Shown: positions 1 to 64,000, numbered from the stretch's first letter. The stretch: 64,000 nucleotides of DNA from Rhodococcus sp. X156 (GCF_004006015.1 NZ_CP034766.1:1397001-1461000); one strand, 5' to 3'. Notes: generated from the letters alone by a model not told the origin. Program-made: numbers and translations.

Positions 1-355
1 CCCCCAGCTCGGCGGCCAGCGCCAGGATGCGGTCCTGGGTGGGTCCGACGAACGCGCCACCGGCCTCGATCACCGAGCCGTTGGCCAAGGTGTGGTTGAG
101 CACCCGGCCGCCCACCCGGTCCCTGGCATCCAGCAGCACCACCGACCGGCCCGCCCTGGCCAGCTCGCGCGCGGTGACCAGCCCGGAGATGCCGCCTCCC
201 ACCACCACGACGTCGGCGGTGCCCGGCAACGGGTCCCGCGCGCCCGCGGCGGCCGCCCGCACGGGAGCGGAGAGCGCACCACTGGCCAGCAGCGCGCCAC
301 CGGCCAGGCCGCCGAGGAGCCCACGGCGAGTGAGGTTGCTGCTGCTGACGTCCAT
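1..355 (-). CDS. FAD-dependent flavin monoamine oxidase, exported (partial, runs off the left edge)
   Basis: Only the first 118 codons are in the window, read leftward from the ATG at 355-353. The N-terminus has a twin-arginine-like start (LTRRGLLGG, about residues 8-16) followed by a hydrophobic Ala/Gly/Leu stretch, so export is likely. From about residue 47 comes the Rossmann FAD fingerprint [11 protein letters not shown], then the DARDRVGGR motif typical of flavin amine oxidases, which bind FAD and oxidise amines to imines. It is divergent from serA, with about 165 bp between them. The family is clear, but the substrate cannot be told because the catalytic domain lies outside the window. 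Confidence 0.85.
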
Positions 356-519
356 GACGGTCCCCCCGTGCTCGTCCGTGGTGCATGTCTATCCCACCGC
401 GGGCCCCACCGGAAGTGCTGCGGAGGCACAGCCGTTCACCGCCCGCTGGGCTGGCGGGACCGCAAAGTAGGCTCGAAGAACCGCGCTTCGTCACATATTC
501 CAAGCCAGGGAGATCGTCA

Positions 520-2118
520 GTGAGCCAGTCCGTCCGTCCCGTCGTCCTCATCGCCGAGAAGCTCGCGCCGTCCGTCATCGACGCGCTGGGCGACGGAGTG
601 GAGGTGCGTCACGTCGACGGCACCGACCGCCCGGCGCTGCTGGAGGCCGTCGCCGGCGCCGACGCCCTGCTGGTCCGCTCCGCCACCCAGGTCGACGCCG
701 AGGTGCTCGGCGCCACCAACACCCTCAAGGTCGTCGCCCGTGCCGGCGTGGGCCTGGACAACGTGGACGTGCCCGCGGCCACCGCCCGTGGCGTGATGGT
801 GGTCAACGCGCCCACCTCCAACATCGTCTCCGCCGCCGAGCACGCCGTGGCGCTGCTGCTCTCGGCCGCCCGGCAGATCCCGGCCGCCGACGCCACCCTG
901 CGCGAGCACACCTGGCAGCGCAGCAAGTTCAACGGTGTGGAGATCTCCGGCAAGACCATCGGCGTGGTGGGCCTGGGCAAGATCGGCCAGCTCTTCGCCC
1001 AGCGCATCGCCGCCTTCGGCACCACGCTCATCGCCTACGACCCCTACGTCTCCGCCGCCCGCGCGGCCCAGCTGGGCATCGAGCTGGTCACCCTGGACGA
1101 GCTGCTGCAGCGCGCCGACGCCTTCTCGGTGCACCTGCCCAAGACCCCGGAGACCAAGGGACTCATCGGCGCCGAGCAGCTGGCGATGACCAAGAAGGGC
1201 GTCATCATCGTCAACGCCGCCCGTGGCGGCCTCATCGACGAGCAGGCGCTGGCCGACGCCGTCACCAGCGGCCAGGTCGGCGCCGCCGGCATCGACGTCT
1301 ACGGCAGCGAGCCCTGCACCGACAGCCCGCTGTTCGAGCTGCGCAACGTCGTGGTCACCCCGCACCTGGGTGCCTCCACCGTGGAGGCCCAGGACCGCGC
1401 GGGCACCGACGTGGCGCGCAGCGTGAAGCTGGCCCTGGCCGGTGACTTCGTGCCCGACGCCGTCAACGTGCAGGCCGGTGGCGTGGTGGGCGAGGAGGTC
1501 GCCCCGTGGCTGGAGCTGGTGCGCAAGCTCGGCGTGCTGCTGGGTGCGGTGTCCGGCAGCCTGCCCACCTCGGTCACCGTCGAGGTCCGCGGCGAGCTGG
1601 CGTCGGAGGACGTCACCGTGCTGCAGCTGGCCGCCCTGCGCGGGCTGTTCTCCGGCGCGGTGGAGGAGCAGGTCACCTTCGTCAACGCGCCGTCCATCGC
1701 CGAGGAGCGCGGGGTGAGCGTGGAGGTCACCACCGCCACCGAGAGCCCCGCCCACCGCTCCGTGGTCGTGCTGCACGCCGCCATGGGCGACGGTGCCGCC
1801 TACAGCGTCGCCGGCACCCTGTCCGGCCCTCAGCAGGTGCAGAAGGTCGTCTCCATCAACGGCCGCAACTTCGACCTGCGGGCCGAGGGCACCGTGCTGC
1901 TGCTGGCCTACGCCGACAAGCCCGGCGTGATGGGCAAGGTCGGCACCCTGCTCGGCGAGCAGGGCGTGAACATCGAGGCCGCGCAGCTCAGCCAGGCGGC
2001 CCAGGGCGACAGCGCGGTGATGATGCTCCGCGTGGACCGGGCACCGGCGGCCGACCAGCTCGCCCCCATCGCCGAGGCGGCCGGCGCCAGCACCATCGAG
2101 CTGGTCGACTTCAGCTGA
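520..2118 (+). CDS. serA: D-3-phosphoglycerate dehydrogenase
   Basis: 532 aa, catalysing NAD-dependent oxidation of 3-phosphoglycerate, the first step of serine synthesis. The NAD fingerprint GVVGLGKIGQ lies near residue 148, NAARGGLID near 232 and the catalytic-His segment TPHLGAST near 280. A C-terminal ACT domain (VLLLAYADKPGVMGKVG, from about 460) follows the extra intervening domain seen in long actinobacterial SerA, so allosteric serine control is expected. I chose GTG at 520 because AGGGAG lies about 6-9 bases upstream and MSQSVRPVVLIAEKLAP is a normal N-terminus. The frame is open further upstream to 385, but without family similarity. Length matches the mycobacterial enzyme. Confidence 0.97.
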   Translation: MSQSVRPVVLIAEKLAPSVIDALGDGVEVRHVDGTDRPALLEAVAGADALLVRSATQVDAEVLGATNTLKVVARAGVGLDNVDVPAATARGVMVVNAPTSNIVSAAEHAVALLLSAARQIPAADATLREHTWQRSKFNGVEISGKTIGVVGLGKIGQLFAQRIAAFGTTLIAYDPYVSAARAAQLGIELVTLDELLQRADAFSVHLPKTPETKGLIGAEQLAMTKKGVIIVNAARGGLIDEQALADAVTSGQVGAAGIDVYGSEPCTDSPLFELRNVVVTPHLGASTVEAQDRAGTDVARSVKLALAGDFVPDAVNVQAGGVVGEEVAPWLELVRKLGVLLGAVSGSLPTSVTVEVRGELASEDVTVLQLAALRGLFSGAVEEQVTFVNAPSIAEERGVSVEVTTATESPAHRSVVVLHAAMGDGAAYSVAGTLSGPQQVQKVVSINGRNFDLRAEGTVLLLAYADKPGVMGKVGTLLGEQGVNIEAAQLSQAAQGDSAVMMLRVDRAPAADQLAPIAEAAGASTIELVDFS

Positions 2119-2150
2119 GCCGCTTGACCTGAGCGCCGCCGAGCGCGCTG

Positions 2151-2173
2151 CCGGGCGACCTCGTGTCGCCCGG
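2151..2173 (+). terminator. GC hairpin after serA
   Basis: Perfect 9-bp stem CCGGGCGAC / GTCGCCCGG with a 5-base loop, about 30 bp after the serA stop. No U-tract follows, as is common for putative actinobacterial terminators. It could also be an attenuating structure in the leuB leader. Confidence 0.5.
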
Positions 2174-2232
2174 TAGCGTGCACCTCGGCCGCTGTGTGGC
2201 GGCCCCATACTCATGTGTGCAGGAGGCAGTGG

Positions 2233-3249
2233 ATGAAGCTCGCGGTGATTCCGGGTGACGGGATCGGACCTGAGGTGGTCGCCGAGGCGCTCAAGGTGCT
2301 CGACGTGGTGGCCCCCGGGGCCGACCTGACCACGTACGACCTGGGTGCCCGGCGCTGGCACGCCACCGGCGAGCTGCTGCCGGAGTCGGTGATCGCCGAG
2401 CTGGGCGGGCACGACGCCATCCTGCTGGGGGCCATCGGCGACCCGTCGGTGCCCAGCGGCACCCTGGAGCGCGGCCTGCTGCTCAAGCTGCGCTTCGCCA
2501 TGGACCACCACGTGAACCTGCGTCCGTCGCGGCTGTTCCCCGGCGTGCGCAGCCCGCTGGCCGACCCGGGCGAGATCGACTTCGTGGTGGTCCGCGAGGG
2601 CACCGAGGGCCCCTACACCGGCAACGGCGGCGTGCTCCGCAGGGCGACCCCGCACGAGGTGGCCACCGAGGTCAGCGTGAACACCTGGTTCGGCGTGGAG
2701 CGCGTGGTGCGCGACGCCTTCGCCCGCGCGGAGAACCGCCGCAAGCACCTCACCCTGGTGCACAAGAACAACGTGCTCGCCAACGCCGGCTCGCTGTGGA
2801 CCCGCGTGGTCGACCAGGTCGCCGCCGAGCACCCCGACGTCACGGTGGCCTACCAGCACGTGGACGCCGCCACCATCCACATGGTCACCAAGCCCTCGCA
2901 GTACGACGTGATCGTCACTGACAACCTCTTCGGCGACATCATCACCGACCTTGCGGCCGCCATCTCCGGCGGCATCGGCCTGGCCGCCAGCGGCAACCTG
3001 GACGCCTCGGGCACCAACCCGAGCATGTTCGAGCCGGTGCACGGCAGCGCGCCGGACATCGCCGGCCAGGGGATCGCCGACCCCACCGCCGCGGTGCTGT
3101 CGGTGGCGCTGCTGCTGGAGCACCTCGGCCACCCCGCACAGGCTCGCGCCATCGAGGACGCGGTGGCCGCCGACCTGGCCGAGCGGGGCACCGCCGCCAC
3201 CAGCACCAAGGAGATCGGCGACCGCCTGGCCGCCCGCGTCGCCGGCTAG
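2233..3249 (+). CDS. leuB: 3-isopropylmalate dehydrogenase
   Basis: 338 aa, NAD-dependent oxidative decarboxylation of 3-isopropylmalate in leucine synthesis. The N-terminal GDGIGPEVV motif is at residues 8-16 and the Mg/substrate segment [14 protein letters not shown] near 228. [18 protein letters not shown] (NAD loop) lies near 264. The ATG at 2233 has AGGAGG at 2221-2226, ideally spaced; an upstream in-frame extension to 2194 is not needed. It works with leuC and leuD about 3.5 kb downstream, separated by gltX, tRNA genes and the IclR gene. Confidence 0.97.
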
Positions 3250-3270
3250 TCCCCTCCCGCGCAGACCCTG

Positions 3271-3304
3271 CTCGACCCCGGTGGCCCTCGCTGCCGGGGT
3301 CGAG
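3271..3304 (+). terminator. Strong hairpin between leuB and the FAH-family gene
   Basis: Perfect 11-bp inverted repeat CTCGACCCCGG / CCGGGGTCGAG with a 12-base loop, beginning about 20 bp after leuB. It has no U-run, so it is termed a terminator by position and strength only. Confidence 0.6.
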
Positions 3305-3312
3305 CCGCACCG

Positions 3313-3318
3313 TAGGCT
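3313..3318 (+). promoter_or_regulatory. Probable -10 element (TAGGCT), leaderless start for the FAH gene
   Basis: TAGGCT matches the actinobacterial TANNNT -10. It sits 7 bases before the ATG at 3326, and no Shine-Dalgarno is present. Transcription would begin at or next to the A of ATG. Confidence 0.5.
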
Positions 3319-3325
3319 CGGGCGC

Positions 3326-4099
3326 ATGCGCTTGGGTCGAGTTGCCAGCCCGGATGGGGTCGCCTTCGTCAGCATCGAGGGGGAGGGCCCTGAGCAGCAG
3401 GCGCGCGAGATCGCCGAGCACCCCTTCGGCACACCCACCTTCACCGGGCGCAGCTGGAAGCTGGCCGACGTGCGCCTGCTGGCGCCGATCCTGGCCACCA
3501 AGATCATCTGCGTGGGCAAGAACTACGCCGACCACGCCGCCGAGATGGGCGGGGCGGCGCCGGAGGCCCCGGTGATCTTCATGAAGCCCTCCACCACCAT
3601 CGTGGGCCCGCACGCGCCCATCGTCCTGCCGCCGAGCTCCACCCGGGTGGACTACGAGGGTGAGCTGGCCGTGGTGATCGGGCGTCCCTGCAAGGACGTG
3701 CCGGCCGCCAAGGCGCTGGACGTGGTGCTGGGCTACACCGTGGCCAACGACGTCACCGCCCGCGACCACCAGGCCGCGGACGGGCAGTGGACCCGGGGCA
3801 AGAGCCACGACACGTTCTGCCCGCTGGGCCCGTGGATCGAGACCCAGCTGGACCCGGGCGACCTGGAGCTGGTCACCGAGCGTGACGGCGAGGTGGTTCA
3901 GCGCAGCCGCACCTCGCTGATGCTGCACGACGTGGCGGACATCATCGAGTGGGTCTCGGCGATCATGACGCTGCTGCCCGGTGACGTGATCCTCACCGGC
4001 ACCCCGGCCGGCGTCGGGCCGATCAAGGCGGGCCAGAGCGTGAGCGTCACCGTCGAGGGCATCGGCACGCTGACCAACCCGGTGGCGGCCAAGCGCTGA
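3326..4099 (+). CDS. Fumarylacetoacetate hydrolase family protein
   Basis: 257 aa. Short FAH-domain protein of the type annotated as 2-hydroxyhepta-2,4-diene-1,7-dioate isomerase, acylpyruvase or oxaloacetate decarboxylase. The sequence KIICVGKNYADHAAEMG near residue 60 and DYEGELAVVIG near 110 carry the conserved acidic metal ligands. A further segment, GYTVANDVTARDHQ, lies near 137, and TGTPAGVGPIK near the end. The same family sits between leuB and gltX in mycobacteria. The substrate cannot be assigned from sequence. The start follows from the conserved N-terminus MRLGRVASPDG and the leaderless promoter signature. Confidence 0.9.
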   Translation: MRLGRVASPDGVAFVSIEGEGPEQQAREIAEHPFGTPTFTGRSWKLADVRLLAPILATKIICVGKNYADHAAEMGGAAPEAPVIFMKPSTTIVGPHAPIVLPPSSTRVDYEGELAVVIGRPCKDVPAAKALDVVLGYTVANDVTARDHQAADGQWTRGKSHDTFCPLGPWIETQLDPGDLELVTERDGEVVQRSRTSLMLHDVADIIEWVSAIMTLLPGDVILTGTPAGVGPIKAGQSVSVTVEGIGTLTNPVAAKR

Positions 4100-4118
4100 C
4101 CGATAGCCTGGGAGCAAC

Positions 4119-5594
4119 ATGACTACCTCCCAGAGCACCCGCCCGGTCCGTGTCCGCTTCTGCCCGTCGCCCACCGGCACACCCCACGTGGGCCTCGTCC
4201 GCACGGCCCTGTTCAACTGGGCCTACGCGCGGCACACCGGCGGCACCTTCGTCTTCCGCATCGAGGACACCGACGCCGCCCGGGACACCCAGGAGTCCTA
4301 CGACGCCCTGCTGGACGCGCTGCGCTGGCTGGGGCTGGACTGGGACGAGGGCCCGGAGGTGGGCGGTCCGCACGAGCCCTACCGGCAGTCGCTGCGCAAG
4401 GGCCTCTACACCGACGTCGTCGCCAAGCTGGTCGAGGCGGGCGAGGTCTACGAGAGCTTCTCCACCCCCGAGGAGGTGGAGGCCAGGCACAAGGCCGCCG
4501 GTCGCGACCCCAAGCTGGGCTACGACAACTACGACCGCACGCTCACCGAGGAGCAGAAGGCCGACTTCCGCGCCCAGGGCCGTCCGGCGGTGCTGCGGCT
4601 GCGGATGCCCGACCACGACCTCACCTGGAACGACCTGGTCCGCGGGGAGACCACCTTCCGCGCCGGTACCGTGCCGGACTTCGCCATCACCCGGGGCAAC
4701 GGCCAGCCGCTCTACACCCTGGTGAACCCGGTGGACGACGCGCTGATGGGCATCACCCACGTGCTGCGCGGGGAGGACCTGCTGTCCTCCACCCCGCGCC
4801 AGCTGGCCCTCTACGAGGCGCTGCAGCGCGTCGGGGTCGCCGACTTCACCCCGGAGTTCGGGCACCTGCCCTTCGTGATGGGGGAGGGCAACAAGAAGCT
4901 GTCCAAGCGCGACCCGCAGGCGGACCTGTTCCTGCACCGCGAGCGTGGCTTCATCCCCGAGGGTCTGCTCAATTACCTGGCCCTGCTGGGCTGGTCCATC
5001 GCCGACGACCACGACATCTTCAGCCTGCAGGAGATGGTGGACGCCTTCGACGTGCACGCAGTGAACTCCAACCCGGCGCGGTTCGACCAGAAGAAGGCCG
5101 ACGCCATCAACGCCGAGCACATCCGGATGCTGGAGCCGGCCGACTTCGCCCAGCGGCTGCGCGCGCACCTCACCGCGCACGGCCAGCTGCCCGCCGACGT
5201 GGACTCCGAGCTCTTCGCCACCGCGGCCGACCTGGTGCAGACCCGCATCGTGGTGCTCTCCGACGCCGCCGCCCTGCTCGGCTTCCTCTTCGTGGACGAG
5301 AGCGAGTTCACCATCGACGAGGCAGCCGCGAAGAAGACGCTCGGCCCCGACGCGGAGCCGGCCCTGAACGCCGCTGTGGCGGCCCTGGAGGCCCTGGAGG
5401 GGTGGGACACGGCCAGCATCGAGGAGGCGCTGAAAATGGCGCTGGTGGAGGATCTGGGGCTCAAGCCGCGCAAGGCGTTCGCGCCGGTGCGGGTGGCCGT
5501 CACCGGCTCCACCATCAGCCCGCCGCTGTTTGAGTCGCTGGAGCTGCTCGGCCGGGAGCGCTCCCTGGGCAGACTGCGCGCTGCGGCCCGCTGA
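4119..5594 (+). CDS. gltX: Glutamyl-tRNA synthetase
   Basis: 491 aa class I aminoacyl-tRNA synthetase charging tRNA(Glu). The HIGH-type motif reads HVGL within [12 protein letters not shown] (residues 15-26), and the KMSKS-type loop is KKLSKRD near 259. RIEDTD lies just after the first motif. It directly precedes a tRNA(Gln) and a tRNA(Glu) gene. Like other actinomycetes it probably also mischarges tRNA(Gln) for the amidotransferase route, but that is family knowledge, not visible here. The ATG at 4119 has TAGCCT 9 bases upstream and GGGAGC just before it. Confidence 0.97.
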
Positions 5595-5698
5595 CCAGGG
5601 GATTGGTGGTCTCGGCCGGGGGTGCGCTAGTCTCTTCCACGGCTCGAGAACAAGGAACCAACCACCGGCAGCCAGCCGGTTTGGAACTTGGAAGCCAT

Positions 5699-5770
5699 TG
5701 GGGTATGGTGTAATTGGCAACACGGCTGATTCTGGTTCAGTTGTTCTAGGTTCGAGTCCTGGTACCCCAG
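5699..5770 (+). tRNA. tRNA-Gln (anticodon CUG)
   Basis: A 72-nt cloverleaf. Acceptor arms TGGGGTA/TACCCCA pair fully, D-stem GTGT/ACAC, anticodon stem GCTGA/TCAGT with loop TTCTGGT giving anticodon CUG, and T-arm CTAGG-TTCGAGT-CCTGG. The discriminator is G and CCA is not encoded. A possible promoter lies upstream, with a TAGTCT -10 at about 5629-5634. Confidence 0.95.
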
Positions 5771-5803
5771 CTGAGAGATCAGCACGGACGTGTTGATCTC
5801 CCT

Positions 5804-5876
5804 GGCCCCGTCGTCTAGCGGCCTAGGACGCCGCCCTCTCAAGGCGGTAGCGCGGGTTCGAATCCCGTCGGGGCTA
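5804..5876 (+). tRNA. tRNA-Glu (anticodon CUC)
   Basis: A 73-nt cloverleaf. Acceptor GGCCCCG pairs with CGGGGCT (one G-U), anticodon stem CCGCC/GGCGG holds loop CTCTCAA with anticodon CUC, and the T-arm is GCGGG-TTCGAAT-CCCGT. The discriminator is A. It lies 33 bp after tRNA-Gln, probably in the same transcript, next to gltX as in mycobacteria. Confidence 0.95.
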
Positions 5877-5884
5877 CACAGCAC

Positions 5885-5919
5885 GAAACCCTCTGTCGCA
5901 CTGCGGCAGGGGGTTTCTT
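5885..5919 (+). terminator. Rho-independent-like terminator of the tRNA pair
   Basis: GAAACCCTCTG pairs with CAGGGGGTTTC around a loop of about 12 bases and is followed by TTCTTG. It lies 9 bp after tRNA-Glu and before the convergent IclR gene. Confidence 0.65.
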
Positions 5920-5979
5920 GCCGTTCGGGGCAGCACGCCGACGACGGTGCGGTGAAGGTCACATCGCCTGGCGGCCCGC

Positions 5980-6681
5980 TCAGAGCTGCTGCTGCAGGGC
6001 CTCCGCCGCCGCCAGCAGGTCTGCCGCCCAGCGCTCGCCCGGGCGCCTGCCGATCCGGTCCACCGGGCCGGACACCGACACCGCCGCCACCACCGCGCCG
6101 GCGGCGTCGCGCACCGGTGCCGCCACGCTGGCCACCCCGGGCTCCCGCTCGGCCACGCTCTGCGCCCAGCCGCGGGCCCGGACCTGGGCCAGGGTCTGGG
6201 CGGTGAAGGTGGCCTCGTCCAGCACGGACCCCTGCAGCTGGGGCTCGGCCCACGCCACCAGCACCTTGGCTCCCGATCCGGCGGTCAGCGGCAGGTGAGT
6301 GCCGACCAGCACGGTGTCGCGCAGCCCGGTGGGTGGCTCGGCGATGGCCACGCAGACCCGGCTGAGGCCCTCGCGACGGTAGAGCTGCACGCTCTCCCCG
6401 GTGAGGTCGCGCAGCCGGGGCAGCACGCCCGCAGCGGCGTCCAGGAGGGGGTCGGTGACCGTGGCCGCCAGCTCGCTGAGGGCCGGTCCGGGTCGCCAGC
6501 GGCCCTGCTCGTCCCTGGCCAGCATCCGGTGCAGCTCCAGGCCGACGGCGAGGCGGTGCGCGGTGGCCCGGGGCAGCCCGGTCCTGGCGCACAGCTCACC
6601 GAGCGCGCAGGGTTCCGCCGCCACCGCGTGCAGGACCAGCACCGCCTTGTCGAGCACGCCGATACCGCTATGCTGTCTCAC
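5980..6681 (-). CDS. IclR-family transcriptional regulator next to leuCD
   Basis: 233 aa. An N-terminal winged helix-turn-helix (GIGVLDKAVLVLHAVAAEPC onward, with a recognition region around TGLPRATAHRLAVGLE) is followed by an IclR effector-binding domain (about residues 75-233). It is divergent from leuC with 55 bp between the starts, the same arrangement as in mycobacteria. It therefore probably controls leuCD and/or itself. The start is GTG at 6681. The effector is not evident; a leucine-pathway metabolite is a guess from position. Confidence 0.9.
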   Translation of the reverse strand: MRQHSGIGVLDKAVLVLHAVAAEPCALGELCARTGLPRATAHRLAVGLELHRMLARDEQGRWRPGPALSELAATVTDPLLDAAAGVLPRLRDLTGESVQLYRREGLSRVCVAIAEPPTGLRDTVLVGTHLPLTAGSGAKVLVAWAEPQLQGSVLDEATFTAQTLAQVRARGWAQSVAEREPGVASVAAPVRDAAGAVVAAVSVSGPVDRIGRRPGERWAADLLAAAEALQQQL

Positions 6682-6696
6682 AGGACGATACTAACG

Positions 6697-6711
6697 TCCC
6701 ACATGCTGGGA
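6697..6711. promoter_or_regulatory. Inverted repeat in the IclR-leuC intergenic region, possible operator
   Basis: TCCCA-CATGC-TGGGA, a perfect 5-bp inverted repeat with a 5-base spacer, lies in the 55-bp gap between the divergent starts. IclR regulators usually bind such short palindromes overlapping the promoter. Which regulator binds it is inferred from position. Confidence 0.4.
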
Positions 6712-6736
6712 ACGCGTGAGCGGAGATGGAAGACGT

Positions 6737-8152
6737 ATGCCGAAGACACTGGCCGAGAAGGTGTGGGACGCCCACGTCGTGCGACAGGGCGCCGGCACGG
6801 GGGAGCAGCGCGAGCCCGACCTGATCTACATCGACCTGCACCTCGTGCACGAGGTGACCAGCCCGCAGGCATTCGACGGCCTGCGGCTGGCCGGCCGGCC
6901 GGTGCGTCGTCCTGACCTCACCATCGCCACCGAGGACCACAACGTCCCCACCACCGACATCGACAAGCCGATCGCCGACCTGGTCTCCCGGACCCAGGTG
7001 GACACCCTGCGGGCCAACTGCGCGGAGTTCGGCATCCGCCTGCACTCCATGGGCGACGCCGAGCAGGGCATCGTGCACATCATCGGTCCCCAGCTGGGTC
7101 TCACCCAGCCCGGCGTCACCATCGTCTGCGGCGACAGCCACACCTCCACCCACGGCGCCTTCGGTGCGCTGGCCTTCGGCATCGGCACCAGCGAGGTGGA
7201 GCACGTGATGGCCACCCAGACGCTGTCGCTGCGCCCGTTCCGCACCATGGCCATCACCGTCGACGGCCAGCTCCCCCCCGGCGTCACCGCCAAGGACCTG
7301 ATCCTCGCCGTCATCGCCCAGATCGGGACCGGCGGCGGGCAGGGCTACGTGCTGGAGTACCGCGGCGAGGCCATCGAGGCGCTGTCCATGGAAGCGCGCA
7401 TGACCATCTGCAACATGTCCATCGAGGCCGGCGCCAGGGCGGGCATGATCGCGCCCGACCAGACCACCTACGACTACCTCAGGGGCCGCCCGCACGCCCC
7501 GCAGGGAGCCGACTGGGACGCCGCGGTGGCCAGCTGGGAGCAGCTGCGCACCGACGACGACGCGGTCTTCGACCACGAGGTGCGCATCGACGCCACCACG
7601 CTCACCCCGTTCGTCACCTGGGGCACCAACCCCGGCCAGGGCCTGCCGCTGGGCGCCTCGGTGCCCGACCCCGACACCATCGTCGAGGAGGGTGACCGCC
7701 AGGCCGCCCAGAAGGCCATCGAGTACATGGGTCTCACCCCGGGCATGCCGCTGCGGGAGGTCACCGTGGACACCGTCTTCCTGGGCTCCTGCACCAACGG
7801 TCGCATCGAGGACCTGCGGGCCGCTGCCGACGTCCTGCGTGACCGCCACGTGGCCGAGGGGATGCGGATGCTGGTGGTGCCGGGGTCCATGCGGGTCAAG
7901 GCGCAGGCCGAGCAGGAGGGTCTGGACAAGGTCTTCCTCGACGCCGGTGCCGAGTGGCGCCAGGCCGGCTGCTCGATGTGCCTGGGCATGAACCCCGACC
8001 AGCTGGCGCCCGGTGAGCGGGCCGCCTCCACGTCCAACCGCAACTTCGAGGGCCGCCAGGGCAAGGGTGGTCGCACCCACCTGGTGTCGCCGCAGGTCGC
8101 CGCCGCCACCGCCGTGCGCGGCACGCTGTCCGCGCCCGCCGACCTGAGCTGA
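6737..8152 (+). CDS. leuC: 3-isopropylmalate dehydratase large subunit
   Basis: 471 aa aconitase-superfamily subunit which, with LeuD, isomerises 2- to 3-isopropylmalate using a 4Fe-4S cluster. The cluster cysteines are visible in [11 protein letters not shown] (near residue 355) and in [10 protein letters not shown] (near 414-418). [19 protein letters not shown] lies near 130. I chose ATG at 6737 because [15 protein letters not shown] is the usual N-terminus; a GTG at 6716 is also in frame. It forms an operon with leuD, which starts 11 bp downstream. Confidence 0.97.
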
Positions 8153-8163
8153 GAGGTACGACC

Positions 8164-8766
8164 ATGGAAGCCTTCACCACCCACACCGGGATCGGCGTGC
8201 CGCTGCGCAGGTCCAACGTCGACACCGACCAGATCATCCCGGCGGTCTACCTCAAGCGGGTCACCCGCACCGGGTTCGAGGACGGGCTGTTCGCCGGCTG
8301 GCGCAGCGACCCGGAGTTCATCCTGAACAAGCCGCCCTACGACGCCGGCTCGGTGCTGGTGGCCGGACCGGACTTCGGCACCGGCTCCTCCCGCGAGCAC
8401 GCTGTCTGGGCCTTGGGCGACTACGGCTTCCGGGTGGTCATCGCCTCCCGCTTCGCCGACATCTTCCGGGGCAACGCCGGCAAGCAGGGGCTGCTGGCCG
8501 CGCAGTGCAGCCAGTCCGACGTCGAGCTGCTCTGGAAGGTGCTCGAGGAGCGTCCCGGCACCCAGGTGAGCGTCGACCTCACCGAGCGGACCGTCACGGC
8601 GGGAAGCCTGGTGGTGCCGTTCGACATTGACGACTACACCCGCTGGCGGCTGCTGGAGGGCCTCGACGACATTGGTCTCACATTGAGACAGGTTGACGAC
8701 ATCACCGCCTTTGAGGAGTCCCGCCCCCGGTGGTTGCCGGTGACGACTCAGCAATTCTCGGGGTAA
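8164..8766 (+). CDS. leuD: 3-isopropylmalate dehydratase small subunit
   Basis: 200 aa swivelling-domain partner of LeuC. It contains [18 protein letters not shown] near residue 17 and [19 protein letters not shown] near residue 73, both typical of LeuD, and [13 protein letters not shown] near 98. It begins 11 bp after leuC with GAGAGG before the ATG. Length matches the family. Confidence 0.97.
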
Positions 8767-8877
8767 TCGCCTTCGGCGCGCGCCAGAAATGGCCCGCCAC
8801 TTGGACTCCTGTCGATTCTGGGTTTACCGTGGCGCCAGGTTGGCCCGTTCGGGGCCGCCCCTGGCGGAGGACTCGGG

Positions 8878-9354
8878 ATGAACAAGGCGCAGCTCATCGA
8901 TTCACTTTCCCAACGCCTGAACGGCGACAAGCGGGTGGCTGCGGAGGCCGTCCAACACATCGTGGACATCGTGGTGCGCACGGTGGAGGCGGGCGACCAC
9001 GTGACGATCACCGGTTTCGGTGTGTTCGAGAAGCGAGCCAGGGCCGCACGGGTCGCCCGCAACCCGCGAACTGGGGAAACGGTGCGGGTGGCCCCCACGT
9101 CGGTACCCGCGTTCCGGCCTGGTGCCCAGTTCAAGGCGGTGGTCTCGGGCGAGCAGGAGCTGCCTGAGGACGCCCCGGCGGTCAAGCGCGCCTCGGCCGG
9201 CCAGGGAGGGGCCGGGCGCAAGCGCTCCGCCGCGGGCAAGAAGTCGGACGCGGACAAGAAGAGTGGCCCAAAGAAGTCTGGTTCGACAAAAGACCCCACT
9301 TCGTCCAAAGGGAAGAAGGCGGACAGCAAGAAGAATAGTAAGTCAAAGAAATAG
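8878..9354 (+). CDS. hup: HU-like nucleoid protein with lysine-rich tail
   Basis: 158 aa. Residues 1-90 form an HU/IHF fold ([40 protein letters not shown]). Residues about 105-158 are a Lys/Ser/Ala/Gly tail without fold, like the longer basic tail of mycobacterial HupB. It compacts DNA, and the tail adds charge-driven DNA binding. Its codons AAG/AAA/AGT make the last 60 bases much lower in GC than the neighbours. GGAGG lies about 7 bases before the ATG. Same position after leuD as in mycobacteria. Confidence 0.95.
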
Positions 9355-9376
9355 CTTCACGGGGAGTAGCTATTTC
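9348..9376. terminator. Hairpin between convergent hup and mutT1
   Basis: GAAATAGCT / AGCTATTTC, a perfect 9-bp inverted repeat with an 11-base loop, overlaps the hup stop codon. It sits between convergent genes, so it could serve either strand. The U-content is in the stem rather than in a following run. Confidence 0.5.
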
Positions 9377-9410
9377 GCTTGACTATCTGTTGTTCTACCT
9401 CACTGTCCGT

Positions 9411-10301
9411 TTAACGCAACGGGGTGTCGAGATGATCAACCTCGATCACTCGACCCCCTTGCTGGGAGAGAACCCAGGTGCTGCCCTTTCGATTTCGGGA
9501 AGGGGGGAGGCCCACCTGGTCCCGCGCGGACAGCCAGTGCAGCAGGCCGGGGATGGCATCACCCTGGCTGCAGACGACGGGGGTCGTCGGCAGCTCGGCG
9601 ATCTCCAGCAACCGCTTCTCGGCCAGCGCGGGGTCGGACTCGAACGCCTTGTCGGACAGGGCCGGCTCGGTGAGGACGGGCACGCCGAGGGCGTCGGCCA
9701 GCGGCTGCACGGTCTGCACGCACCGCACCAGGTCCGCGGCGTGCACCTCGGTGGCGCCGAAGGCCCGCAGGATCGGCACCAGCGCCGCTGCCTGCTGCCT
9801 GCCCACCGGTTCCAGCGGCCGCAGCCGGTCGTCTCCCTGGAACTGCTTGCGCGAGCCGGCCTTGGCGTGGCGCACCAGCAACAGGGTGGTGGTGTCGACC
9901 GGGCGCTCGGCGAACTGGTCGAGCACCCGTGCGTCGAAGGAGTAGCTGGCCAGCCGCCGGGCGTGCGGCAGGCTCAGCCAGCGCAGCTCGTCCACCTCGT
10001 CGTTGACCTGGAACTGCCCGCCCAGCACCCGGGCGGCCCAGTAGGTGACCACCTTCGGGCGGCCGTCGGTCCGGTAGGAGATGGTGCCGACGTACCGACC
10101 CAGGGCCACCCGCAGCCCGGTCTCCTCGGCCACCTCCCGGACCGCGGCGGTGGTGGCGTGCTCCCCGGGGTCCAGCTTGCCCTTGGGCAGCGACCAGTCG
10201 TCGTAGCGCGGGCGGTGCACCACGGCGACCTCCAGCGCGCCACCGGGGTCTCGGCGCCACACCACCGCGCCAGCGGCCCTGATCGGCTCCTCCACGCTCA
10301 T
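9411..10301 (-). CDS. mutT1: Two-domain Nudix hydrolase / histidine phosphatase (MutT1 type)
   Basis: 296 aa. The N-terminal Nudix domain carries the full Nudix box (GX5EX7REVAEETGL, about residues 40-62). The C-terminal domain is a SixA-like histidine phosphatase with [15 protein letters not shown] near 136. The mycobacterial counterpart Rv2985 hydrolyses 8-oxo-GTP/dGTP and diadenosine polyphosphates. It starts with ATG at 10301 inside the ppk stop codon (ATGA overlap), so it is translationally coupled to ppk. Same order as in Mycobacterium. Confidence 0.95.
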
Positions 10302-12562
10302 CCGGCGGCCCCGTGGCGTCGCATGAGCTCCACCTGGTAGTCGCGGACCTGCTCGCCGGAGGCCGGGGCGGCCACCCACTCGCCGTCGGGACGCATCACC
10401 CAGCACCGGGTGGCGGGGTCCAGCGCGTCGTCGAAGACCGCCTCGAGCTCCTTGGTCAGCCGCGGGTCGGTCACCTGCACCATCACCTCCACCCGCCGGT
10501 CGAGGTTGCGGTGCATCATGTCGGCGCTGCCGATCCAGAACTCGTTGCCGCCGAGGAAGTGCATCACCCGGGAGTGCTCCAGGAAGCGGCCCAGGATGCT
10601 GCGCACGGTGATGTTCTCGCTGAGGCCGGGCACCCCGGGCTTGAGGGTGCAGATGCCCCGCACCACCACGTCCACCGAGACGCCGGCCTGCGAGGCGCGG
10701 TAGAGGGCGTCCACCACCTGCTCGTCCACCAGGGCGTTGGCCTTGAGCCGGATGCCGGCGGGCTCCCCCCGGCGGGCGTGCTCGATCTCGGCGTCGATGC
10801 GCTCGATGATGCCGCGGCGCACCCCGTACGGCGCCACCAGCAGGTTGCGGTAGGTGCGCTGGCGGGAGTAGCCGGTGAGGGAGTTGAACAGCTCGGTGAG
10901 GTCGCGGCCGATTTCCGGGGACGCGGTGAGCAGGCCGATGTCCTCGTAGAGCCGGGCGGTCTTGGGGTTGTAGTTGCCGGTGCCCAGGTGGGAGTAGCGC
11001 CGGATGGTGGTGCCCTCGCGCCGCACCACCAGGCAGATCTTGCAGTGCGTCTTCAGGCCCACCAGCCCGTAGACCACGTGCACCCCGGCCTGCTCCAGCT
11101 TGCGCGCCCACTTGATGTTGGCCTGCTCGTCGAAGCGGGCCTTGATCTCCACCAGCGCCACCACCTGCTTGCCGGCCTCCGCGGCGTCCACCAGGGCGTC
11201 CACGATGGGGGAGTCGCCAGAGGTGCGGTAGAGGGTCTGCTTGATGGCCAGCACCTGCGGGTCGGCGGCGGCCTGCTCCACGAAGCGCTGCACGCTGGTG
11301 GAGAACGAGTCGTAGGGGTGGTGCACCAGCACGTCGCCCTCGCGCAGGGTGGGGAAGACGCTCTTGGGGGTCTCCCGCTCGCCGAAGGCCGGGTGGGTGG
11401 CCGGCACGAACGGTGCGTCCTTGAGGTGCGGTCGGTCCACCCCGTAGATCTGCATGAGGCTGGTGAGGTCCAGCAGCCCGGGCACCTCGACCACGTCGCG
11501 CGGGTTTACGTCCAGCTCGCGCAGCAGCAGCTCGAGCATGTGCTCGGTCATGTCGTCGGCGACCTCCAGGCGCACCGGCGAGCCGAACCGGCGGCGAGCG
11601 AGCTCACGCTCCAGGGCCTGCAGCAGGTCCTCGTCCCGGTCCTCCTCCACCTCGAAGTCGGCGTTGCGGGTGATCCGGAAGGCGTGGTGCTCCACCACCT
11701 CCATGCCCGGGAACAGCGCGTCCAGGTGCGCCGAGATCAGCGCCTCCAGCGGCAGGAAGACGTCCTCGGCCAGGCGCACCCGCACGAAGCGGTCCACGTT
11801 GTCGGGCACCTTCACCCGGGCGAAGCGCTCGCCGCCGGACTGCACGTCGCGCACCGTCACCGCGAGGTTGAGGGAGAGCCCGCTGATGTAGGGGAAGGGG
11901 TGGGCGGGGTCGACGGCCAGCGGGGTGATCACGGGGAAGAGCTGCTCGCGGAAGTAGTGCGACAGGCGGGCGCGGGGCTCCTCCTCGAGGTCGTCCCAGC
12001 CGACGATGGCCACGCCCTCCTTGGCCAGCCCCGGCTGCACCTCGTCCAGGAAGACCCGGGCGTGCTTCTCCGCCAGCTCCTGGGTGCGCTCGGCGACCAT
12101 GGCCAGCTGCTCGCGGGGGGACAGGCCGTCGGCCGAGCGCACGGACAGGCCGGTCTCGTCCCGGCGCTTCAGCCCGGCCACCCGCACCATGTAGAACTCG
12201 TCGAGGTTGGAGGCGAAGATCGACAGGAACTTGGCGCGCTCCAGCAGCGGGATGGAGGGGTCCTCGGCCAGGGCGAGGACCCGGGAGTTGAAGTCCAGCC
12301 AGCTGAGCTCTCGGTTGGCGTAGCGGTGGGCGGGCAGGTCGGTGGCCTGGGCCCGGCGGGGCGTGACCGCGGGCGGCGCGGTGGGCAGGCCCCGGTGCAC
12401 GGCGGCGATGCCACCGTCGGCGTCGGCGGTGCCGTCGACCACTGCGGTGCCGTCGACCACGGTGGCGGTCTCCGGGTCGGTCGCGGGGTCACCGTCCGGG
12501 CCGCTGCTGGGGGGGACGTTCGAACCGGTGCTGGTCTCTGCGGTGCTCACACAGGACATCAT
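10298..12562 (-). CDS. ppk: Polyphosphate kinase 1
   Basis: 754 aa as drawn. Ppk1 reversibly polymerises the gamma-phosphate of ATP into polyphosphate at the membrane. The N-terminal segment [16 protein letters not shown] begins near residue 77. The autophosphorylated histidine lies in [21 protein letters not shown] near residue 525. The first 70 or so residues are low-complexity (repeats of VVDGTA) and the exact start is uncertain: ATG at 12562 or 12559. Downstream coupling is to mutT1. Confidence 0.96.
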
Positions 12563-12636
12563 CCCCCATTGCTACCGGGGACGGCGGCGGTCACCGGGGC
12601 GCTCGGATCCCTCGGGGGGCTGGCGCCCCGGGTCGC

Positions 12637-13473
12637 TCAGCCGGGCAGGGCCGCCGGGGCCGTGGTCACCAGCACCACCTCGCCGGCGGTGTTGCGGTGC
12701 ACCCGCACCCGCTGGCCGGTGCGCAGCTGGCGCCAGCCGCCCAGGGCTGCGGCGGTGGGCGGGCAGGTGATGGTGCTGCCCTGGTCCCCGCGGACCACCA
12801 GCGCGCTGTCCGGCGCGTCCTGCACCGTGCCCGCGGTTCCCATGGCGTCGAGCACGGCGGCGGTGGCGGGCCCGACGCCCAGCCGCAGCGCCGCGGCGAG
12901 GTCCGTCACGGTGTCCACGTCGCAGCGCAGGCCCGGCCACCCGGGGGCGAGCGAGGTGGCGCCGGAGCAGGAGTGCGCGGCGGCCGAACCGGGGCCGAAG
13001 CGGGCGTTCAGCTCCACCCCGGTGGTGTGCAGCAGCGTGGTGCCGGTGCCGCTGCGGTCGGCGACGAAGCAGCGCAGGTGACCGGCGGCGGCGTCCAGGG
13101 CGGCGGCCAGCTCGGCGGGGCGAAGGGCCGGCAGGTCGGCCTGCAGCGCCACCAGCGGGCGGTGCGGGATCGTGGCGGCAGCGTGGGCGAGGGCGGGGTT
13201 GAGGCCGTCCACGTCGGGGTCGGCCAGCACCGCTGCACCCCACCGCACGGCGGTGGCGGCCACGGCGTCGTCCCGGGTGACCACGTGCACGCCGGCCACC
13301 TGCGGGGTGCGGGCGACGGCGGAGAGCGTGTCGGCGAGCATGGCCAGCACCAGGTCGCGGCGCCGGACGTCGGGCACCGCCTCGGCCAGGCGGCTCTTGG
13401 CGTTGAGGAGGTCCTTCACGGCCAGCACCACGTGGACGCCCGCGGCGGAGGGGGTGGCAGTGGGGGAGGACAC
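12637..13473 (-). CDS. cofC: 2-phospho-L-lactate/phosphoenolpyruvate guanylyltransferase with a C-terminal extension
   Basis: 278 aa. Residues about 13-210 match CofC of coenzyme F420 synthesis, which forms the GTP-derived activated intermediate of the F420 side chain: HVVLAVKDLLNAKSRLA, LADPDVDGLNPAL, VALQADLPALRPAEL and CDVDTVTDLAAA. The mycobacterial protein (Rv2983, in the same position between ppk and gpsA) is 214 aa. Here about 65 more residues follow (from GTAGTVQDAPDSALVV), with alternating small and hydrophobic residues resembling a small beta-barrel. The start is GTG at 13473, followed by SSPTATPSAAG. Confidence 0.9.
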   Translation of the reverse strand: MSSPTATPSAAGVHVVLAVKDLLNAKSRLAEAVPDVRRRDLVLAMLADTLSAVARTPQVAGVHVVTRDDAVAATAVRWGAAVLADPDVDGLNPALAHAAATIPHRPLVALQADLPALRPAELAAALDAAAGHLRCFVADRSGTGTTLLHTTGVELNARFGPGSAAAHSCSGATSLAPGWPGLRCDVDTVTDLAAALRLGVGPATAAVLDAMGTAGTVQDAPDSALVVRGDQGSTITCPPTAAALGGWRQLRTGQRVRVHRNTAGEVVLVTTAPAALPG

Positions 13474-13570
13474 GGCTTGATCCTGCCAGCCGCAGGTCGC
13501 CGGAGCGGTTAGGCCATGATGGTCTGCCGGGCAGGACCGAGGCAGCAGACGTTTCAGGACAGGGGTTCGA

Positions 13571-14569
13571 GTGGCGCGAGTGGCCGTGCTGGGTGCGGGT
13601 TCGTGGGGCACCACCTTTGCCAAGGTGCTGGCCGACGCGGGCAGCGACGTGACGCTGTGGGCGCGCCGGCCCGAGGTCGCCCGCCAGGTGCAGGAGCAGC
13701 GGCGCAACGCCGACTACCTGCCCGGCGTGACGCTGCCGGACACCCTGTGCGCCACCTCCGACGCCCGAGCCGCCCTCGACGGAGCCGACATCGTGGCGCT
13801 GGCCGTGCCCGCGCAGTCGCTGCGGGAGAACCTGGTGGGGTGGACCGACGGCCTTCCGGCGCACGCGACGCTGCTGTCGCTGGCCAAGGGCGTGGAGCTG
13901 GGCACCCTGCAGCGGATGACCGAGGTGGTGCGCGAGGTGACCGGGGCGGCCGCCGACCGGGTGGCGGTGCTGTCCGGGCCGAACCTGGCCCGCGAGATCG
14001 CGCTGGAGCAGCCCACCGCCACCGTGATCGCCTGCCTGGACCACGAGCGGGCGGTGGCCGTGCAGCAGGCGTGCACCAGCTGGTACTTCCGCCCGTACAC
14101 CAACACCGACGTGCTGGGCTGCGAGCTGGCCGGGGCCTACAAGAACGTCATCGCGCTGGCCTGCGGGATGGCCGTGGGCATGGGGATGGGGGAGAACTCC
14201 CTGGCCAGCATCATCACCCGCGGCCTGGCCGAGACCACCCGCCTGGGCGTCGCGCTCGGTGCGGAGCCCGCCACCTTCGCCGGGCTGGCCGGGATGGGTG
14301 ACCTGGTGGCCACCTGCTCGTCCACGCTGTCGCGCAACCGCACCTTCGGGGCGCGGCTGGGGGCGGGGGAGTCGCTGGAACAGGCGCAGCTGGCCACCAA
14401 GGGCCAGGTCGCCGAGGGCGTCAAGAGCTGCTCGGCCATCACCGAGCTGGCCGCGCGACACTCGGTGGACGTGCCCATCGCCGCCGGGGTGCACCGGGTG
14501 TGCCACGACGGGCTCAGCGTGCAGGTGCTGGCCTCCCAGCTGCTCGGCCGCAGGACCAAGCCGGAATGA
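13571..14569 (+). CDS. gpsA: NAD(P)-dependent glycerol-3-phosphate dehydrogenase
   Basis: 332 aa cytosolic enzyme reducing dihydroxyacetone phosphate to glycerol-3-phosphate for phospholipids. The N-terminal fingerprint [18 protein letters not shown] is at residues 4-21. The catalytic-lysine region [18 protein letters not shown] lies near 188, and [12 protein letters not shown] near 240. GTG start at 13571. Its stop overlaps the ATG of the next gene by 4 bp. Confidence 0.97.
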
Positions 14570-15699
14570 GCACCCCCGAGCAGGGCCTGGGCGACTCCAC
14601 CCGCTGCGTGCGCGCCGGGGTGGCCCCCGGGGCGCCGGGCGAGCCGATCATGCCGGGACCGGTGCTGGCCGCCCCGTACCACCTCAGCGCCGACGAGGGC
14701 AGCGAGAGCGACTTCTACGCGCGCAACTCCAACCCCACCTGGCGGGGGCTGGAGCTGGCGCTGAGCCAGCTGGAGGGCGAGGGCTCGCCGGAGGTCGGTG
14801 CGGCGGTGTTCGGCACGGGGATGTCGGCCATCACCGTGCTGATGCGCACCGTGCTGCGGCCCGGGGACGTGCTGGTGATGCCCTCGGACGGGTACTACCT
14901 GGCGCGGGCGTACGCCGCGGAGAAGCTGGTGCCCCAGGGCATCGAGGTGCGCGAGGTGGACACCCCGGCGATGGTGGAGGCAGTGGCTGGGGCACGGCTG
15001 GTGCTGGCCGAGTCGCCGTCCAACCCGGGTCTGGACGTGGTGGACCTGCGCGCGCTGAGCGCCGCCTGCCGGCGGGCGGGAGCCCTGCTGGCGGTGGACA
15101 ACACCACGGCCACCCCGCTGGGCCAGCTGCCGCTGCAGCTGGGCGCCGACGTGGTGGTGGCCAGCGGCACCAAGGCACTCTCCGGGCACAGCGACCTGCT
15201 GATGGGCTACCTGGCCACCGCTGACGCCGAGCTGCTCGGGCAGGTCTACCGCGAGCGGACGATGTCCGGGGTGGTGCTGGGACCGTTCGAGGCGTGGCTG
15301 GCCCACCGCAGCATCGGCAGTGCCGCGCTGCGGCTGGACCGCCAGGGCACCAACGCGGCGGCGCTGGCCGAGCTGCTGGTGCGCCACCCGGCCGTGACCG
15401 ACGTCCGCTGGCCGGGCCTGGCTGACGATCCTGCGCACGCGGTGGCCGCCACCCAGATGAGCCGGTTCGGCGGGTTGGTGCGCGGCGTGCTGCCCTCGGC
15501 GGAGGCGGTGCACGCACTGGTGGCGGCCAGCGAGCTGACCACCCTGGCCACCAGCTTCGGCGGGCTGCACACCACCATCGACCGGCGGGCCCGCTGGGGT
15601 GATGACGTGGCACCGGGGTTCTTCCGGCTCTCCTGCGGCATCGAGGACACCGACGACCTGGTCCGCGACCTCACCCAGGCGCTGGACTCGCTGCGCTAG
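14566..15699 (+). CDS. Cystathionine gamma-lyase/synthase-type PLP enzyme
   Basis: 377 aa fold-type I PLP enzyme of the Cys/Met metabolism family. The PLP lysine is in [17 protein letters not shown] (near residue 205). TRCVRAGV near the N-terminus, [12 protein letters not shown] near 85 and [14 protein letters not shown] near 147 are family features. It is coupled to gpsA by an ATGA overlap. Whether it cleaves cystathionine or makes it cannot be settled from sequence. Confidence 0.9.
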
Positions 15700-15711
15700 T
15701 CCGGTGCAGGG

Positions 15712-16359
15712 CTAGCCCCGGTCCCTGACGTGCGCGGGCACGGCGGCCTCCACCGGCAGCAGGGCACACGGCTGCGGCTCGCCCCAGCTCTGGGTCACGG
15801 GCAGCACCCCGGCCCAGGCTGTGCCCGCCTCGACGTCGGCGTCGTCGTCCACCGGGGGCCCCTGGCGCACCTTGACGCTGGCCTCGCTGGTGTCGATGGC
15901 CAGCACGGCCGTGGCGGCGAGCTCTTTGGCGGAGGGGCCGCGGGCGTGCTCCCACGAGCCGGGCGTCACGTGCTCCACCAGGGCGCGCAGGGCGGCCAGC
16001 TTCTCCTGCGGGTCGGTCACCGGGCGGGCCTCGGCGTGCAGGACGGCGCTGCGGTAGTTGGCGGAGTGGTGGAACACCGAGCGGGCGTAGACCAGGCCGT
16101 CGAGCAGGGTGACGGTGAGGCAGACCCGGTGGCCGGCGGCGGCGCGCAGGCTCGGGGCGCCGGTGGAGGCGTGCACGTAGACCGTGTCGCCCACGCGGCC
16201 GTAGGTGGTGGGCAGCACCAGGGGAGCACCGTCGACCACCACGCCCAGGTGGGCGACCAGGCCGGCGTCGAGCACGGCGTGCAGGTCGGCCCGGTCGGTG
16301 CGGGCCCGCGCGGACTTGCGGACGGTGCTGCGCGGGGTCGGCGAGAGCTCGGGGGACAT
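15712..16359 (-). CDS. Pyridoxamine 5'-phosphate oxidase-like flavin protein (NimA-related)
   Basis: 215 aa. Split-barrel FMN-binding protein: LDAGLVAHLGVVVDGAPLVLP near residue 30, GDTVYVHASTGAPSLRAA near 58, and SVFHHSANYRSAVLHAEAR near 95. The HHSxNYRSAV motif is typical of 5-nitroimidazole-resistance-related (NimA-like) proteins, which act as small-molecule flavin reductases. The actual substrate is unknown. ATG at 16359; the gene above it on the same strand ends about 45 bp upstream. Confidence 0.85.
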   Translation of the reverse strand: MSPELSPTPRSTVRKSARARTDRADLHAVLDAGLVAHLGVVVDGAPLVLPTTYGRVGDTVYVHASTGAPSLRAAAGHRVCLTVTLLDGLVYARSVFHHSANYRSAVLHAEARPVTDPQEKLAALRALVEHVTPGSWEHARGPSAKELAATAVLAIDTSEASVKVRQGPPVDDDADVEAGTAWAGVLPVTQSWGEPQPCALLPVEAAVPAHVRDRG

Positions 16360-16402
16360 GCGCACGATCCTCGCACCCGAGGGCGGTGGGCTGCGACGGG
16401 TT

Positions 16403-17566
16403 TCAGCGCGGCAGGGCGGCGCAGAGCTGGTCGATCTCGTCGGTGGTGTTGTAGTAGTGCACGGAGGCGCGCACCAGGTCCTGCTGGGCGTGCGGGTCGA
16501 ACCGGGAGTTGGCCGCGGTGGTGACGCTGGTGTTGATCCCCGCCCGGCGCAGCTGTGCCGAGACGTCGGCCGAGGCGGCGTCGTGCACGCTGAAGGTGAC
16601 GATGCCGCAGAGCCGCTCGCCGCGGTCGTGCACCTGGACGTGGGGGAGCTCGCGCAGCCGCTCGCGCAGCGTGGCGGCCACGGTGGTGATGCGTTCGGCG
16701 ATGGCGGGCAGGCCCCACTGCAGGGCGTGGTCCACGGCGACGCCGAGGCCGATCTTTCCGGCGACGTTGCCCTCCCAGGTCTCGAAGCGGCGGGCACCGG
16801 GAGCGACCGTGAAGGTGTCGGGACCGGTCCAGGACGCGGAGTGCAGGTCGAGGAACGGCGGCTGGAGCCGGTCGGCGAGGGACTCGGCGACGTAGAGGAA
16901 CCCGGTTCCCCGCGGGCCGCGGAGGAACTTGCGGCCGGTGGCCGAGAGCATGTCGCAGCCGAGCGTGCGGACGTCCAGGGGCAGCTGACCGGCGGACTGG
17001 CAGGCGTCGAGCAGGAAGGGGACCCCGGCGGCGCGGGTGAGCGTGCCGATGCCCTCGGCGGGGTTGACCAGGCCGCCGTGGGTGGGCACGTGGGTGACGG
17101 CGACCAGCTTGACGGTGCTGTCCAGCCGCTCGGCCAGGTCGGTCAGGTCGACCTGGCCGTGCTCGTCGTCGGCCAGGACCTCGATGCGCGCCCCCGTCCG
17201 CTGGGCGACCTGGAGCAGCGCCAGCGCGTTGCTGGCGTACTCCGCGGTGCTGGTGAGGATGCGGTCGCCGGGGGAGAAGGACAGCGAGTAGAACGCCATG
17301 TCCCACGCCCGGGTGGCGTTCTCCACCAGCGCGACCTCGGTGTCGGCGCAGCCGAGCAGCTCGGCCACCGCGGAGTAGGTGTGTGCGGTGGCCTCCGCCG
17401 CCTGTGCCGCGGCCTCGTACCCGCCGATGCGTGCCTCCAGCCGCAGGTGGTCGATGACCGCCTCGGTGACGGCGTCCGGGGGCAGCGCGGCACCGGCGTT
17501 GTTGAGGTGCGCCACCTCGCGGCAGCCTGAGGTCTCGCGACGGGCGCGATCGACGTCCAGCGGCAT
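16403..17566 (-). CDS. Class V aminotransferase / cysteine-desulfurase-like PLP enzyme
   Basis: 387 aa. AHLNNAGAALPP near residue 19 and LLDACQSAGQLPLDV near 190 are family features, and the PLP lysine lies in SATGRKFLRGPRGTGFLYV near 212. It resembles isopenicillin-N-epimerase/EgtE-type members of class V. No desulfurase partner (SufU, IscU) is nearby, so a role in Fe-S assembly is not supported. ATG at 17566, after MPLDVDRARR alignment; its SD is weak. Confidence 0.85.
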   Translation of the reverse strand: MPLDVDRARRETSGCREVAHLNNAGAALPPDAVTEAVIDHLRLEARIGGYEAAAQAAEATAHTYSAVAELLGCADTEVALVENATRAWDMAFYSLSFSPGDRILTSTAEYASNALALLQVAQRTGARIEVLADDEHGQVDLTDLAERLDSTVKLVAVTHVPTHGGLVNPAEGIGTLTRAAGVPFLLDACQSAGQLPLDVRTLGCDMLSATGRKFLRGPRGTGFLYVAESLADRLQPPFLDLHSASWTGPDTFTVAPGARRFETWEGNVAGKIGLGVAVDHALQWGLPAIAERITTVAATLRERLRELPHVQVHDRGERLCGIVTFSVHDAASADVSAQLRRAGINTSVTTAANSRFDPHAQQDLVRASVHYYNTTDEIDQLCAALPR

Positions 17567-17580
17567 GACCAGGACCTTAG

Positions 17581-19061
17581 CTAGAAGGGTGGTGGGTCGG
17601 CGCTGGCGGTGACGAGGTGGTGCGCAGCCGGGTGGGTGGCCTGGCCACGGTTGTGGTCGTCCCCGTCGGTGTTGTCCCCGTCGATGTCGTGGTGGGTGGG
17701 GACGTGGTGCAGGAAGTCGTGACGCTCGGCGCCGGTGAGGTGGTCCTCGGACGGTGGCGGCAGGTGGTGTGGGTCGCCGGGGACGGTGTCGTGGGTGGTG
17801 CCGGTGGGGCTGGTCCAGCGCATGACGGCGCCGCGTTGGGGCTGCACGGTCCAGTCGCCGTGGGTCTTGAGGCGGTGGTGCCAGCGGCACAGGCACTGCA
17901 GGTTGGTGGCCACGGTGAGCCCACCAGCGGCGGGGTTGGAGTGGTGGAAGGGCTCGACGTGGTCGAGGTCGCAGCGGGCGGCGGGCACCGCGCAGCCGGG
18001 GAAGCGGCAGTGGCCGTCGCGGGCGCGGACCAGCCGGGCCAGGGCTGCCCCGGGGGTGTAGCGGTGCACGGCTGCGGCGTGGGCGACGGCACCCGCGGGG
18101 GTCGGTGGGTCGGCGGCGATGATGGTGCCGCGGTGGGTGAGCAAGCGCTGCCAGGTGGCGTCGGCGGCCAGGGTGCGCACCACGTCGGCATCAAGCACAC
18201 CCAGCCCGGCCAGCGCCCCGGGCAGGTCGGTGGCACCGGCGAGGGTGGCGGCGTCGATGCTGACCTGCAGCAACACCTGCGGCGTGGCCGGGGCCTGCGG
18301 GGCGCAGGGGCAGCCAGGATCGGTGCAGGTGCAGGCGAGGTGGTCCGCACCCAGGGCGAGGGCGGTGAGGGCGTCGGCGCGGCGCTGGGCGAGGCTGCGG
18401 GGATCGGCGCTGCAGACCGATTGCGCCATCTGCCCCAGCCGGGAGTCCAGCACCGCCCCGTCCACCGCCGGCAGCAGGCCCCACACCGACGCCAGTCCGT
18501 CGGTGTCGGCCCGCACCTGCAGATCTCGGTCGTGGTGAGCGCGCCGGCGGCGCTCGCGCACCCCGTCGGGGTCGACCTCGGCCACGATCCGGTCGAGTGC
18601 TGCCACCAGCCGGGCCCGGGTGAGCTCCCGACCCGGACGCAGCGCGACCTCCAGGATTCGGGCCTCCGCCGCCGCCGCCACCGACTCCTCCAGGACGGTG
18701 GTGCGGTCGGCGATCGCCCGCACCCGGGTGAAGTCCAGCTCCCCGCGGGCGAAGGCCAGCCGGGTCAACGGCAACCGCTCCGCCAGCGCCGCCCCACGTG
18801 CACGAACACCCCCGCCATCGCACGGCTCACCGTCAGGGCGACGCCCACCTCGGCGGCGACGAACTCCCCGACCTGCGCGGCACACACCTGGGCGCGGAGA
18901 TCGTCCTCGCACCGGCGTCGGTACAGCTCCGCCACCGCCGCGAGCTTGCCGGCCGCGTGTGCAGCCTCCGCCCGGGCATGCGCAGCCATCAGCGCCACGA
19001 GCTCCTCGGTGGTGCACGCCCCCGGTCTCGGGTGCTCCGACAACGTCGCTGATTCGAACAT
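17581..19061 (-). pseudogene. DUF222/HNH endonuclease (13E12-type) gene broken by one frameshift
   Basis: The N-terminal 90 codons (19061 down to about 18793: EELVALMAAHARAEAAHAAG, VGVALTVSRAMAGVFVHVG) are in one frame and end at 18765. The remaining about 400 codons (LAERLPLTRLAFARGELDF onward) are in another frame. Adding one G to the GGGG run at 18792-18795 joins them as ...VHVGAALAERLPL..., the usual DUF222 sequence. The C-terminal HNH domain is intact: CRFPGCAVPAARCDLDH, then NLQCLCRWHHRLKTHGDW, followed by a His/Asp-rich tail. DUF222/HNH (13E12-repeat) genes are multicopy in actinomycetes; their function is poorly known. A true null allele or a homopolymer read error are both possible. 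Confidence 0.85.
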
Positions 19062-19069
19062 GTGTTCGA
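19054..19069. promoter_or_regulatory. SOS box (LexA operator) over the start of the DUF222/HNH gene
   Basis: TCGAACATGTGTTCGA is an exact match to the mycobacterial LexA consensus TCGAAC-N4-GTTCGA. The ATG start codon (19061-19059, minus) lies within it. 13E12-family genes are known members of the mycobacterial LexA regulon, so damage-induced expression is likely. Confidence 0.85.
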
Positions 19070-19226
19070 CTTTACCGGCAGGCTCGCGCTGTGGCTAGGG
19101 CGATTCGGGCCACCTTGCGTGACGGAGAGCTGGTGTAGGTGGAGACCGGGGCGGGACTGTCGAAACCCCCGTTCCTGGCGCGCGCCTGGCCACCTCCTGG
19201 GTTACTGCCTGTCATAGTGCGTAACT

Positions 19227-20330
19227 ATGAGTGAGGTTCCGGAGACGTCCGACGGACGGTGGCGCGCCGCGCTGCAGGACGTCGTCGAGCGTCGCACCCC
19301 GCTCGCGCTGCACGCCCAGCCCATCGTGGAGCTCACCACCGGACGGGTCGCCGGCTACGAGCTGCTGTCGCGCTTCACCGGCCCCTGGCAGGCCTCGCCG
19401 GACCGCTGGTTCGCCGCCGCCGACCACTGGGGCTTCAACGCCGAGCTGCAGTCCCGCGTGCTCAGCGCCGGCATCGCCGCACGCGCCCACCTGCCGGCCA
19501 ACACCTTCCTCACCGTCAACGTCGACCCCCACCTGCTCACGGTCGGTCAGGTCGCCGACGTCCTCACCGGCACCGACGACCTCACCCGCGTCGTGCTCGA
19601 GCTCACCGAGCACACCCAGGGCAGCGAGCACCCCACGGCGGCGGCGGTGATCGAGCACGTCCGCAGCGTCGGCGGGCTCATCGCCATGGACGACGCCGGC
19701 ACCGGCTACGCCGGGCTGAGCAAGCTGCTGACGCTGCGGCCGGACATCGTCAAGCTGGACCGCGAGCTGGTCACCGGCATCGACCGCGACCCGGTGAAGC
19801 GCTCCCTGGTGGAGGTCTTCGGCGACCTCGCCGGTCGGATGGACGCCTGGATCCTGGCCGAGGGCATCGAGACCACCGGCGAGCTGGACGCGCTGATCGC
19901 GCTGGGTGTGCCCCTCGGGCAGGGCTGGGCGCTGGCCCGCCCCGCGCCCACCATGCGCACCGAGCTGGAGCCCGACACGGTCACCCGCATCCGCAGCACC
20001 GCCAGCCGTACCGTTCTCGGCGACCACGTCGCCTCCTTGGTGCGCACCGCGGTGGTGGGCTCCGACCCGCTCACCTGCGACGTGCTGGTCGCCGAGACCG
20101 GCCGCGTCACCCAGGTGCGGGTGCCGGGGGCGGTGCGCGGGTCGACGAGCGGGTGGGCTCCGGCGATGACCGTGGCGCCGAGCGCTGACGTGGTGGAGGT
20201 GGCTCGCCGGGCTGTGGTGCGCGCGGAGCCCCACCGGTTCGCCCCGCTGGTGTGCACCGACGGAGCGGGTTCGGTCCTTGGCACCGTCACCGTGGACGAC
20301 CTCGTCGTGGCCCTCTGTCGGCGGCCCTAG
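19227..20330 (+). CDS. EAL-domain cyclic-di-GMP phosphodiesterase
   Basis: 367 aa. The EAL domain spans about residues 15-255. The motif set looks catalytically complete: GYELLSR (EAL position, near 43), TVNVDPHLL, ELTEHTQ, MDDAGTGYAGLSKL (near 154), VKLDREL, AEGIETTGEL and LGQGWALARP. It would hydrolyse c-di-GMP in the cytosol. Residues about 260-367 look like a CBS-type sensory region (SLVRTAVVGSDPLTCDVLV, GTVTVDDLVVALC). No GGDEF partner is nearby. CATAGT lies 8 bases before the ATG, so the message may be leaderless. Confidence 0.88.
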   Translation: MSEVPETSDGRWRAALQDVVERRTPLALHAQPIVELTTGRVAGYELLSRFTGPWQASPDRWFAAADHWGFNAELQSRVLSAGIAARAHLPANTFLTVNVDPHLLTVGQVADVLTGTDDLTRVVLELTEHTQGSEHPTAAAVIEHVRSVGGLIAMDDAGTGYAGLSKLLTLRPDIVKLDRELVTGIDRDPVKRSLVEVFGDLAGRMDAWILAEGIETTGELDALIALGVPLGQGWALARPAPTMRTELEPDTVTRIRSTASRTVLGDHVASLVRTAVVGSDPLTCDVLVAETGRVTQVRVPGAVRGSTSGWAPAMTVAPSADVVEVARRAVVRAEPHRFAPLVCTDGAGSVLGTVTVDDLVVALCRRP

Positions 20331-20395
20331 CCGCTCAGGAGATCGTGGGGCCGGCCGATGGGGGAGAGACGACACTCCATCGAGAGAGGCCAGAC

Positions 20396-20572
20396 ATGAA
20401 GAGCTTTCGCTGCGGCGACGTGGTGCCCGGGTGCACCGCTGCGTTCACCGGTACCGAGGACGAGATCCTGGCCCAGGCCGCCAGGCACGCCGCCAGGGAC
20501 CACGGCATGACCAGCGTGTCGCCCGAGATGGTGCTGCAGGTGCGTGGGGCGATGACCCCCCTGACCGCCTGA
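20396..20572 (+). CDS. Small DUF1059-family protein
   Basis: 58 aa: MKSFRCGDVVPGCTAAFTG, then AARHAARDHGM, ending in VRGAMTPLTA. The CGDVVPGC motif with two cysteines and the HAxxxHG segment match DUF1059, a family of small soluble proteins of unknown function. AGAGAGG lies about 9 bases before the ATG. It stands alone between the EAL gene and the acyl-CoA dehydrogenase operon. Confidence 0.85.
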   Translation: MKSFRCGDVVPGCTAAFTGTEDEILAQAARHAARDHGMTSVSPEMVLQVRGAMTPLTA

Positions 20573-20638
20573 CCTTGCTGGTGCGCTGCCGCGTCGACCG
20601 AGGCGCCGAATCGGCGTGACCAGCGTCATGGTGTGATC

Positions 20639-20665
20639 CGTTATCTACTCTCCAGTAAGGTAACG
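20639..20665. promoter_or_regulatory. Imperfect inverted repeat upstream of the acyl-CoA dehydrogenase pair, possible TetR-type operator
   Basis: CGTTATCTACT-CTCC-AGTAAGGTAACG: the right arm reversed is CGTTACCTTACT, differing from the left by one substitution and one extra base. It ends 4 bp before the ATG at 20669, where a repressor would block transcription or initiation. The layout resembles TetR-family sites at lipid catabolism genes. No regulator gene is adjacent. Confidence 0.5.
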
Positions 20666-20668
20666 GCC

Positions 20669-22027
20669 ATGACGAGCACCAAGAGCCATGAGACGAGCTC
20701 AGGCGCGCCGCGTCCGGCCCAGCGCGACGCCATGGGCTACGGCCTCGCAGCGCTGAACTGGTTGGCCGGGTCGTCCGTGCTGGATCGCCTGAAGATGCGC
20801 AAGCGCGCCGAGCAGGTGGCCTACCAGGCTTCGCGCAGCGGCTTCCGCGTGGCGGGGGCGGCCAGCCGGGGCTTCAGCGCGGTGAACCAGCTGGGCAAGC
20901 CCGCCCGCCTGCCTGCCGCCCGCCCCAGCGACCTGTTCGACCTCACCCCCGACGACGAGCAGCAGATGATCGTGGAGACGGTGGCCGACTTCGCCGCCGA
21001 GCAGCTGCGCCCGGCCGCCTCAGAGGCCAACGAGGCCTGCGCTCCGCCGCCCGGGCTGCTGGAGCGGGTCAACGAGCTGGGCGTGACGCTGGTCGGCGTG
21101 CCCGAGGAGCTGGGCGGGGTGGGCAGCGAGCGCTCCGCCGTCACCAACGTCCTGGTGGCCGAGGCCCTGGCGCACGGTGACATGGGCCTGGCGGTCTCCT
21201 GCCTGGCGCCGTCGGCCGTCAGCACCGCCCTGGTGCTCTGGGGCGACGCAGCCCAGCAGGCCAAGTACCTGCCGGCCTTCGTGGGCGAGGACGTCCCGGC
21301 CGCCGCGCTGGCCGTGCTCGAGCCGCACCCGCTGTTCGACCCCTTCGCGCTGCGCACCACCGCGCGGCGCTCCGGCACAGGGTTCGTGCTCACCGGCGCC
21401 AAGTCGCTGGTGCCCCGGGCTGCCGAGGACGAGCTGTTCATCATCGCCGCAGAGCTGGAGGGCACCGGTCCCGCGCTGTTCGTGGTGGAGTCCAGCAGCG
21501 TCGGGCTGAGCATCGAGGCAGAGCCGGCCATGGGGCTGCGGGCCGCGAGCATGGGACGGGTGATGCTCGACGAGGTGCACCTGCCCGCCGACGCGCTGCT
21601 CGGGGCGGGACGTCCCGAGGTGTACGCCGAGTGCATCCGGCTGGGCCGCCTCGGCTGGAGCGCTCTCGCGCTGGGCACGAGCAAGGCCGTGCTGGACTAC
21701 GTCACCCCCTACGTCAACGAGCGCATCGCCTTCGGCGAGCCCATCAGCAACCGGCAGGGCGTGGCCTTCAAGGTGGCGGACATGGCCATCGAGCTGGAGG
21801 GCATGCGCCTGGTCACCTACCGGGCCGCAAGCCGGGCCGCGCAGGGCAAGGACTTCGCCAGGGACACCGCCCTGGCCCGCAAGCTGTGCGCCGAGCGCGG
21901 CATGAGCATCGGCAGCGACGGCGTGCAGCTGCTCGGCGGCCACGGATTTGTCAAGGAGCACCCGGTCGAGCGGTGGTACCGCGACCTCCGCAGCATCGGC
22001 GTGATGGAAGGAATCGTGCTCGCATGA
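20669..22027 (+). CDS. Acyl-CoA dehydrogenase family protein (first of a coupled pair)
   Basis: 452 aa. A basic N-terminal segment (about 90 residues, DRLKMRKRAEQVAYQASRSG) precedes the dehydrogenase fold: DDEQQMIVETVADFAAEQLRP, GVPEELGGVGSERSAVTNVL and FGEPISNRQGVAFKVADMAI. The catalytic-Glu region reads YRDLRSIGVMEG, and the protein ends only five residues after that Glu, earlier than usual. It should oxidise acyl-CoA with FAD, perhaps as a heteromer with the next gene, to which it is coupled by an ATGA overlap. ATG at 20669 chosen over upstream in-frame starts because of the operator position. Confidence 0.88.
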   Translation: MTSTKSHETSSGAPRPAQRDAMGYGLAALNWLAGSSVLDRLKMRKRAEQVAYQASRSGFRVAGAASRGFSAVNQLGKPARLPAARPSDLFDLTPDDEQQMIVETVADFAAEQLRPAASEANEACAPPPGLLERVNELGVTLVGVPEELGGVGSERSAVTNVLVAEALAHGDMGLAVSCLAPSAVSTALVLWGDAAQQAKYLPAFVGEDVPAAALAVLEPHPLFDPFALRTTARRSGTGFVLTGAKSLVPRAAEDELFIIAAELEGTGPALFVVESSSVGLSIEAEPAMGLRAASMGRVMLDEVHLPADALLGAGRPEVYAECIRLGRLGWSALALGTSKAVLDYVTPYVNERIAFGEPISNRQGVAFKVADMAIELEGMRLVTYRAASRAAQGKDFARDTALARKLCAERGMSIGSDGVQLLGGHGFVKEHPVERWYRDLRSIGVMEGIVLA

Positions 22028-23235
22028 TCAACCTCGAGGTTCCCAGGAAGTTCACCGCCTTCGTCAACCAGGCGCACCAGACCGCCGCGGAGGTGCTGCG
22101 GGCGAACTCGCGCAAGTACGACTCCGCCGAGCACTCCTACCCCAAGGAGCTGGACCTGCTGGCGTCCGTCGTCGACGGGCTCAACGACTCCTCGGCCACC
22201 GGCGGTGCCGGGGCTGCCGGTGTGCGCCGCACCGCCCAGAGCGGGGAGCAGAAGAACGCCAACGGCTCCAACATGTCCACCGCGCTGTCCATCATGGAGA
22301 TGTGCTGGGGCGACGTGGGCCTGCTGCTGTCCATGCCGCGCCAGGGCCTGGGCAACTCGGCGATCGCCTCGGTGGCCAACGACGAGCAGCTCGAGCGCTT
22401 CGCCGGCACCTGGGCGTCGATGGCCATCACCGAGCCGCAGTGCGGGTCGGACTCCGCGGCCATCCGCACCACGGCGGTGCTCGACGGCGACCACTACGTG
22501 CTCAACGGCGAGAAGATCTTCGTCACCTCCGGCGAGCGGTCGGACTCCGTGGTGGTGTGGGCGACGCTGGACAAGAACCTCGGCCGCGCCGCCATCAAGT
22601 CGTTCCTGGTGCCCAAGGACACCCCGGGCCTGACCGTGGCCCGCCTGGAGCACAAGCTGGGGATCCGGGCGTCGGACACCGCCACGCTGTTCCTGGAGAA
22701 CTGCCGGGTGCCCAAGGAGAACCTGCTGGGCAACCCGGAGATCGACACCTCCGGCGGCTTCGCCGGTGCCATGCAGACCTTCGACAACACCCGCCCGCTG
22801 GTGGCCGCGATGGCCGTCGGCTGCGCCCGGGCGGCCATCGAGGAGACCCGCGACCTGCTGGCCGAGGCCGGCGTGGTGGTGGACTACGACCGGCCCGCCG
22901 CCCAGCAGTCGCACGCCGCGGCAACGCTGCTGGGCATGGAGGCCGACTGGGAGGCCGCGTACCTGCTGGTGCTGCAGGCGGCGTGGATGGCCGACAACGG
23001 CAAGCCGAACTCGCTGCAGGCGTCGATGGCCAAGGCCAAGGCCGGCCGGGTGGGCACCGAGATCACCCTGCGCTGCGTGGAGCTGGTCGGCTCGATCGCC
23101 TACTCCGAGCACTCCCTGCTGGAGAAGTGGGCCCGCGACTCCAAGATCCTGGACATCTTCGAGGGCACCCAGCAGATCCAGCAGCTGATCGTGGCGCGCA
23201 GACTGCTGGGGAAGAGCTCGGCCGAGCTGAAGTAG
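22024..23235 (+). CDS. Acyl-CoA dehydrogenase family protein (second of a coupled pair)
   Basis: 403 aa. Full acyl-CoA dehydrogenase: AITEPQCGSDSAAIRTTA near residue 138 (FAD/substrate loop), LNGEKIFVTSGERSD near 160, KLGIRASDTATLFLENCRVP near 215, and catalytic-Glu segment ILDIFEGTQQIQQLIVARR at the end. It shares an ATGA overlap with the preceding dehydrogenase. Actinomycetes often build alpha2beta2 acyl-CoA dehydrogenases from such tandem genes. The chain length or steroid specificity is not evident. Confidence 0.92.
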   Translation: MINLEVPRKFTAFVNQAHQTAAEVLRANSRKYDSAEHSYPKELDLLASVVDGLNDSSATGGAGAAGVRRTAQSGEQKNANGSNMSTALSIMEMCWGDVGLLLSMPRQGLGNSAIASVANDEQLERFAGTWASMAITEPQCGSDSAAIRTTAVLDGDHYVLNGEKIFVTSGERSDSVVVWATLDKNLGRAAIKSFLVPKDTPGLTVARLEHKLGIRASDTATLFLENCRVPKENLLGNPEIDTSGGFAGAMQTFDNTRPLVAAMAVGCARAAIEETRDLLAEAGVVVDYDRPAAQQSHAAATLLGMEADWEAAYLLVLQAAWMADNGKPNSLQASMAKAKAGRVGTEITLRCVELVGSIAYSEHSLLEKWARDSKILDIFEGTQQIQQLIVARRLLGKSSAELK

Positions 23236-23269
23236 GCCGGCTCACCCGGGACAGGTTCGGAGGCTGCGG

Positions 23270-24091
23270 ATGTGGTGGGAAGGCAGGATGGTGCCCCGGG
23301 CAGCGGTGCTGCTGTGGGCGGACGGTCTTCCCGGAGAGGCCGGTCAGCCGGCGTACCCGGAGCTGGCTCGACTCACCGTGACGGTCACCTCCCGCGCCGA
23401 GCTGGAGCTCCTCCTGCTCCGCGTCCGTGCCGCCGAGCACCTGCACCTGCTCGAGGTCGTCGAGGTCCCCGCCCACGTGCGCACCGTGGTGGTGCTCGGG
23501 CTGGCTGACGCCGGCGTGCTGGACGGGGACGTCACCCTGCTCGCCGAGCTGCACCGCCTCGGCGTGCGGGTGCTCGCCCCCATCCACGGCCACGGCAACG
23601 CCGCCGGCTCGGGTGCCCTCGACCGCGTGGACGCGGGGCTCACCGAGCACGGCCAGGTGCTGCTCGCCGAGCTCAACGCGGTGGGCATGGTGGTGGACGC
23701 CGCCGGGGCCAGCGAGCGCGCCACCGTGCAGATGTGCGAGCTCACCCGCGCCCCGCTGCTCATCAGCCACTGCGTGCTGGACGCCGACTGCGCGGTTCCC
23801 GGTGCCATCACCGTCGGGCAGGCGCGGGCCTGTGCGGCGACCGGCGGGGTGATCGGCATCGGTACCCCGGCAACCGCCGCCACGGTCGGGGCGGAGGACT
23901 TCCTCGCCCTGCTCGAGCGGGCGGTGGCCCTGGTGGGCGCCGAGCACGTGGGGCTGGGCGCCGTGGCCCCGGAGGTGCTGCGGGGACTGGACGGCACGCT
24001 GCGCGCGCGGGGGTGGTCGGCCTCGGACGCGGCCGCCGTGATCGGGGGCAACGCGGTGCGGGTGGCCCGGCAGGTGCTGGGCCGGGGATAG
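23270..24091 (+). CDS. Degenerate membrane-dipeptidase (M19) homologue
   Basis: 273 aa. Similarity to peptidase family M19 is clear in the middle and C-terminus: [55 protein letters not shown] and [20 protein letters not shown]. Most zinc and substrate ligands are gone: no N-terminal HxD, the usual DLSHVS reads DAAGAS, and only the His of ISH remains. No signal peptide is visible. It is therefore probably a non-hydrolytic member. GGAGG lies 6 bases before the ATG. It sits between the dehydrogenase pair and ddl. Confidence 0.7.
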
Positions 24092-24149
24092 CGCCACACC
24101 AGTGGGTGACACCTCAGTGGGATGGCGGAGGATCGGCCCGCCACCCCGG

Positions 24150-24155
24150 TAGCGT
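24150..24155 (+). promoter_or_regulatory. Probable -10 element (TAGCGT), leaderless start for ddl
   Basis: TAGCGT fits TANNNT and ends 7 bases before the ATG at 24163, which has no Shine-Dalgarno. The transcript probably begins at the start codon. Confidence 0.5.
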
Positions 24156-24162
24156 TGCGCCC

Positions 24163-25269
24163 ATGGTTGAACGACGCACCAAGGTTGCTGTGGTCTACGG
24201 CGGACGCAGCAGCGAGCACGCCGTGAGCTGCGTGTCGGCGGGCAGCGTGCTCAGCCACCTCGACCCGGAGCGCTTCGAGGCCGTGCCCCTGGGGATCACC
24301 CGGGACGGCGCGTGGGTGCTGGGCACCACCGACCCCGAGGCGCTGGCCATCCACGGCCGCACCCTGCCCAGCGTGGACCCCGACGGCGTCTCCGTGGCGC
24401 TGTGCGTCGACCCGCACCGCGGCGGCGACGTGGTGGCGCTCGACCGGGACCGTGCCGGCGAGGTGCTCGCCACGGTGGACGTGGTGTTCCCCGTGCTGCA
24501 CGGCGCCTACGGCGAGGACGGCACGGTGCAGGGCATGCTCGAGCTGGCGGGGCTGCCCTACGTCGGCGCCGGTGTGCTCGCCAGCGCGGCGGGGATGGAC
24601 AAGGAGCTCACCAAGAAGCTGCTGGCCGCCGAGGGACTGCCCGGGGGCACCCAGGTGGCGCTGCGCGGTGGTGTGGCCACCCTGGACCAGGGGCAGCGCG
24701 AGCGGCTCGGGCTTCCCGTGTTCGTCAAGCCGGCCCGGGCAGGGTCGTCGTTCGGCGTCAGCAAGGTGACCAGCTGGGACCACCTGGACGCCGCCATCGC
24801 CGAGGCCCGGCGCTTCGACCCCAAGGTGGTCATCGAGTCGGCGGTGGTGGGCCGCGAGGTGGAGTGCGGGGTGCTCGAGCTGCCCGACGGCACCGTGCGC
24901 GCCAGCCTGCCCGCGGAGATCCGGCTGCTCAAGGCCGACGACGACAACGCCTTCTACGACTTCGACACCAAGTACCTCGACGACGTGGTGGCCTACGACA
25001 TCCCCGCGGTGCTGGACGAGCAGACCCTCACCGCCCTGCAGGAGATGGCGGTGACGGCCTTCCACGCCCTCAGCGGTCAGGGCCTGGCCCGGGTGGACTT
25101 CTTCGTCTGCGAGGACGGCTCGCTGGTGATCAACGAGGTCAACACCATGCCGGGGTTCACCCCGATCTCCATGTACCCGCAGATGTGGGCGGCCAGCGGC
25201 ATGGACTACCCGTCCCTGCTGAGCACCCTCGTGGACACCGCCGTCGCCCGCGGAACCGGCCTGCGCTGA
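24163..25269 (+). CDS. ddl: D-alanine--D-alanine ligase
   Basis: 368 aa ATP-grasp enzyme joining two D-alanines for peptidoglycan. [19 protein letters not shown] is at residues 7-25, [20 protein letters not shown] near 111, and [17 protein letters not shown] near 187. [18 protein letters not shown] near 325 carries the metal-binding acidic and Asn residues. The residue pattern (Tyr-containing omega loop FYDFDTKYL) is that of ordinary D-Ala ligases rather than vancomycin-resistance D-Lac ligases, as judged by eye. Confidence 0.96.
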
Positions 25270-25281
25270 GGCCCTGACGCC

Positions 25282-25824
25282 CTAGCGGACCGGGGCGGGG
25301 TCCAGCGCCGTGGCGGGCAGGGTGGCCCGCACGGTGGACGAGATCTCCTGCACCGGGGTGGGGCCGGTGCCGTTGGGCAGGGTCAGGCCGACGTAGACGG
25401 CCCGGTCGACGGCCACCCACGTGGTGGAGCTGAGCCCGACCTCGGCGCCGGAGATCTGCAGCCACTGCACACCGTCCACCTCCACCAGCGCCGCCGCGGT
25501 GTCGAACTCGGCGGGCCGGTCGATGCCACAGCGCAGCACCACGGGGTCGGCTGACTCCGGGCCCTGCCACGCCGCAGCCCCGGCCGGTGCCGGCTGGACC
25601 AGCTGGGCTCGCTCGTCGTCGCCGAGCGTCTGCGGCAGCGCGGCCAGCAGGCTGGTGCACTCCGGCGACGTCGCCTCCGGGGCAGGGATCGCGCCCACCA
25701 CCACCGGCCCGTCGCCGGCGCTGTCGTCCTTGGCGATCACCGCCGCAGCGATCACGCCCACGGCCAGGGCCACCGGCAGGGCCACGGCAGCGGCGAGGAC
25801 AGCAGGGGGATGGGTGCGCGACAC
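25282..25824 (-). CDS. DUF3515 membrane-anchored or secreted protein
   Basis: 180 aa. One N-terminal hydrophobic helix (AVLAAAVALPVALAVGVIAAAVIA, about residues 8-31) acts as signal or anchor. The rest is extracytoplasmic, with two cysteines (near 56 and 98) that could pair. DUF3515 proteins sit between ddl and thiL in mycobacteria (Rv2980), as here. The function is unknown; cell-envelope location is expected. Transcribed convergently to ddl (12-bp gap) and divergently from thiL. Confidence 0.85.
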   Translation of the reverse strand: MSRTHPPAVLAAAVALPVALAVGVIAAAVIAKDDSAGDGPVVVGAIPAPEATSPECTSLLAALPQTLGDDERAQLVQPAPAGAAAWQGPESADPVVLRCGIDRPAEFDTAAALVEVDGVQWLQISGAEVGLSSTTWVAVDRAVYVGLTLPNGTGPTPVQEISSTVRATLPATALDPAPVR

Positions 25825-26032
25825 CGTCGGTCAGCTCCTCACTCGGGGTCGCCGCCACTGCAGGTACTGCCGCGGAGGGGCGGGCACCAGCAGGGTAGAA
25901 ACTACTGCCAGGGAAACGGCTGCCAAGCAGGAGCGGCGGCGGCGACGTCGAACCACTCATCGACCGGGTCGTCCCGATCGCTGCCAAGGTACCCGCAGCC
26001 GGATCACCGCACCGCCACGACCACAGCCCAGC

Positions 26033-26038
26033 AGGAGG
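26033..26038 (+). promoter_or_regulatory. Shine-Dalgarno AGGAGG that fixes an ATT start for thiL
   Basis: Consensus AGGAGG, 6 bases before ATT at 26045. No ATG, GTG or TTG is in frame at a suitable distance. The next GTG, at 26096, would remove the conserved ADIGELG start of the fold. Confidence 0.6.
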
Positions 26039-26044
26039 CCCCCG

Positions 26045-27016
26045 ATTACGTCCGCATCGAGCAAGCAGACCGTCGCCGACATCGGCGAGCTCGGGGTGAT
26101 CGACCGGGCCGTGCGCGGCCACGTGCAGCCCGACACCACCCTGCTCGGTCCCGGTGACGACGCCGCGATCGTGCGCGCCGCCGACTCCCGCGTGGTCGCC
26201 AGCACCGACGTGCTGGTGGAGGGCGTGCACTTCCGGCTGGACTGGTCCACGGCCGAGCAGGTGGGGCGCAAGGCCATCGCCCAGAACGCCGCGGACATCG
26301 CCGCGATGGGAGCCCACTCCACGGCGTTCCTGGTGGGGCTGTGCTGCCCGTCCAGCACGCCGGTCGAGGTGGTCGACGGCCTGGTCAAGGGGATGTGGGC
26401 GGCAGCTTCTGAGCTGGGCGCAGGCATCGTCGGCGGCGACGTGGTGCGGTCGGACAACGTGGTGATCTCGGTGACTGCGCTGGGTGACCTGCGCGGACAG
26501 GAGCCGGTCACCCGCTCCGGCGCCCAGGTTGGCGACGTGGTGGCGCTGGCCGGCCGGGTGGGCTGGTCCGGCGCCGGGCTGGCCGTGCTCAGCCGGGGCT
26601 TTCGCGCCCCGGCGGCGGTGGTGCTGGCCCACCGCGAGCCCGAGCCCCCCTACGCCGCCGCGCTGGCCGCCGCCGCGGCCGGGGCCACGGCCATGACCGA
26701 CGTCTCCGACGGGTTGCTGGCTGACGCCGGGCACCTGGCCGCCGCCTCCGGGGTGGGCATCGAGCTGCGCCGGCGACCGCTCACCCCGCCGCAGCGCCTG
26801 GTGGACGTGGGCAACGCGCTGGGCGTGGACCCGTGGACCTGGGTGCTCACCGGCGGCGAGGACCACGCGTTCCTGGCCACCTTCCCGGCCGGCACCGCCC
26901 TGCCCGAGGGCTGGGAGGCCATCGGCACGGTGCACGCCGGTGCCGGGGCACAGGTGGACGACAAGCGCTGGACCGAGGCCGACGGCCCCACCGGCTGGCA
27001 GGCGTTCGGCAAGTGA
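26045..27016 (+). CDS. thiL: Thiamine-monophosphate kinase, apparently with an ATT start
   Basis: 323 aa as drawn. ThiL phosphorylates thiamine monophosphate to the diphosphate cofactor. GELGVIDRAVRG (N-terminus), LLGPGDDAAIV near residue 33, STDVLVEGVHFRLDW near 52, GRKAIAQNAADIAAMGA near 75, GIVGGDVVRSDN near 128, TDVSDGLLADAGHL near 219 and TGGEDHAFLATFP near 271 are all family motifs. The reading from ATT gives (M)TSASSKQTVADIGELG, matching the length of homologues. The stop overlaps the first of four tandem repeats leading to the GNAT gene. Confidence 0.92.
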   Translation: MTSASSKQTVADIGELGVIDRAVRGHVQPDTTLLGPGDDAAIVRAADSRVVASTDVLVEGVHFRLDWSTAEQVGRKAIAQNAADIAAMGAHSTAFLVGLCCPSSTPVEVVDGLVKGMWAAASELGAGIVGGDVVRSDNVVISVTALGDLRGQEPVTRSGAQVGDVVALAGRVGWSGAGLAVLSRGFRAPAAVVLAHREPEPPYAAALAAAAAGATAMTDVSDGLLADAGHLAAASGVGIELRRRPLTPPQRLVDVGNALGVDPWTWVLTGGEDHAFLATFPAGTALPEGWEAIGTVHAGAGAQVDDKRWTEADGPTGWQAFGK

Positions 27017-27080
27017 GCCAGGTGGTGCTGTGAGCCAGGTAGAGCTGTGAGCCAGGTGGTGCTGTGAGCGAGGTGGTGCT
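27013..27080 (+). repeat. 17-bp tandem repeat x4, each unit a mini-ORF start, before the GNAT gene
   Basis: Units at 27013, 27030, 27047 and 27064. Consensus GTGAGCCAGGTGGTGCT; unit 2 differs at two bases and unit 4 at one. Units 1-3 read GTG AGC CAG GTG/GTA GTG/GAG CTG TGA, six codons whose TGA overlaps the next unit's GTG (GTGA). Unit 1's GTG overlaps the thiL stop; unit 4's GTG is the GNAT start codon. Confidence 0.9.
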
Positions 27081-27549
27081 GCGCCCGGTCGACTACGGCG
27101 TCGCCGAGGTGGCCGAGCTGGAGAGCCAGGTGCAGGCGGAGTACGCCCGACGCTACGGCGGCGGTGACGACACGGTGCTGCAGCCCGAGCAGTTCCGGCC
27201 GCCCCGCGGGCTCTTCCTGCTGCTGACCGTGGACGGGGTGCCCTCCGGCATGGGCGGCTGGCGGGCCAGGGACGCCGACGGGCGGTTCGTGCAGGACGGC
27301 GACGCCGAGGTCAAGCGGATGTACGTGGTGCCCCAGGCACAGCGACAGGGGCACGCCCGAACGCTGCTGGCCGAGCTGGAGCGCACCGCCGCCCAGCACG
27401 GGCGCACCCGGATGATCCTGGAGACCGGGATGGCGCAGCCGGAGGCGATCGCGCTGTACACCTCCGCCGGCTACACCGAGATGGGCCGGTTCGGCCTGTA
27501 CGCGCACGAGGAGTCGGCCCGCTACTACGCCAAGGTGCTCGGCGGCTAG
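27064..27549 (+). CDS. GNAT-family N-acetyltransferase
   Basis: 161 aa. GNAT fold with the acetyl-CoA loop region VKRMYVVPQAQRQGHARTLL (near residues 83-102) and the closing strand LYTSAGYTEMGRFGLY near 139-154. The acceptor substrate is unknown. The start is the GTG of the fourth 17-bp repeat; the three upstream copies encode six-codon peptides (MSQVVL-type) that terminate into it. The peptide start MSEVVLRP matches the repeats, which shows they arose by duplication of this gene's own start. Confidence 0.88.
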   Translation: MSEVVLRPVDYGVAEVAELESQVQAEYARRYGGGDDTVLQPEQFRPPRGLFLLLTVDGVPSGMGGWRARDADGRFVQDGDAEVKRMYVVPQAQRQGHARTLLAELERTAAQHGRTRMILETGMAQPEAIALYTSAGYTEMGRFGLYAHEESARYYAKVLGG

Positions 27550-27552
27550 GTT
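27547..27552 (+). promoter_or_regulatory. Probable -10 element (TAGGTT), leaderless start of the hexapeptide-repeat gene
   Basis: TAGGTT overlaps the GNAT stop codon and ends 7 bases before the ATG at 27560. No Shine-Dalgarno is present. Confidence 0.45.
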
Positions 27553-27559
27553 CGCCCCC

Positions 27560-28081
27560 ATGGCCATCTACGCCCTCGGCGACATCGCGCCCACCGTCCA
27601 CCCCGACGCCTTCGTGCACCCCGACGCCACGGTGATCGGCAACGTCACGCTGGCTGCGGGCGCCTCGGTGTGGCCGCAGGCGGTGCTGCGCGGCGACTAC
27701 GGGACGATCACCGTGGGGGAGCGCACGAGCGTGCAGGACGGCACCGTGGTGCACTGCACCGACTGGCACCCCACCGACATCGGTGCGGACTGCGTGGTGG
27801 GCCACAACGCGCACGTCGAGGGAGCCACCATCGGCGACGGCTGCCTGATCGCGTCGGGGTCGGTGGTGCTCAACGGGGCGGTGGTCGGCGACGGCGCCGT
27901 GGTCGGTGCGGGCGCGGTGGTGGGCTTCAACGGCAAGGTCCCCGCCCGGACGATGGCCCTGGGGGTGCCGGCCCGCATCCGGGAGGGCCACGAGGTGGCC
28001 GAGGGCTCCACCCTTCCGGTGGTGCAGAAGTACCTGGAGAACATCACCCGCTACCGCGACGAGCTGCGCCGGCTGGACTGA
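27560..28081 (+). CDS. Gamma-carbonic-anhydrase-like hexapeptide-repeat protein
   Basis: 173 aa left-handed beta-helix. Hexapeptide repeats run from about residue 13 to 130 ([40 protein letters not shown]). Metal-type histidines are visible in VVHCTDWHP near 72 and [10 protein letters not shown] near 85, as in the gamma-class carbonic anhydrase/YrdA group. It would trimerise and bind zinc. Carbonic anhydrase activity is not assured, since many homologues are inactive or of unknown role. Confidence 0.87.
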
Positions 28082-28101
28082 GCGGCAGCCCGGGCGCCGG
28101 A

Positions 28102-28107
28102 TAGCAT
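28102..28107 (+). promoter_or_regulatory. Probable -10 element (TAGCAT), leaderless start for ung
   Basis: TAGCAT ends 8 bases before the GTG at 28116; no Shine-Dalgarno is visible. Confidence 0.45.
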
Positions 28108-28115
28108 CTGCGCTC

Positions 28116-28793
28116 GTGGCTGGACGACCGTTGAACGAGGTGGTGGAGGCCGGCTGGGCGCAGGCCCTCGCGCCGGTGGCCGACAACATCGCCGAGATGG
28201 GTGAGTTCCTGCGTGCGGAGGTGGCCGCCGGACGGCGCTACCTGCCGTCGGGTGCGGCGGTGCTGCGGGCGTTCCAGCAGCCCTTCCACGCGGTGAAGGT
28301 GCTCATCGTGGGCCAGGACCCCTACCCGACGCCGGGGCACGCAGTGGGGCTGAGCTTCTCGGTGGCCCCCGACGTGCGGCCGGTGCCCCGCAGCCTGGCC
28401 AACATCTTCCGCGAGTACACCGACGACCTGGGCCTGCCCGTGCCCAGCACCGGCGACCTCACGCCGTGGACCGAGCAGGGAGTGCTGCTGCTCAACCGCG
28501 TGCTGACCGTGCGCCCGGGGGAGTCGGCCGCGCACCGCGGCAAGGGGTGGGAGGCGATCACCGAGCAGGCCATCCGGGCGCTGGTGGACCGGCCCGACCC
28601 GCTGGTGGCCGTGCTCTGGGGCAAGGACGCCGGCACCCTCACCGAGCTGCTGGGCGACGTGCCGATCATCGCCTCGGCGCACCCCTCGCCGATGTCGGCC
28701 TCCCGCGGGTTCTTCGGCTCGCGCCCGTTCAGCCGGGTCAACGCCGAGCTGGAGGACCTGGGCGAGGAGCCGGTGGACTGGCGCCTGCCCTGA
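28116..28793 (+). CDS. ung: Uracil-DNA glycosylase
   Basis: 225 aa family-1 UDG removing uracil from DNA to start base excision repair. The catalytic-water motif [16 protein letters not shown] lies near residue 66, and the DNA-intercalation motif [18 protein letters not shown] near 189. GTG start at 28116 giving [14 protein letters not shown]. Same position after thiL as in mycobacteria. Confidence 0.97.
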
Positions 28794-28842
28794 CACGCCG
28801 GGTGACGTGGCTCGGGCTCTCGGCGTGAGGCACAGTGGAGTG

Positions 28843-29484
28843 ATGACGCCCGGCAACCACCTCCCCGACGGCACGAGCAGACCCGGCGGGGCACAGGTGG
28901 TGACCGAGCAGGACACCGACGACCGGCAGACCGAGCGTGCGGTGCGCGCCTGGATCAGCAAGCACCCCGGGTGCGGCCGCGATGCCGTGGCCGCGGGCGT
29001 GGGGGTGCCGGTGGAGCGGGTGAGCGAGATCCTCGGGTCCGAGGCGGGGCTGCTGCTCACCGAGACCCGGGCGCGGGTGCCCGAGTTCAGCGACGCGGAG
29101 ATCATCGCCTGCCTGCAGCACGCGGCGGCCACCCTGGGCAGCCCGCTGGCGGTGAGCAAGTACGACGCGGTGAACACCAGCGGCCCCTCCAGCGCCCGCA
29201 TCATCCAGCGCTTCGGCTCCTGGAACGCCGGCTGCGAGGCGGCGGGCCTGGCCGTCAACAAGGGGCGGGTGAGCTACTCGCGGGGCTGGACGCGCCAGTC
29301 GGTGCTGGAGGCGGTGGCCGACTACCTCGCGTCGGAGCGGCCGACGGGCTCCTACGCCGACTACACCGCCTGGGCCCGCCGCACGCCGGGCGCGCCCAGC
29401 GGGCAGACGCTGCGCAACTACGTGGGCGCGTGGTCCAGCGCCAAGGCCGAGGCCATGGTGGTGCTGGCCCAGCGACGGCACTAG
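28843..29484 (+). CDS. Protein with homing-endonuclease-associated (HNH-repeat) modules
   Basis: 213 aa. Two copies of a helical DNA-recognition-like module: FSDAEIIACLQHAAATLG through IIQRFGSWNAGCEAAGL (about residues 83-138), and WTRQSVLEAVADYLASERP through VGAWSSAKAEAMVVL (about 150-207). This matches the homing-endonuclease-associated repeat found in HNH proteins and regulators. No HNH or other nuclease motif is present. A DNA-binding role is likely; its target is unknown. ATG at 28843 preferred over GTG at 28807, as GGAG precedes it. Confidence 0.75.
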   Translation: MTPGNHLPDGTSRPGGAQVVTEQDTDDRQTERAVRAWISKHPGCGRDAVAAGVGVPVERVSEILGSEAGLLLTETRARVPEFSDAEIIACLQHAAATLGSPLAVSKYDAVNTSGPSSARIIQRFGSWNAGCEAAGLAVNKGRVSYSRGWTRQSVLEAVADYLASERPTGSYADYTAWARRTPGAPSGQTLRNYVGAWSSAKAEAMVVLAQRRH

Positions 29485-29516
29485 CCGCCCTGGGGCCGGT
29501 GAGCGGGCACGAAAAA

Positions 29517-29545
29517 GACCCGGTGGAGAACCACCGGGTCTGTTT
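29517..29545 (-). terminator. Strong terminator of rpmB (works on both strands)
   Basis: Perfect 10-bp stem GACCCGGTGG / CCACCGGGTC with a 4-base loop. On the minus strand it is followed by CTTTTTCG, a true U-run for rpmB. On the plus strand TGTTT follows, ending the upstream gene. Confidence 0.85.
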
Positions 29546-29557
29546 CACACAACCAGC

Positions 29558-29749
29558 TCAGGCGCGAACGACCTTGCCCGCCTTGAGGCAGGAGGTGCAG
29601 ACGTTGAGCTTCTTGCGGTTGCCGGGGGACACCTCGGCGCGAACCGTCTGGATGTTGGGGTCCCAACGGCGCTTGGTACGTCGGTGCGAGTGCGAGACCG
29701 ACATGCCGAAGCCGGGTCCCTTGGCGCAGACGTCACAGACGGCAGCCAT
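29558..29749 (-). CDS. rpmB: 50S ribosomal protein L28
   Basis: 63 aa. [20 protein letters not shown] at the start and [13 protein letters not shown] at the end hold two CxxC pairs, the zinc-binding (C+) form. [18 protein letters not shown] lies in the middle. It lies opposite to its neighbours and is followed by a strong terminator. A divergent 199-bp gap separates it from the FakA-like gene. Confidence 0.97.
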
Positions 29750-29948
29750 AGTCGGACTCCTCGATAGTCATTACTTCACGGACAACCCGGCTAGCGTAGC
29801 GGGCGCACGCCGGCTCAGACAAACGACCCCACCAGCAGTCCCGCCGCCCCGCCGCCCGGGCACCAGTCGCGCTGTCGGGGCACGCGGATAGTCTCAGGTG
29901 ACCCGCCCACGGGGCTGATCACCCCGGAGCACACCAAGGAGACGTCAG

Positions 29949-31580
29949 GTGCTGCAGCTGCTCGACGCCGCCGCACTACGGCGCTGGGCGGACGCCTGCG
30001 TGGAGGTGCTCACCACCCACTGCGCGGAGATCAACGGGCTCAACGTCTTTCCGGTTGCCGACTCCGACACGGGCAGCAACTTGCTGCACACCCTGCGGGC
30101 GGGGCTGGACGCCCTGGTCCGCGCGCCCGAGGAGGTCAGCCAGAGCTGCTCGGCCACGGCGGCCGCTCTGGCCCGCGGCACCCTGGTCGGTGCCCGGGGC
30201 AACTCCGGGGTGCTCATCTCCCAGGTGCTGCGCGGGCTGGCCGAGACCGTCCCCACCGACGCCGGCCTCACCGGTGCCGACCTCTCCGCGGCGCTGCGCC
30301 GGGCCGACGAGCTGGCCTACGCGTCGGTGGGCGAGCCGGTGGAGGGCACCGTGCTCACCGTGCTGCACGCCGCTGCCGAGGCCGCGCAGCGGGTGGAGCA
30401 GCCCAGCCTGGCCGCGGTGGCCACCGCCGCTGCCCGGGCCGCCACCGAGGCGCTCGCCCACACTCCGTCGCAGCTGTCCGTGCTGGCCAAGGCCGGGGTG
30501 GTGGACGCGGGCGGCCGGGGGCTGGTGCTCATGCTCGACGCGCTGGTGGCCGTGGTCACCGGCACCGCCGCCCCCAACCCGGTGCGCACCGTCAGCGCCC
30601 GGCCCGCGGAGATGCTCACCGCCGAGCGGGAGAGCGGGTCGTCGGCGCACGACTACGAGGTGATGTACCTGCTCGACGGCACGGGCCCGGAGCAGGTCGC
30701 CGGGCTGCGCGAGCACCTCAACGCCATCGGCGACTCGGTGGTGGTGGTGGGTGACGGCAGCGACCTGTACTCGGTGCACGTGCACTGCAACGACATCGGC
30801 GCTGCGGTGGAGGCCGGCGTGGTGGCCGGGCGTCCGCACCGCATCACCGTGGCCCGCTTCGCCGACGTCGCCGAGCCCCGCCAGGACAGCGGCCGGCTCA
30901 CCAGGGAGCGGGCGCTGCTGGCCCTGGTGTCCGGGGCGGAGACGGCCTCGCTGTTCGCCGGGGAGGGCGCGGTGGTGCTGCGCTGTGGACCTGGCCCGGT
31001 GGAGCCGGACGCGGTGCGCAGCGCCATCGAGGACACCCGCGCCGGCCACGTCACGGTGCTGCCCAACGGCCTGGTGCCCCAGCGCGAGCTGATCGACGTG
31101 GTGGCCGCCATCCGCAAGGCCGGGCAGGGCGTGACGGTGCTGCCCAGCAGCTCACCCGTGCAGGGGCTGGCCGCGCTCGCCGTGCACGACCCCGGCCGCG
31201 ACCACGAGGACGACACCCTGGCCATGGCCGAGGCCGCCACCGCCACCCGCCGCGGCGCGGTGCGGGTGGCCCGCGAGCAGGCGCTGACCTGGGTGGGCCG
31301 CTGCGAGCCCGGCGACGTGCTGGGCCTGCTGGACGACGAGGTGGTGCTCATCGCCCGCGGGGACGACCCGGCCGAGCAGCAGTCCGAGGCGGTGCGCGGT
31401 CTGCTGGACCGCATGCTCGACGCCGGTGGTGAGCTGGTGACGGTGCTGACGGGGGAGGGGATGGACGCGACGCTGGAGCAGGAGATGGCCGACCACGTGC
31501 AGGCGGTGCACCCCGGGGTCGAGCTGGTGGTCTACCCAGGTGGCGTGCTGGGAGACGTCGCCGTGCTCGGGGTGGAGTGA
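29949..31580 (+). CDS. DAK2/DegV-like two-domain kinase (FakA/YloV family)
   Basis: 543 aa. The DhaL-type ATP-binding domain is at residues about 10-200, with NGLNVFPVADSDTGSNLLHT (Asp residues for Mg-ATP), ARGNSGVLISQVLRGLA and KAGVVDAGGRGLVLML. Residues about 230-543 match the FakA middle and C-terminal domains (MYLLDGTGPEQVAGLRE, VHVHCNDIGAAVEAG). FakA phosphorylates fatty acids bound by FakB; no FakB gene is here. GTG at 29949 with AAGGAGA upstream. It lies 4 bp before recG, as in many Gram-positives. Confidence 0.9.
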   Translation: MLQLLDAAALRRWADACVEVLTTHCAEINGLNVFPVADSDTGSNLLHTLRAGLDALVRAPEEVSQSCSATAAALARGTLVGARGNSGVLISQVLRGLAETVPTDAGLTGADLSAALRRADELAYASVGEPVEGTVLTVLHAAAEAAQRVEQPSLAAVATAAARAATEALAHTPSQLSVLAKAGVVDAGGRGLVLMLDALVAVVTGTAAPNPVRTVSARPAEMLTAERESGSSAHDYEVMYLLDGTGPEQVAGLREHLNAIGDSVVVVGDGSDLYSVHVHCNDIGAAVEAGVVAGRPHRITVARFADVAEPRQDSGRLTRERALLALVSGAETASLFAGEGAVVLRCGPGPVEPDAVRSAIEDTRAGHVTVLPNGLVPQRELIDVVAAIRKAGQGVTVLPSSSPVQGLAALAVHDPGRDHEDDTLAMAEAATATRRGAVRVAREQALTWVGRCEPGDVLGLLDDEVVLIARGDDPAEQQSEAVRGLLDRMLDAGGELVTVLTGEGMDATLEQEMADHVQAVHPGVELVVYPGGVLGDVAVLGVE

Positions 31581-31584
31581 GCCC

Positions 31585-33807
31585 GTGGCGCAGCTGACCG
31601 ACCCGCTGGGGCACGTGCTGGGGGAGAAGGCGGGCAAGGCCCTGGCCAAGACGCTGGACCTGCACACCGTGGACGACCTGCTGCGGCACTACCCGCGCCG
31701 CTACGCCGAGCGCGGCGAGCTGACGTCGATCGCCGGGCTGGAGGAGGACGAGCACGTCACGGTGATGGCGCGCATCGCCAAGGTGGACCTGCGCAAGATG
31801 CAGCAGCGTCGCGGCACCATCCTCACGCTCACCATCACCGACGGCCGGAGCGAGCTCACCTGCACCTACTTCAACCAGCCCCACCTGGCCAAGGAGCTCA
31901 CCCGCGGCCGGCGCGGGCTGTTCGCCGGCAAGGTCAGCCGCTACCGCCGGTCGCTGCAGCTGACCAACCCGCAGTACCTGCTGCTGCCCGACGACGACCA
32001 CCTCACCGCCAGCTCCTCGGAGGGCTCGGGGGTGCTGGGGCTGGCCGCGGTGCCCGACGAGCGCGACTTCACCCGCCCGCTGCTGCCGGTGTACCCCTCC
32101 GCGGCCGGGCTGCCGTCCTGGACGGTGGCGCAGTGCGTGCGGGTGGTGCTGGACGTGCTGGAGGAGCCGGTGGACCCGCTGCCGGAGCAGCTGCGCACCG
32201 AGCACCAGCTGGCGCCGCTGGGCCAGGCGCTGCGGGCGGTGCACCTGCCGGAGGACGAGGCCGAGCTGGCCGCGGCCCGCCAGCGGCTGCGCTTCGACGA
32301 GGCGCTGGCCCTGCAGCTGGTGCTGGCCCAGCGCCGCCACGCCGACACCGAGCGCAGCGCCCCGGCGCTGCCCCCGCGCCCGGACGGCCTCGCCGCCGCC
32401 TTCGAGCGCCAGCTGCCGTTCGCGCTCACCGAGGGCCAGCAGCAGGTGGGCGCGGAGGTGGCCGCCGACCTCGCCCAGACGCACCCGATGAGCCGGTTGC
32501 TGCAGGGGGAGGTGGGCTCGGGCAAGACGGTCGTCGCGCTGCGGGCCATGCTCGCCGCCGTGGACGCCGGCCGCCAGGCTGCGCTGCTGGCGCCCACCGA
32601 GGTGCTCGCCGCCCAGCACGCCCGCTCGCTGGCGGACATGCTCGGCCCGCTGGGTCGTGCCGGTGAGCTGGACAGCGCCGAGCAGGCCACCCGGGTCACC
32701 CTGGTCACCGGCTCCATGCCGACCGCGGCCAAGCGCCGGGCGCTGCTGGAGGTGGTCACCGGCGACGCCGGGATCGTGGTGGGCACGCACGCACTGATCC
32801 AGGACACCGTGCAGTTCTTCGACCTGGGCCTGGTGGTGGTGGACGAGCAGCACCGCTTCGGCGTGGAGCAGCGCGACGCCCTGCGCGAGCGTGGCCGCGA
32901 CGGCGCCACCCCGCACCTGCTGGTGATGACCGCCACCCCCATCCCGCGCACCGTGGCGATGACGGTGTTCGGTGACCTCACCGTCTCCACGCTGCGCGAG
33001 CTGCCCCGGGGGCGCTCACCGATCGCCAGCTCGGTGGTGCCGGTGCTGGAGAAGCCCGCCTGGCTGGATCGTGCCTGGGAGCGGGTGCGCGAGGAGGTGG
33101 CGGCCGGCAGGCAGGCCTACGTGGTGTGCTCGCGCATCGGCGACGACGGCTCGGCGGAGGACGAGGTGGCGGCCGCCAAGGGGGGCGAGGGCCCGGAGAC
33201 GTCGGCGGTGCTGGAGGTGGCGCCGGAGCTGGCGGCGGGACCGCTGGCGGGGTTGCGGGTGGAGGCCCTGCACGGGCGGCTGCCCAGCGACGAGAAGGAC
33301 GCCATCATGCGGGCCTTCGCCGGGGGCGAGATCGACGTGCTGGTGGCCACCACGGTGATCGAGGTGGGCGTGGACGTGCCCAACGCCACCACCATGGTGA
33401 TCATGGACGCCGAGCGCTTCGGCGTGAGCCAGCTGCACCAGCTGCGCGGCCGGGTGGGCCGGGGCGGGCACGCCGGGCTGTGCCTGCTGCTCACCAGCGC
33501 CGCGCCGGGCAGTCGTTCCCGCGAGCGCATCGAGGCCGTCGCCGCCACCACCGACGGGTTCGAGCTGGCCCAGCTGGACCTGGAGCAGCGCCGGGAGGGC
33601 GACGTGCTGGGCGTGGCGCAGTCCGGGCACAAGTCGTCGCTGCGGATGCTCTCGCTGCTGCGCGACACTGAGGTGATCGCCGCCGCCCGCGAGCAGGCGG
33701 AGCTGATCGTCGCTGGCGACCCCACCCTCCAGGCGCACCCCGGGCTGGCCGCGATGGTGACCTCAGCCCTGGACGGCGAGCGGGTCAGCTACCTGGTCAA
33801 GGCCTGA
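31585..33807 (+). CDS. recG: ATP-dependent DNA helicase RecG
   Basis: 740 aa. The N-terminal wedge/OB domain (about 1-260) is followed by superfamily-2 helicase domains: Walker A QGEVGSGKTVVALRA near residue 309, DEQH box VVVDEQHRFGVEQRD near 420, MTATPIPRTVAMTVFGDL near 452, and VATTVIEVGVDVPNATTMV near 590. It remodels stalled forks and Holliday junctions. GTG at 31585, just after the preceding stop. Confidence 0.97.
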   Translation: MAQLTDPLGHVLGEKAGKALAKTLDLHTVDDLLRHYPRRYAERGELTSIAGLEEDEHVTVMARIAKVDLRKMQQRRGTILTLTITDGRSELTCTYFNQPHLAKELTRGRRGLFAGKVSRYRRSLQLTNPQYLLLPDDDHLTASSSEGSGVLGLAAVPDERDFTRPLLPVYPSAAGLPSWTVAQCVRVVLDVLEEPVDPLPEQLRTEHQLAPLGQALRAVHLPEDEAELAAARQRLRFDEALALQLVLAQRRHADTERSAPALPPRPDGLAAAFERQLPFALTEGQQQVGAEVAADLAQTHPMSRLLQGEVGSGKTVVALRAMLAAVDAGRQAALLAPTEVLAAQHARSLADMLGPLGRAGELDSAEQATRVTLVTGSMPTAAKRRALLEVVTGDAGIVVGTHALIQDTVQFFDLGLVVVDEQHRFGVEQRDALRERGRDGATPHLLVMTATPIPRTVAMTVFGDLTVSTLRELPRGRSPIASSVVPVLEKPAWLDRAWERVREEVAAGRQAYVVCSRIGDDGSAEDEVAAAKGGEGPETSAVLEVAPELAAGPLAGLRVEALHGRLPSDEKDAIMRAFAGGEIDVLVATTVIEVGVDVPNATTMVIMDAERFGVSQLHQLRGRVGRGGHAGLCLLLTSAAPGSRSRERIEAVAATTDGFELAQLDLEQRREGDVLGVAQSGHKSSLRMLSLLRDTEVIAAAREQAELIVAGDPTLQAHPGLAAMVTSALDGERVSYLVKA

Positions 33808-33819
33808 GCGGGGGTCTGC

Positions 33820-34635
33820 TCACCCGCCGTACCGGGTGGAGGTCGGGCCCACGGGACCCGGACCCTGCGCGCTGGGGCGCCAGGTGGTGGCCTTGACCAG
33901 GTCGATCCCCAGGTCGTGACTGAGGACGCCGGCGCTGTTGAGCCCGGCGGAGTCGAACCAGGACTGGTCGGCCTCCGGGTGCGGGCCCACCACGCCCACC
34001 CGGCCGCTGCCGTAGGAGGAGACGACGGCGGCCGGCTCCCCGGTGAGGTAGGTGGCGATCACCTCGGCGTCGGCGCCGGGGGCGATCCGAAAGACCGGCC
34101 CGTCCTGGAAGTACATCCGCCGGGGCACCCCGCGCCATAGCACCGACACGATGGTGTCGCGGGTGGTCCGGACCGTGGCCCCGTCGAGGGTGACGTACTG
34201 CTCGGTGTCACCAGGCAGCAGCCGGAACCCCGGCGTCGCGCCCGCGAGGTAGCCGCCGAGGCAGAAGCCGAGGTAGCTGCCGCCCTGGCGGACCCATGCC
34301 CGGATCACCTCGGTGTCCGCACTGATCTCGTCCCACGCCGGGTCGAGGTTGGCGCCGCCGGGCTGGGCGTACGCCGTCGCCGTGGCCAGGGTGTCCGCGG
34401 ACAGCGACAGGTCCTCGTCGGGGCCCACGTACGAGGTGCGGAAGTGGGCGCTGCGCAGCAGCGCGGTGACCGCCTCGGGGCAGCCCGGGGTGGCCGCGGG
34501 CCCGCGGTACACCAGGGCGAGCGGGCCGCTGTCGCGGTCGATGCTCAGCACGCCCACCCCACCGGCCGCCGCCAGCACGCCGGCTCCGCCCAGGCCCAGC
34601 AGCAGCTGTCGTCGGGTGACCCGCGCCTCGCTCAC
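33820..34635 (-). CDS. Tat-exported amidotransferase-like protein (BPL_N fold), copy 2
   Basis: 271 aa. A twin-arginine signal (VTRRQLLLGLGGAGVLAAAG, residues 6-25) is followed by a class-I glutamine-amidotransferase-like domain of the biotin-protein-ligase N-terminal type. ALVYRGPAATPGCPEAV begins it near 39; TAYAQPGGANLDPAW follows. GSYLGFCLGGYLAGATPGF holds the likely nucleophile Cys, and VGVVGPHPEADQSWF closes it. It is clearly paralogous to the gene at 35987-36733 but is exported. Its GTG start overlaps the stop of the acyltransferase gene (GTGA). Substrate unknown; hydrolysis or amide transfer on the product of the upstream synthetase is an inference. Confidence 0.78.
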   Translation of the reverse strand: MSEARVTRRQLLLGLGGAGVLAAAGGVGVLSIDRDSGPLALVYRGPAATPGCPEAVTALLRSAHFRTSYVGPDEDLSLSADTLATATAYAQPGGANLDPAWDEISADTEVIRAWVRQGGSYLGFCLGGYLAGATPGFRLLPGDTEQYVTLDGATVRTTRDTIVSVLWRGVPRRMYFQDGPVFRIAPGADAEVIATYLTGEPAAVVSSYGSGRVGVVGPHPEADQSWFDSAGLNSAGVLSHDLGIDLVKATTWRPSAQGPGPVGPTSTRYGG

Positions 34636-35990
34636 CGCGGCGCCCACCGGTGCCGGGCCCGCTGCCGGTGCCGTCCGCCTGACCTGCGGGAGGGCGGTGC
34701 GGAGGCCACGGCGAGGACCCGGCGCCGCGCCCGGGTGGCGGCGCCGGTGGCCAGGGTCTCCAGCGGGCCGCGGCCGGCGATGGACCGCCACGCGAGTCCC
34801 AGCGCCAGCACCGCCACCACCTGCAGCAGGTAGCTGGTCATCGCGGGATAGGTGTCGTGGGCGGAGTTGATGAACATGAGGTGGACGGTGTACAGCGTCA
34901 GCGTCATCGTCCCGGCGGCCACGAGCGGCGCCTGCACCGCGCCGAGCACCCGGCGCACCGGCGGCCAGGCGAGGTGGCCCACCAGCAGCAGCACTCCGAT
35001 CACCGCCAGCGCCACCCCGGTGGTGGCGGCCAGGTCGAGCGGGGTGCTGGTGTGCGGCTTGTCCAGCGCGAGCCACCACCAGGTGGAGGTGGGGGTGGTG
35101 CCGTCGCCGCCGAAGACCAGCACGTCCTCGGTCTCGGAGGTGGTGAGGTTGCTGGCGTCCACCGCGGCACGGATGCGGTCCACCCCGCCGTAGGTGTGCA
35201 GCAGCAGCGAGGACGTGACCGCCGCGGCCACGGCGAGCACGAGCCCGCTGACCAGCGTCACGAGCGCCACCTTCGCCCGGCCCAGGGACAGGCGCCCCAG
35301 CACCAGTCCCGCGCAGAGGTAGGCCATCCACGGCAGCGCGGGGTACTCACCCACGAGCGTCACCTCCGCGAGCAGCTGGCCGGGACCCTGCACCAGGTCG
35401 CCGAAGCCTGGGTTGTCCAGCGACGGGGCGGGCAGGTGCGGCAGCAGCACGTGGGTCAGCGCGGGTCCCCCCACCGCCGCGACGACGCCTGCGCCGGCGA
35501 CCGCCCAGGTGGGCAGCAGGACCAGGGGAGCGACCAGGACGAACATCATCGCGTAGTACGGCAGGATCACCATGGCCAGCGAGGGGTCGGCGTAGCCCAG
35601 CAACAGACCGATGCAGCCGATGACCCCCGCCCGGGCGAGCAGCCCGACGGCGGTGGGAACCGCGGCCCCCCGTCGTACCCGGGCCCGGCCGGTCATGAAG
35701 GCGACGGACACCCCGGCGAGCACCGCGAACAGCGCGGCGGATCGCCCGCCGAAGACCAGGAAGCTCCAGGTGGGCGCACCAGTGTCCGGGTCGAAGTCGG
35801 GCAGGGCGTGGATGGCCATCATCCCGACGAGCGCGATGCCGCGCGCGGCGTCGATCCCGTTCAGCCGAGCCCGAGGGAGCTGACCCACCGCCCCCGGGCC
35901 TGCCGTGCGCGGCACGGGGGAGGGCCGGGGCGCCGGGGAGGGCCGCAGCGCCGTGGTCGGGGTGGCGCCCGTGCGCAGGGCGGCGGTCAC
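34632..35990 (-). CDS. Multi-pass acyltransferase (HGSNAT/DUF1624-like)
   Basis: 452 aa with a Pro/Ala/Arg-rich N-terminus, about ten hydrophobic segments and an Arg-rich cytosolic tail. The start of the fold, RLNGIDAARGIALVGMMAIH, is typical of heparan-alpha-glucosaminide N-acetyltransferase-like membrane proteins, with the conserved Arg and His. GTMTLTLYTVHLMFI near residue 375 is the closing motif. Such proteins move acyl groups across the membrane onto an outside acceptor. It is placed between two paralogous amidotransferase-like genes and overlaps both by GTGA, so all share one transcript. Confidence 0.8.
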   Translation of the reverse strand: MTAALRTGATPTTALRPSPAPRPSPVPRTAGPGAVGQLPRARLNGIDAARGIALVGMMAIHALPDFDPDTGAPTWSFLVFGGRSAALFAVLAGVSVAFMTGRARVRRGAAVPTAVGLLARAGVIGCIGLLLGYADPSLAMVILPYYAMMFVLVAPLVLLPTWAVAGAGVVAAVGGPALTHVLLPHLPAPSLDNPGFGDLVQGPGQLLAEVTLVGEYPALPWMAYLCAGLVLGRLSLGRAKVALVTLVSGLVLAVAAAVTSSLLLHTYGGVDRIRAAVDASNLTTSETEDVLVFGGDGTTPTSTWWWLALDKPHTSTPLDLAATTGVALAVIGVLLLVGHLAWPPVRRVLGAVQAPLVAAGTMTLTLYTVHLMFINSAHDTYPAMTSYLLQVVAVLALGLAWRSIAGRGPLETLATGAATRARRRVLAVASAPPSRRSGGRHRQRARHRWAPR

Positions 35991-36733
35991 GGGGACATCA
36001 CCGCGTCGACCAGGGCGAGCCCGAGGTCCTGCCCGCGGGCGGCGGCGGCGTCCCGCCGCCGGCGGCCGGGGTCGGGCAGCCCCGCGTCGGTGAACCAGTC
36101 CCTGGTGGCCTCCGGGTGCGGGCCGACCACGCCGACCCGGCCGGCGCCGTACCCGGTGACCAGGGCGGCCACCGTCCCGTTCGGGTAGGTCGCCATCACC
36201 GTGGTCCCCTCGTCGGCAGAGATCTCGAAGTGCGGGCCGTCCTGGAAGAACAGCACTCGCCGGTCGTCGCCCCAGCAGACCTCCACCAGGGTGTCGTCGG
36301 TGGTGCGCACGGTGGCCCCACGGCTCACCACGTACTGGTCGGTGTCGCCGGGCAGCAGCTTGAACCCCGGCGTGGCGCCCGCGAGGTATCCGCCGAGGCA
36401 GAAACCGAGGTACCGGCCACCGCCCTGGACGTACCCGCGGATGTCGTGCCGGTGCTTGCGCAGCCGGCGGTAGGCGGGCCCCAGGTCGGCGCCCCCCGGC
36501 TGCGCGTACACCGCCGCCCCCGCCAGGGTCGCGGCGCTGAGGGGATGCGGCTCGTGGGGTCCGACGTAGCGCACCGCGAAGCCCCAGCGGCTGGCGCTGA
36601 GCAGCTCGGCGACCGCCTCGGAGCAGCCGGGCACCGAGGCAGGTCCGCGGTACACCAGCGCCAGCGGTGCGCCGTCGGGCCCGGCCCGCGTGGCCTCCGG
36701 CTCCGCGCTGGTGCGCCCGAGCCACCGCCTCAT
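35987..36733 (-). CDS. Cytosolic amidotransferase-like protein (BPL_N fold), copy 1
   Basis: 248 aa. Same domain as the Tat-exported paralogue: ALVYRGPASVPGCSEAVAEL near residue 28, VYAQPGGADLGPAYRRL near 80, GRYLGFCLGGYLAGATPGF near 110 with the candidate Cys, and VGVVGPHPEATRDWF near 210. It has no signal peptide (MRRWLGRTSAEPEATRAG), so it should stay in the cytosol. ATG at 36733 overlaps the stop of the synthetase gene (ATGA). Function unknown beyond the fold; a role in handling the synthetase product is inferred. Confidence 0.78.
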   Translation of the reverse strand: MRRWLGRTSAEPEATRAGPDGAPLALVYRGPASVPGCSEAVAELLSASRWGFAVRYVGPHEPHPLSAATLAGAAVYAQPGGADLGPAYRRLRKHRHDIRGYVQGGGRYLGFCLGGYLAGATPGFKLLPGDTDQYVVSRGATVRTTDDTLVEVCWGDDRRVLFFQDGPHFEISADEGTTVMATYPNGTVAALVTGYGAGRVGVVGPHPEATRDWFTDAGLPDPGRRRRDAAAARGQDLGLALVDAVMSP

Positions 36734-39700
36734 CGCGCTGCCCCCGCAGCCGCCAGCAGGCCGGTGCCTGCCTGCCCGCCGCTCGGCAGCCGGTCCACCG
36801 CCTGGGCGGGGATGCCCCGCCACTCGGTGGTGGCGGGCAGGTGCTCGCCCTTCATCACCAGCGACAGCGACCCGAGCGAGACGTCACGCTCGACCACGGC
36901 GTCGTAGAGCACCACCGCCCGGGTGCCGACGGTGGCCCCCGCTTCGACGGTGACCACCGACATCTTCATCACGCGGTCCTCGAACAGGTGCGTCTGCAGC
37001 GACACCTCGGTCCCGATGACGGCGTCGTCACCGATCTCCACGAGGTCGAACTCGGTGAGGTAGGTGGTGCCGATCCAGGTGCCGCGACCGACCTTGGCGC
37101 CGAACGCGCGCAGCAGCGGAGGCAGGAAGGGAGTTCCCACCAGCATCCCCACGGCGGCCGGGACCGCGGCCGCCTCGTAGAGGCCGGTGACCAGCTCGCT
37201 GTGGCGGACCGTGCGGCTCCACAGCGGTTCCACGCGGGGGCGGTAGGTGCCGATGAAGTTGCGCTTGACCGCCACGCAGAAGGCCACCACCGCGAGCCCG
37301 GACAGGATGGTCATGAGGGGGGAGACCAGCGCGGGCACCGCGATGTCCCGACCGCGGGTGACGTCGGAGAGCACCCACAGGTACAGGTAGAAGCTCACGC
37401 CCAGCACGGATGCGGGCAGGGTGGCCCGCAGGAGCTCGATGAGCAGGCGGTGGCGCACCACCGGGCGGGTGGGCCGGAAGGTGAGCTCCTCGGGGAAGGA
37501 GCCGCTGTCCTGGCGCACCGGCAGCCGCATGGCGGGGGAGCCCAGCCACGACGTCCCCGGCGGCACCCCGGACTCCGGGGGCGCCGTGCAGACCCCGACC
37601 AGGGAGCCGTCGCCCATGCTGGCACCCGCCGCGACGACGGCCGCGTTGCCCACGAACGAGCGCGCGCCGATCTCGGTGCGCTGGAACATCACCCGTCCCC
37701 CCACGAAGGTGGCGGCACCGAGGCTGGCCATGTCGGCCACGAAGCTGTCGTCGCCGAGCGTGAGCAGGTCGGGGTCGAGGTGCGCGGCGGTGGACACCTC
37801 GGCACCGCGGCCGATGTCGGCACCGAGCAGCCGCAGCCACGGCGCCGTGTACAGCGTGGCGTACAGCGAGTTGGTGAACATCAGGCTGAACTCGATGAGT
37901 TTGTCCGCCAGCCACTTGCGCACGCCCAGCCCCGAGCGCAGCGGGTGCGCCCCCAGGGGCAGGCTCGGCAGGATCACCCGCTTGCCCACCAGCACCACCG
38001 CGCACACGGTGAGCACGAAGACGGGCCCGGCCAGCAGGGTGGCCAGCAGCCCGGCGATGACCCCGAAGGCCAGCAGCGCCCACCACACCAGAGCCACGCT
38101 GGGCACGATCATGGCGATGGCGGCGATCTCGAGGGCGAAGGCGCCGACGGCCACCGCCGCGAGCTGCCCAGGCCGCCAGCCGTCGCGGCAGGGCTCGTCC
38201 ACCAGCATCGACTCCACGGTCACCGACAGCCGGTCGACGGGCTCCGCCGGCGACCCCGCGTACCGGTGGCCGGCAGGGACCGTCTCGCCGTCGCTGAGCA
38301 CCGACAGCTCGCCCAGGGCGGCCTCGGCCTGCACCGTCGCGCCGGGGTCCAGCACTGCCTGGGCACCGACGAAGGCGTCGCTGCCGATGGTGATCGGCTC
38401 GACGACCACCCAGCCGTCCTCCACCCGCCACGGGTTGAGGGACACGCCGTAGCCCACGGCCGCGCGGTCGCCGATGCGCAGCATGCTGGGCAGGCTGATC
38501 GCGCTGGTGGCGATCTGCGCGTGCGTGCCGATCTTGGCGCCGAGCAGCCGCAGGTACGGCGCGGCCAGCGGTGAGCCGCTGAGCACGGGCAGCGGGCTGA
38601 TGGACAGCAACAGGTTCAGCGACCAGATCCGGAGGTAGGTGACACCCCAGAGCTTGTACCGGCCCGGTCTGATTCCGGCCACCATCAGCCGACCGACCAG
38701 GATGGGCAGGACCCAGCGCACGTTGAGGTAGCTGACGAGGATCGCGACCAGCAGCTGGGCCAGCACCTGGACGGAGACGAAGCCGTCGTTCTCGGTGTAG
38801 ACGTAGACCACCGGGAGGGTCACCACCAGCAGCAGCAGGTAGATGGACGCCGCCTGCCAGCCGCCGGCGACCGCGATGCGCCGGGTGCTGTGCCGCAGCG
38901 CCCGCGGCCGCGGACGGGTAGGTGCCGTGCGGTGGCCCGACCGGGCGGCGAGCTGGGTGGCCATGCCCCGCACGGTGGGGTGGTCGTAGAGGTCGCGCAG
39001 CGCCACCCCCGCGCTCTCCGGCACCTCCCGCAGGCGGGAGACCACCTGCGCGGCGAGCAGCGAGTGGCCTCCGAGGTCGCTGAAGAAGTTCGCCTCCACC
39101 GAGAGCGCCTCGGGCTCGAGCCCGAGCGCCGCAGCCCAGGCGGTGCGCACCTGCTCCTCCACCGGGCCCTCCGGCTCCACCACGGGCCCGCCGCGCAGCG
39201 CCAGGCGACGGGCGGGTCGGGGCAGCCTGGTGCGGTCGACCTTGCCGCTGGGCATCGTGGGCAGGGCGCTCACGACGTCGAGGAACACGGGCACCATGTA
39301 CGCGGGCAGCCGCTGGACGAGCTGCTCGTGCAGACGCTCGGTGAGCACGTCGCGGGGCACCTCGACCCCAGCGCCCTGCACCACGTAGGCGGCCAGCTCG
39401 CCGGAGGAGGCGGCGTCGGCAGGGTCGGCGCTCAGCGCCACCACGGCTTCGGTCACCGCCGGGTCCTCGAGCAGCACGCTCTCGATCTCGCCGAGGTCGA
39501 CGCGGTGCCCACGGATCTTCACCTCGGCGTCGGCGCGGCCGTGGTACTCCAGCTCGCCCTCCGGCGTCAGGCGCCCGAGGTCGCCAGTGCGGTAGAGCCG
39601 GCCCGGCGCCGGCGCCAGCCGGTGGTGGACGAAGCGGTCGGCGGTCAGGTCGGGCCGGCCCACGTATCCGAGGGCCACGCCAGGGCCCCCGATGCAGATC

Positions 39701-40794
39701 TCGCCGATCTCTCCGGGCGCCACCTCGGCGCGGTCGTCGTCGAGCAGCACCACGGTGTAGGTGGGCAGCGGCCTGCCGATGGTGACGCGAGCACGGGGCA
39801 GCAGCTCGGCGACGGTCGCGGTGACGGTGGCCTCGGTGGGGCCGTAGGTGTTGAGCATCCGGCGCCCGGGCCTGCTCCACCGCTCCACCAGCTGCGCGGG
39901 GCACGCCTCGCCGCCGACCAGCACGCTGCGCAGGCGGGGCAGGTCGCGCGGGATGGTGGCCAGCAGGGTGGGCACGCAGTACAGGACGGTGACGCCGGCG
40001 TCGTCCAGGAAGTCGGCGAGCTCGGCACCCAGCCGGCGGGAGTCGGTCGGTCCCACGACGAGGGCCGCGCCGACCGCCCAGGTGGGCCAGATCTCCTCGA
40101 TGGAGAAGTCGAAGGAGATGGTCATGCCTTGGTACACGCGGTCGACCGGACGGACGTCGTAGACCTGGGGCACCACGCGCAGGAAGTTGCAGATGCTGGA
40201 CTGGGCGATCTGCACGCCCTTGGGGCGTCCGCTGGACCCGGAGGTGTACATCACGTAGGCGACCGGGTCGGCCCCGTCCGGGTCTGGATCGTCACCGACG
40301 CGGGGCACCGGGCGGCGCCGGTGCGAGGGGGACAGCTCGATGGGCGCGCGGTCGGTGTCGACCTCAATTGTGGTGCACGCCAATGCGGGAAGGGCACTCG
40401 ACAGCGAGGACGACGTGACCACGAACTCGACTCCCGCGTCGGCGATGATGAATGCCACGCGATCGGCCGGCGCTGCGGGGTCAATCGGAACAAATGTGTT
40501 GTCCGCCTTGCCAATCGCCAGCAGTGCGACGTAGGTGTCGAGTGATCGGTGCAGAAGAATGGCTGTCCGTGCACCCGGCCTGACGCCGCGTGAGACGAGG
40601 TGGTGGGCCAACCGGTTTGCTCTCGCCTCGAGCTCGGCGTAGCTGACCAAGACCCCCTCCCAGTCCACAGCGGTGCTGAGAGGCGTTCTGTCGCAAGTTA
40701 TCTCAAAGAACTGGTGGAGTCGCTGCGCAGTCTTGGCGACCGGTCTTGCAGCGGTTGCGGCACGAGCAGCCCCTTGCGAGACGGGTGTGTTCAT
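36730..40794 (-). CDS. Pls/PosA-type membrane nonribosomal peptide synthetase
   Basis: 1354 aa. Residues about 20-510 are an adenylation domain: YVMYTSGSSGRPKGVQIA near 183, TYGPTEATVTATVAEL, YRTGDLGRLTPEG, KIRGHRVDLGEIE and PTMPSGKVDRTRLP. A carrier domain follows (FFSDLGGHSLLAAQVVSRL, attachment Ser near 577). There is no condensation or thioesterase domain. From about 640 come six hydrophobic spans alternating with left-handed beta-helix segments (LLGAKIGTHAQIATSAISL, LLGADIGRGAEVSTAAHL, FGAKVGRGTWIGTTYLTEF), the terminal layout of epsilon-poly-lysine synthetase. It probably makes a homopoly(amino acid) at the membrane. The monomer is not assigned. ATG at 40794 has AAGGAG 5 bases upstream. 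Confidence 0.88.
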   Translation of the reverse strand: MNTPVSQGAARAATAARPVAKTAQRLHQFFEITCDRTPLSTAVDWEGVLVSYAELEARANRLAHHLVSRGVRPGARTAILLHRSLDTYVALLAIGKADNTFVPIDPAAPADRVAFIIADAGVEFVVTSSSLSSALPALACTTIEVDTDRAPIELSPSHRRRPVPRVGDDPDPDGADPVAYVMYTSGSSGRPKGVQIAQSSICNFLRVVPQVYDVRPVDRVYQGMTISFDFSIEEIWPTWAVGAALVVGPTDSRRLGAELADFLDDAGVTVLYCVPTLLATIPRDLPRLRSVLVGGEACPAQLVERWSRPGRRMLNTYGPTEATVTATVAELLPRARVTIGRPLPTYTVVLLDDDRAEVAPGEIGEICIGGPGVALGYVGRPDLTADRFVHHRLAPAPGRLYRTGDLGRLTPEGELEYHGRADAEVKIRGHRVDLGEIESVLLEDPAVTEAVVALSADPADAASSGELAAYVVQGAGVEVPRDVLTERLHEQLVQRLPAYMVPVFLDVVSALPTMPSGKVDRTRLPRPARRLALRGGPVVEPEGPVEEQVRTAWAAALGLEPEALSVEANFFSDLGGHSLLAAQVVSRLREVPESAGVALRDLYDHPTVRGMATQLAARSGHRTAPTRPRPRALRHSTRRIAVAGGWQAASIYLLLLVVTLPVVYVYTENDGFVSVQVLAQLLVAILVSYLNVRWVLPILVGRLMVAGIRPGRYKLWGVTYLRIWSLNLLLSISPLPVLSGSPLAAPYLRLLGAKIGTHAQIATSAISLPSMLRIGDRAAVGYGVSLNPWRVEDGWVVVEPITIGSDAFVGAQAVLDPGATVQAEAALGELSVLSDGETVPAGHRYAGSPAEPVDRLSVTVESMLVDEPCRDGWRPGQLAAVAVGAFALEIAAIAMIVPSVALVWWALLAFGVIAGLLATLLAGPVFVLTVCAVVLVGKRVILPSLPLGAHPLRSGLGVRKWLADKLIEFSLMFTNSLYATLYTAPWLRLLGADIGRGAEVSTAAHLDPDLLTLGDDSFVADMASLGAATFVGGRVMFQRTEIGARSFVGNAAVVAAGASMGDGSLVGVCTAPPESGVPPGTSWLGSPAMRLPVRQDSGSFPEELTFRPTRPVVRHRLLIELLRATLPASVLGVSFYLYLWVLSDVTRGRDIAVPALVSPLMTILSGLAVVAFCVAVKRNFIGTYRPRVEPLWSRTVRHSELVTGLYEAAAVPAAVGMLVGTPFLPPLLRAFGAKVGRGTWIGTTYLTEFDLVEIGDDAVIGTEVSLQTHLFEDRVMKMSVVTVEAGATVGTRAVVLYDAVVERDVSLGSLSLVMKGEHLPATTEWRGIPAQAVDRLPSGGQAGTGLLAAAGAAR

Positions 40795-41288
40795 CGAGCT
40801 CCTTGTCGAGCGGAGTTCTGGTGGAGCGCACCCCGGCAATGCGCAGCCCTCCGCTGCGCGCGTCCCGCCAAGAATGGGGGAGCCCGCCGCAGGAGAGCCT
40901 GTTTCGGGCGCAAATCTAGCGCATGAGGACCACGTTAAACAACAGAAAAACCCGCACGAACAAATGCTCACGCAAAGTGCACCGTGGGCTACCTGACGTG
41001 CATATGGACGAGTCAAGAAAATGTGCTCAGGCAACCTCTCAGGAGCACAATGTCACACCATTGTTTACGCTGTGCTGAACAATTTGACGGCCTCGCTGCC
41101 GGCGGTGTGAGTGCGCGGAGGTTCGTCCACGGTGGGGCCGTGGGTGTTTCGCACGGACCGGGTGCCGCGACCATCCTCGGGCGGTCCCGTTCTGTCCGTG
41201 GGTATCACCGAGGGTGGTCGAGATGACAGTGGGTGAGCCTTCCGGAACACGCCACCACACGCAGCTGCGCCCACCGGCCCCGAGGCGG
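40795..41288. other. Non-coding region upstream of the synthetase operon, AT-rich core with inverted repeats
   Basis: No coding signal is supported here. About 40,910-41,095 is clearly lower in GC than its surroundings and holds runs such as GTTAAACAACAGAAAAAC. It contains GTGCTC / GAGCAC (41023-41028 and 41043-41048) and ACAATG / CATTGT (41047-41052 and 41059-41064). Read on the minus strand, TTGACT at about 41010-41015 could be a -35 box; no good -10 is seen. The part from 41,100 to 41,288 shows nothing I can name. Confidence 0.6.
41047..41064. promoter_or_regulatory. Inverted repeat ACAATG-N6-CATTGT, possible operator for the synthetase operon
   Basis: ACAATGTCACACCATTGT is a perfect 6-bp inverted repeat within the AT-rich promoter region, next to a second pair (GTGCTC/GAGCAC). 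Position about 250 bp upstream of the synthetase start suggests control of that operon; the binding protein is unknown. Confidence 0.4.
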
Positions 41289-41726
41289 TCAGGGGTGCCG
41301 GGCGGTGCGCCGCAGCCACCACAGGCCCAGCACCGGCAGCACCAGCGGGACGAACCCGTAGCCGGCGCCGAAGTCCGACCACACGGTGGCGTCGGGGAAG
41401 GCGTCCGGGAACACCAGGCTGGCCGTGCCCACCGCCAGCACGCCCACCAGCTCCGCCGTGATCGCCGTGGTGGCCAGCCGTCGGGACAGCGCGCCGCCCC
41501 GGGCCAGGGTGACCGTGGCCAGCACGTAGATCAGCGCGGCGAGCGCGGAGAGGGAGTACGCCAGCGGAGCGCGGTCGAGCTGGGTGCCCAGCTGCACGAC
41601 CGAGCGGGCCGTCGCGGAGAGGGCGAAGATCGCGTACACGGCGATGAGCAGGCGGCCGGGGCCGCTGCGAGTGGCGGCGGCCCGGGTGCGCGGCGCGGCG
41701 GGGGTGTCACCCCAGCGCTCAGGCAC
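41289..41726 (-). CDS. Small integral membrane protein, unknown function
   Basis: 145 aa with four predicted membrane helices: LLIAVYAIFALSATARSVV, LAYSLSALAALIYVLATVTL, a third around TAITAELVGVLAVGTASLVF, and FVPLVLPVLGLWWL. I do not recognise the family. GTG start at 41726, overlapping the end of the next upstream membrane-protein gene by 8 bp, so the two are co-translated and may form a complex. Confidence 0.75.
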   Translation of the reverse strand: MPERWGDTPAAPRTRAAATRSGPGRLLIAVYAIFALSATARSVVQLGTQLDRAPLAYSLSALAALIYVLATVTLARGGALSRRLATTAITAELVGVLAVGTASLVFPDAFPDATVWSDFGAGYGFVPLVLPVLGLWWLRRTARHP

Positions 41727-42123
41727 CGTAGCCCGACCAGATTTGGTTCATCCGGACCACCAGCACCGGGATGACCAGGCACCCCACCATCAGCACTCCC
41801 ACGCCCCACCGGCTCCGCTCGGCCAGCGACCACCACCCGGCCGCCGGCAGGATCAGCAGCGCGCCCAGCAGGTAGCCCACGAAGGTGGCGCTGGCGATGT
41901 GCCGGTGCTCCCCGAAGATCTTGCTGATGCCGACCACCGCCTGGACCACCAGCGCCACCTCGACCAGGGCGAGCCAACCCAGCAGCAGCCGGTGGCCCTT
42001 GGGGCCGCTGAGCATGAGCATGACCAGACACCACAGCGCCCCGAGCAGGGCGCCGACCGAGATGGTGCCGGAGAGCAGCCCCGTCACTGCCCGCGCTTCC
42101 TCATGCCGGTCAGTATCGGCCAT
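41719..42123 (-). CDS. Small integral membrane protein, unknown function
   Basis: 134 aa with four predicted helices: LLSGTISVGALLGALWCLVM, LLLGWLALVEVALVVQAVVG, FVGYLLGALLILPAAGWWSL and VGVLMVGCLVIPVLVVRM. The N-terminus MADTDRHEEARAV is charged and probably cytosolic. No recognised family. The frame is open further upstream to 42234 but that part looks non-coding. It is divergent from pyc and coupled to the other membrane gene. Confidence 0.72.
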   Translation of the reverse strand: MADTDRHEEARAVTGLLSGTISVGALLGALWCLVMLMLSGPKGHRLLLGWLALVEVALVVQAVVGISKIFGEHRHIASATFVGYLLGALLILPAAGWWSLAERSRWGVGVLMVGCLVIPVLVVRMNQIWSGYGA

Positions 42124-42276
42124 CGACGGCGGCACGTGGCGGCCGGGGACGGCGCCCGCGGCTGCGGGTGGGCAAGGCCACGTGCTGCTCGTCAGCACCC
42201 GGCGCGTCCGGCTCGGCATCATGACCGGCACCACCCGGTAGCGTTGCCAGGCACGTCACCTGAGAGGCGAGCGACC

Positions 42277-45200
42277 ATGTTCCAGAAGGTGCTAGTTGCC
42301 AACCGTGGCGAGATCGCCATCCGTGCCTTTCGTGCGGCCTACGAGCTGGGGGCGGGCACCGTCGCCGTCTTCGCCTACGAGGACCGCAACTCCGGCCACC
42401 GGATGAAGGCCGACGAGAGCTACCAGATCGGCGAGGAGGGCCACCCCGTCCGGGCGTACCTCTCGGTGCCCGACCTCATTGCGGTGGCCCAGCGCTGCGG
42501 CGCCGACGCCATCTACCCCGGGTACGGCTTCCTCTCCGAGAACCCCGACCTGGCGGCGGCCTGCGCCGAGGCCGGAATCACCTTCATCGGCCCCTCCGCC
42601 GAGGTCCTCGAGCTCACCGGGAACAAGGCGCGGGCCATCGCCACGGCCCGGGAGGCCGGCCTGCCGGTGCTGGCGTCCAGCGAGCCCACCGACGACGTGG
42701 AGCAGCTGCTGGCGGTCGCCGAGGACATGACCTTCCCGGTGTTCGTCAAGGCGGTGGCCGGGGGTGGCGGGCGCGGCATGCGCCGGGTGATCGAGCCGGC
42801 GGACCTGCGGGAGAACATCGAGGCCGCCATGCGGGAGGCGGAGTCAGCCTTCGGCGACGCCACCGTGTTCCTGGAGCAGGCGGTGCTCAACCCCCGCCAC
42901 ATCGAGGTGCAGGTGCTCGCCGACGGCCAGGGCAACGTCATCCACCTCTACGAGCGCGACTGCTCGGTGCAGCGTCGCCACCAGAAGGTGCTGGAGATGG
43001 CACCGGCGCCCAACCTGGACCCGGCCCTCCGCGAGCGGATGTGCAACGACGCGGTCAGCTTCGCCACCGCCATCGGCTATTCCTGCGCGGGCACTGTGGA
43101 GTTCCTGCTGGACGCCGACGGCAACTACGTCTTCATCGAGATGAACCCCCGCATCCAGGTGGAGCACACGGTCACCGAGGAAGTCACCGACGTGGACCTG
43201 GTGCAGGCGCAGATGCGGGTGGCCGCGGGGGAGTCGCTGGCCGACCTGGGCCTGGCGCAGGAGGACATCGTCCTGCACGGTGCCGCGGTGCAGCTGCGGA
43301 TCACCACCGAGGACCCCAACAACGCCTTCCGCCCGGACACCGGTCGCATCACCGCCTACCGCTCGCCGGGCGGCGCGGGGGTGCGGCTGGACGGCGGCAC
43401 CACCCTGGGCGCCGAGGTCGGCGCCTACTTCGACTCGATGATGGTCAAGCTGACCTGCCGCGGCCGCGACTTCGACACCGCCGTGGCCCGGGCACGACGG
43501 GCGGTCACCGAGTTCCGCATCCGCGGGGTGTCCACCAACATCCCCTTCCTGCAGTCGGTGCTGGAGGACCCGGACTTCCGGGCCGGGCGCGTCACCACCT
43601 CCTTCATCGAGGAGCGCCCCCAGCTGCTCAACGCCAACGCCTCCGCCGACCGCGGCACCAAGCTGCTCACCTACCTGGCCGACGTCACGGTGAACCAGCC
43701 CAACGGCGAGGTGCCGGTGGCGGTGGACCCGCTGGAGAAGCTGCCCGCGATCGACCTGGACGCACCGCCGCCGGACGGCTCCCGCCAGCGGCTGCTGCGG
43801 CTGGGCCCGGAGGGCTTCGCCGCCGACCTGCGGGCGCAGAAGGCCCTCGCCGTCACCGACACCACGTTTCGCGACGCCCACCAGTCGCTGCTGGCCACCC
43901 GGGTGCGCACCAAGGACATGCTGGCGGTGGCCGGCCACGTCGCCCGGATGACGCCGCAGCTGCTGAGCCTGGAGGCGTGGGGCGGCGCCACCTACGACGT
44001 GGCGCTGCGGTTCCTGGCCGAGGACCCGTGGGACCGGCTGGCCGACCTGCGCGAGGCGGTGCCCAACATCTGCCTGCAGATGCTGCTGCGCGGACGCAAC
44101 ACCGTGGGCTACACCCCCTACCCGGAGCGGGTGACCGACGCCTTCGTGGCCGAGGCGGCCAGCACCGGCATCGACATCTTCCGGATCTTCGACGCCCTCA
44201 ACGACGTGGACCAGATGCGCCCGGCCATCGACGCCGTGCGCGCCACCGGCACCGCGGTCGCCGAGGTGGCGCTCTGCTACACCGGCGACCTGTCCGACCC
44301 GGCGGAGAAGCTCTACACCCTGGACTACTACCTGGGCCTGGCCGAGCAGATCGTGGCGGCCGGTGCGCACGTGCTGGCCATCAAGGACATGGCCGGGCTG
44401 CTGCGTGCCCCGGCTGCCGCCACCCTGGTGGGCGCGCTGCGGGAGCGGTTCGACCTGCCGGTGCACGTGCACACCCACGACACCGCCGGCGGCCAGCTGG
44501 CCACCTACCTGGCCGCTGCCGAGCACGGTGCCGACGCGGTGGACGGCGCCATGGCCTCCATGGCCGGCACCACCAGCCAGCCCGCGCTCTCGGCCATCGT
44601 GGCGGCCACCGACCACACCCCGCGGGCCACCGGCCTGGACCTGCAGGCGGTGTGCGACCAGGAGCCGTACTGGGAGGCGGTGCGCCGGGTCTACGCGCCG
44701 TTCGAGGCCGGGCTCAGCGCACCGACGGGACGGGTCTACCACCACGAGATCCCCGGCGGGCAGCTGTCCAACCTGCGCCAGCAGGCCATCGCGCTGGGGC
44801 TGGGGGAGCGCTTCGAGGAGGTCGAGGCGATGTACGCCGGGGCCGACCGGATGCTCGGCCACCTGGTCAAGGTGACCCCCTCGTCCAAGGTGGTGGGCGA
44901 CCTCGCCCTGCAGCTGGTCGGCGCGGGGGTGTCGGTGCAGGACTTCGAGGCCGACCCCAAGCGCTTCGACATCCCCGACTCGGTCATCGGTTTCCTGCGC
45001 GGCGAGCTGGGCGTGCCCCCTGGTGGCTGGCCCGAGCCGTTCCGCACCCGCGCGCTGGAGGGTCGGGCGGAGGCCGAGCCCACGCCCGAGCTGACCGCCG
45101 AGGACGAGCAGCAGCTGCGGGACGCTCCGCGGGAGACCCTCAACCGGTTGCTCTTCGCCGGGCCCACCCGGGAGTTCGTCGAGCACCGCGAGCAGTTCGG

Positions 45201-45647
45201 CGACACCTCGGTGCTCGCCAGCGGGGAGTTCTTCTACGGGCTGCGCTACGGCGCCGAGCACGAGGTGGAGCTGGAGCCCGGGGTGCGCCTGCTGATCGGC
45301 CTGGAAGCGATCTCCGACCCCGACGAGCGGGGCATGCGGTCGGTGATGTGCACCCTCAACGGGCAGCTGCGCCCGGTGCAGGTGCGCGACCACAGCGTCG
45401 CCTCGGACGCCCCGGTGACCGAGAAGGCCGACCGCGCTGTCCCCGGGCACGTGGCTGCACCCTTCGCCGGCGTGGTCACCCTGTCGGTGCAGGAGGGTGC
45501 CGAGGTTGCCGAGGGTGACCCGATCGGCACCATCGAGGCCATGAAGATGGAGGCCGCCATCAGCGCGCCGGTGGCCGGCACGGTCAAGCGGGTGGCGCTG
45601 AGCGGGGTCTCCCCGGTGGAGGGCGGCGACCTGCTCGTGGTTCTGGA

Positions 45648-45651
<4 letters not shown>
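42277..45651 (+). CDS. pyc: Pyruvate carboxylase
   Basis: 1124 aa, ATP- and biotin-dependent conversion of pyruvate to oxaloacetate (anaplerosis). Biotin carboxylase at about 1-460 (KVLVANRGEIAIRAFRAA, GGGGRGMRRV, EMNPRIQVEHTVTEEV); carboxyltransferase barrel from about 525 (VTDTTFRDAHQSLLATRVR); C-terminal biotinyl domain with IEAMKMEAAI near 1087, whose Lys carries biotin. ATG at 42277 with GAGAGGCGAG upstream. Its stop overlaps the rsmD GTG. Confidence 0.98.
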
Positions 45652-46699
<1,048 letters not shown>

Positions 46700-46817
46700 C
46701 CACGCGAATCGCTCGGTGACGACACGCCGCCGGCGGTGCCCGCTGAGCCCGGCGCGGGCGGGCACACTGTGCCGAGCGGGTTGACTCGCACTTTCCTTTG
46801 ATGATCGGGGTTGACGT

Positions 46818-47519
46818 TTGTACCGGGTTTTCGAGGCGCTCGACGAGCTGGTCGCCATCGTCGAAGAGGCGCGCGGCGTCCCGATGACCGCAGGCTGCGT
46901 GGTGCCGCGCGGGGACGTGCTGGAGCTGCTCGACGACGTGCGTGACGCCATCCCCGGCGAGCTCGACGACGCCCAGGACGTGATCGACCACCGGGACAAG
47001 GTGGTGGGCGACGCCCGCGCCGAGGCCGAGAGCACCGTGGCCGCGGCCAACGCGGAGGCCAAGGCCACGCTGGCCAGTGCCCGCGCCGAGGCCGAGCGGA
47101 TGGTGGCGCAGGCCCGCGACCGCGCCGAGCAGATCATCACCGACGCCCAGGGGCAGGCCTCGCGCACCATCGACGAGGGCGAGCGGGAGTTCGAGAAGCT
47201 CACCTCCCGTGCCCGGGCCGAGGCCGAGCGCATGGTCACCGCCGGCGAGAGCTCCTACGAGCGCTCGGTCAGCGAGGGCGAGGCCGAGCAGCGCCGCCTG
47301 GTGTCGCAGACCGAGATCGTTCAGGTGGCCAGGGACGAGTCGGCCAAGATCATCGACGCCGCCCACGACGAGTCCGACCGCCTGCGAGCGGAGTGTGACG
47401 TCTACGTGGACACCAAGCTGGCGACCTTCGAGGAGACCCTCACCGGCACCCTGCGCACCATCACCCGCGGCCGCCAGCAGCTGCGGGCCGGGCTCGGCAC
47501 CCCCGACTACCGCAGCTGA
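46818..47519 (+). CDS. sepIVA: DivIVA-domain septation factor SepIVA
   Basis: 233 aa. The N-terminus MYRVFEALDELVAIVEEARG and VPRGDVLELLDDVRDAIPGE are nearly identical to mycobacterial Rv2927c/SepIVA, which works at the septum and in cell-envelope growth. A long Ala/Glu-rich coiled coil (about 60-210) follows, and the end DVYVDTKLATFEETLTGTLR is also conserved. The start is TTG at 46818: a TGA stop lies in frame 6 bases upstream, so no ATG or GTG can give this N-terminus. Confidence 0.92.
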   Translation: MYRVFEALDELVAIVEEARGVPMTAGCVVPRGDVLELLDDVRDAIPGELDDAQDVIDHRDKVVGDARAEAESTVAAANAEAKATLASARAEAERMVAQARDRAEQIITDAQGQASRTIDEGEREFEKLTSRARAEAERMVTAGESSYERSVSEGEAEQRRLVSQTEIVQVARDESAKIIDAAHDESDRLRAECDVYVDTKLATFEETLTGTLRTITRGRQQLRAGLGTPDYRS

Positions 47520-47695
47520 GCGCCCGGCCGAGCGCGGCCACCCTGCCTCGCGCGTATCGTGGTGTGGTTGCCCGGTGCTGAGCCGGCGACACCGCGGTAC
47601 CGCTGGGCGCACCGTCGCGCCCCGGAGCTCCTCCCGCGAGCACCCACGTGAGACACCCATGAACTGAGACCTGCAAGGAGACACGAGCAGCCGTC

Positions 47696-48328
47696 ATGCC
47701 AGCACACAGTCACTCCGGCACGCACGTGGACCCGTCTGCACCCCTGGTGCTGGACACCCGCGAGCTCGGCCGCCGGCCGGGCAGCATGCGCACCGTCGAG
47801 CGCACCGTCGACGCCCCGGAACGCATCGGGCTGGAGCTCATCGCGGTGCCCCAGGGCGACCCGCTGGAGCTCGACCTGCGCCTGGAGTCGGTGATGGAGG
47901 GCGTGCTCGTCAGCGGCACCGTCACCGCGTCGGCGGTCGGCGAGTGCTCGCGCTGCCTGGAGACCTTCACCCGGCCGGTGCAGATCACCCTCACCGAGCT
48001 GTACTACTACCCGGCCAAGACGCCGCAGCAGGCCGAGGAGGACGACGAGGCCAGGATGGTCGAGGACGAGCTGATCGACCTCGCCCCGGCCGTCACCGAG
48101 GCCATCGTGCTCGACCTGCCGCTGCAGCCGTTGTGCTCGGAGGACTGCCCCGGACTGTGCGCCCAGTGTGGTGTTCAGCTGGCGATTGCAGAACCCGGGC
48201 ACGGGCATGAGACCATAGATCCCCGTTGGGCCGCGCTGTCGGCCAAGCTCGACCAGGCCGGTGTTCCGGAGCCCAGCGCCAAGCACAGCACCGATGACGG
48301 TGCGCCAACCGATCTCGAGGAGAAGTAG
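47696..48328 (+). CDS. YceD/DUF177-family protein
   Basis: 210 aa. DUF177 features: [21 protein letters not shown] near residue 85, and the C-terminal [17 protein letters not shown] near 143 with four cysteines suited to zinc. The family accompanies rpmF in most bacteria and is linked to 23S rRNA accumulation. It is followed by rpmF after 2 bp. AAGGAGA lies about 15 bases before the ATG, a rather long spacing; the 5' end of the gene is otherwise unsupported by alternatives. Confidence 0.88.
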
Positions 48329-48330
48329 TC

Positions 48331-48510
48331 GTGGCCGTCCCGAAGCGCAAGATGTCCCGTGCCAACACCAGGGACCGCCGTAGCCAGTGGAAGACCACTG
48401 CTCCCACCCTGGTGACCTGCCCCAACCGGGCGTGTGGCGAGCAGAAGCTCCCGCACATCGCCTGCCCGTCCTGCGGCACCTACAACAACCGTCAGGTCAC
48501 CGCGGTCTGA
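48331..48510 (+). CDS. rpmF: 50S ribosomal protein L32
   Basis: 59 aa: [20 protein letters not shown] at the start, then [20 protein letters not shown] and [13 protein letters not shown]. The two cysteine pairs suit zinc. GTG at 48331 has AGGAG (48318-48322) upstream. It lies in the yceD-rpmF-rnc-mutM operon. Confidence 0.97.
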
Positions 48511-48526
48511 GTCCGCGGGATCAACG

Positions 48527-49288
48527 GTGGGTAGCAAGCACACAGACGGAGCGGTTCTCGACCGCGGTCCGCTGCTGACGGCACTCGGGGTCGATCTCGA
48601 CCCCGAGCTGCTGACGCTCGCACTCACGCACCGCTCGTACGCGTACGAGAACGGTGGCCTGCCGACCAACGAGCGGCTGGAGTTCCTCGGGGACTCCGTG
48701 CTCGGGCTGGCAGTCACCGAGCGGCTCTACCGCACCCTGCCGGACAAGTCCGAGGGTGTGCTCGCCAAGATCCGGGCCAGCGTGGTCAACATGCACGCGC
48801 TGGCCGGGGTCGCCCGCACCCTCGGCGAGGGTGGGCTCGGTGCGTACCTCTTGCTGGGCAAGGGTGAAGAGCTCACCGGCGGCCGGGACAAGACCAGCAT
48901 CCTGGCCGACGGCATGGAGTCGCTGCTGGGGGCCATCCACCTGCAGCACGGCATCGAGACCGCCCGCGAGGTGGTGGAGCGGCTGTTCCACACGCTGCTC
49001 ACCGAGGCGCCGCTGCTGGGGGCCGGCCTGGACTGGAAGACCAGCCTGCAGGAGCTCACCTCCGAGCGCGGCCTGGGCGTGCCCGTCTACGACGTGCAGT
49101 CCAGCGGCCCCGATCACCTCAAGGAGTTCCAGGCGCGCGTGCTCGTCTCGGGGGACACCCTGGGGGTGGGCTCCGGCCGCAGCAAGAAGGAGGCGGAGCA
49201 GAAGGCCGCCTCCACCGCCTGGCGCGCCCTGTCGGCGGCCGAGACCCCCGTCGAGGCTGAGGGAACCACCTCCCCCTCCGGAGCCTGA
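48527..49288 (+). CDS. rnc: Ribonuclease III
   Basis: 253 aa. The endonuclease domain carries [16 protein letters not shown] (near residue 48), the catalytic signature, and [19 protein letters not shown] near 124. A double-stranded RNA-binding domain follows ([35 protein letters not shown]). It processes rRNA and structured mRNA. GTG at 48527, reading [13 protein letters not shown], is the best fit; upstream residues are non-homologous. It abuts mutM directly. Confidence 0.95.
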
Positions 49289-50275
49289 GTGCCCGAGCTG
49301 CCCGAGGTCGAGGTGGTCCGTCGCGGCCTCGTCGAGCACGTGGTCGGCCACGTCGTGGAGTCCGTCGAGGTTCGCCACCCCCGCGCGGTGCGGCGCCACC
49401 TCGCCGGCGCCGACGACCTCGTGCTCGGCCTGCTCGGCGCGCGCCTGGTCAGCGCCGACCGTCGGGGCAAGTACCTGTGGCTGCAGGCCGACACCGTCGA
49501 GCGCGGTCGGCAGGCCGTGGTGGTGCACCTGGGCATGAGCGGGCAGATGCGAGTGCAGCCGGTGGGCGCCCCGGACGAGAAGCACCTGCGCATCCGGGTG
49601 CGGCTGCGGGCCACCGCCGACGAGCCGGCCAGCGAGCTGCGGTTCGTGGACCAGCGCACCTTCGGCGGCTGGGCGGTGGAGGAGCTGGAGCCGGTGGACG
49701 GCGTCCTGCTGCCCCGGCCGGTCACCCACATCGCCCGCGACCCCCTGGACCCCGACTTCGATGCCGAGGCCGTGGTGACCGCGATGCGGCGCAGGCACAC
49801 CGAGGTCAAGCGGGCGCTGCTGGACCAGACCCTGGTCTCCGGCATCGGCAACATCTACGCCGACGAGGCCCTGTGGCGCGCCCAGCTGCACGGCCGGCGC
49901 CCCACCGACCGGCTCAGCCGCGCCCAGGCCCGCGAGCTGCTCAGCCGGGCCGCCGAGGTGATGCGCGAGGCGCTGGCCCAGGGTGGGACGTCCTTCGACG
50001 CGCTCTACGTCAACGTCAACGGTGACTCCGGCTACTTCGACCGCTCGCTGGCGGCCTACGGCCAGGCGGGCCGGCCGTGCCCGCGGTGCGGGCACAGCAT
50101 CGTGCGGGAGAGCTTCATGAACCGCTCCTCGTTCAGCTGCCCGTCCTGCCAGCCGCCCCCGCGGGCCCGTCGCAGCAGCAGCCGGACACCCACCGGCCTC
50201 AGCTCCGCCGGCGGTGCGGCACGAACTCCAGCACCAGGAACGCGGCCAGCACGAACGCCACCTGGCGCAGCCTGA
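49289..50275 (+). CDS. mutM: Formamidopyrimidine-DNA glycosylase
   Basis: 328 aa. The N-terminal [13 protein letters not shown] gives catalytic Pro and Glu after Met removal. Other family features are [12 protein letters not shown] near residue 70, [20 protein letters not shown] near 178, and a C-terminal zinc finger CPRCG...CPSCQ (about 264-289). It excises oxidised purines. The roughly 40-residue Pro/Ala/Ser/Arg tail after the finger is unusual, and its last 77 bp overlap the convergent DUF2156 gene. GTG start touches the rnc stop (TGAGTG). Confidence 0.95.
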
Positions 50276-51467
50276 CCATCGCGAACCGCTGTCCGTCCAG
50301 CGCCCGGAACTTGCGCACGAAGCGGTACAGCGACTCGATGCGGATCAGCGGGTCGAGCAGGTGGGTGGCGACGTACACCGCCTGCTGGCCCGCCCCCCGG
50401 TGGGTGGACTCGAAGATCTCCGGGAACGCCGCGAACGCCAGCGACACCTTCTCCCCGCCGTGCTCCTTGCCGTGGTGCACCATGTCCACGCTGAGCCGCT
50501 CGTCCACCCCGTTGGGGGCGTCGGCGGAGCGGTAGGGCACGTCCAGGGTGAGCATGCGGCCCTCGTCGGCCGTGGCGTAGCGGTGGAACGCCACCGCCCG
50601 CCCCTCGGCGTCGCGGGCGATGGCCAGCAGGATGCCCGGCGTCCGGCCGTCGAGCAGGTGGTCCAGGATCATCGAGAAGCCCCGGTTGGCGTGCCGGTGG
50701 TCGCTACTGGCGACGAGCCGGCGCAGCTCGGCCAGCGTCTCCTTGTCCAGGCCCCGCTCGGAGCGGACCTCGGTGGTGATCCCCGCGTTGTGGGTGCGCT
50801 GCACCGCCTGGCGGAGGTTGCGCCACTGCCGGCCCTGCAGGGTGAAGGAGGCGACGTCGATCACCACGTCACGCCCGATGGGCACCGTCCGCAGCCCGTG
50901 CCTGCTCCACAGCGGTGCGCAGTACTCGCCGGCGGCGAGCACCGCCACCCGCCAGCCGTTGCTGCGGCAGTGCGCCTGGAACTCCTCGATGAGGTCGGCG
51001 AAGTCGGTGCGCTCGCCCACCGGGTCCCCGGCGACGGCGGCGATGCCCAGGCGGGCCCGGTAGCCGAGCGCCGCGGTGCCGTCGCTGTTGAAGAAGTAGC
51101 CCTTGGCCGAGTGCATCACGAAGGGCGCCAGCGGGTCGTCCCGGGAGCGGTTGACCAGTGCGAAGACCCGGCCCAGCTCCTCGGGCGCGGCCTTGGTCGT
51201 CTTGGGGAACACCAGCACGGCACCGGCCAGGGCCAGGGCGATGAAGCCCAGCACCCCGCGGCCGCTGTCGTAGGCCAGCCGGGCGATGACCGCCAGCGCG
51301 ACGGCGCCGAGCACGTGGTTGCGGGTGAGCGGCCGCCGCAGGTAGAGCCCGCGCAGCAGGAAGAAGATGGCCAGGCCGAGCGCGTAGGGCCAGGACCACT
51401 GCAGGTCGCCGAGGCGTCCGACGGTCTGGTCCTGGGTGGTGTCCAGGAACGAGGCGAGCCCGCTCAC
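50199..51467 (-). CDS. DUF2156 aminoacyltransferase-like membrane protein
   Basis: 422 aa. Two or three N-terminal helices ([45 protein letters not shown]) precede a DUF2156 domain like the C-terminal catalytic part of MprF/lysyl-phosphatidylglycerol synthetase: [36 protein letters not shown] and [20 protein letters not shown]. It lacks the many-helix flippase part. Aminoacyl transfer to a lipid is plausible but the substrate is not shown. GTG at 51467 overlaps the stop of the zinc-motif protein (GTGA). Its 3' end overlaps mutM. Confidence 0.85.
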
Positions 51468-51661
51468 CCGGGATCCTGGCGCTTCTTGACCTCCAGGATG
51501 GCCGCGGGCACCCGGCCGTCGGCGTCGATCGGGGTCCACGGCTCGCTGGGCACCCACTGCGAGCCGCACCCGGCACAGACGTGCAGGTCTTCCTCCGCGC
51601 GGCTGGCCCGCCAAGAACACAGCGAGCGGCAGGCGTTGACGACCAACCCGCGCTGTCCCAC
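51464..51661 (-). CDS. Small cysteine-motif protein coupled to the DUF2156 gene
   Basis: 65 aa: MGQRGLVVNACRSLCSWRAS, then HVCAGCGSQWVPSEPWTPID, ending in [11 protein letters not shown]. Cys-x3-Cys and Cys-x2-Cys form a likely zinc ribbon. I do not recognise a named family. GTG at 51661; GTGA overlap with the DUF2156 gene suggests the two act together. It faces acyP, 18 bp away. Confidence 0.65.
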   Translation of the reverse strand: MGQRGLVVNACRSLCSWRASRAEEDLHVCAGCGSQWVPSEPWTPIDADGRVPAAILEVKKRQDPG

Positions 51662-51679
51662 CCCTGCAGAATAGGCGGC

Positions 51680-51976
51680 ATGCCTGATCCGACGACCGAC
51701 ACGCTTCCCGTCCGCCTCGCCGCATGGGTGCACGGTCACGTGCAGGGCGTCGGCTTCCGCTGGTGGACCCGCTCGAGGGCGCTGGAGCTGGGCCTGGTGG
51801 GCAGCGCCAGCAACCAGCGCGACGGTCGGGTGCTGGTGGTCGCCGAGGGCCCCCGCGCGCAGTGCGAGCAGCTGCTGCAGGCGCTGCGCGGGGGCGCGAC
51901 CCCGGGCGCCGTGGACACCGTGGTGCACACCTGGGAGCCGGCGCGCGGCGGCCTGCACGGCTTCGTGGAGCGGTAG
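51680..51976 (+). CDS. acyP: Acylphosphatase
   Basis: 98 aa. [19 protein letters not shown] (residues 14-32) holds the phosphate loop and catalytic Arg; [17 protein letters not shown] has the catalytic Asn. It hydrolyses carboxyl-phosphate bonds. Located just before smc, as in mycobacteria. Confidence 0.95.
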
Positions 51977-51983
51977 CGCCGGG

Positions 51984-51989
51984 TACCGT
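51984..51989 (+). promoter_or_regulatory. Probable -10 element (TACCGT), leaderless start for smc
   Basis: TACCGT fits TANNNT and ends 6 bases before the GTG start of smc at 51996; no Shine-Dalgarno is visible. Confidence 0.45.
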
Positions 51990-51995
51990 TCCCTG

Positions 51996-54900
51996 GTGCA
52001 CCTGAAGAGCCTCACGCTGAAGGGATTCAAGTCCTTCGCCTCGGCCACCACGCTGCGCTTCGAGCCTGGAATCACCTGTGTGGTGGGGCCCAACGGGTCT
52101 GGCAAGTCCAACGTGGTTGACGCGCTCACCTGGGTGATGGGTGAGCAGGGCGCCAAGGCGCTGCGCGGGGGCAAGATGGAGGACGTCATCTTCGCCGGCA
52201 CCTCCGGGCGCGCTCCGCTGGGCCGCGCCGAGGTCACCCTCACCATCGACAACTCCGACGGCGCCCTGCCGATCGACTACGCCGAGGTGTCCATCACCCG
52301 GCGGATGTTCCGCGACGGCGCCAGCGAGTACGAGATCAACGGCAGCTCGTGCCGGTTGATGGACGTGCAGGAGCTGCTCAGCGACTCCGGTATCGGCCGG
52401 GAGATGCACGTCATCGTCGGGCAGGGACGCCTGGCCACCATCCTGGAGTCGCGGCCGGAGGACCGCCGCGCCTTCATCGAGGAGGCGGCCGGCGTCCTCA
52501 AGCACCGCAAGCGCAAGGAGAAGGCGCTGCGCAAGCTCGACTCCATGCAGGCCAACCTGGCGCGGCTGGGCGACCTGACCACCGAGCTGCGCCGCCAGCT
52601 GAAGCCGCTGGGCAAGCAGGCGGAGGTGGCGCGCCGTGCGCAGACCGTGCAGGCCGACCTGCGCGACGCCCGGCTGCGCCTCGCCGCCGACGACCTGGTG
52701 ACCCGCCGCGCCGAGCTGGACCGGGGCGTCACCGACGAGGCCGCCGCCCGCGCCCAGCAGGAGCAGGTGCAGGCCGAGCTGGCCCGCGCCGAGCAGCAGG
52801 TGGCCCTCAGCGAGGCCCTGGTGGCCGAGCTGGCCCCGGCCGCCACGGCTGCGCAGGACACCTGGCTGCGGCTGTCGGCCCTGCAGGAGCGGATGAGCGC
52901 CACCGTGCGGGTGGCGGCCGACCGGGCCCGCCACCTCAGCGCTCCGGTGGCCGACACCCGCCCCGGCCGCGACCCTGAGCAGCTGGAGGCCGAGGCCGAG
53001 CGTGCCGCCGAGCTGGAGGCCGAGCTGGAGGCGGCGATGGTGGCCGCCCAGGCCGAGCTGGCGACCGCGCAGCAGCGGCGCACCGAGCTGGAGCGGGCGC
53101 TGACCGCCGCCGAGAAGGCACACCTGGCCGCGGTGCGGGCCATCGCCGACCGGCGCGAGGGCCTGGCCCGGCTGTCCGGGCAGGTGGACACCCTGCGCTC
53201 GCGCAGCGAGTCCGGCGCCGCCGAGATCGAGCGGCTGAGCACCTCCCTGGCCGAGGCGCGCGCCCGCGGCGAGGAGGCTGCGCGCGAGTTCGCGGCGGTG
53301 CAGGCCGAGATCAGCGACCTCGACGCCGGCGAGCTGGGGCTGGACGACCGTCACGAGCGGGCGGTGGCCGCGCACGCCGCGGCCCAGCAGCGGGTGAGCG
53401 AGCTGCTCGAGGCCGAGCGCGAGGCGGGCCAGGCGGTGGCCTCGGGCCGCGCGACGGTGGCGGCGCTGTCGGTGGGGCTGGCCCGCAAGGACGGCGCTGG
53501 GTGGTTGGTCGAGCACCACCAGGTGCTCGGCACCGCCGCCCAGCGGCTGCGGGTGCGCACCGGTTACGAGGCGGCCGTGGCGGCCGCGCTCGGTCCGCTG
53601 GCCGACGCGGTGGTGGTGGCCGGCCAGCAGTCGGTGCTGCCCGCGCTGGAGGCGCTCAAGGCCGCGGACGGTGGACGGACCGGGCTGCTGGTGACCGACG
53701 CCGCGGCGCCACTCGGGCAGCGCCCCGCCGTGGCGCTGACCGACGGCGCGCGCTGGGCCGGTGAGCTGGTGGACTGCGACGACGCGCTGCGCCCCGCGGT
53801 GCAGGCCCTGCTGTGCGACGTCGTGGTCGTCGAGCAGCTCGGCCAGGCGGACGCCCTGACCGCCGCCGGGGTGCGGGTGGTGACCCAGGAGGGTGACCTG
53901 CTGGGCGCCGGGTGGGCGCTGGGTGGCTCGGACCGTCCGGCCAGCACCCTGGAGGTGCAGGCCGCGGTGGACGAGGCGACCGCCGCCGTGCAGGCCGCCG
54001 AGCAGCGCGCCGAGCAGCTGGCCGGTGCCCTCACCGGCGCACGGGAGGAGGAGAAGGAGCGGGCACAGAACGTCGACCTGACCCTGGCCGCGCTGAACGA
54101 GTCCGACGCAGAGCTGGCCGCGGTGGCCGAGCGCCTCGGTCGGCTGGGCCAGACCGTGCGCACCGCGGAGAGCGAGGTGGCGCGGCTGGCCGCCCAGCGG
54201 GAGAAGCTGGAGACTGCCCGGGCGGAGCGGCTCACGGCGCTGGCCGAGCTGGAGCAGCGCCTGGCCCACGCCCAGGCCGAGCCGGGGGAGGACGAGCCCA
54301 CCACGGCCGAGCGCGACGCAGCCGCCGTCGCGCTGAGCACCGCCCGCGCCGCCGAGGTGGAGGCCCGGCTGGCCCTGCGCACCGCGGAGGAGCGAGCCGG
54401 GTCGGTGCGCGGCAGGGCCGACGCCCTGCGGCGCAGTGCCCGCGCCGAGCGCGACGCCCGGGTGCGGGCGGAGAACGCGCTGCGCACCCGTCGGCACGCC
54501 GCCGCGGTGGCGGAGGCGGTGGCCGAGGGCGGGCAGCGGGCGCAGCAGCACGTGCAGCAGGTGCTGGCCGCGGCGGTGGCCGAGCGCGACGCCGTCACCG
54601 CGCGCCGCACCACGGCCGAGGCGGAGCTGCGCGTCACGCGGGAGAGCACCCGCAGCCTGGCCCAGCAGCTCGCCGCGCTCACCGACGCGGTGCACCGCGA
54701 CGAGGTCGCCAGGGCCCAGGCGGCGCTGCGGGTGGAGCAGCTGGCGGAGACGATCGTGGCCACCCACGCCATCGGCCTGGACGAGCTGGTCGCCGAGTAC
54801 GGCCCGGACGTGCCGCTGCCGCCCACCGCGCAGGAGCTGGCCGAGCACGCCGCCGCCCGGGAGCGCGGCGAGCAGGTGAGCGCCCCGCCGCCCATGCCCT

Positions 54901-55583
54901 ACGACCGCGCCACCCAGGAGCAGCGGGTGGCCCGCGCCGAGCGGGACCTGCGCACCCTGGGCAAGGTGAACCCGCTGGCGCTGGAGGAGTTCGCCGCCCT
55001 GGAGGAGCGCTACCAGTTCCTGGCCACCCAGCTGGAGGACGTCAAGGCCACCCGCAAGGACCTGCTGGGCGTGGTCGCTGACGTGGACCGACGGATCCTG
55101 GAGGTGTTCACCGCGGCCTACCACGACGTGGCGGCGGAGTTCGGCGCCGTGTTCGCCACGCTGTTCCCCGGCGGGGAGGGCCGGCTGGTGCTGACCGACC
55201 CCGACGACATGCTCACCACCGGCATCGAGGTGGAGGCGCGTCCACCGGGCAAGCGGGTCAAGCGGCTGTCCCTGCTGTCCGGCGGTGAGAAGTCGCTGAC
55301 CGCGGTGGCCATGCTGGTCGCGATCTTCCGGGCGCGGCCGTCGCCGTTCTACGTGATGGACGAGGTGGAGGCGGCGCTGGACGACACCAACCTGCGGCGG
55401 CTGATCACCTTGTTCGAGCAGCTGCGGGAGCGCTCCCAGCTGATCGTCATCACCCACCAGAAGGCGACCATGGAGGTTGCCGACGCCCTGTACGGGGTGA
55501 GCATGCGGGGGGACGGCATCACCACCGTCATCTCCCAGCGGATGCGCAGGCAGCCCACGGGCGAGCCGGCACCCGCCGGCTAG
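51996..55583 (+). CDS. smc: Chromosome segregation protein SMC
   Basis: 1195 aa. Walker [21 protein letters not shown] is near residue 31. Ala/Glu/Arg-rich coiled coils (about 170-490 and 670-1000) flank a hinge (about 500-660, [20 protein letters not shown]). The signature [14 protein letters not shown] lies near 1094 and Walker [14 protein letters not shown] near 1118. It forms a dimer that, with ScpA and ScpB, organises the chromosome. GTG start with leaderless signature. Confidence 0.97.
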
Positions 55584-55653
55584 TCCCGCCCTGTCGCCCG
55601 GGGGCCTCCTCCCCACTGGGCCGTTAGGGTCTCGGCGGCCGGCGACTGGCACG

Positions 55654-57108
<1,455 letters not shown>

Positions 57109-57112
57109 CCCG

Positions 57113-57136
57113 CCGCGCCCGGTGACGCGGGCGCGG
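57113..57136 (+). terminator. GC hairpin after ftsY
   Basis: Perfect 9-bp stem CCGCGCCCG / CGGGCGCGG with a 6-base loop, beginning 4 bp after the ftsY stop. It has no U-run. Confidence 0.55.
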
Positions 57137-57159
57137 CCGTGAGGACCAGGCGAACCTGT

Positions 57160-57196
57160 GTGACTGCCGTAAACACGGACGTAACATGAGCGCCCC
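57160..57196 (+). promoter_or_regulatory. Putative GlnR-type nitrogen-control site upstream of amt-glnB-glnD
   Basis: GTGAC-N5-TAAAC-N6-GTAAC-N6-GCCCC resembles the actinobacterial GlnR pattern gTnAC-N6-GaAAC repeated at 11-bp spacing. Three of the elements keep the 11-bp period and one is off by a base. The site lies about 120 bp before amt. Confidence 0.45.
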
Positions 57197-57313
57197 ATCG
57201 TTCATCTCTGGGCAACAGTGGTGCTGCACAGGGGAAACACCGAACGGGGACTCTCTCCTCACAACCAGAGCCAGGGGGCATGCCCTAGGCCGGGGCAGGA
57301 GGAGGCAAGCCAG

Positions 57314-59070
<1,757 letters not shown>

Positions 59071-59191
59071 CGCGCCCACGGTGACCAGCCTCCCTGCACG
59101 ACGTCGCGGACCCTCGTCCGCCGGAACTCCCGGTTACGCACCGGTGAGGGCCCGGCGGGCGGGGGTCCGTGTCTGTGTGGGCGTGCTGGCC

Positions 59192-59259
59192 CACCTCGCT
59201 GACCGGCTCACCTCGCTGACGGACCCACCTCGCTGACCGGCCTACATCTCTGACCAGGA
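59192..59259 (+). repeat. 17-bp tandem repeat x4 just upstream of glnD
   Basis: Units at 59192, 59209, 59226 and 59243. Consensus CACCTCGCTGACCGGCY; the first three are close to identical, and the fourth is diverged (TACATCTCTGACCAGGA). They end 13 bp before the glnD ATG, so they lie in the leader. The core CACCTCGCTGAC resembles the complement of the 17-bp unit at 27013-27080. Confidence 0.88.
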
Positions 59260-59272
59260 CGGAGCTCCACCC

Positions 59273-61607
59273 ATGCAGCCCGACTACGACCCGGTGCACG
59301 ACCTCGTCGAGGGGCGGGCCAAGCTTCTGGCCAACGGCGACGCGCTGTCGGCCGCCGAGCTGCGCGCGGCCCTGCTCACCCTGCACGAGCACTGGCTGGT
59401 GCAGCGCGCCGACGAGCTCGGCATCACCGCCGGCAGCGGCATGGCCATCATGGCCGTCGGCGGGCTGGGCCGGCGCGAGCTGCTGCCGCACTCCGACCTC
59501 GACCTGGTGCTGCTGCACGGCAAGGGCGCCCCGAGCGGCATCGCCGAGATCGCCGACCGGCTCTGGTACCCGCTGTGGGACGCCCACGTGCAGCTCGACC
59601 ACAGCGTGCGCACCCCGGCCCAGGCACTGGCCGTGGCCGCCGAGGACGTCACCGCGGCGCTGGGCATGCTGGAGCTGCGGCCCATCGCCGGCGACACCGA
59701 GCTGGCCGGCGGGCTGGTTGGCTCGGTGTACGCCCAGTGGCGCAGCGGCATCCGCAACCGCCTGGACGAGCTGGCCGAGCAGGCCCACGAGCGCTGGGAG
59801 CGCGTGGGGGAGGTGGCTCACCGGGTGGAGCCTGACCTCAAGCACGGCCGCGGTGGGCTGCGCGACCTGCAGCTGCTCTCCGCGCTGGCTGCCGCCCAGG
59901 TGATCAACCGGACGCCCGGGCTCAGCGAGCACTCGCCCGGCGGCGGACTGCCCCGTGCGCACGCCCTGCTGCTGGACGTGCGCACCGAGCTGCACCGCGT
60001 GTCCGGCCGCGCCCGCGACGTGCTGCGCGCGCAGGACGCCGACGAGATCGCCGTCGCGCTGGGCCGCGGTGACCGCTTCACCCTGGCGCGGGAGCTCAGC
60101 GACGCCGCCCGCACCGTCAGCTACTCGGTGGAGGTGGGCCTGCGCACCGCCCGCAGCGCGCTGCCCCGCCGCGGCCTGGCCACCCTGCGCCGCGCCCCCG
60201 TGCGCCGGCCGCTGGCCGAGGGCGTGGTGGAGCACGGGGGCGAGGTGGCGCTGGCCAAGGGGGTGCGGGCCGGCACCGATCCCGCGCTGTCGCTGCGGGT
60301 GGCCCTGGCGTCGGCCCGCACCGGGCTGCCCATCGCCGGCTCCACCCTCAACGCGCTGGCCGATGCCCCGCCCCAGGAGGCCCCGGTGTGGCCGCGGCCG
60401 ATGCTGGCCAACTTCCTCGCCCTGCTGGGCACCGGGCGGGCGGTGATCGGCTCCATCGAGGCCCTCGACCGCGCCGACCTGTGGTGCACCCTGGTGCCGG
60501 AGTGGTCGACGGTGCGCGACCTGCCGCCCCGCGACGCCGCCCATGTCTGGTCGGTGGACCGCCACCTGATGGAGACGTGCGCCTACGCCGGCTCGCTGAC
60601 CACCCGGGTGTCGCGGCCGGACCTGCTGCTGGTGGGCGCGCTGCTGCACGACATCGCCAAGGGGCTGCCCGGTGACCACAGCGAGGTCGGCGCCGAGATG
60701 ATCCAGCCGATCGCCCGCCGGATGGGTCTGCCCGAGGCCGACGTGCAGACGCTGTCGGCGATGGTGCGCCACCACCTGCTGCTGCCGGTGACGGCGTCCC
60801 GCCGCGACCTCAACGACCCCGCCACCATCGAGGCCGTGGTGGACGCCGTGGGCGGCGACCGCGTGCTGCTGGAGCTGCTGCACGCCCTCACCGAGGCCGA
60901 CTCCCGTGCCACCGGCCCTGGCATGTGGGGCAGCTGGAAGGCGTCCCTGGTGGAGCAGCTGGTGAGCCGCTGCCGGCTGATGACCCGAGGCGAGCCGCTG
61001 CCGGAGATGGAGCCGCTCTCGGTGGAGCACCGCGCGCTGGCGGAGGCCGGCAAGCTGTCGGTGACGCTGGAGCCGGCCACCACCGACACCCCCATGCTGG
61101 TGCGGGTGGTGGCCCCGGACGCCCACAACGTGCTCGCTGCCGCTGCCGGGGTGCTGGCCCTGCACTCGCTGCGGGTGCACTCTGCGTCGGTGCGCGAGCA
61201 CGCCGGCGCCGCGGTGGACACCTTCATGGTCTCGCCCCGCTTCGGCAGCCCGCCCGACGTGGCCCTGCTGCGCCAGGACCTGGCCCGAGCGCTGCGCGAC
61301 GACGCCGAGCTGGCCCAGCGGCTGGCGGCCAAGGAGGCCACCTACGGTGAGCACGCCACCGACGGCACCGAGTCGCGGGTGCTCTGGGTGGACGAGGGCG
61401 TCGGCCCGGCCGTGCTGGAGCTCCGCGCGGCCGACCGGACGGGGCTGCTCTACCGGGTGGCCGCCGTGCTGCAGCAGCGCGGGGTGCAGATCGAGTGGGC
61501 GCGCGTGGAGACGATGGGCTCGTCGGTGGCGGACGCGTTCGGCCTGCACCTGGGCGACGCCGACACCCCAGTGCTGCGCAAGGAGCTCACCGCGGCGGTG
61601 CTGGCCG

Positions 61608-61618
<11 letters not shown>
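59273..61618 (+). CDS. glnD: PII uridylyl/adenylyltransferase (bifunctional)
   Basis: 781 aa. Nucleotidyltransferase motif VGGLGRRELLPHSDLDLVLL near residue 62; an HD hydrolase domain (LLHDIAKGLPGDHSEVG near 457); and two C-terminal ACT domains (VRVVAPDAHNVLAAAAGVL near 612, LELRAADRTGLLYRVAAVL near 715) that sense glutamine. It modifies and demodifies GlnB Tyr51. ATG at 59273 with GGACGGAG upstream. Its 3' end overlaps the convergent ligase gene by 11 bp. Confidence 0.96.
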
Positions 61619-63176
<1,558 letters not shown>

Positions 63177-63206
63177 AGGCCTGAGCGTAAGCCTGCGGGT
63201 GCCGTG

Positions 63207-63830
63207 TCAGCCGATGCGAGCGGCGGCTGAGGCCATGCCCAGCCAGGTGTGCGGGTTGCCGCCCCAGCACCAGCCCAGTCGCGGCGCGCCCTTGCTCACC
63301 CAGACCCCGGTGACCCGCTTGTCGCCGGCCCGGGAGCCGAGCATCTGGAAACAGGTGCGCTCGCGCAGCCACTCCGGGTGCTGCACCGCCACGGCCAGCC
63401 CCTCCTCCAGGGTCAGCGGCGTGCGCCCAGTCCCCAGGATCGTGCTGAGCGCGTCGTCGGGGCGGACGTTGCGGGTCTCCTCCCCGGCGTCCACGTCGAC
63501 CAGCAGGTACAGCGGTGCGTCGGGCAGCTCGACGTCGGCGGTGGGGACGAACCGGGCCAGGTCGTCCGCTGCCATGGTGGTGAAGCCGGTCTTGGTCCTC
63601 AGCCGGGCCAGCTCCACCAGCCGCTCCGGCGCCAGCAGCTCCCGGCTGGTGACCAGCACGAACGGCTCGGCGGGCAGGTGCTCGCGCAGCGGGGCGGCCA
63701 GCGTGCGCAGCCGGTCCTCGGTGATCCCGGCGAGGGTGGGAAAGCCGGCGTCGACGAGCCGGTCCAGCTGCCGGTCGAGCTCGGCCGTGGCGGTGGGGCT
63801 GGGGGTGCGGGCTGGGCTGGCGACAGACAT
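63207..63830 (-). CDS. DUF5701-type protein
   Basis: 207 aa. LYLLVDVDAGEETRNVRPDDAL-like region near residue 107, GRTPLTLEEGLAVAVQHPEW near 133, and C-terminal WVSKGAPRLGWCWGGNPHTW near 177 match the DUF5701 pattern as I remember it. No catalytic motif or membrane segment is visible. ATG at 63830 with AGGAGG-like sequence upstream. Confidence 0.7.
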   Translation of the reverse strand: MSVASPARTPSPTATAELDRQLDRLVDAGFPTLAGITEDRLRTLAAPLREHLPAEPFVLVTSRELLAPERLVELARLRTKTGFTTMAADDLARFVPTADVELPDAPLYLLVDVDAGEETRNVRPDDALSTILGTGRTPLTLEEGLAVAVQHPEWLRERTCFQMLGSRAGDKRVTGVWVSKGAPRLGWCWGGNPHTWLGMASAAARIG

Positions 63831-63893
63831 GGGGCACTCCTCCTCGGCAGCGGCGGTGCGAGGTCAACGACCGAGCGCCCGGCGAAGTTCCGG

Positions 63894-64000
63894 CTAGCGG
63901 CGCGGACGGACCATCCCCCGGCCGGTGACCAGCGGTAGGTCGAGAGCGGTGCGCAGCCCGGGGGCCGCGGCCACCACTGCGGGGATCGCGTTGACCAGCC
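63894..64000 (-). CDS. C-terminus of a probable NAD(P)-dependent oxidoreductase (partial, runs off the right edge)
   Basis: Only the last 35 codons are here, ending with TAG at 63896-63894. The sequence LVNAIPAVVAAAPGLRTALD followed by LPLVTGRGMVRPRR resembles the end of dihydrodipicolinate-reductase-like oxidoreductases of actinomycetes. Assignment is tentative, since the NAD-binding part lies outside the window. Confidence 0.5.
   Translation of the reverse strand, partial: LVNAIPAVVAAAPGLRTALDLPLVTGRGMVRPRR

Follow-up and report, generated by a model that had tools for sequence, protein, structure and literature searches.

Results and Discussion

Organization of the operon

The window analysed here, that is the whole stretch of 64,000 nucleotides from Rhodococcus sp. 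X156, carries on its minus strand four open reading frames (33820-40794) joined, in operon order, by ATGA, GTGA and GTGA overlaps. The first gene (36730-40794), preceded by a ribosome-binding site, AAGGAG, ahead of its ATG (40799-40804), encodes a pls-like membrane synthetase of 1354 aa with an A-T-C1/C2/C3 architecture: an adenylation domain (residues ~30-525; 39220-40707), a carrier (PP-binding, PF00550) domain with an LGGHS motif (38956-39156) and a C-terminal Pls/PosA region (36805-38838) in which, according to TIGR02353, Hexapep and hydropathy, membrane segments alternate with hexapeptide beta-helix segments. Only AMP-binding, PP-binding and hexapeptide/beta-helix models are matched in Pfam, with no condensation or thioesterase domain. 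A preliminary description of this DNA had listed the adenylation, carrier and beta-helix parts, which Pfam also finds, but it counted six membrane segments where a simple hydropathy scan gives seven.

The second gene (35987-36733), linked to pls by the ATGA overlap, encodes a cytosolic protein of 248 aa with a putative C112/H206/E208 triad; the third (ACYLTRANSFERASE; 34632-35990) encodes a transmembrane acyltransferase of 452 aa resembling HGSNAT, YeiB and AT3 proteins of the TmAT superfamily; and the fourth (33820-34635) encodes a paralogue of the second product with a putative C124/H218/E220 triad and a twin-arginine signal, TRRQLLLGLGGAGVLAAAGGVGVLSI (34540-34617), whose equivalents are present in relatives. 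Both small proteins match BPL_N (PF09825) in Pfam. Open reading frames and domains thus reproduce exactly the operon first described, with a synthetase, a cytosolic and a Tat-exported BPL_N protein and a transmembrane acyltransferase. Promoter and terminator scans gave no signal above chance.

The operon lies in a 7.5-kb accessory segment (33806-41315), which runs from recG to a small membrane-protein gene. In another genome of the same genus (G411, whose locus L147 was aligned to the window), 54 bp separate recG from the counterpart of window position 41316, so the segment was either inserted here or lost in G411. Two small minus-strand genes between the operon and a pyruvate carboxylase gene (41289-41639 and 41719-42087) have no Pfam match and are membrane-protein-like. 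At the position of the pyruvate carboxylase (42277-45651), the sequence of G411 is unrelated and contains an open frame of 903 aa (L147, 7787-11158). About 10 kb from the operon, a minus-strand open frame of 1836 aa (50199-55709), whose true start may be further in, matches in its C-terminal part lysyl-phosphatidylglycerol synthase, a cationic-peptide resistance function.

The synthetase and its clade

The part of the synthetase that follows the adenylation and carrier domains matches TIGR02353 (Pls/PosA) over 680 residues with 544.8 bits, above the cutoff of 423.1, in agreement with the earlier view that the architecture is that of Pls and its relatives. With this C-terminal region as query against 351 genomes of the family and 395 of the class, matches were bimodal, a widespread set having ~30-37% identity and a rarer one 56-64%. 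At lower-GC loci, where our simple GC-based gene caller performed poorly and some starts were mis-set, we relied on tblastn and stop-to-stop profile searches. Clades a and b split with full SH-aLRT support in a tree built by a quick method. From the alignment, the adenylation code is DAESIGTVVK at the 30 loci of clade a (lysine-type) and DFEY[L/I/V]GTVTK at the 23 loci of clade b, the window included. The lysine-type synthetases are widespread and adjoin a PldII-type M1 peptidase, and the clade b genomes represent at least four families. The code of the window synthetase in full is DFEYLGTVTK, and the pocket residues D, F, E, T and V proposed beforehand were right. As an A-T-membrane enzyme of the Pls/PosA family, the synthetase belongs to a clade of its own with a near-invariant, non-lysine code.

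The same genome (one contig of 3.72 Mb) contains a second Pls-family gene (C1:626215-629949; L002/L068), 34-37% identical, with the lysine code DAESIGTVVK and followed by a PldII-like M1 peptidase gene. The host therefore has an ordinary epsilon-poly-lysine-type locus in addition to the clade b operon. Like the epsilon-poly-L-lysine systems of Streptomyces albulus and Corynebacterium variabile, made of Pls and PldII, the operon has an A-T-membrane synthetase with three beta-helix segments, and a degrading enzyme (here a putative one) coupled or adjacent to pls. It differs in the code (DAESIGTVVK in lysine-type loci), in the C-terminal region (~30-37% identical), in the partner, which is a zinc M1 peptidase there and a BPL_N cysteine protein here, and in the acyltransferase, which those systems lack.

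The closest outside branch that was sampled (G911, L066) is a distant relative at the base of clade b, with code DFECLSAVTK and an adjacent Dab-transaminase-like gene; it looks like the gamma-poly-diaminobutyrate kind, as in published poly-Dab loci with dat. Split Pls-type synthetases, in which a C-terminal half of 813-844 aa without A domain is accompanied by a separate A-T gene, were seen at L085 and L087 (G384, G396) and at L131 (G1018). L085, in the Streptomyces group, also has Dap-type genes of the PALP (cysteine-synthase-like) and OCD (ornithine-cyclodeaminase-like) kinds, a TauD dioxygenase and an HGSNAT-like acyltransferase related to the one in the window, and G1018 has SbnB above cutoff near its split synthetase gene. 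The split loci are candidates for a Dap polymer system.

Distribution and order of the partner genes

A BPL_N protein was found in 22 of 22 clade b genomes and in 0 of 23 control genomes, G911 being one of the controls (Fisher p ~2e-13, kinship between genomes being ignored). The co-occurrence of partners in genomes, which had been put forward as a check on the operon, is therefore observed for this family. BPL_N is directly downstream of pls at 22 of the 23 sampled clade b loci, while in the exception (G534) pls and a signal-less BPL_N are at different places in the genome; none was found at the clade a loci examined. An exported copy is nearby at 16 of the 23 loci. The order pls, cytosolic BPL_N, acyltransferase and exported BPL_N, all on one strand, is shared by the window, L049, L050, L053 and L055-L058, and, allowing for one additional gene, by Kutzneria (L010), Fodinicola (L011) and Dactylosporangium (L127). 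Since the gene set is conserved across other genomes, its arrangement is not due to chance. An inside/outside BPL_N pair is nevertheless usual rather than universal, because G1018 and G1023 have the cytosolic copy but no exported one, and in G534 the synthetase and BPL_N genes are apart. The preliminary description had also remarked that these partners are not those known for Pls, and this is correct, the known partner being the M1 peptidase PldII.

Other details of these loci were observed. One genome (G464; L049-L050) has two clade b operons. At L055-L057 a LuxR-type AAA regulator (828 aa in L055, of similar size in L056 and L057) stands between an extra BPL_N and pls. In the assembly of Prescottella defluvii (L009/L059), which is scored 79% complete, both the pls frame and that of the acyltransferase are in pieces.

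The BPL_N proteins

The two BPL_N proteins of the window are 57% identical. In a tree of 58 BPL_N domains, the copies coupled to pls cluster together (94/77) and have no signal, while those not coupled to it (further downstream, upstream, divergent or solo) appear, as judged by eye, to begin with a signal of the Tat, Sec or lipoprotein type; one solo copy is truncated at its start. Solo copies are present in Streptomyces, Williamsia, Kribbella and Rhizobium genomes without a clade b synthetase, and in two genomes, those of Dactylosporangium and S. carpinensis, a copy stands apart from the clade b synthetase. The relatives without linked pls (L012-L017 and L019-L022, Rhizobium included) mostly have export signals; they are possible polymer-degrading or resistance enzymes, and solo exported copies in genomes without clade b pls are what would be expected in that case.

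The name of the family refers to biotin ligase, and a pyruvate carboxylase gene (42277-45651) lies upstream of the operon in the window, so that a tie between the BPL_N genes and biotin could be imagined. Only positions 4-102 of the 283 in the BPL_N profile are matched and the biotin ligase catalytic domain is absent from both proteins; moreover, neighbouring genes vary among relatives, and here the operon is an accessory segment. We consider this tie to have practically no chance of being real and rejected it.

Searching PDB by sequence, with proteins and profiles of both BPL_N and the acyltransferase as queries, returned nothing significant, and a fold comparison was needed. The predicted structure of the exported BPL_N (pLDDT 87.4) has a class-I glutamine amidotransferase fold, the Pdx2 and HisH subunits being closest, and gamma-glutamyl peptidase 1, a hydrolase, is also among its structural matches. 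In the alignment C124 and E220 of this paralogue are invariant and H218 nearly so, and together they form an apparent, putative class-I amidotransferase triad, although such a Cys-His-Glu set would fit glutaminase or other thiol chemistry equally well.

The preliminary description had called these proteins amidotransferase-like. If both were glutamine amidotransferases amidating the polymer or its precursor, the nearest folds and the kept putative triad would be accounted for. However, they are encoded without an ATP-using acceptor domain or partner, exported and solo copies would have neither ATP nor acceptor, several hosts of solo exported copies lack any clade b pls, and a hydrolase is found among the structural matches. 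Glutamine-dependent amidation is thus improbable, and less likely than hydrolysis, given that most non-coupled copies are exported, that several are solo in genomes without clade b pls and that none has a synthetase domain.

The replacement of genes at four loci bears on this point. In four g288 genomes (L061-L064), an M1 peptidase follows the cytosolic BPL_N in place of the acyltransferase and exported BPL_N; it was identified by Pfam for L061 and by the zinc motif HELAHQWFG...E in all four. Its signal is clear in L061 and partial in L063 and L064, while in L062 the called start is inside the gene. PldII is located on the outer side of the membrane, its translation is coupled to that of pls, and it guards S. 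albulus against the self-made polymer (PMC9223678; see also PMC8117764). It is mainly because a PldII-like M1 peptidase takes the place of the exported BPL_N that we read the BPL_N pair as polymer-degrading.

A different division of labour would leave degradation to the exported copy alone and make the cytosolic one a trans-acting off-loading or chain-length enzyme that frees the polymer from the carrier. The cytosolic protein has no signal, its gene directly follows pls at 22 of 23 loci, and in the window its start codon and the stop codon of pls overlap; in addition, the Pls/PosA family has no thioesterase, and release of PDAP by its own synthetase is an open question (PMC4668381). On the other hand, recombinant Pls polymerises in vitro without such a partner (PMC9606270), lysine-type Pls loci have no cytosolic BPL_N, and the cytosolic copy is close kin of the exported one at 57% identity. 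We regard an off-loading role as unlikely.

Enzymes with an amidotransferase-like fold that hydrolyse isopeptide bonds, in inside and exported forms, are known among cyanophycinases and gamma-glutamyl hydrolases. Cyanophycinase, however, is a Ser enzyme and does not appear in the list of structural matches of BPL_N, which does include a gamma-glutamyl peptidase, and the comparison is one of analogy only.

The acyltransferase

The third gene product matches HGSNAT_cat (PF07786) and, marginally, Acyl_transf_3 in Pfam. Human HGSNAT structures are the only confident PDB matches of its AlphaFold model (pLDDT 87.9), with TM ~0.4-0.5 and E 0.003-0.02. Residues D47, R50 and H61 (35808-35852) are invariant in 20 aligned sequences and spaced as DxxRx10H, which has been reported as a motif of AT3 enzymes in the TmAT superfamily (PMC12423673). 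The model and the alignment show a predicted TmAT fold together with the DxxRx10H motif, features shared with HGSNAT, YeiB/DUF418 and AT3 proteins. We know of no TmAT relative in a homopoly(amino acid) operon.

HGSNAT N-acetylates an amine across the membrane with acetyl-CoA from the cytosol, and therefore acylation of the amines of an emerging polymer is plausible by analogy, an envelope target being equally possible. A putative capping of the polymer by this enzyme is likewise plausible. The gene is present at 17 of the 23 clade b loci and, being absent at the other 6, it is not essential.

The monomer

A published rule associates Phe at code position 2 with the short diamino acids Dap and Dab, Met with ornithine and Ala with lysine (PMC10522769). 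The window synthetase has at this position not the Ala of the lysine pocket but Phe, a trait of poly-Dab and poly-Dap synthetases under that rule. Epsilon-poly-L-lysine, which the preliminary description implied as the product, would agree with the family and architecture shared with Pls; however, the position that sets chain length holds Phe instead of Ala (PMC10522769), and a separate lysine-coded Pls exists in the same genome with its own PldII-type peptidase, found at the paralogue locus L068 and not in the window operon. This product is very improbable and was rejected.

SbnB, for Dap synthesis, and lysine aminomutase were both not found in the host genome, and with this Dap and beta-lysine were discarded as the monomer of this host. 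The synthetase of beta-poly-diaminopropionate (PDAPs) is similar in Phe at position 2 and in architecture, unlike the window system in that SbnB-type Dap synthesis is missing from the present host. L-Dab would be available through an EctB-type transaminase encoded outside the operon, at what looks like an ectoine locus, as judged by gene order and size only. Gamma-poly-diaminobutyrate systems (pddA-D; pldA-dat-ask) have in common with the window Phe at code position 2, as in Dap/Dab-type enzymes. They differ in having dat and ask, plus a racemase for the D form, none of which is in the window operon, and G911 lacks BPL_N. No dedicated monomer genes, of the dat/ask or SbnA/SbnB type, were found in the window operon, but since the published monomer genes for PDAP are unlinked to the synthetase as well, this absence weighs mainly against a Dab locus of known kind.

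It is also conceivable that the monomer is specifically ornithine, derived from arginine where a DDAH/arginine-dihydrolase-like gene lies between pls and BPL_N. A gene of this size is in that place at four loci (L010:2517-3329, L011:6956-7756, L065:8040-8813 and L127:10251-11063); those of L010 and L065 match DDAH in Pfam, those of L065 and L127, 70% identical to each other, resemble dimethylargininase/arginine dihydrolase below cutoff in NCBIfam, and that of L011 is assigned by position and size only. Four f95/g288 clade b genomes have no Dab transaminase above cutoff, and f95/g288 clade b genomes have no supply enzyme for Dab, Dap or beta-Lys above cutoff, so a primary metabolite seems to be needed there. 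Against ornithine, the window has no DDAH-like gene and its genome no homologue, and PosA, the delta-poly-L-ornithine synthetase, has Met at code position 2. PosA is similar in family-level architecture and in the D and E pocket residues, and differs in its code (DMEHNGTVSK) and in its single-gene operon without partners. With all else as in our preferred reading below, ornithine as the specific monomer is possible but rather doubtful. The clade b genomes without Dab transaminase and the loci with a DDAH-like gene keep it in consideration; the code and gene content suggest that Dab and ornithine are both viable as monomer, lysine being disfavoured.

Proposed function

Our preferred reading, offered tentatively although we find it quite possible, is that the operon makes a secreted cationic isopeptide homopolymer of a short alpha,omega-diamino acid and protects the host from it. 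The synthetase would build this polymer most likely from 2,4-diaminobutyrate or ornithine, and not from lysine. The BPL_N proteins would be cysteine hydrolases that cut the isopeptide bonds of the polymer, one on each side of the membrane, the pair filling the role that the M1 peptidase PldII has for epsilon-poly-lysine. With cytosolic acyl-CoA as donor, the TmAT enzyme may add acyl groups to the free amines of the emerging polymer, or else to a target in the envelope, and so lower charge or self-toxicity.

A further-reaching version of this proposal, more speculative and in our opinion somewhat unlikely, is that the BPL_N pair represents a new class of poly(amino acid) isopeptidases, unrelated to M1 peptidases and active on both membrane faces, that solo exported copies have spread as resistance or scavenging enzymes, and that the product is an N-acylated, previously unreported homopolymer.

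Conclusions

Among homopoly(amino acid) systems the operon represents a conserved variant. Its architecture and gene linkage are established here, while its product, the action of the BPL_N proteins as hydrolases and the acylation are inferred. In the open-access library searched, we found no earlier description of such a variant, of the clade codes, or of BPL_N with poly-amino-acid clusters. Cationic homopolymers known from microbes are few; their uses, actual or under study, are as preservatives, antifungals and carriers. Clade b forms a coherent branch, as yet uncharacterised, in which the non-lysine code is fixed and the partners recur, and its product can be sought in Prescottella defluvii, Rhodococcus triatomae, Fodinicola feengrottensis and Dactylosporangium roseum. 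The BPL_N family, whose biotin-ligase name misleads, gains a testable function, which may also give enzymatic access to the release of the polymer, the control of its length and self-resistance, all of them open questions for synthetases of the Pls/PosA family.
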